The position numbers were made by a program, and so were the translations under genes. The notes below the pieces were generated by a model that had not been told where the DNA came from, did not search any database, and saw only the letters and a list, made by a program, of their open reading frames with translations. A stretch of 20,973 bases of DNA from a virus, in the IMG/VR virus record IMGVR_UViG_3300003690_003730, positions 1-20,973 of that record; one strand, written 5' to 3'. This document shows positions 1-20,973 of the stretch, one piece after another (position 1 is the first letter of the stretch; the number at the start of each line of letters is the position of its first letter).

Positions 1-441
1 GTGACCGAACAACGACTATTTCCCAAACCGCATTCTGCGCGCGACATCACCCCTTTTTCCAGTGCGAGGCAAGCGTGGTTCTGGTTCGTGCGCTGTCAGA
101 CTGCGCGGATCGAAGGCGCGCGTGTGGTAGCCGACGCGGGCGAGGTGGTGCGCCCCTGTGACCCTGATGATGTCTATAACGCGGTGATGCGCCTTAAAAA
201 GGCGGGTATTCTGGGCGACCGGCATTTGCAGGTACTGGAATATTTCGGGTTGGTCGAACGCGAACCCGATGAGCGTGACCCGCGCGAAAAGGACAAGGGT
301 GATTTATGGCAACAGGCCCTTGATGCGCTTGAAAATGTGCTGGTCACACGCGGCATCGTCAAACGCGGGGAAGATGAAAGTTTCCATCACGAAGATGTCG
401 CTGTTGAACTGGGTGGGGATCTGTCGCCATGCGGGATGTAA
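1..441 (+). CDS. Conserved alphaproteobacterial protein of unknown function
   Basis: Reads from a GTG at the first base for 146 residues. The true start may lie upstream of the window, because no ribosome site is visible. The protein is soluble, with no signal peptide or membrane segment. Visible conserved-looking blocks are AWFWFVRCQTAR (about residues 25-36), RPCDPDDVYNAVMRLKKAGI (about 51-70) and a C-terminal WQQALDALENVLVTRGIVK (about 103-121). I recall small alphaproteobacterial proteins with the same RPC-PDDV ... W--A---L ... GIV pattern, none with a known role. Its end overlaps the next start by 13 nt, so the two are probably co-translated. Standing before the portal operon, it could be a regulatory or packaging helper, but nothing in the sequence proves that. 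Confidence 0.7.
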   Translation: MTEQRLFPKPHSARDITPFSSARQAWFWFVRCQTARIEGARVVADAGEVVRPCDPDDVYNAVMRLKKAGILGDRHLQVLEYFGLVEREPDERDPREKDKGDLWQQALDALENVLVTRGIVKRGEDESFHHEDVAVELGGDLSPCGM

Positions 442-953
442 ACAACGTTCTCACACAAGCCAAAACCGCTGAAACGGCGCAGGAATCCGCCGGTCCGTGG
501 ATGGATCACTGGGCCGATCAATCCGCATCGGGGCAAGAGGTCTCAATCCTGGTGGTCTTTGCCGATGCGCCGGAAAAGCGATTGTTGCGGGTCCTCAAAC
601 CGGGCTTTCGCCATTGCTTTGTGCTGGTCTCCGGGGTGCGGGCCGGGGAATGGATTTGCCTTGATCCGCAAAGCCATCGGGTGCGTTGTGAAAGCTGGTG
701 CTATTCGCCGATCTTTGATCCGGCGGCCTATTATCGCGGCCTTGGCTATCACTGCATCTGGGCGCGCTATCCGGCCTCGATTACGCGCAAGGTGCGGTTT
801 GGTCCTATGAGCTGTGTTGAGCTGATCAAACGCCTTTTGGGTATTTCGGCCTTCTGGATTATCACCCCCTGGCAGCTCTATCGCCATCTGCTACAGGCGT
901 CTGAAAACCCCGACCAGATTGGCAATGTGTTTTTTTCTGAAAAATGTTCTTGA
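429..953 (+). CDS. Conserved phage-type protein, possible permuted papain-like fold
   Basis: 174 residues, starting at an ATG inside the end of the previous gene with a GGTGGGGA stretch about 10 nt upstream. The first 35 residues are polar. The core then holds FRHCFVLV (about residues 60-67), WICLDP and, much later, CVELIKRLLGI followed by ITPWQLYRHL (about 130-150). A histidine in an early strand and a cysteine at the start of a later helix is the order seen in circularly permuted NlpC/P60 or papain-like folds. That is my inference from motif order only, and no catalytic assignment is secure. There is no signal peptide. It ends 48 nt before a strong terminator, so it probably closes a transcription unit with the gene before it. 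Confidence 0.65.
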   Translation: MRDVNNVLTQAKTAETAQESAGPWMDHWADQSASGQEVSILVVFADAPEKRLLRVLKPGFRHCFVLVSGVRAGEWICLDPQSHRVRCESWCYSPIFDPAAYYRGLGYHCIWARYPASITRKVRFGPMSCVELIKRLLGISAFWIITPWQLYRHLLQASENPDQIGNVFFSEKCS

Positions 954-1000
954 TTTGTTCTTCTTAATGTGGCATAAGAGACAAATCAACGCCACAGATG

Positions 1001-1035
1001 CGCCCGTAGGGTTCCGACCCTTGCGGGCGTTTTTG
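1001..1035 (+). terminator. Rho-independent terminator (T0)
   Basis: An imperfect hairpin: GCCCGTAGGG, loop TTCCGA, CCCTTGCGGGC, followed by GTTTTTG. It ends only 27 nt before the ATG at 1063, so it sits in the leader of the head operon. A weak promoter-like pair (TTGATT, 17 nt, CATAAG) lies just upstream near 950-980, which would make this an attenuator-like hairpin. Alternatively it ends the 1-953 unit and is read through. Confidence 0.75.
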
Positions 1036-1062
1036 CGTTTGGGGGATCGGGAGGGAAAAGTG

Positions 1063-1299
1063 ATGGGCAGTTTGTTTTCGACACCAAAACCGGCCGCTGT
1101 CAGTGCGCCGGTCCCAACGTCAACGGCGACCACAACCGATGACGAAACCAGTACCGAAGATGCCGCACGATCTGCGCGGACCGAGGCGCTTGAACGCCGC
1201 CGTTATGGTCGTGCCAGCCTGATCGGGACAAGTTATCGCGGGCTTTTGACGGATCGCATCGCCAAGGCGGGTGGCGGCAAGAACCTTTTGGGGGAATAG
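1063..1299 (+). CDS. Small portal-adjacent virion protein (T7 gp7.3 position)
   Basis: 78 residues from an ATG with GGGAGGGAAAAG just upstream. A longer reading frame from 919 would cross the terminator and is rejected. The N-terminal half is Ala/Thr/Pro-rich and low in complexity. The C-terminal half is basic and ends in RRRYGRASLIGTSYRGL ... GGGKNLLGE. I recall a GR-S-I-T ... K-LLG ending in small proteins encoded just before the portal in many podophages. T7 has gp7.3, a tail-assembly protein, in the same place, also with a basic Gly-rich tail. Equivalence to gp7.3 is inferred from position and composition. The stop lies 2 nt before the portal start. Confidence 0.7.
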   Translation: MGSLFSTPKPAAVSAPVPTSTATTTDDETSTEDAARSARTEALERRRYGRASLIGTSYRGLLTDRIAKAGGGKNLLGE

Positions 1300-1301
1300 G
1301 C

Positions 1302-2825
1302 ATGGCGAATTCGCAAAAGGCTGTGACTGAGGACAAGGCAACCGACGGGGCAGATATCACCCAGTTGCGCGCCCGTTTTCAAAAGGCGATGGAGCGCCGA
1401 CGTAACTGGATTGCGCATTGGCAGGATTGTTATGAATTTGCCCTGCCACAGCGCAATGCCGCGGCATCCAACCAGACCAATGGCGGCAAGCGCCTTGATC
1501 GGGTGTTTGACGCAACTGCGTCCGATGCGGTCGAACAGCTTGCCGCCAGCCTGATGGCCGAAATCACCCCGCCCGGTGGCGGCTGGTTTGAGTTGGAGCC
1601 GGGCGGCAATGTCGCCAATGCGGATCGACAGGCTTTGACCGAACAACTCGGCCGGGCCGTTCGTATTTTGCAGGGGCATTTTGATCGGTCGAACTTTGCC
1701 GTCGAAATGCATCAGGCGTTTCTCGATCTGGTAACCGCCGGGACTGCGTGCTTGCGCCTTGAAAAGGCCGATTTGCATAGCCCGTCTGCTTTGCGTTTTA
1801 CGGCCGTTCCCTTGCGGGATCTGGCGTTTGAAGAACGATCGGATGGCAAGATGGATGCGGTGTTTCGCAAACTGGCACTCACCCGCGCGGAAATCCTTGC
1901 AACCTGGCCGGCGGCAAAGGGCATTGCCGATGATGATCGCGATGGCAAGGACGCACCCAAACGCATCACCGTGATCGAGGCCGTTTTGCCTGCAACCGAC
2001 CGCAAAACCGGCTATGAGCTGTGTGTGTTTCGCGAAGACGGTGACGCCAATACCAATGATCTGATCTATCGCGACCGGTTTGATGTGTCGCCCTATATCG
2101 CCTTTCGCTGGATGAAGGCGCCGGGCGAGATTTATGGCCGGTCCCCGGTGATGAAGGCGCTGCCCGATATCAAGACCGCCAACAAGGTAGTTGAGCTGGT
2201 GCTGAAAAACGCCTCGATCGCCGTTACCGGCATCTGGCAGGCCGATGATGACGGCGTACTGAATCCGGCAACCATCCGGCTGGTGCCGGGCAGCATCATC
2301 CCCAAGGCCGTTGGATCGGCGGGGCTTAAACCGCTTGAGGCGCCCGGCCGGTTTGATGTGTCTGATCTGGTACTATCGGATTTGCGTGATCGCATTCGGC
2401 GCTGCTTGCTGGCCGATCGCCTGGGGCAAACCGATCAACCGGGCATGACCGCGACCGAGGTGCTTGAACGCGCATCGGAAAACGCCCGGCTTTTGGGGGC
2501 AACCTATGGCCGGTTGCAGGCGGAATTGCTTTATCCGCTGATCCGCCGTGCGCTTTTTATCCTGACCCAAACCGGGGAGCTTCCCGACATCCCGCTGGAT
2601 GGCGATGTTGTGGTGCTGCGTCATGCGGCCCCGCTCGCGCAACTGCCAAAACGCGTACAGGCGGGCCAGGCCCTTGATTGGCTGTCGCGGATTGCCGCCC
2701 TTGGCCCGGATGCAATGGCAGAGGTCGATCTGCCCGTCATGGTCCGCTGGCTTGCCGATCAGTTTGGCGTGCCGGATCATTTGTTGCGGCCAAACCTGCC
2801 ACCCGAAATCGCGGAGGCGGTGTGA
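1302..2825 (+). CDS. Portal protein (head-to-tail connector, T7 gp8 type)
   Basis: 507 residues, against about 536 for T7 gp8. It forms the dodecameric ring at one capsid vertex through which DNA enters and leaves and to which the tail attaches. Recognition rests on the family block LAASLMAEITPPGGGWFEL at residues 80-98, the later KAPGEIYGRSPVMKALPDIK and the helical MTATEVLERASENARLLG region, all typical of the T7-type connector family (Pfam Head-tail_con). The start is 2 nt after the preceding stop; the end shares one base with the next ATG, so translation is coupled. No frameshift or gap is seen, and the gene looks functional. Confidence 0.95.
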   Translation: MANSQKAVTEDKATDGADITQLRARFQKAMERRRNWIAHWQDCYEFALPQRNAAASNQTNGGKRLDRVFDATASDAVEQLAASLMAEITPPGGGWFELEPGGNVANADRQALTEQLGRAVRILQGHFDRSNFAVEMHQAFLDLVTAGTACLRLEKADLHSPSALRFTAVPLRDLAFEERSDGKMDAVFRKLALTRAEILATWPAAKGIADDDRDGKDAPKRITVIEAVLPATDRKTGYELCVFREDGDANTNDLIYRDRFDVSPYIAFRWMKAPGEIYGRSPVMKALPDIKTANKVVELVLKNASIAVTGIWQADDDGVLNPATIRLVPGSIIPKAVGSAGLKPLEAPGRFDVSDLVLSDLRDRIRRCLLADRLGQTDQPGMTATEVLERASENARLLGATYGRLQAELLYPLIRRALFILTQTGELPDIPLDGDVVVLRHAAPLAQLPKRVQAGQALDWLSRIAALGPDAMAEVDLPVMVRWLADQFGVPDHLLRPNLPPEIAEAV

Positions 2826-3070
2826 TGACCGATAACGGATGGGACTGGTTTGAAGCTGAAAACGAGAGCTTGAGCGAGGACGGCACTGACCACTGGCAGG
2901 CCTGTTTTGACAGCGACGCCGGGGCAAAGGTGCTGGCCGATCTTGAACGCCATTTCCTGCATACAGCCCTTGGCCCGGATGCCAGCACTGCGGCGATCTG
3001 GATGCGCGAAGGGAAGCGGGCGTTGGTGCTGCAGATCAAACGGCTGGCGGAGCGTTCCGCAGCAGATTGA
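2825..3070 (+). CDS. Bbp19-like small phage protein
   Basis: 81 residues, beginning in a TGATG overlap with the portal stop. The first 30 residues are acidic and aromatic. The rest reads FDSDAGAKVLADLERHFL ... MREGKRALVLQIKRLAE, the pattern of the Bbp19-like phage domain first named in Bordetella phage BPP-1: short, helical, with an F--D-G--VL--L start and an REG-R-LV--I end. The biochemical role is unknown. Its place between portal and scaffold is the same as I recall for BPP-1, which supports a BPP-1-like head module. A REP-like palindrome pair begins directly after its stop. Confidence 0.75.
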   Translation: MTDNGWDWFEAENESLSEDGTDHWQACFDSDAGAKVLADLERHFLHTALGPDASTAAIWMREGKRALVLQIKRLAERSAAD

Positions 3071-3146
3071 TCCCCGCCTGTGCGGGAATGACGTTCGTTC
3101 TTTGTACCTGATTGGGCTCCGTCATCCCCGCAAAGGCGGGGATCCC
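3071..3146. repeat. REP-like palindrome doublet, copy A
   Basis: Two facing hairpins: TCCCCGCCTGTGCGGGAATG at 3071-3090 and CGTCATCCCCGCAAAGGCGG from 3120, with about 27 nt between. The two halves are approximate reverse complements, so the unit could also fold as one long cruciform. Two further copies lie at 5109-5184 and 9364-9440. It is of the widespread proteobacterial CGTCAT-CCCCGC family and may act as an mRNA-stabilising or terminating hairpin between the Bbp19-like and scaffold genes. Confidence 0.85.
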
Positions 3147-3196
3147 GAGCCACATCTACCAAACCCAAGTTTGACGCCAATGAGCGGAGCATTCGC

Positions 3197-3847
3197 ATGA
3201 CAACCGAACCCGACCTTCTCGCACCGGAAACAGAAACGCCGGAAGCACCGGAAGCAGCAGAAACACCCGAACTATCCAATACCGACAGCGAAGTACCAGA
3301 AACCGACCTTGATGCCGCAGTCCTCGCCGATCTGGTCCCCGAAACACCGGACGCCTACGCAATCACGCTTGCAGATGGCATGGAAGATATCGATGCCGAT
3401 CTGAACCAGCGCCTGCATGAAGCAGGGTTCAGCAACGCACAGGCACAGCTGATTTATGATCTGGCGGGGGAGGTTCTTTCACCGCTTCTCGGCGATCTTG
3501 ATCAGGCCGCTCAGCGCGCGACCGACCGTGCGGCGTTGGCTGCTGAGTTTGGCGGGGCTGAAAGCTGGAAAAAGCTGGCCCCGAAAATCGAAAGCTGGGG
3601 CAAGGCCAACCTACCCGAGGCCGCCTTTGAAACCCTCTGTCAAACTGCCGATGGCGTGCGCGCAATGCATCGCATGATGACCCATGGCGATGAGGCAGCC
3701 CTTGGCAAAGCTGATGGCGGGGCGGGGGATACAGGTCTTCGGTCCGAAATCCGGCGCAAGATGAATGATCCGCGCTATTGGCGGGATCGTGATCCGACGC
3801 TGGTCGCCGAAGTGCAGGCGGATTTTGCCCGGCTTTCCGGTGGGTAG
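3197..3847 (+). CDS. Capsid assembly scaffolding protein
   Basis: 216 residues. Scaffolding proteins line the inside of the procapsid, direct coat assembly and leave before maturation. The N-terminal 50 residues are a Pro/Glu/Thr-rich acidic region, the middle (about 65-160) is helical, and the C-terminus is RKMNDPRYWRDRDP ... VQADFARLSGG. That ending is typical of the T7 gp9-like scaffold family, whose basic C-terminal helix contacts the coat protein. The gene is directly upstream of the capsid gene except for a 414-nt gap holding a minus-strand small gene. No Shine-Dalgarno is obvious; AGCGGAG about 8-14 nt upstream of the ATG is the best candidate. Confidence 0.88.
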   Translation: MTTEPDLLAPETETPEAPEAAETPELSNTDSEVPETDLDAAVLADLVPETPDAYAITLADGMEDIDADLNQRLHEAGFSNAQAQLIYDLAGEVLSPLLGDLDQAAQRATDRAALAAEFGGAESWKKLAPKIESWGKANLPEAAFETLCQTADGVRAMHRMMTHGDEAALGKADGGAGDTGLRSEIRRKMNDPRYWRDRDPTLVAEVQADFARLSGG

Positions 3848-3853
3848 CTTGCC

Positions 3854-3982
3854 CTAGAACAACTTGTCGGCACGGTCGATGACCGCGTTGACATAGTCCG
3901 GGATCGGGGTCAGCGGCAAAAGGAAATAACCCGCAATCCCCAGCCCGATCAGGCTGAACACAAGCAAAACCGACTTCTTCAC
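3854..3982 (-). CDS. Small single-pass membrane protein on the opposite strand
   Basis: 42 residues from a GTG: MKKSVLLVFSLIGLGIAGYF and then LLPLTPIPDYVNAVIDRADK. AAAGAG about 8 nt upstream could serve as ribosome site. The frame is open to 4072, but the upstream part is basic and has no start signal. A positive N-terminus and a hydrophobic stretch of about 18 residues predict one membrane helix. The LLPLTPIPD segment faintly recalls the P-D-IPD motif of YkvA/DUF1232 proteins, too short to assign. It stops 6 nt from the convergent scaffold gene and is the only minus-strand gene in the head module, so it looks like a cargo gene. No good promoter is seen. Confidence 0.45.
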   Translation of the reverse strand: MKKSVLLVFSLIGLGIAGYFLLPLTPIPDYVNAVIDRADKLF

Positions 3983-4261
3983 GGCAGATACTCTTTTTCT
4001 TTGTTTTCTTGTTTGTCTTGGACCGGACCGCGCAGAAAAGCCCTTCGGGTGCAACAGGTCGGGGCAAATCAAGCGCGTGTCCTACGGAACCTCGATGGAT
4101 GAGGTTTCCTGTAACAGCGCTCTTAAAACACCAAACCTTGGCCGGAAAATGACCGGTTTTGGGGCAATTGTGGCACCGCTCATGATGAGTGCTGCAATTG
4201 AACCCCGGCGGCTGCCTGCAATCACGACAAAACCATATCTGAAACAAGGGGATAAAAGGCG
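3983..4261. other. Scaffold-capsid spacer without a convincing plus-strand gene
   Basis: About 280 nt. It holds the leader of the small minus-strand gene and the leader of the capsid gene, which ends in AAGGGGATAAAAGGCG just before the ATG and gives a strong ribosome site. CCAAACC (4133) and GGTTTTGG (4158) could pair around an internal CCGG:CCGG stem. No clear sigma-70 promoter was found on either strand. A plus-strand frame of 62 codons from 4077 lacks a ribosome site. Confidence 0.5.
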
Positions 4262-5077
4262 ATGACAACTACGATTGATCAAAGCTTCATCGACCATTTT
4301 CAGGCCGATGTGCATCAGGCCTATCAACGCATGGGTTCAAAACTGCGCAACACGGTGCGGGTCAAAAACGCCATCAAGGGCGCGACCACGGTTTTCCAGA
4401 AAGTCGGCAAGGGCACGGCCACCACCAAGGCCCGCCATGGCAAGGTGCCGGTGATGAATGTCGATCACGAGGCGGTGCGCTGTGACCTGCGTGATTACTA
4501 TGCCGGTGACTGGGTTGACGCGCTCGACGAGCTTAAAATCAACCATGATGAAAAGATGGTTCTGGCCAATGCCGGGGCCTATGCGCTGGGCCGCAAGACC
4601 GACGAGCTGATCATCAATGCGCTGGTCGGGGCCGATGATGTCGTGCCCGATAATACCGAGGGCATGACCCTTGATAAGGTCATGATGGCGTTCGAAGGCC
4701 TTGGCGATCGCGATGTGCCCGATGACGGGCAGCGCTATGCGATTGTCGGCTGGAAACAGTGGTCGGAGTTGCTTCTGATCGATGAATTCTCACGATCTGA
4801 CTATATCGGTGATGAGGATCTGCCGTGGAAGGGAACCCAGGCCAAACGCTGGCTCGGAACGCTTTGGATGCCCCATTCAGGCCTTCCGGTGGCAAGCGGC
4901 ATTCGATCCTGCTTCTGGTATCACCGCACCGCCATTGGCCACGCCATCGGCTCGGACGTTCAGTCCGACATTACCTGGCATGGCGATCACGCGGCACACT
5001 TTGTGAATAACTCCATGAGCCAGGGTGCAACGCTGATTGATGGCGATGGTGTGGTGTGCCTGAAAGCGCAAGAGTAG
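4262..5077 (+). CDS. Major capsid protein
   Basis: 271 residues; builds the icosahedral shell. The order of segments matches the podophage capsid family Phage_capsid_2: N-terminal FIDHFQADVHQAYQRMGSKL (9-28), a TKARHGKVPVMNVDH loop, DWVDALDELKINHDEKMVLA, a middle LDKVMMAFEGLGDRDVPDDG region and the late WLGTLWMPHSGLP ... ITWHGDHAAHFVNN. Family members fold as HK97-type coats. The very good Shine-Dalgarno and the place after the scaffold fit a highly expressed product. The gene is intact. It is followed within 35 nt by a REP-like doublet that could protect or end the capsid message. Confidence 0.92.
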   Translation: MTTTIDQSFIDHFQADVHQAYQRMGSKLRNTVRVKNAIKGATTVFQKVGKGTATTKARHGKVPVMNVDHEAVRCDLRDYYAGDWVDALDELKINHDEKMVLANAGAYALGRKTDELIINALVGADDVVPDNTEGMTLDKVMMAFEGLGDRDVPDDGQRYAIVGWKQWSELLLIDEFSRSDYIGDEDLPWKGTQAKRWLGTLWMPHSGLPVASGIRSCFWYHRTAIGHAIGSDVQSDITWHGDHAAHFVNNSMSQGATLIDGDGVVCLKAQE

Positions 5078-5108
5078 CGCCAAATCCCTGTTCAGCATGC
5101 CGTTCGAG

Positions 5109-5184
5109 GTTCCCGCCTTCGCGGGAATGACGTTCGTTTCATGCACCTAGTCCAGCACCGTCATCCCCGCGCAGGCGGGGATCC
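5109..5184. repeat. REP-like palindrome doublet, copy B
   Basis: Same arrangement as copy A: TTCCCGCCTTCGCGGGAATG at 5110-5129, then after about 30 nt CGTCATCCCCGCGCAGGCGG from 5159. It lies 32 nt after the capsid stop and 35 nt before the next ATG. Even the inner flank (ACGTTCGTT, then a CACC-like stretch) resembles copy A, so the copies share more than the palindromes. Confidence 0.85.
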
Positions 5185-5219
5185 CGACCCACAAGCTCAA
5201 AAGAAAACAGGAGCCCAAA

Positions 5220-5495
5220 ATGGCAGAAGGTTTCAAAGCCAGAAACCTCAGTGTTCTGGCATACGCCAACGGCTTTACGCTATGGCATTACATCACCCCG
5301 GACGTCGCCGCCGACGTCGATACCGCCGATTACTTCCTTGAAGCCCGCGACATGCTGCGCGTCGGCGATTTCATCATCGCCAACACCAACCGAGACGCCA
5401 CCATGTCCGGCGGCCTGTTCGTCGTCGCAAGCTCCGGTGCAAACGGCGTCGATGTCCGCGACATGACGGCAATCGGCACCTCAAACACCGACTGA
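5220..5495 (+). CDS. Small conserved head protein, candidate capsid decoration or cement protein
   Basis: 91 residues, ATG preceded by CAGGAGCCCAAA. It starts AEGFKARNLSVLAYANGFTL and continues with a mostly beta-rich, Gly/Asp-rich chain including DMLRVGDFIIANTN and GGLFVVASSG. No signal peptide, no membrane helix. I recall similar small proteins directly after the coat gene in podoviral prophages, unnamed. In BPP-1 a cement protein is encoded beside the coat gene, and this gene holds the same place, so a shell-stabilising role is a reasonable inference. Function is not shown by sequence. A strong terminator follows 43 nt downstream and closes the head module. Confidence 0.75.
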   Translation: MAEGFKARNLSVLAYANGFTLWHYITPDVAADVDTADYFLEARDMLRVGDFIIANTNRDATMSGGLFVVASSGANGVDVRDMTAIGTSNTD

Positions 5496-5537
5496 TCGCA
5501 CACCCCGATCCACCCTTTTCATCCTCCCTCAACCTCG

Positions 5538-5569
5538 CCCCGGTGACTGATGTTGCCGGGGTTTCTTTT
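5538..5569 (+). terminator. Rho-independent terminator after the head module (T1)
   Basis: CCCCGG, 12-nt loop, CCGGGG, then TTTCTTTT. It ends 22 nt before the ATG at 5592, leaving no room for a promoter in between. T7 likewise has its main late terminator just after the capsid gene, with partial read-through lowering tail gene expression, so a similar stoichiometric role is plausible. Confidence 0.85.
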
Positions 5570-5591
5570 CTCCGAGCCAAAGGAATGCTTT

Positions 5592-6662
5592 ATGAGTCAA
5601 ACGGTTAAAATTTGTTCGGATGTCAATATTGCGCAATTTGCTGCGTTCGCGGGCTACTTTTCGATGGACGGGCAAATTTCGGCAACTGGCGCCACCACGT
5701 TGAACATTCCCGAATGCCTGGTCAATATTGGTGGCAATGGTCACGGCTATCTTCTGGTGGCCCAGTCGGATTGGTCGATTGTTGAGCCGACGCATCATGA
5801 CGGATCGCTCAACACCTTGGCCCTCGGGGATGACATCAGACTATTTGCCGTTGACGCGGGTGACGGAACGACAGACGCCAAGTTGATTGCCAGCAAGAAT
5901 GATGCGTTTCCTGATGGTTATGACGCCTCCAACAGCCGCAAAATCGGCGGGTTCCATTATGGCCGCGTGCGTCCGGTCGCCAGTCGATATGATTTGGCAT
6001 ATAGCCCGGCAATACAGATTGTCCCGAACAGTGTCTGGGATTTGAACCATCGCCCAACGTGTGATCCGAGCGGCATGGTCGAAATCGTGCCGGGCGGTTT
6101 CTGGGCCGATATCTATCTTAACTCGGAGGGTGCAGGAACGTGGCCGGAAAATGTACCGGTAAGCAAGTATGGCGTCATGCCGATCAAGGATGATGTTTAT
6201 GCCCGCTCGGACTTCCATCTGCTTGTGCGCAATGCGGGCAAGCGTCTTCCGACAATTGAGGAATTCCTGACCTATGCCGAGGGCGCACCAGCCGGTCAAA
6301 ATGGCAATAATACCTATGCTTGGTCGGCAACTTCCAATACCGGGCCGACAACCACTGGTAACGTCGAAAAATCAGTATCCATGTTCAACGTGGTTGATGC
6401 CGTAGGCAACCTCTGGGATTGGCTTGATGGTCACTTCGACCTTGGTGCCACGAACTACAATCAAAGCACTTATGTTGTAAATGTCGGTCAGGATTTGTCG
6501 ACACCACGTGGCGCAGTATTTCACGCGGGTTGGCGTTGCTTTGTCGGCGGGGGCTTCTTCAATTACGGTGAGAACTCTGGTTCTCGTTGCTTGCACTCAG
6601 ATGCAGGGCCATGGGGAACGGACGGTATTGTAGGGCTGCGCGGTATCTGTTGCGCGCTTTAG
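5592..6662 (+). CDS. Mtd-like receptor-binding tail protein with C-type-lectin fold (DGR-target type)
   Basis: 356 residues from an ATG behind AAAGGA. It parallels the major tropism determinant of phage BPP-1 (about 381 residues) along the C-terminal two thirds: RKIGGFHYG (116-124, Mtd RKVGGFHY), SVWDLNHRP, DPSGM, GGFWADIYL (168-176, Mtd GAFWADIYL), GKRLPTIEEF (216-225, Mtd GKRLPNYNEF), a GNLWDW segment, and the end VGGGFF ... SGSR ... LRGIC against Mtd GGAW ... SGSR ... ARGVC. Mtd trimers sit at the tail fibre tip and bind the host receptor; its last ~40 residues are varied by a diversity-generating retroelement. Residues 318-348 here would be the variable surface. No reverse transcriptase or template repeat is in the window. 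Homology is confident, active diversification is not. Confidence 0.92.
   Translation: MSQTVKICSDVNIAQFAAFAGYFSMDGQISATGATTLNIPECLVNIGGNGHGYLLVAQSDWSIVEPTHHDGSLNTLALGDDIRLFAVDAGDGTTDAKLIASKNDAFPDGYDASNSRKIGGFHYGRVRPVASRYDLAYSPAIQIVPNSVWDLNHRPTCDPSGMVEIVPGGFWADIYLNSEGAGTWPENVPVSKYGVMPIKDDVYARSDFHLLVRNAGKRLPTIEEFLTYAEGAPAGQNGNNTYAWSATSNTGPTTTGNVEKSVSMFNVVDAVGNLWDWLDGHFDLGATNYNQSTYVVNVGQDLSTPRGAVFHAGWRCFVGGGFFNYGENSGSRCLHSDAGPWGTDGIVGLRGICCAL
6540..6662 (+). other. Candidate DGR variable region (VR) at the 3' end of the Mtd-like gene
   Basis: By alignment to Mtd this is the segment that would be overwritten by mutagenic homing. Codons in the expected variable loop are TTC TTC AAT TAC GGT (6555-6569), AAC (6573), CAC (6594), GAT (6600), GAC (6621), GGT (6624) and ATT (6627). 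All end in C or T, as expected if each derives from an AAC or AAT codon by adenine mutation. Conserved positions (SGSR, GPW, LRGIC) use other codon types. The segment ends G/C-rich (GGGCTGCGCGG). This is pattern evidence only; no template repeat was found in the window. Confidence 0.5.
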
Positions 6663-6700
6663 GAACCAAAACTTCTGAGAAAAATGGACGACTGTTTTAT

Positions 6701-6731
6701 ACCGGCAAGGTTTCCTTGCCGGTTTTTCTTT
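6701..6731 (+). terminator. Terminator after the Mtd-like gene (T2), also a candidate DGR hairpin
   Basis: A perfect 10-bp stem, ACCGGCAAGG, loop TTT, CCTTGCCGGT, followed by TTTTCTTT. It lies 39 nt after the stop of the Mtd-like gene and 22 nt before the next ATG. As an RNA it is a strong terminator. As DNA it could extrude as the kind of hairpin or cruciform known to lie 3' of DGR variable regions and to aid homing. Confidence 0.85.
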
Positions 6732-6753
6732 AACCGACAACAAAGGGCTAAAC

Positions 6754-7296
6754 ATGTGTAACAAGATTACCATCTGCACCGAGTTTGACGCCGTCCAGAT
6801 TGCGGGCCTGCAGGTGCCGATTGCCTCCATCCATGCCTTTGCCACCCAGACCGTGCCGGCCGATTATCTGATCTGTGATGGTTCGGCTGTTTCCCGCGCA
6901 GACTATGCCGAGCTTTTCGCTGCACTTGGCACAGTTTGGGGCGAAGGTGATGGCACCACGACTTTCAATATCCCAGATTTGCGCGGCGAGTTCCTGCGCG
7001 GCTTTGATGCTGGCCGTGGTGTGGATGGGGGGCGTGTGTTCGCGTCTGATCAGGGTGATCAGATGCAACAGATCACTGGCAGTATCGGTGTCGTGAGCCG
7101 CTTTAACTCGCCCGAGGGTGTATTTAGCTACACCACTCAATCAGGCACCACCGACGCGACATCCGGTATCACCAATCAGAACCGGCTTCATTTCGATAGC
7201 GCCGATTCCCCGAATGCGCGTGTCGGTGATGAAACACGCCCGCGCAACGTTGCAGTAACTTACGCGATCAAGGCGACTGTTCCTGCCGCGGCGTGA
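6754..7296 (+). CDS. Tail collar-domain protein 1
   Basis: 180 residues; ATG with AAAGGG about 6 nt upstream. The collar domain (Pfam Collar, as in phage T4 gp12 and microcystin-dependent proteins) runs from about residue 23: AFATQTVPADYLICDGSAVS, AELFAALGTVWGEGDGTTTF, then NIPDLRGEFLRGFD. The end DETRPRNVAVTYAIKA is typical of such short fibre proteins. The first 20 residues, KITICTEFDAVQIAG, resemble the start of the Mtd-like protein (VKICSDVNIAQFAA), perhaps a shared docking segment. The middle (about 110-160) differs from its paralogue and would be the exposed receptor-facing part. Flanked by terminators on both sides. Confidence 0.88.
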   Translation: MCNKITICTEFDAVQIAGLQVPIASIHAFATQTVPADYLICDGSAVSRADYAELFAALGTVWGEGDGTTTFNIPDLRGEFLRGFDAGRGVDGGRVFASDQGDQMQQITGSIGVVSRFNSPEGVFSYTTQSGTTDATSGITNQNRLHFDSADSPNARVGDETRPRNVAVTYAIKATVPAAA

Positions 7297-7327
7297 TCTA
7301 AAGCCCGTGATCAAATCCTTTCGAATG

Positions 7328-7361
7328 CCCCGGCAGTATCTCGCTGCCGGGGTTTCTTTTT
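7328..7361 (+). terminator. Terminator after collar protein 1 (T3)
   Basis: A perfect 9-bp stem, CCCCGGCAG, 7-nt loop, CTGCCGGGG, then TTTCTTTTT. It ends 21 nt before the ATG of collar protein 2. The sequence of the stem is nearly the same as in T4 (CCCCGGCA/TGCCGGGG) and shares its outer part with T1. Confidence 0.92.
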
Positions 7362-7382
7362 ACTCAACCAAGGAGACTGCTT

Positions 7383-8018
7383 ATGCAGGGTAATACCCCG
7401 GTCGAATGTGAAATCCTCAATGTTATTCAGGGGGCAGGCATCTGGCCCGATTGCGATGACAAGACCCAGCTTCTACAGGCCATCGAAGCGCTGATTTCTG
7501 GCGGTGGTTCTGGTGGTGGCAGTGTCGTGGCTGGCAGTGAAATCGGTTCGGTTTCAGCTTTCGCCATGCCAACCCCGCCAACTGGCTGGCTGGTCTGTGA
7601 TGGTTCGGCCGTTTCACGTACCGAGTATGCTGATTTGTTTGCGACCATTGGCACGCTTTGGGGCAACGGTGATCAGGTTTCGACCTTCAATCTTCCGGAC
7701 CTGCGGGGCGAATTCATTCGTGGTTCCGATGATGGTCGCGGCGTTGATGATGGGCGTGTGTTTGCGTCGGCACAGGCAGATGCGTTTCAGGGGCATAAGC
7801 ACGAATTCTTTCAAAGCCCAGCAACACTGATGGTAGGCGGATCCTATCATCCAAGTGCCGAGAATTTCGACCAGATCGGCCCATACCAGCCCGGTGTTGG
7901 AGTGGGGAACCCGGTAACCGATAGTGCGAGTGGATCACCACGCGTTGCATCTGAAACCCGCCCGCGCAACATCGCGATGACCTATGCGATCAAGGCGTTC
8001 TATCCGACGTCTGCATAA
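7383..8018 (+). CDS. Tail collar-domain protein 2
   Basis: 211 residues; AAGGAG about 9 nt before the ATG. An N-terminal helical segment (PVECEILNVIQGAGIWPD, DDKTQLLQAIEALI, about 5-38) is followed by a glycine-serine linker GGGSGGGS (about 40-47) and then the collar domain (MPTPPTGWLVCDGSAVSRTE, FNLPDLRGEFIRGSDDGRG). The end is SETRPRNIAMTYAIKAF. The collar domain is a close paralogue of protein 1, also at DNA level (CTGTGATGGTTCGGC shared). The N-terminal segment is instead shared with protein 3. This mosaic points to domain shuffling. Probably a short fibre at the tail tip; the receptor is unknown. Confidence 0.88.
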   Translation: MQGNTPVECEILNVIQGAGIWPDCDDKTQLLQAIEALISGGGSGGGSVVAGSEIGSVSAFAMPTPPTGWLVCDGSAVSRTEYADLFATIGTLWGNGDQVSTFNLPDLRGEFIRGSDDGRGVDDGRVFASAQADAFQGHKHEFFQSPATLMVGGSYHPSAENFDQIGPYQPGVGVGNPVTDSASGSPRVASETRPRNIAMTYAIKAFYPTSA

Positions 8019-8040
8019 GTCTCTCAGTCAAACCCGATAT

Positions 8041-8074
8041 CCCCGGCAGACCGTGTTTGCCGGGGTTCTTTTTT
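8041..8074 (+). terminator. Terminator after collar protein 2 (T4)
   Basis: CCCCGGCA, 9-nt loop, TGCCGGGG, then TTCTTTTTT. It lies 23 nt after the collar 2 stop and 20 nt before the ATG of collar protein 3. Confidence 0.92.
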
Positions 8075-8094
8075 GTCCAAATTGGAGAATTCAT

Positions 8095-8700
8095 ATGCAG
8101 TGTTTAAGGCCGGTTGAAAGTGAAGTTCTGAATGTTGTTCTGGCGGCCGATATTGTTCCGGATCGTATGGACGATACCCAGCTGTTGCAGGCACTTGAAA
8201 CCCTTTTTGGGGGTGGCAGTTCTGGGGGTGGTTCTGTGCCGGTTGCGACCATCCTGCCGTTTGCCGGTTCGGTGGCACCGGAAGGCTTTATGATTTGCGA
8301 TGGTGCGGAACTTCTGGCGGCGGAATATGCCGATCTGTTTACCGCGATTGGCACGACCTATGGTGTCGGGCAGGCCGCTGGTAGTTTCAAACTGCCGGAT
8401 CTGCGTGGTCGGGCGCCGATTGGTGCCGGGCAGGGCGATGGCCTGACGGATCGTGTGATCGGTGCGGCTGGTGGTGAAGAAACCCATCAGCTGACGATTG
8501 ATGAGATGCCCTATCACGAGCACGCTTGGGAAAACTCCTTCTACAGTTTGGTTCGGGTCTCTGGTTCAGGAGGTGAGGGTATTGGATCCGGATCTGAGGA
8601 CTACAGTAACTTGCGTTCTACCGGCTCGTTCCAGGGCGGCGACCAACCGCACAACAACATGCAGCCGTTCCTGGTGGTGAACTACATCATCAAGGTTTGA
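8095..8700 (+). CDS. Tail collar-domain protein 3 (microcystin-dependent-protein-like)
   Basis: 201 residues; TTGGAG about 8 nt before the chosen ATG (an open frame from 7984 crosses the terminator and is rejected). Segments: helical N-terminus ESEVLNVVLAADIVPDRMDD and TQLLQALETLF as in protein 2, glycine-serine linker GGGSSGGGS, collar domain (GSVAPEGFMICDGAELLAAE, GSFKLPDLRGRAPIGAGQGD) and the end PHNNMQPFLVVNYIIKV. That last motif is the hallmark of the microcystin-dependent/MdpB branch of collar proteins, so this is a more distant paralogue than 1 and 2. No terminator follows; its stop overlaps the TTG start of tail tubular protein A, so those two genes are coupled. Confidence 0.88.
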   Translation: MQCLRPVESEVLNVVLAADIVPDRMDDTQLLQALETLFGGGSSGGGSVPVATILPFAGSVAPEGFMICDGAELLAAEYADLFTAIGTTYGVGQAAGSFKLPDLRGRAPIGAGQGDGLTDRVIGAAGGEETHQLTIDEMPYHEHAWENSFYSLVRVSGSGGEGIGSGSEDYSNLRSTGSFQGGDQPHNNMQPFLVVNYIIKV

Positions 8701-9314
8701 TTGCTGCGAACAAGAACCTTTGCGGGGCCCGGGTTTCCGCGTTAAGTGATGTGGCGCTGTGTGCGCGGGCGTTGGTGATGATCGGGGCGGCGCCGATTTC
8801 ATCGTTTGAAGAAGACGTGGCCGAGGCCGAGATTGCCCGGATGCTTTATCCCGCTGTGCGCGACGGGATGCTGGCGGGCTATCCGTGGCGGTTTGCCGGG
8901 CGGGGGTGCTGGTTGTCGCGACTGGCGGACGGGGATGGGGCTGGTTCAGCCAAAGATAACAGCAATCTGTTTGCCTTGCCGCGGGACTTTATCCGGTTGC
9001 TGTCGCTCGAAAATGACGGGGGTAAGATCGCGTCTTTCGAGCTGCGAGATCAGGCGATCAAGGTCGCGGGTGACAGTGCGTATCTTAGCTATGTCGCACG
9101 CTTGCCGGAGGGCAGCTTTCCGGCGTGGTTTGATATGGCGTTGATGGCGCGACTGGCGGCCGAATTTTGCCTGCCGCTGACCGAAAGCAGCACTCGGGCC
9201 GAGTACCTTTTCAAGCGGGCCGAGGACCAGTTGCGCGAGGCACGGCTTGCCGATGCGCAGCAATCGACCCCGCATGCGATTGATGATTTTTCCCTGATTT
9301 CGGCGCGGGGGTAG
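8697..9314 (+). CDS. Tail tubular protein A (T7 gp11-like)
   Basis: 205 residues, against 196 for T7 gp11. It forms the dodecameric gatekeeper ring below the portal. The typical start region is SALSDVALCARALVMIGAAP (about residues 14-33), followed by EAEIARMLYPAVRDGMLAGY and PWRFA, and the family's LPRDFIRLL later on. The first possible start is a TTG overlapping the collar 3 stop (TTGA); no ATG or GTG is available before the conserved block, so the TTG is accepted. The Shine-Dalgarno (AAGG) is weak and close, so reinitiation after collar 3 is likely. A REP-like doublet follows. Confidence 0.9.
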   Translation: MIAANKNLCGARVSALSDVALCARALVMIGAAPISSFEEDVAEAEIARMLYPAVRDGMLAGYPWRFAGRGCWLSRLADGDGAGSAKDNSNLFALPRDFIRLLSLENDGGKIASFELRDQAIKVAGDSAYLSYVARLPEGSFPAWFDMALMARLAAEFCLPLTESSTRAEYLFKRAEDQLREARLADAQQSTPHAIDDFSLISARG

Positions 9315-9363
9315 GGGCGTGGGTCGGGCCTTGGGCGGTGGGTTTGGAGCCTGCGGTGCGAGT

Positions 9364-9440
9364 TTCCCGCCTTCGCGGGAATGACGTTTGTTCCATGAGA
9401 TTATTTTATCTTCCGTCATCCCCGCGAAGGCGGGGATTCC
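9364..9440. repeat. REP-like palindrome doublet, copy C
   Basis: TTCCCGCCTTCGCGGGAATG from 9364, about 28 nt of AT-rich spacer, then CGTCATCCCCGCGAAGGCGG from 9414. The two half-palindromes are near-exact reverse complements. It lies between the tail tube genes A and B. Confidence 0.87.
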
Positions 9441-9482
9441 GATCCGCAAGCGTATCACCTTTATTCATTGAGGGAGCACCCC

Positions 9483-11405
9483 ATGGCACGCCGCGTTCTG
9501 GAGAAAAACACGTTTTCGACCGGCGAACTGGCCCCGGAATTGTGGGGGCGATCGGACTTAAGCGCCTATGCCAATGGGGCAGCGCGCCTGCGCAATGTGT
9601 TTATCGAGCCATCGGGCGGGGTGCGCCGTCGTCCCGGTATTCGATTGATTGATGAATTGCCGGGACCCGCGCGCCTGATCCAGTTCGAGTTCAATACCGA
9701 GCAGACCTATCTGCTGGCCTTTGGCGATAACCGCGCACTGGTGTTTGAAGACGGGGTCGAGACGATCTGGTTTGAAACCACGTTTGGGCCAGAGCACCAT
9801 GATCTTCTGAACTGGACGCAAAGTGCGGATACGCTGTTGGTCGTGCATCCCGATGCTCCGCCGGTCCGGATCACACGCACCGGCGATGGCAGCTGGCAAA
9901 CCAGCCTTTGGGCCTGGCGTGAGACCAATTTCAGAACCAGCCAGCCCTATTACAAGTTTGTCGAGCCGGCTGCGACCCTGACGCCATCGGGTACCAGTGG
10001 GACCGTCACGCTCACGGCCAATATGGATGTGTTCGTGCCAGAGCATGTCGGGACCCTGTGGCGGATTCAGGGGGTTGAGGGTGAGATCACCAGCGTGTCC
10101 GATGCCCGAACCGCGCAGATTGCGCTGAAGCAGGCGTTGCCAAACGCGAATGCCACCGTCGATTTTGTTGAGCAGGCCTTTTCCGAGGTGCGGGGTTGGC
10201 CGCGCAGCGTGACCTTTCATCAGGATCGATTGATCATTGGCGGATCGCGCGATCTGCCCAACCGGTTGTGGATGTCGAAATCGGGCGATCTGTTTAATTT
10301 CGAGCTCGGCGAAGGGCTTGATGACGAGGCGATTGAATTTGCCCTGCTGGCCGATCAGGTCAATGCGATCACCGGCATTTTCGCCGGGCGTCATTTGCAG
10401 GTCTTTACCAGCGGGTCGGAATGGATGGTGACGGGCGATCCATTGACACCGGCCAATGTGCAGGTCACGCGCCAGACCCGGATCGGCAGCCAAAGTGATC
10501 GCACCGTGCCGCTGGTCAATGTTGATGGCGCAACGCTGTTTGCCGGGCGGAGCGGGCGCGAAATTCGCGAATTCCTGTTTACCGATGTCGAGCAGGCGTA
10601 TGGATCGGCCGATCTGGCGTTGCTGTCGCGCCATCTGATCCATCATCCGATTGATCAGGCCTTTGATCCGGATCGGCGGCTTTTGCATGTGGTGATGCGC
10701 GACGGATCGCTTGCCACACTGACCCTTTACCGCAGCGAGGCGATCACCGCCTGGTCGGCGCAGTCGGTGGCGGGATGTGCCTTTGCATCCGTTTCGGTGT
10801 CAGGTGGCGACGTCTATGTCGTGCTGGAACGCGATGGCCGCTATTTCCTAGGTGTGTTTGACCCGCAATGCGGCTTTGATCTTTATCGTCGCCAAGCGGT
10901 GGTTGCGGGCGAAGCACCGCGCCGGCATTGGGGCAATCTTGATCCGCTGGATGGGCTTGATATCAGTGTCTGGCACGATGGCGTTCTTGCCGAAGATATA
11001 GCGGTTGCCGGGGGTACGATTACATTGCCTGATCACATCGGGGCTGTATCGGAAATCGAGGTCGGCTTGCCCTTTACCCATGAAATTTATGCCCTGCCGC
11101 CGGCCGCATCGGATGGCAGTCGCCCGCATGGCGGCAATGCCGTGCGGCTGGTCTCGGTGACCTTGCGTTTGCAGGAAACCGGGCAGCTGCGCGTCGATAC
11201 CGGTCGGGGATTGCGTGATGTCGCGCTGCCGGTTTCCACCGATGACAAAGATGCGCTTTATAGCGGCGATATCACGCTCCGTGCACTGGGCTGGCGGCGG
11301 GGCAGTGGCGGGGGACTGAAAAGTGGACTTTGGCGCATCGCCGGGGCATTGCCCCGGCCTTTTTTGTTGCTTGGTGTGGCCAGTGAAATGGGGGTGAATG
11401 ACTGA
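9483..11405 (+). CDS. Tail tubular protein B (T7 gp12-like nozzle)
   Basis: 640 residues from the ATG behind GAGGGAG; T7 gp12 has 794, so this is a short member. It forms the hexameric nozzle of the short tail. Family blocks: NTFSTGELAPELWGRSDLSA near the N-terminus, LRNVFIEPSGGVRRRPG (about 37-53), FHQDRLIIGGSR (about 245-256), LWMSKSGDLFNF, FTSGSEWMVTG (about 307-317) and VTRQTRIGSQSD. The GG-RRRPG motif and the GSEW motif are characteristic. Its last base is shared with the start of the next ATG. No break is seen. Confidence 0.92.
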   Translation: MARRVLEKNTFSTGELAPELWGRSDLSAYANGAARLRNVFIEPSGGVRRRPGIRLIDELPGPARLIQFEFNTEQTYLLAFGDNRALVFEDGVETIWFETTFGPEHHDLLNWTQSADTLLVVHPDAPPVRITRTGDGSWQTSLWAWRETNFRTSQPYYKFVEPAATLTPSGTSGTVTLTANMDVFVPEHVGTLWRIQGVEGEITSVSDARTAQIALKQALPNANATVDFVEQAFSEVRGWPRSVTFHQDRLIIGGSRDLPNRLWMSKSGDLFNFELGEGLDDEAIEFALLADQVNAITGIFAGRHLQVFTSGSEWMVTGDPLTPANVQVTRQTRIGSQSDRTVPLVNVDGATLFAGRSGREIREFLFTDVEQAYGSADLALLSRHLIHHPIDQAFDPDRRLLHVVMRDGSLATLTLYRSEAITAWSAQSVAGCAFASVSVSGGDVYVVLERDGRYFLGVFDPQCGFDLYRRQAVVAGEAPRRHWGNLDPLDGLDISVWHDGVLAEDIAVAGGTITLPDHIGAVSEIEVGLPFTHEIYALPPAASDGSRPHGGNAVRLVSVTLRLQETGQLRVDTGRGLRDVALPVSTDDKDALYSGDITLRALGWRRGSGGGLKSGLWRIAGALPRPFLLLGVASEMGVND

Positions 11406-11851
11406 TGGGTGGATTTACATCAATCGTGCCGATGGCGGCATCGGTGCTGCAAACCGGACAACGGATTAGCGCCAACCAGACCAATGCACAAAGCCGGATA
11501 GATCAAACCGAAGCCGCCCGTCAGGCGGAGCTGGCCGAGATCGCAGCGCGCGAGCGCGAAGACGCCACCAATCGCGAAGAAGACCTGCGTCGTCGTCAGG
11601 CAACCGCGCGCGCCCGGCAAGGGGCATCGGGCCTGATGGCGGGGGGGGCGGGATCGGCCAGTGCGGTTCTGGCGGGTTACGAAAAAGCCGCCCGGCAGGA
11701 TGCAGACCAGAGTGCCGATGCCGCCGCGAGAAACCGCAACCGCATCAACCAACAGGCCGCCTGGCGTGAAAAGTCGCTGTTGCGATCGACACAGGATGAC
11801 ACGGTTGCACGGCTGAATGCCTGGTTCTCCAAGCGTGATGGCTGGGGCTGA
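11405..11851 (+). CDS. Small coiled-coil protein, candidate internal/ejection protein (T7 gp14 position)
   Basis: 148 residues, starting in a TGATG overlap with tail tubular protein B. The first 18 residues are hydrophobic and small-residue rich (FTSIVPMAASVLQT), then a long polar helix with heptad-like Ala/Glu/Arg repeats (about 30-80), a glycine hinge GLMAGGAGSAS (about 77-87) and a second helix to the end. T7 gp14 (196 residues), the smallest ejected core protein, follows gp12 in the same position and is also Ala/Gln-rich and helical. The assignment is by position and composition. No gp15- or gp16-like large proteins follow. Confidence 0.7.
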   Translation: MGGFTSIVPMAASVLQTGQRISANQTNAQSRIDQTEAARQAELAEIAAREREDATNREEDLRRRQATARARQGASGLMAGGAGSASAVLAGYEKAARQDADQSADAAARNRNRINQQAAWREKSLLRSTQDDTVARLNAWFSKRDGWG

Positions 11852-11886
11852 GGTTCTGGGCTGAGGTTTATTAGGGGGAAGAAGCT

Positions 11887-13290
11887 ATGGGCGCTGTTTT
11901 TGCCAATCAGATCCGTGCCGCCATTGCCTTTGTCGGTGATGGCGCACGCGATACCTTTCCGTTTGATTTTGATGTGTTTGATGCCGGTGATGTGCGTATC
12001 AGCATCAATGGGACGGAAACCGATACCGGCTTTCACATCGCACTCATGCCCACCGATCAGGGCGGGGGTGGCGTGGTGCGGTTCGAAACGCCGCCGGCAA
12101 ATGGCAGCACCATCCATATTGCCCGGCAGTTGCATTTGCGCCGCCTGAGCAGCTTTGACGCCATGTCGATCCCGCGTGGGGATGCGCTTGAACGTGATCT
12201 TGATTTCATGACGGCCGCCCTTGGTGACGTGGATCGCGCGCTTTCCGGGGCTTTGCGCTTTGGCGCGGATCAGGGGGAGGGCGCGTCGGCAGAGCTTCCG
12301 GTGATCAAGCCCGGTCGGGCGCTGATCTGGAATGCGGAAGGCACGGGGCTTGGCAACGGGCCGACGGCCGATGATATCGCGGTCGCAAGCCATAAGGCAA
12401 GCCAGGCACAAGATGCCGCCAACCGGGCCGAGGCCGCCGAAAGCCGGTCTGAAATCGCGGTCGCGTCGTTTGAACGATCAAGCGCCTCGGCGATGCTCGA
12501 TCTTGATTTTCGCAGTGGTGATGTTCTGGCGTGGGAGGATGAGCGCCGCATGCCGGTGATCGATGCGCCGGTCAGCCGGATCATGGATATCCGCGAAACC
12601 GGATCGCTGGTCAGGCTTTCCAGCGGCGCGCAATTGACCTTGCCGGTGGCGTCCGTTGCGCGCAATGGCGTTCGGTTTCGGGTGTTTAACGGTGATGGCA
12701 CGATGGTCGATATTACGACCGCATCGGGCGATATCATCCGCCCGACCAATGGCGGGGCGGAAGTCAGCGTTTACCCCCTGCCGACACGGGGCGACATGGT
12801 CGATCTCATCTGTGATGGCACGCGCTGGTTTGCCGCTCCGATCCATGAAAGCGGCCCGGTGGTGAAGCTTTTGCGTGTGGCCAGCCAATCCATCCCGGCC
12901 GGCGGGGCGTTTCTGGTCGAATGGGATCAGGTGATTGAAGACAGCCACGGGCTTTATGACAGTGGCGTGCATGGTATCACCGGCCTCGCGCCGGGCTTTT
13001 ATCATGTCGATATCGGGGTGCGCTTCCCGATTACCGACCAGTCGGTCTCTACCACCTTGTCGCTCGAACGCTTTGACGGCACCGATTGGTCGAGCCACTT
13101 GCAGGCCAATGACATTACCGCCATGGGCAGCGGCGCGGCGCACAGTTTGCGCCTGAATGGTATTGCCCGGATTAATCCCACACCCGGCACCGGTTTGCGC
13201 CTGCGTCTGTCGCATAGCGATGCGCAAACACGCGACATTGGCGCAAGCGGTCTTTTGACCTGGTGTCACATTCATCGCATTGGCGGCTAG
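11887..13290 (+). CDS. Tail fibre protein with T7 gp17 N-terminal domain and C1q-like tip
   Basis: 467 residues; GGGGGAAGAAGCT precedes the ATG. Residues 1 to about 130 match the T7 tail fibre attachment domain: IRAAIAFVGDGARDTFPFDF, DVRISINGTE, VVRFETPPANGSTIHIARQL and PRGDALERDLDFM. About 160-205 is an Ala-rich coiled coil (SQAQDAANRAEAAESRSEIA), then a beta-rich middle with a DITTASGDIIRP motif. The C-terminal ~140 residues (LLRVASQSIPAGGAFLVEWD, GITGLAPGFYHVDIGVRF) look like a C1q/TNF jelly-roll trimer, a fold used by fibre tips to bind receptors. The N-domain would dock on the portal-tail junction. The tip assignment is an inference from pattern. Confidence 0.88.
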   Translation: MGAVFANQIRAAIAFVGDGARDTFPFDFDVFDAGDVRISINGTETDTGFHIALMPTDQGGGGVVRFETPPANGSTIHIARQLHLRRLSSFDAMSIPRGDALERDLDFMTAALGDVDRALSGALRFGADQGEGASAELPVIKPGRALIWNAEGTGLGNGPTADDIAVASHKASQAQDAANRAEAAESRSEIAVASFERSSASAMLDLDFRSGDVLAWEDERRMPVIDAPVSRIMDIRETGSLVRLSSGAQLTLPVASVARNGVRFRVFNGDGTMVDITTASGDIIRPTNGGAEVSVYPLPTRGDMVDLICDGTRWFAAPIHESGPVVKLLRVASQSIPAGGAFLVEWDQVIEDSHGLYDSGVHGITGLAPGFYHVDIGVRFPITDQSVSTTLSLERFDGTDWSSHLQANDITAMGSGAAHSLRLNGIARINPTPGTGLRLRLSHSDAQTRDIGASGLLTWCHIHRIGG

Positions 13291-13344
13291 TACGCCAACC
13301 CGCGCCTGCCATCCATCGACACACACTGATCGGAGATGCATCCA

Positions 13345-14451
13345 ATGGGATTGCGTTATCAGCCGCTTGCGGCCTGCATGAATGTTTCGCGCGCCAGCAC
13401 CAAGCTTGTTCGCGGCCAAAATGGCCTGCTTGAAACCCGCGCGATTGATGAACCGGCTTATGACCATGATCGGCTTGGTCGTCGCTTGGGCCTTCTGATC
13501 GAGGGGGCGGCGACCAACCTGCTGCGCTACTCGACCACCTTTGACAACGCGCTTTGGGAAAAGAATAGCGGTGTGGTGGTAAGTGCCAGCACAATCGCCG
13601 CCCCGGATGGCAGCCAAACCGCGATGCAGCTTGATCTGCCCGGAAGTGCGGCGGGTGCGGATGGCTTGTATCAGAATGTCGGCGGGCTTGTGGCCAGTGA
13701 AACCTATAGCTTTGCCGTCTGGATGCGTGCGGTATCAGGCACGGCCGACATCACGCTTGGCGGAATTGACGGGGCTTCCACACATGGTTTTGCCTTGGAT
13801 GAAAACTGGCAGCGGGTGTGGATTGCAGAACCGGCATCCGGTGCGACCCGCTATCCGAAAATCAGTACGGCAGTTTCGGCCCTTCCGGCCTCTGTCCTGA
13901 TCTGGAATGCGCAGCTTGAAGCCGGGCCTGCGCCGACCAGTGATATCATCAGCAACGGCATCCCGGCCGCGCGGGCGTGCGATGATGTGCGGCTTGATCC
14001 GGGCGACTGGTTCGCGCAGGGGCGCGGGACATTGGTTTTTGATCTTCATACCGCGTCCGACTGGGCGGGCATCTGGCGGATCGTGCAGCTTTACTCGCTC
14101 AGCCTTAATGATGATCACCTTGATCTTGGCTATGACAGCGATGCCAATCAGCTCCGCATTTCGCTGCGAAAGGATGGCGTGCCGCTCGTCACCCAGTCGC
14201 TTTATGGCACGCTTGCCAAGGATGCCCGTCATCGCATCGCGCTGGCGTGGGATGACGATGTGATCTCGGTCGGGCTGGATGGCGTGGTGCTGTCCTCGCC
14301 CGATGGCTTTGCCATGCCGCGCAATTTTTCCAACATCGTGCTGGGATCGTTTGGCGGCACCGACAAGGCACTCAACGGCCATCTGCGCAATCTGGCCTAT
14401 TGGCCGACAAAGCTATCCAATGCGCGGCTGTCTGAACTTTCGGTGGTTTAA
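13345..14451 (+). CDS. Lectin-like two-domain tail-associated protein
   Basis: 368 residues. I chose the ATG at 13345 because the GGAG is 9 nt upstream of it but directly abuts the alternative ATG at 13336. The first half contains GLLIEGAATNLLRYSTTFDN and ALWEKNSGV (about 50-80), then a beta-sandwich resembling carbohydrate-binding modules found in phage tail proteins. The second half (about 225-368) has DDHLDLGYDSDANQLRISLR and ends GHLRNLAYWPTKLSNARLSE, the typical last strands of a LamG/concanavalin-like domain. No catalytic motif is seen. It follows the fibre gene and probably binds surface glycans as a fibre partner or minor spike. Fold calls are by eye. Confidence 0.75.
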   Translation: MGLRYQPLAACMNVSRASTKLVRGQNGLLETRAIDEPAYDHDRLGRRLGLLIEGAATNLLRYSTTFDNALWEKNSGVVVSASTIAAPDGSQTAMQLDLPGSAAGADGLYQNVGGLVASETYSFAVWMRAVSGTADITLGGIDGASTHGFALDENWQRVWIAEPASGATRYPKISTAVSALPASVLIWNAQLEAGPAPTSDIISNGIPAARACDDVRLDPGDWFAQGRGTLVFDLHTASDWAGIWRIVQLYSLSLNDDHLDLGYDSDANQLRISLRKDGVPLVTQSLYGTLAKDARHRIALAWDDDVISVGLDGVVLSSPDGFAMPRNFSNIVLGSFGGTDKALNGHLRNLAYWPTKLSNARLSELSVV

Positions 14452-14456
14452 GCCTC

Positions 14457-14768
14457 ATGAGCACGGATAAAACACCCGACCCGATCATGGCCCTGCAAAC
14501 CCGGCTGCTGGGTGAATTGCCCGATGACATTGCCATGGCGCGCGATGCCTATCACCGACTGGCGGGGGAGGCGGCCGGGATCATGGACGCCAGGGAATTC
14601 TCCGCCCATCAGGCGGCCTGCAAGGCAGCCCTTGGGCATCTTGAAAGCCTGATCAAGCTTCTGCGCTGGGCGTGTGAGGGGGCGGGAGAAGTCGATGAAG
14701 ACGCACCTGAGAAAAGCAATGTCGATCAGTTGATTGCCGAGGCAAAGCGTGGTCTTGCAGGCGCCTGA
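14457..14768 (+). CDS. Small helical protein, candidate terminase small subunit
   Basis: 103 residues, all predicted helical: LQTRLLGELPDDIAMARDAY, then FSAHQAACKAALGHLESLIK, and a C-terminal NVDQLIAEAKRGL. It starts 5 nt after the previous stop. Its size and its place between the fibre genes and the large terminase equal those of T7 gp18 (89 residues), the small terminase. No helix-turn-helix is obvious, so DNA recognition cannot be claimed. It could also be an unrelated tail chaperone. Confidence 0.6.
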   Translation: MSTDKTPDPIMALQTRLLGELPDDIAMARDAYHRLAGEAAGIMDAREFSAHQAACKAALGHLESLIKLLRWACEGAGEVDEDAPEKSNVDQLIAEAKRGLAGA

Positions 14769-14774
14769 GGTGCT

Positions 14775-14807
14775 GCGCCCCACCATTCAATGAGCATGGT
14801 AGGGCGC
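14775..14807. terminator. Inverted repeat between convergent genes, probable bidirectional terminator
   Basis: GCGCCCCACCAT, 9-nt loop, ATGGTAGGGCGC: 11 of 12 positions pair. It lies in the 44-nt gap between the plus-strand gene ending at 14768 and the minus-strand gene ending at 14813. No long U tract is present on either side, so intrinsic termination would be weak. Confidence 0.55.
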
Positions 14808-14812
14808 TGAGA

Positions 14813-15259
14813 TCAGTAGGACAATGTCACCAATTCGCATTTGGCGTTCTTGCCACCGGCATAGTCGTAGAAGACTTTCATGAAACTGCCGCTACCGTTT
14901 TGGATATTCAGGGTGATCTGATAGCGATTTGCCGTGGTCGTGGTTGTTGCCGTGCCGCGGCGGATTTCAGATTCAAGGTCTGACGGGGTCTGAATTCCGG
15001 CATTCGGCCCGCGTTCACGAACGCGGGCATAAAAGTGAAATCCTTTGTCCTGCCAGATCATAGGCAACATGTTGCTCCACTGGCTGTTCGTAACCTGTTT
15101 CCACGCATTGTCGACATTGCTGCCGCTGAGTGAAAACGTTGTCGGGGCACAGGCCGATGGCGGCTTGGCGTGTGCAGGCAGGGCCAGCAAAAGACCAAGT
15201 GTCAGGAAAAGAAAGGCTGCCATCAGGCCGCCAAAACGCATGCTGCGATAGGTCTGCAT
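14813..15259 (-). CDS. Secreted protein of unknown function (probable prophage cargo gene)
   Basis: 148 residues from the ATG at 15259, which has AAGGAG 9-14 nt upstream; an earlier in-frame ATG would put that site inside the gene. Residues 1-31 form a clear Sec signal peptide: basic start, LMAAFLFLTLGLLLALPAHA, cleavage after AHA. The mature part has two cysteines, CAPT near its start and AKCEL near its end, which could pair in the periplasm. Other segments are NAWKQVTNSQWSNMLPMIW, FHFYARVRERG, a TATTTTTANRY linker and FMKVFYDYAGGKN. I do not recognise the family. It runs against the late operon between two packaging genes, the usual mark of a lysogenic-conversion (moron) gene. No clear promoter is seen. 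Confidence 0.75.
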   Translation of the reverse strand: MQTYRSMRFGGLMAAFLFLTLGLLLALPAHAKPPSACAPTTFSLSGSNVDNAWKQVTNSQWSNMLPMIWQDKGFHFYARVRERGPNAGIQTPSDLESEIRRGTATTTTTANRYQITLNIQNGSGSFMKVFYDYAGGKNAKCELVTLSY

Positions 15260-15361
15260 TATCGAGTTTCTCCTTGTTGTCATGGTGTTCAGACACAGCT
15301 TTGACGTCGCCCGGACGCGAACGTGACAGACCGCAACAACCAAATTGATGGAGTGAGGAAA

Positions 15362-16882
15362 ATGCCAATGGCACAGGCCCGCTTCGCCGAATTCGTCTGG
15401 ATCTGGGATCAGATGTTGGGGCTCAGCCTGCCGACCCATCACCGGAGGATGGCCGATTGGCTTGAGGACTGCTGGCAGTCGGGCAAACGCGAGATGCTTT
15501 TGATGGCGTTTCGCAATTCTGGGAAATCGACACTGGTCGGGTTGTTTTGTGCCTGGGTGCTTTATCGTGATGCCGATTTGCGCATTCTGGTGCTGGCCGC
15601 CGATCTGGATCTGGCGAAAAAGATGGTGCGCAACGTCAAGCGCGTGATTGAGCGTCATCCGCTGATGGGGGCCCTGTTGCCCGAAAAGCTGATCGATTGG
15701 GGGAGCGAGCGCTTTACCGTGGCGCGGACGGCTGTGTTGCGTGATCCATCGATGCAGGCGGTAGGCATTGGCGGCAACATTACCGGGTCGCGTGCCGATC
15801 TGGTGATTTGCGATGATGTCGAGGTGCCAAAAAACAGCGATACCGCCCATAAACGTGCCGAGCTGCGCGAAAAGCTTGGCGAGATTGCCTATGTGCTGGG
15901 GCCAAGCGGTGCGCAGCTTTATGTCGGCACCCCGCACAGCTATTATTCGATCTACGCCGATGAAGCGCGAACTGAAATCGGGGAAGTCGCCCCGTTCCTG
16001 GCCGGTTTTTCACGCTTTGAACTTCCCATCGTCAATAAGGACGGGACATCAAATTGGCCGGAACGGTTTGACGCAGCCGCGATTGATGCCATGCGGATCC
16101 GCACCCCAGAGCGCAAGTTTCAAAGCCAGATGATGCTTGAAATGATGGCCCCGGTGGCCGGGATGCTCGACCCCGCAAAATTGCGGTTCTATGACGACAC
16201 GGCCGAGATCACGCATGGCAATGGCCGTATGACGCTTCGGATTGGCGGGCGAACCATGGTCGCCAGTGCCTGCCATTTTGATCCGAGTTTCGGGTCGCTT
16301 CGGGGCGACGGGGCGGTGGTGGCCTGTGTTTATATCTGTGATCAGGGGGAATACTGGTTGCAGGATATCGCATGGCTGCGCGCGGCCGACCCGGGCGATC
16401 CGGCCGAAAGCGGTGACAGGCCATGGCGCGATGAAGCCAGCCAGCTTTGTGCGCAGGTGGCCGACTTTATGGCGCGCCATCATTTGCCGTCGGTCCGGGT
16501 CGAGACCAATGGCATTGGCCGGTTCCTGCCCAATATTCTTAGGCGTGAACTGAAATCAATCGGATGGGCGGCAAGCGTCGTAGAACATCATGAGAGTACC
16601 AACAAGGCCACCCGGATCGAGGATGCCTTTGGTGCGGTGATGGGGGCAGGATTGCTGCATGTCCATCGCGCTGTTTGCCAGACACCGTTCCTGCGCCAGA
16701 TGCGCGATTGGCATCCGGATAACAGCAATGCCAACAAAAGTGCCGATGACGGGCTTGATGCGGTGGCGGGCTGTATTTTGCATGATCCGGTGCGTTTGCC
16801 GCGGGTCGATATGCCGATCAAACGCGCCGACTGGCGGGCACAAAGCGGGATTTTCCGGGCCGATAGCCATTTCAACCCGTGA
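15362..16882 (+). CDS. Terminase large subunit
   Basis: 506 residues from the ATG at 15362 with GTGAGGAAA upstream; a GTG at 15323 would add 13 residues and has no ribosome site. It is the packaging motor: ATPase plus headful or site-specific nuclease. ATPase: Walker A RNSGKST (51-57), Walker B DLVICDDVE (146-154), a coupling-type YVGTPH (187-192). Nuclease of RNase H fold: HFDPSFGS (305-312, D307), VRVETNGIGR (378-387, E381) and SADDGLDAVAG (460-470). All key acidic residues are present. As in T7 it stands at the end of the structural genes rather than before the portal. Confidence 0.95.
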   Translation: MPMAQARFAEFVWIWDQMLGLSLPTHHRRMADWLEDCWQSGKREMLLMAFRNSGKSTLVGLFCAWVLYRDADLRILVLAADLDLAKKMVRNVKRVIERHPLMGALLPEKLIDWGSERFTVARTAVLRDPSMQAVGIGGNITGSRADLVICDDVEVPKNSDTAHKRAELREKLGEIAYVLGPSGAQLYVGTPHSYYSIYADEARTEIGEVAPFLAGFSRFELPIVNKDGTSNWPERFDAAAIDAMRIRTPERKFQSQMMLEMMAPVAGMLDPAKLRFYDDTAEITHGNGRMTLRIGGRTMVASACHFDPSFGSLRGDGAVVACVYICDQGEYWLQDIAWLRAADPGDPAESGDRPWRDEASQLCAQVADFMARHHLPSVRVETNGIGRFLPNILRRELKSIGWAASVVEHHESTNKATRIEDAFGAVMGAGLLHVHRAVCQTPFLRQMRDWHPDNSNANKSADDGLDAVAGCILHDPVRLPRVDMPIKRADWRAQSGIFRADSHFNP

Positions 16883-16924
16883 GAACGGGCTTTCAATTCG
16901 TGAGGGAAGAAAAAACTTTCTCAC
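16871..16924. repeat. Direct and inverted repeats at the end of the terminase gene
   Basis: TTCAACCCGTGAG (16871-16883, overlapping the stop) recurs as TTCAATTCGTGAG (16892-16904). The second copy opens a hairpin, GTGAGGGA paired with TTTCTCAC around an A-rich loop. There is no U tract. It could be a weak terminator, a processing site or part of a packaging recognition site. Confidence 0.45.
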
Positions 16925-17189
16925 AATGCCAAATGGTTAGCGCAGGTCTGTATCACATTTGTGAAATATTCATGGAAAATTCAGCTTTGGTCCCTACGTT
17001 TATTATATGAAAGCATAGTAAGTAATTTTTCTTCCTATACTAAAGTGAGTTTTCGAAGCCAGAAAAAGACGGGTCCCGGCCCATGAAGCCGGCACAAGGA
17101 AGCGGCCAAAGATCATTTGTTGATTGATTTTGCAGTCCAGGAAAACAAGACGTCCATGTGGGCGCACCTGACTGTCAGGAGGCCTGACC
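16883..17189. other. AT-rich intergenic region before the lysis genes
   Basis: About 307 nt with no convincing gene; the longest clear reading is a 12-codon frame at 16973. The stretch 16910-17060 is markedly richer in A and T than the genes around it and contains TTATATGA and a good -10 box TATACT at 17036-17041. The -35 at the right distance (GCATAG) is poor, so a factor-dependent late promoter for the lysis genes is a guess. The 3' end holds the palindromic ribosome site listed separately. Confidence 0.45.
17167..17188 (+). promoter_or_regulatory. Ribosome site inside competing palindromes
   Basis: CCTGAC-T-GTCAGG-AGG-CCTGAC directly before the ATG at 17190. GTCAGG and the second CCTGAC pair around the loop AGG, so most of the AGGAGG Shine-Dalgarno is in a stem. 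The first CCTGAC can pair with the same GTCAGG instead, although only over a 1-nt loop. It could dampen translation or be a protein operator. Confidence 0.5.
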
Positions 17190-17495
17190 ATGTTGAAAAC
17201 ACTGAGCTTGATTGCTGTGGTGGCAGGTGCCGTTGCAGTAACACATACCCCAGCCTCGGCATCCCCCGTCTGCGGGGATCGATCCAAGGTGATCGACAGC
17301 CTGAGCGCAAAATATTCCGAAGAACCGGTCGCGGTCGGCGTGACGTCCAATGGTGGCGTGATCGAGGTGCTTAAAGCCCCCGATGGCCAGACCTGGACCA
17401 TCCTGTTTACCTATCCGTCCGGCCCAAGCTGCCTCGTCGCCTCTGGCGAGGCCTGGCAGGACCTGGAAGAAAAGCTCAAAGGCCCGGCAGCTTAA
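17190..17495 (+). CDS. Small secreted protein of unknown function
   Basis: 101 residues. Residues 1-25 form a signal peptide (MLKTLSLIAVVAGAVAV ... ASAS). The mature part has two cysteines (PVCGDRSKVIDSL and PSGPSCLVASGEAW), likely a disulfide, with EVLKAPDGQTWTILFTYPSG between them. I recall small alphaproteobacterial periplasmic proteins with this layout (C--R--V---L---Y-E ... G-WT-L-T-P-G-SC ... GE-W) and no known function. It stands at the head of the lysis region but is cut off from it by a strong terminator. It could be a spanin-like helper or a host-type cargo gene. Confidence 0.75.
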   Translation: MLKTLSLIAVVAGAVAVTHTPASASPVCGDRSKVIDSLSAKYSEEPVAVGVTSNGGVIEVLKAPDGQTWTILFTYPSGPSCLVASGEAWQDLEEKLKGPAA

Positions 17496-17579
17496 ACCAA
17501 GCTTCCCCGCCTCCTGACTGCTTTGACCGCTTATCCAGCCCGTGGGATGTCGCCCCGGGTGGAGAAGAGGTCGACCTGA

Positions 17580-17611
17580 CCCGCAAACCATCGGTTTGCG
17601 GGTTTTTCTTT
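17580..17611 (+). terminator. Terminator before the lysis genes (T5)
   Basis: A perfect 10-bp stem, CCCGCAAACC, loop ATC, GGTTTGCGGG, then TTTTTCTTT. It ends 20 nt before the ATG at 17632, the same spacing as T1-T4 in the tail-tip cassette. Confidence 0.92.
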
Positions 17612-17631
17612 GTCTGAAAATCGAGGCCCCC

Positions 17632-17955
17632 ATGACCCTGCCTGTGACCCAGACGGTTGATGTGATCTGGTGGATCACGGCTGTTGAAATCCCTGCTGTC
17701 GCCAGCCTGTTCTGGCTGCATTGGCGGATGCGTTCCGAACTGCTTGGCCGCGTCGAACAGCTCCGCACCCGCGAGGAATCAGATGCCAGCGACCTGCGCG
17801 ATGCCTTGGCTGCCTTCAAGCTCGATGTCGCGCGCAACTATGTCTCCATCCCCTATCTCAAGGATGTCGAAAAGCGCCTGACCGGCCATTTGCTCCGGAT
17901 TGAGGCCAAGCTCGACATGCCCCCCATCCCGAGCAAAAAGGATCTGAGCTTATGA
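17632..17955 (+). CDS. One-TM plus coiled-coil protein of the lysis cassette
   Basis: 107 residues; GAGGCCCC precedes the ATG. One membrane helix, VIWWITAVEIPAVASLFWLHW (about 11-31, shown in two parts by VDVIWW and SLFWLHW), is followed by a charged helix (about 33-95) ending in LKDVEKRLTGHLLRIEAKLD. The ending is familiar from hypothetical proteins next to endolysins in alphaproteobacterial prophages. A short N-terminal helix with a long coiled coil would suit a pinholin, an i-spanin-like protein or an endolysin regulator; I cannot choose. Its last 4 nt overlap the endolysin start, so they are co-translated. Confidence 0.7.
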   Translation: MTLPVTQTVDVIWWITAVEIPAVASLFWLHWRMRSELLGRVEQLRTREESDASDLRDALAAFKLDVARNYVSIPYLKDVEKRLTGHLLRIEAKLDMPPIPSKKDLSL

Positions 17956-18422
17956 CCGACCCCCAAACCCTGACCAGATCGGTATCAACGCCGGTTACTG
18001 ATCCCGATGCCCTGCCCGAGGTCGAAGTTCTTGCCCGTACCCTCTATGGCGAGGCGCGTGGCGAGGAGCTTGCCGGGATCGAGGCCGTGGCATCGGTCAT
18101 CCTCAACCGGGTTGCGTTTGTGAAACGGCGCGGGCGCTATTGGTGGGGCAATGACATCAAATCGGTATGCCTGAAACCGGCACAGTTTTCCTGCTGGAAC
18201 GAAGCGGACCCCAATCGCAAGAAACTGCTGGCACTCAGCCCGCGTGACCCGGCCTATCGCCTGTGCAAACGCATCGCCAAGCGCGCGGTGGTGGGGGAGC
18301 TTCCCGATCAAACCGACGGTGCTACCCATTATCACACCCATGCAGTTGATCCGTTCTGGGCGCGTGGGCATGTGCCGGTCGCAGAAATCGGCAATCACCT
18401 GTTCTACAAAGACATCGGTTAA
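17952..18422 (+). CDS. SleB-family cell wall hydrolase (endolysin)
   Basis: 156 residues. It would cut the peptidoglycan at the end of infection. The Hydrolase_2/SleB domain runs from about residue 24 to the end: VLARTLYGEARGEELAGIEA with the likely catalytic Glu34 in GEARGE, SVILNRV, KPAQFSCWNE (the conserved Q-FSCW), DGATHYHTH and the closing VAEIGNHLFYKDI. No signal peptide or membrane helix, so it depends on a holin to reach the wall. ATGA overlap with the preceding gene. Confidence 0.92.
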   Translation: MTDPQTLTRSVSTPVTDPDALPEVEVLARTLYGEARGEELAGIEAVASVILNRVAFVKRRGRYWWGNDIKSVCLKPAQFSCWNEADPNRKKLLALSPRDPAYRLCKRIAKRAVVGELPDQTDGATHYHTHAVDPFWARGHVPVAEIGNHLFYKDIG

Positions 18423-18596
18423 TCCGATGGCCGCTCTTGCCGCCAAGACGGACTGCAAAGAAGCATTGGCTGCGCTTCCGGTGCTCACGTACTGACACGT
18501 ACGCTGCGCGCCGGTTCTCACCACTACTTCTTTTCGCCACGTCTTACCGATAATCCCGACCATCGTGAAGGCTTCAAAAATTGCCAGAGGTGCAAA
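18423..18596. other. Spacer between endolysin and holin
   Basis: 174 nt without a supported gene. It contains a short palindrome CGTAC-TGACA-CGTACG at 18488-18503 within a GC-rich stretch, and the holin ribosome site CCAGAGG about 6 nt before the ATG. No promoter or U-tailed hairpin seen. Confidence 0.45.
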
Positions 18597-19085
18597 ATGA
18601 TTCCTGCATTGCTCGCCCAGATCGGCCTGCCGCTTTTGATGAAGGCGGTGGGTGCGGGGCTTGACCATATCGACAACCCGATTGCCAAAACCGCGGCCGA
18701 GGGCCTGAAACATGTAGAGGCGGCTGTGACCAAGGGCGACGTCACGCCCGAACAAATCAACGCGGCCAACCGCCACACCGAACGCATGGCCGAAATCGAA
18801 CTGGCGCGTGATACCGAAACACTTAAATCCGTCAACCGCACCATCCGGGCCGAGGTCGCCAGCGAAGACGCCTTTGTCCGGCGCTGGCGCCCGAGCTTCG
18901 GCTACGCCGTGGCCCTCACCTGGATCATGACCATGGGCGCCATCGCCTACGCCATCATCCTCACCCCGCTTCAGGCCCCGGCGATCATCGCAGCACTCGT
19001 CAACACCAGCCCGATCTGGGGCATTGCGTTGGGTGTTTTGGGCGTGAGTGTTGTGAAAAGGAGTGCGGATAAGAAATTATCGTGA
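18597..19085 (+). CDS. Holin, 3-TM gene transfer agent type
   Basis: 162 residues. Matches the layout of the GTA_holin_3TM family: N-terminal hydrophobic IPALLAQIGLPLLMKAVGAG (2-21), a long amphipathic middle with EGLKHVEAAVTKGDVTPEQI and IRAEVASEDAFVRRWRPSFG, then two membrane helices (YAVALTWIMTMGAIAYAIIL, about 102-121, and AALVNTSPIWGIALGVLGVS, about 132-151) and a short basic tail. The RRWRPSFGY motif before the second helix is typical. It would permeabilise the inner membrane for the SleB endolysin. Its stop touches the tandem repeats of the toxin-antitoxin promoter. Confidence 0.9.
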   Translation: MIPALLAQIGLPLLMKAVGAGLDHIDNPIAKTAAEGLKHVEAAVTKGDVTPEQINAANRHTERMAEIELARDTETLKSVNRTIRAEVASEDAFVRRWRPSFGYAVALTWIMTMGAIAYAIILTPLQAPAIIAALVNTSPIWGIALGVLGVSVVKRSADKKLS

Positions 19086-19121
19086 TTTCGAATATTTCGG
19101 ATGTTTCGAATATTGCGTTTA
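19086..19121. repeat. Four tandem 9-bp repeats, candidate antitoxin operator
   Basis: TTTCGAATA, TTTCGGATG, TTTCGAATA, TTGCGTTTA in direct succession. Units 1 and 3 are the same, units 2 and 4 degenerate. Each TTTCGAATATT also has near-dyad symmetry (TTCGAA, AATATT). The array starts directly after the holin stop, and the last unit contains the -35 box of the promoter. Binding here would compete with RNA polymerase. Confidence 0.65.
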
Positions 19122-19141
19122 TCGCGGGAGTGGCATATGAT
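19113..19141 (+). promoter_or_regulatory. Sigma-70-type promoter of the toxin-antitoxin operon
   Basis: TTGCGT, 17-nt spacer, TATGAT: near-consensus boxes with ideal spacing, about 60 nt before the ATG at 19202. It overlaps the last of the 9-bp tandem repeats. It would let the pair be expressed from the lysogen independently of the late genes. Confidence 0.65.
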
Positions 19142-19201
19142 ATAGCTGCATCTAAGGGCCGAAGAGGCTGGCGATGTGGGAAAAGGGAATGGAGATAAGA
19201 G

Positions 19202-19672
19202 ATGTCGGCAATTCGCAAAGACGATTTTGGCGGTAGATTGCCAACGCAAATTGAAAGCGCGACAGCGGATCAGCTTCGCCAGATCATTGCTTCGCAGACA
19301 AAAGAAGGTGAAGATACCAAGCTGACAGTTACGCCCGGTGACGGTAAGCCAGAAACGATCACGCTAAGCCCGGCGCTGACGGAGAGCCTGATGGCTTTGC
19401 TGCGTCTGGTTTCCAGCCGTCAAGGATTTCAGATGGTGCCGCTTTCGGTAGACTTGACCACGCAGCAGGCGGCAGATCTGTTGAATGTTTCTCGGCCCTA
19501 CTTGATCAAGCTGCTCGAAGCGGGTGATATCAAATTTACAACTGTAGGTCGGCATCGCAGGATTAAGGCTGAGGATTTGTTCGCTTATAAAGCCCGGCGG
19601 GATGCCGAACGTGACGAGGCCTTGTCTGAATTGGCAAAGATGGATGCAGAGCTTCTTCTGAAAGGATATTAA
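19202..19672 (+). CDS. Helix-turn-helix antitoxin (excisionase/MerR-like)
   Basis: 156 residues; GGAGATAAG precedes the ATG. The DNA-binding HTH_17-type domain is at about 82-130: SVDLTTQQAADLLNVSRPYL, IKLLEAGDIKFTTVGRHRRI, KAEDLFAYK. This is the excisionase-family layout, strand-turn-helix with a G-HRRI wing. The N-terminal ~80 residues (ATADQLRQIIASQTK ... ALTESLMALLRLVSSRQGF) may dimerise, and the charged C-terminal helix after 130 may clamp the toxin. Proteins of this kind precede PIN toxins in many proteobacteria and act as antitoxin and autorepressor. It ends 6 nt before the toxin start. A phage excisionase is the alternative, but the PIN neighbour argues against it. Confidence 0.85.
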   Translation: MSAIRKDDFGGRLPTQIESATADQLRQIIASQTKEGEDTKLTVTPGDGKPETITLSPALTESLMALLRLVSSRQGFQMVPLSVDLTTQQAADLLNVSRPYLIKLLEAGDIKFTTVGRHRRIKAEDLFAYKARRDAERDEALSELAKMDAELLLKGY

Positions 19673-19678
19673 TCGCAG

Positions 19679-20254
19679 ATGACATATCGGGCAGACCATT
19701 TTACAGCACTTCTTGATGCCTGTGTTCTGGCCGATGCGTTCAAGCGGAACTTGTTACTCAGTCTAGCGCGAGCTGAACTGTTTCGTCCCCGCTGGAGCCC
19801 TCAGATCCTTGATGAAACCGAACGGGCGATCCTAAAAATCACCAAGGGCGAGGCGGATGGGACCAAGCAGCGTGCGGCAATTGAGCGGGCATTCAGAGAT
19901 GCCTGCGTGACCGGATATGACGCGCTGATTTCGGCGGTGTCACTGCCAGATCCCGATGATCGCCACGTTCTGGCCGCGGCAATTCACACCAACGCGCAGG
20001 TTCTGGTGACAGATAACCTCAAAGATTTTCCGCCGAGTGAATTGGCGAAGTTCGGGGTTGAGCTCAAATCACCTGATGAATTCATCGCAGATACCATAAC
20101 CCTGCATGAGCAAACAGCCTTTGGCGCATTGAAGGCCATGCGAGTGCGCTATCAAAACCCGGCTCTTACAACGGATAAGATCATTCAGTTTGCGGAAAGC
20201 CGAGGTTTGATGACGACCGCGCTTTTGCTCAAGGAGTATGAGCAATATTGGTGA
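19679..20254 (+). CDS. PIN-domain ribonuclease toxin
   Basis: 191 residues. PIN domain of the PIN_3 type: ALLDACVLADAFKRNLLLSL with the first catalytic Asp13, PQILDETER with Glu46, LPDPDDRHVLAAAIHTNAQ with Asp91/Asp94, and VLVTDNLKDFP with Asp112. The four-acidic site that binds the metal is complete. The last ~60 residues (FIADTITLHEQTAFGALKAM onward) are a helical extension as in this subfamily. Such toxins cleave RNA and are inhibited by the partner antitoxin; the pair may stabilise the prophage or block other phages. Target RNA unknown. The start, 6 nt after the antitoxin stop, has a weak ribosome site (ATCGCAG), suggesting coupling. Confidence 0.88.
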   Translation: MTYRADHFTALLDACVLADAFKRNLLLSLARAELFRPRWSPQILDETERAILKITKGEADGTKQRAAIERAFRDACVTGYDALISAVSLPDPDDRHVLAAAIHTNAQVLVTDNLKDFPPSELAKFGVELKSPDEFIADTITLHEQTAFGALKAMRVRYQNPALTTDKIIQFAESRGLMTTALLLKEYEQYW

Positions 20255-20265
20255 AGCAACCGACG

Positions 20266-20973
20266 TCAGAGCTCCAAAGCTTCTAATGGATGAGATAAGA
20301 AGTAGACTTTCGTAAAGCCTTGCAGATCAAAAGACCTGCTGGTCATTAGTGAGAGCGTGATTTTCCCACTGTTATTCAGGTGGTTGGCGACCAAAAGTAA
20401 GCGTACATCTGGTCCTGCATTCTTACGATAAGTATTCAGCTTTTTGCATTTTGTATCGATTGCGGCTTGAATGAGCTCAACCGGATCTTGGCTTACCCAT
20501 CCGACTCTGTCGTTTACAACGTACCAGCGAGAATGAAATTCTTTGGTGACCCAAACCTTGGTGCCGCAACGGAGCAAAAATTGAGTTCGGTAGCCGGTTT
20601 CTCTGCTTTCAAGGTTTTCTGCCATTAAGGCTTGATGCAGTTCTTTTAACTCGCATTCAGAGATATTTCCGGCATCTGGCTTCCTAAGAAGCCGAACATG
20701 CAATGTCAAATCAGATGTTTTCTCAAAACCCTGAGCAAATTTTTCCAATTCTTTGCTTCGATGTTGTTCAGTCTGTTTTACGGACGATCCCCCTTTGTTC
20801 TGATTTTCATTAAGAAAAATTTCCCTTACCTCCAGACCAAAAGTAAGTACGCCCTCTTTTATGATAAAATCTGGTTTCTCGCGCTGTTCTAAAATTTCCC
20901 ACGAGGTATTTAGTAGCTGAGAAGCTTTGAGCACAAAGTTGCGCTCATCACGCTTTTGAGAATCTGAGGTCAT
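20266..20973 (-). CDS. Possible PD-(D/E)XK nuclease-like protein, AT-rich
   Basis: 235 residues if it starts at the ATG that is the last codon in the window; it could extend further. Near residues 34-52 it reads PDFIIKEGVLTFGLEVREIF: a PD, a short hairpin and then E-V-R on a strand, like the D...(E/Q)xK core of PD-(D/E)XK nucleases, here with Arg in place of Lys. Later it has WVSQDPVELIQAAIDTKCKK (about 157-176) and VRLLLVANHL. I recall unnamed proteins with a PDF...GxEVT core and a C-terminal DP---I--AI--K--K segment. It is richer in A and T than the phage genes and converges on the toxin gene with an 11-nt gap. Likely acquired separately; a defence role is speculation. Confidence 0.6.
   Translation of the reverse strand: MTSDSQKRDERNFVLKASQLLNTSWEILEQREKPDFIIKEGVLTFGLEVREIFLNENQNKGGSSVKQTEQHRSKELEKFAQGFEKTSDLTLHVRLLRKPDAGNISECELKELHQALMAENLESRETGYRTQFLLRCGTKVWVTKEFHSRWYVVNDRVGWVSQDPVELIQAAIDTKCKKLNTYRKNAGPDVRLLLVANHLNNSGKITLSLMTSRSFDLQGFTKVYFLSHPLEALEL

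What the first reader, a model, noticed from the sequence alone, without database searches (positions are those of the whole stretch)
14813..15259. Unrecognised secreted cargo protein between the terminase genes
A minus-strand gene with an ideal signal peptide and two cysteines interrupts the packaging module. Its compact mature domain (about 117 residues, Cys near each end, Arg/Glu-rich centre with FHFYARVRERG) has the look of a secreted effector, inhibitor or superinfection-exclusion factor. I know no family for it.
Basis: partly seen in the sequence, partly recalled or inferred. Interest (0 to 1): 0.55.

Follow-up and report, generated by a model that had tools for sequence, protein, structure and literature searches.

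The report
Exported cargo in a tamed phage
A small exported protein of no known family sits in a swappable slot of a phage-derived gene cluster that one genus of marine bacteria appears to have inherited as a normal part of its chromosome, where related bacteria keep toxin and anti-phage genes instead.

Summary
The gene is real: 148 codons, ribosome-binding site, signal sequence, two invariant cysteines, dN/dS 0.03-0.32. No significant family match (best Pfam E 0.12, PHROG 0.18). All seven relatives found lie beside the same T7-type terminase; five are in Thalassospira genomes, two in viral contigs. The surroundings change the story. The terminase occurs once in each of 29 Thalassospira genomes (a remnant in one) and lies 101-208 kb from recA, same strand, in all 20 genomes where both share a contig. 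Sixteen cluster genes co-diverge with recA; no tyrosine integrase lies within 120 kb; the holin matches Pfam's GTA_holin_3TM. That is the profile of a domesticated phage, possibly a gene transfer agent. The p103-terminase gap is a cargo slot: of 28, 8 empty, 5 with this gene, 15 with other content such as RES/Xre, Fic, PADLOC defence candidates or a second small exported Cys protein. A weak model (pLDDT 63) plus invariant His75 and Thr145/Ser147 hint at a BECR/RelE-type ribonuclease fold, unproven. Best reading: exported, toxin-like or anti-phage cargo of a domesticated podovirus-type element. Architecture well supported; function inferred.

The parts
14813..15259 (-). Orphan protein gene with signal sequence (148 aa + stop); has its own start signals
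15167..15259 (-). Signal peptide, residues 1-31 (cleavage after AHA inferred by eye; no predictor was run)
   Evidence: AHA29-31 invariant in 6 of 6
14816..15166 (-). Mature domain, 117 residues; C37 and C141 invariant; invariant H75 and T145/S147
15270..15275 (-). Ribosome-binding site AAGGAG
   Evidence: same letters in 5 of 6 copies, GGGAG in L015
15303..15319 (-). 17-nt element CGCGTCCGGGCGACGTC upstream of the gene; exact match in 4 of 41 loci searched, all four carriers of this gene (the fifth carrier, G010, lacks it); may be its promoter or operator, function unknown
14775..14807 (.). Hairpin between the convergent cargo gene and p103; possible terminator without a T run
   Evidence: z -2.22; 5 of 200 shuffles fold as well; by eye the stem is also in L003, L004, L006 and, with a longer loop side, L014, not in L015; not called by the terminator scan
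14457..14768 (+). p103, 103-aa protein at the small-terminase position; left edge of the slot
15362..16882 (+). T7-type terminase large subunit; right edge of the slot
1302..14451 (+). Morphogenesis module: head-tail connector (PF12236), T7-type scaffold (PF05396), capsid protein (PF19821), tail and collar genes, internal-virion-protein-like gene, fibres
17952..19085 (+). Lysis module: cell wall hydrolase (PF07486) and GTA_holin_3TM holin (PF11351, E 2.1e-16, over cut-off)
19202..20254 (+). HTH_17 + PIN_3 gene pair downstream of the lysis module; a second variable place

Best explanation
The gene is a separately encoded cargo gene in a variable slot (p103 | terminase) of a T7-like, phage-derived cluster that Thalassospira inherits vertically as a single-copy chromosomal locus: a domesticated phage, gene-transfer-agent-like. 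Its product is exported by Sec and the two invariant cysteines can form one disulfide outside the cytoplasm. The exported domain most likely has a BECR/RelE-type (phage BECR-like) ribonuclease fold and works as a toxin-like or anti-phage effector that is harmless to its maker because it folds only after export. Shown: gene, coding constraint, slot, cargo company, co-divergence of the chassis, position relative to recA, no tyrosine integrase nearby. Inferred: own promoter, export, disulfide, fold, activity, target, and that the cluster makes particles. Of the stated confidence, the architecture alone would stand near 0.85; the mechanism lowers it.
For: Slot: 28 of 29 Thalassospira genomes have a measurable p103-terminase interval: 8 empty (13-128 bp), 5 with this gene, 15 with other content. 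Of 9 slot proteins chosen for Pfam, 7 had a family: Fic, GIY-YIG, Xre antitoxin, RES, DUF2971, DUF4365, GNAT. All 5 slot proteins chosen for PADLOC matched: SoFic 1e-119, PDC-S31 9.6e-44, PDC-M02A/B 1.2e-62/7.8e-94, PDC-S49 5.2e-26; this gene did not. An 87-aa 4-Cys protein with a signal sequence fills the slot in G009, G020, G014, with a 58% partial match in G023. Cargo moves apart from the chassis: G001/G002 cargo 99%, TerL 94%; G001/G003 cargo 79%, TerL 97%. Domesticated chassis: one TerL match in each of 29 of 29 genus genomes (G008 only a 43-residue remnant) and of 128 of 297 order genomes, 28 of the 128 being Thalassospira; gene order kept in 29 of 29 Thalassospira loci for the genes present, 25 of them with all 16 genes tested; TerL 101-208 kb from recA, same strand, in 20 of 20 genomes with both on one contig; Mantel rho to recA 0.66-0.83 for 16 chassis genes (each p 0.003, the smallest possible with 299 permutations) against 0.19 (p 0.033) for p103 and 0.20 (p 0.067) for collar2; median dN/dS MCP 0.027, portal 0.059, TerL 0.110, recA 0.019 among nine close genomes; nearest tyrosine recombinase on the same contig 122 kb away (G022), none nearer in 29 genomes (distances read off); holin PF11351 GTA_holin_3TM. 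Fold: 12 of the top 20 VIA rows are RelE/HigB/YoeB/BrnT/CDI-toxin entries (about 8 different proteins; family labels recalled), 3 more RNase A type; BFVD rows include a polyvalent protein (prob 0.97) and MuF-C (prob 0.82); invariant His in a helix and Thr/Ser in the last strand fit the published BECR layout (PMC5512222 passages).
Against: The models are poor (pLDDT 57.8 and 62.9) and H75 lies in a stretch under 50. Best Z is 4.0, none reaches 5. No Foldseek hit reaches E 0.001; apart from BrnT (rank 1, E 0.27, prob 0.38) none of the 50 PDB rows listed is a RelE-type toxin, and the domain matched in the polyvalent protein was not identified. NTF2-like and designed folds also appear. No sequence family supports BECR. 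An RNase outside the cytoplasm lacks an obvious target and no immunity gene was recognised beside it. No promoter consensus was found. The low rho of collar2 may come from mixing its paralogues collar1-3, and p103 still has p 0.033. With recA proteins the rho outside the genus is only 0.42 (p 0.027, 12 genomes), against 0.68 with recA DNA. Only some slot ORFs were scanned and they were picked because they looked like genes of this kind. No particle, transfer or expression data exist.
Confidence: 0.4

Rival explanations
1. Non-enzymatic envelope factor: the exported domain binds a phage receptor, an injection channel or a host envelope protein and excludes other phages.
For: Signal sequence; sits in a slot that elsewhere holds PADLOC defence candidates; a second unrelated small Cys protein with a signal sequence uses the same slot. 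A shared envelope role would explain both.
Against: Many invariant charged residues (H75, R79, R81, R83, D94, E96, E98, R100, K137, K140) look more like an active site or nucleic-acid surface, though binding surfaces can look alike. No exclusion family matched.
Confidence: 0.3
2. Ordinary moron of an active temperate podovirus.
For: Cargo on the opposite strand with its own start signals; the window is a virus record; S24-type repressor gene next to the cluster in 21 loci, as a prophage would have.
Against: Single copy in 29 of 29 genomes at one place, co-divergence with recA, no tyrosine integrase within 120 kb; no integrase, polymerase or replication family among matches of the window genes, though five window genes (g1, g2, g3, p103, g235) have no informative match. 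TerL identity to isolated phages is 25-30% in the 12 rows listed of 2436 records, all 2436 under 60%, while bacterial chromosomes hold relatives of 36-57% and one partial match of 65%. MCP is nearer to phages: 46%, and 62% to a 5-kb fragment.
Confidence: 0.12
3. Lysis-timing or virion-associated accessory protein of the cluster, for example a brake on the cell wall hydrolase.
For: Signal sequence; a lysis module is in the same cluster.
Against: Absent from 23 of 28 chassis with a measurable slot; exchanged apart from the chassis; opposite strand to the late genes.
Confidence: 0.1
4. Chance open frame.
For: ORF length alone is reached by 104 of 2000 Markov sequences.
Against: dN/dS 0.033-0.317 over 15 pairs, constant length, invariant cysteines.
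Confidence: 0.02

Closest known systems
BECR-fold ribonucleases: RelE/HigB/BrnT, CDI toxins, phage BECR (MuF-C, PBECR)
   Same: Predicted order helices then four strands; invariant His in a helix and Thr/Ser in the last strand; top rows of weak fold searches.
   Different: No sequence match; signal sequence and a cysteine pair; no antitoxin or immunity gene recognised beside it; low-confidence model.
Gene transfer agents (RcGTA, BaGTA, podovirus-like FpGTA of Faecalibacterium)
   Same: Phage-derived head, tail, packaging and lysis genes, holin of Pfam's GTA_holin_3TM family, vertical inheritance, purifying selection, no tyrosine integrase nearby.
   Different: T7-type terminase and scaffold. 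TerL and MCP show no BLASTP similarity to Sulfitobacter phage pCB2047-C, whose TerL nests in the BaGTA clade (PMC9662315 passage). [quoted passage not shown] DNA transfer not shown here.
Phage and satellite defence hotspots between conserved late genes (recalled: P2/P4-type hotspots)
   Same: One fixed junction holds different toxin-antitoxin or defence genes in different strains.
   Different: Here the chassis itself is inherited vertically and single-copy; two unrelated small Cys proteins with signal sequences also use the slot.

Membership tests
[quoted passage not shown]
   Model shows helices then four strands, but pLDDT 62.9 and the His helix begins in a stretch under 50; best Z 4.0
[quoted passage not shown]
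   H75, T145, S147 invariant in 6 of 6 sequences; H75 starts helix 75-83 and T145 lies in strand 142-147, but only in the weak model; distance between them not measured
BECR / phage-BECR ribonuclease fold | Significant profile match to a BECR family | tested here: not met
   No BECR family among Pfam hits of the 6 members at E<=10 (HMMER filters drop most weak hits); no PDB sequence relative
BECR / phage-BECR ribonuclease fold | RNase activity | not testable with these tools
   needs purified protein
Gene transfer agent | Phage-derived structural, packaging and lysis genes under purifying selection | tested here: met
   families; dN/dS of TerL, MCP, portal: (other genes not computed)
Gene transfer agent | Vertical inheritance with the host at a fixed locus | tested here: met
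   within Thalassospira; outside the genus 10 of 12 fetched loci keep gene order and rho is 0.42-0.68
Gene transfer agent | No integrase or replication module | tested here: met
   no PF00589 match within 120 kb on the same contig in 29 of 29 genomes, some contigs ending 5-10 kb from terL; none among family matches of the window genes. Serine recombinases were not sought; g1-g3, p103 and g235 have no informative match; the 19202-19672 gene has an excisionase-type HTH domain beside a PIN gene
Gene transfer agent | Particles package random host DNA and transfer it | not testable with these tools
   needs particle DNA sequencing
BaGTA lineage | Homologous TerL/MCP | tested here: inconclusive
   No BLASTP similarity to the proxy phage pCB2047-C; BaGTA proteins themselves were not at hand
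RcGTA lineage | Homologous head-tail cluster | not tested
   RcGTA proteins were not compared; only the holin matches a Pfam family named for gene-transfer release
T7-like podoviral packaging/morphogenesis | T7-type TerL and scaffold | tested here: met
   NF033889 E 7.8e-125 over cut-off; PF05396 Phage_T7_Capsid E 8.3e-11 over cut-off

The most novel reading that the evidence does not exclude
Thalassospira and many relatives carry an ancient podovirus-derived gene transfer agent, independent of RcGTA and BaGTA, whose packaging genes contain a built-in, exchangeable cargo slot for toxins and defence genes; this gene is an exported, disulfide-dependent BECR-type effector of that slot, a ribonuclease-like toxin made for outside the producing cytoplasm.
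Probability: 0.3. Interest if true: 0.85.

Novelty: new variant of a known kind. Interest (0 to 1): 0.6.

Why it matters
If right, a locus that a virus catalogue lists as viral is a long-kept bacterial trait: 29 of 29 Thalassospira genomes and 128 of 297 sampled genomes of the order hold one terminase of this kind, as do 53 of 385 sampled genomes of the class. It would be a podovirus-type case of domestication in Alphaproteobacteria. PMC6821227 lists Rhodospirillales with the row '24 10 0 15 0 0' in its table of RcGTA-like clusters; I read the zeros as no cluster found, but the column heads were not in the passage seen. The slot gives a ready place to look for small exported effectors and new defence genes.

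Tried and rejected
Sequence families: Pfam, PHROGs, NCBIfam, PADLOC and PDB gave no usable match for this protein. The Pfam ATP1G1 hit (E 0.12, residues 4-30) falls on the signal sequence, PHROG 6023 (E 0.18, residues 7-76) covers it in part, MT-RNR1 (E 0.31, one of six members) and antibody chains (E 0.25-0.86) are chance-level. Distant relatives: weak profile hits in G028, G087, G043, G342, G513 and G601. For L016, L023 and L024 I read the six-frame translations (the hmmsearch step in that script failed on a file error): they lie antisense to or across other frames, so I judged them noise. L017-L019 have internal stops and were not pursued further. In those genome searches only the first candidates of each genome were scored. 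The MT839170 match (32.8%, E 0.2) was not pursued. Viral-contig scans gave two copies (97 and 93%); plasmids none.

Fold: NTF2-like, cystatin-like and designed folds also appear in the lists; I do not exclude them. I had the BECR fold in mind before reading the lists (no call records this), so the reading may lean towards it. A profile comparison with MuF-C was planned, but its search of 240 genomes gave only 2 matches, too few for a profile. Promoter and terminator scans found nothing.

Synteny: outside Thalassospira 10 of 12 fetched loci keep gene order for the genes found; G501 and G507 do not; several of these stretches were cut short. The cargo gene itself has only 5 genomes, so its rho of 0.70 (p 0.157) says nothing. 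recA and TerL trees look alike by eye but no topology test was run.

Literature: nine searches on the locus, its host and gene transfer agents listed no paper that I recognised as describing this locus; one more was for BECR. Most listed papers were not opened. The library holds only open-licence PMC papers and no preprints, so this is no proof of absence.

Full report
What was checked. The ORF at 14813-15259 (minus) exists as described: 148 aa, ATG, an AAGGAG ribosome-binding site, a hydrophobic signal sequence ending AHA, two cysteines. Its length alone is not evidence: 104 of 2000 Markov sequences of the same gap reach it. Conservation is. Copies were found in three Thalassospira contigs (100, 97 and 82% identity), two viral contigs (97 and 93%) and, by a search of 29 genomes of the genus, in 5 of 29 (the tally says 6, the sixth, G028, is a weak match judged noise). 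Six distinct sequences align with few gaps, all in the signal sequence. Over 15 pairs dN/dS of the mature part is 0.033-0.317. In the most distant copy (G010) the open frame is exactly 148 aa, which supports the start. In samples of the class (385 genomes) and order (297), with only the first candidates scored, I accept no relative outside Thalassospira: 3 of the 4 class matches and 2 of the 7 order matches are weak hits with internal stops or short frames.

What the chassis is. The next gene is a T7-type large terminase (NF033889, E 7.8e-125). The cluster also has a head-tail connector, T7-type scaffold, capsid protein, tail and collar genes, an internal-virion-protein-like gene, fibres, a cell wall hydrolase and a holin of Pfam family GTA_holin_3TM (PF11351, E 2.1e-16; the name tells what members are annotated as, not that this one serves gene transfer). 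All 26 window ORFs that I treated as genes were scanned in at least one library; none matched an integrase, polymerase or RNA polymerase, one has an excisionase-type HTH domain beside a PIN gene, and g1, g2, g3, p103 and g235 had no informative match. In the 29 genus genomes no tyrosine recombinase match lies within 120 kb of terL on the same contig; the nearest is 122 kb away in G022 (some contigs end near terL, and serine recombinases were not sought). The terminase has exactly one match in each of 29 of 29 genus genomes, of 128 of 297 order genomes (28 of the 128 are Thalassospira) and of 53 of 385 class genomes. Isolated phages are far away: 2436 records match, all under 60%, and the 12 rows listed lie at 25-30%. 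MCP is closer to phages: 46% to Pelagibacter phage EXVC031P and 62% to a 5-kb faecal phage fragment.

Vertical inheritance. In all 20 of 29 genomes where recA and terL share a contig, terL lies 101-208 kb downstream of recA on the same strand. Flanking genes recur: an S24-type repressor gene within 9 kb upstream in 21 loci (18 Thalassospira and G509, G562, G678), and an oxidoreductase-like gene (my reading) downstream in 13; other loci have different inserts there. Tree distances of 16 chassis genes correlate with recA (rho 0.66-0.83), while p103 (0.19, p 0.033) and collar2 (0.20, p 0.067) do so weakly. That contrast serves as an internal control, with the caveat that collar2 has paralogues in the cluster. 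Across 40 genomes terL and recA DNA give rho 0.85; among the 12 genomes outside the genus 0.68, but 0.42 with recA proteins. Median dN/dS over 36 pairs of nine close genomes is 0.027 for MCP, 0.059 portal, 0.110 TerL, 0.019 recA. Against: G008 has lost ttB to p103 and most of terL, and two of 12 loci outside the genus are not collinear.

The slot. Between p103 and terL, 28 of 29 genomes can be measured: 8 empty (13-128 bp), 5 with this gene (588-605 bp, and 3556 bp in G010), 15 with other content. I scanned a chosen part of the slot ORFs, not all. Of 9 in Pfam, 7 had a family: Fic, GIY-YIG, Xre antitoxin, RES, DUF2971, DUF4365, GNAT. Of 5 in PADLOC all matched: SoFic, PDC-S31, PDC-M02A, PDC-M02B, PDC-S49; this protein did not. 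ParDE-like pairs in G010 and G017 are my reading of the ORFs. An 87-aa 4-Cys protein with a signal sequence fills the slot in G009, G020 and G014, with a partial 58% match in G023, and in viral loci L055, L057 and L064. This gene moves apart from its chassis: G001 and G002 share 99% of the mature domain but 94% of TerL, G001 and G003 79% but 97%, G003 and G027 96% but 90%. A 17-nt element upstream occurs in 4 of 41 loci, all carriers. So the unit that moves probably includes its own upstream region.

What the protein may do. No sequence family fits. Two AlphaFold models are weak (pLDDT 57.8 and 62.9). They give helices followed by four strands. In the second look at PDB matches, 12 of the top 20 rows are RelE, HigB, YoeB, BrnT or CDI-toxin entries (about 8 different proteins) and 3 are RNase A types, but the best Z is 4.0. 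Foldseek's first PDB row is BrnT (E 0.27, prob 0.38), and no other listed row is a RelE-type toxin. BFVD rows include a polyvalent protein (E 0.028, prob 0.97; matched domain not identified) and two MuF C-terminal-domain proteins (prob 0.82 and 0.21). PMC5512222 (passages only) describes BECR RNases as helix plus four or five strands, commonly with a His in the helix and Ser/Thr in strand 4, found solo in phages and as MuF-C. Here H75, T145 and S147 are invariant in 6 of 6. This is a lead that several weak lines share, not a result. A disulfide C37-C141 formed only after export would keep the protein inactive in the maker; that is inference.

Verdict. Shown: a real, constrained, orphan gene with a signal sequence; an exchangeable slot; a vertically kept phage-derived chassis in Thalassospira. 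Likely: toxin-like or anti-phage cargo, by company and weak fold evidence. Unknown: activity, target, whether particles form. [quoted passage not shown] PMC10304870 (passages) reports no RcGTA homologues in its strains, Thalassospira MIT1004 among them, and only incomplete or questionable prophage regions. Azospirillum particles of about 10 kb, thought to be GTAs, are described in PMC3899980 (passages); whether this cluster is related to them was not tested.

Noticed in passing
5550-6662: Tail protein with an Mtd second domain (PF21916, E 2.6e-22) and a weak FGE match, as in targets of diversity-generating retroelements (recalled). Found by tblastn in 3 of the 29 Thalassospira loci (G001, G026, G006), some of which were cut short. 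No reverse transcriptase was looked for.
   Followed up: partly
14457-14768: p103, at the small-terminase position, co-diverges with recA only weakly (rho 0.19, p 0.033) although its neighbours do so strongly; it may be exchanged together with the slot.
   Followed up: partly
18597-19085: Holin matches Pfam GTA_holin_3TM (PF11351, E 2.1e-16, over cut-off), a family named for gene-transfer release.
   Followed up: partly
19202-20254: HTH_17 + PIN_3 pair downstream of the holin, present in some relatives only: a second variable place, perhaps a toxin-antitoxin pair.
   Followed up: partly
L128 (G009) slot; also L131 (G020), L139 (G014): A second, unrelated 87-aa 4-Cys protein with a signal sequence uses the same slot on the plus strand; no convincing Pfam family (best E 0.0063, under cut-off).
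   Followed up: partly
upstream flank of 21 loci (f0): Divergent S24/LexA-like repressor gene next to the cluster, also in three genomes outside Thalassospira: candidate regulator.
   Followed up: partly
window 1-20973: Large ejection proteins of the T7 gp15/gp16 kind (recalled) were not recognised among the scanned genes; only a small internal-virion-protein-like gene at 11405-11851 (phrog_418).
   Followed up: no
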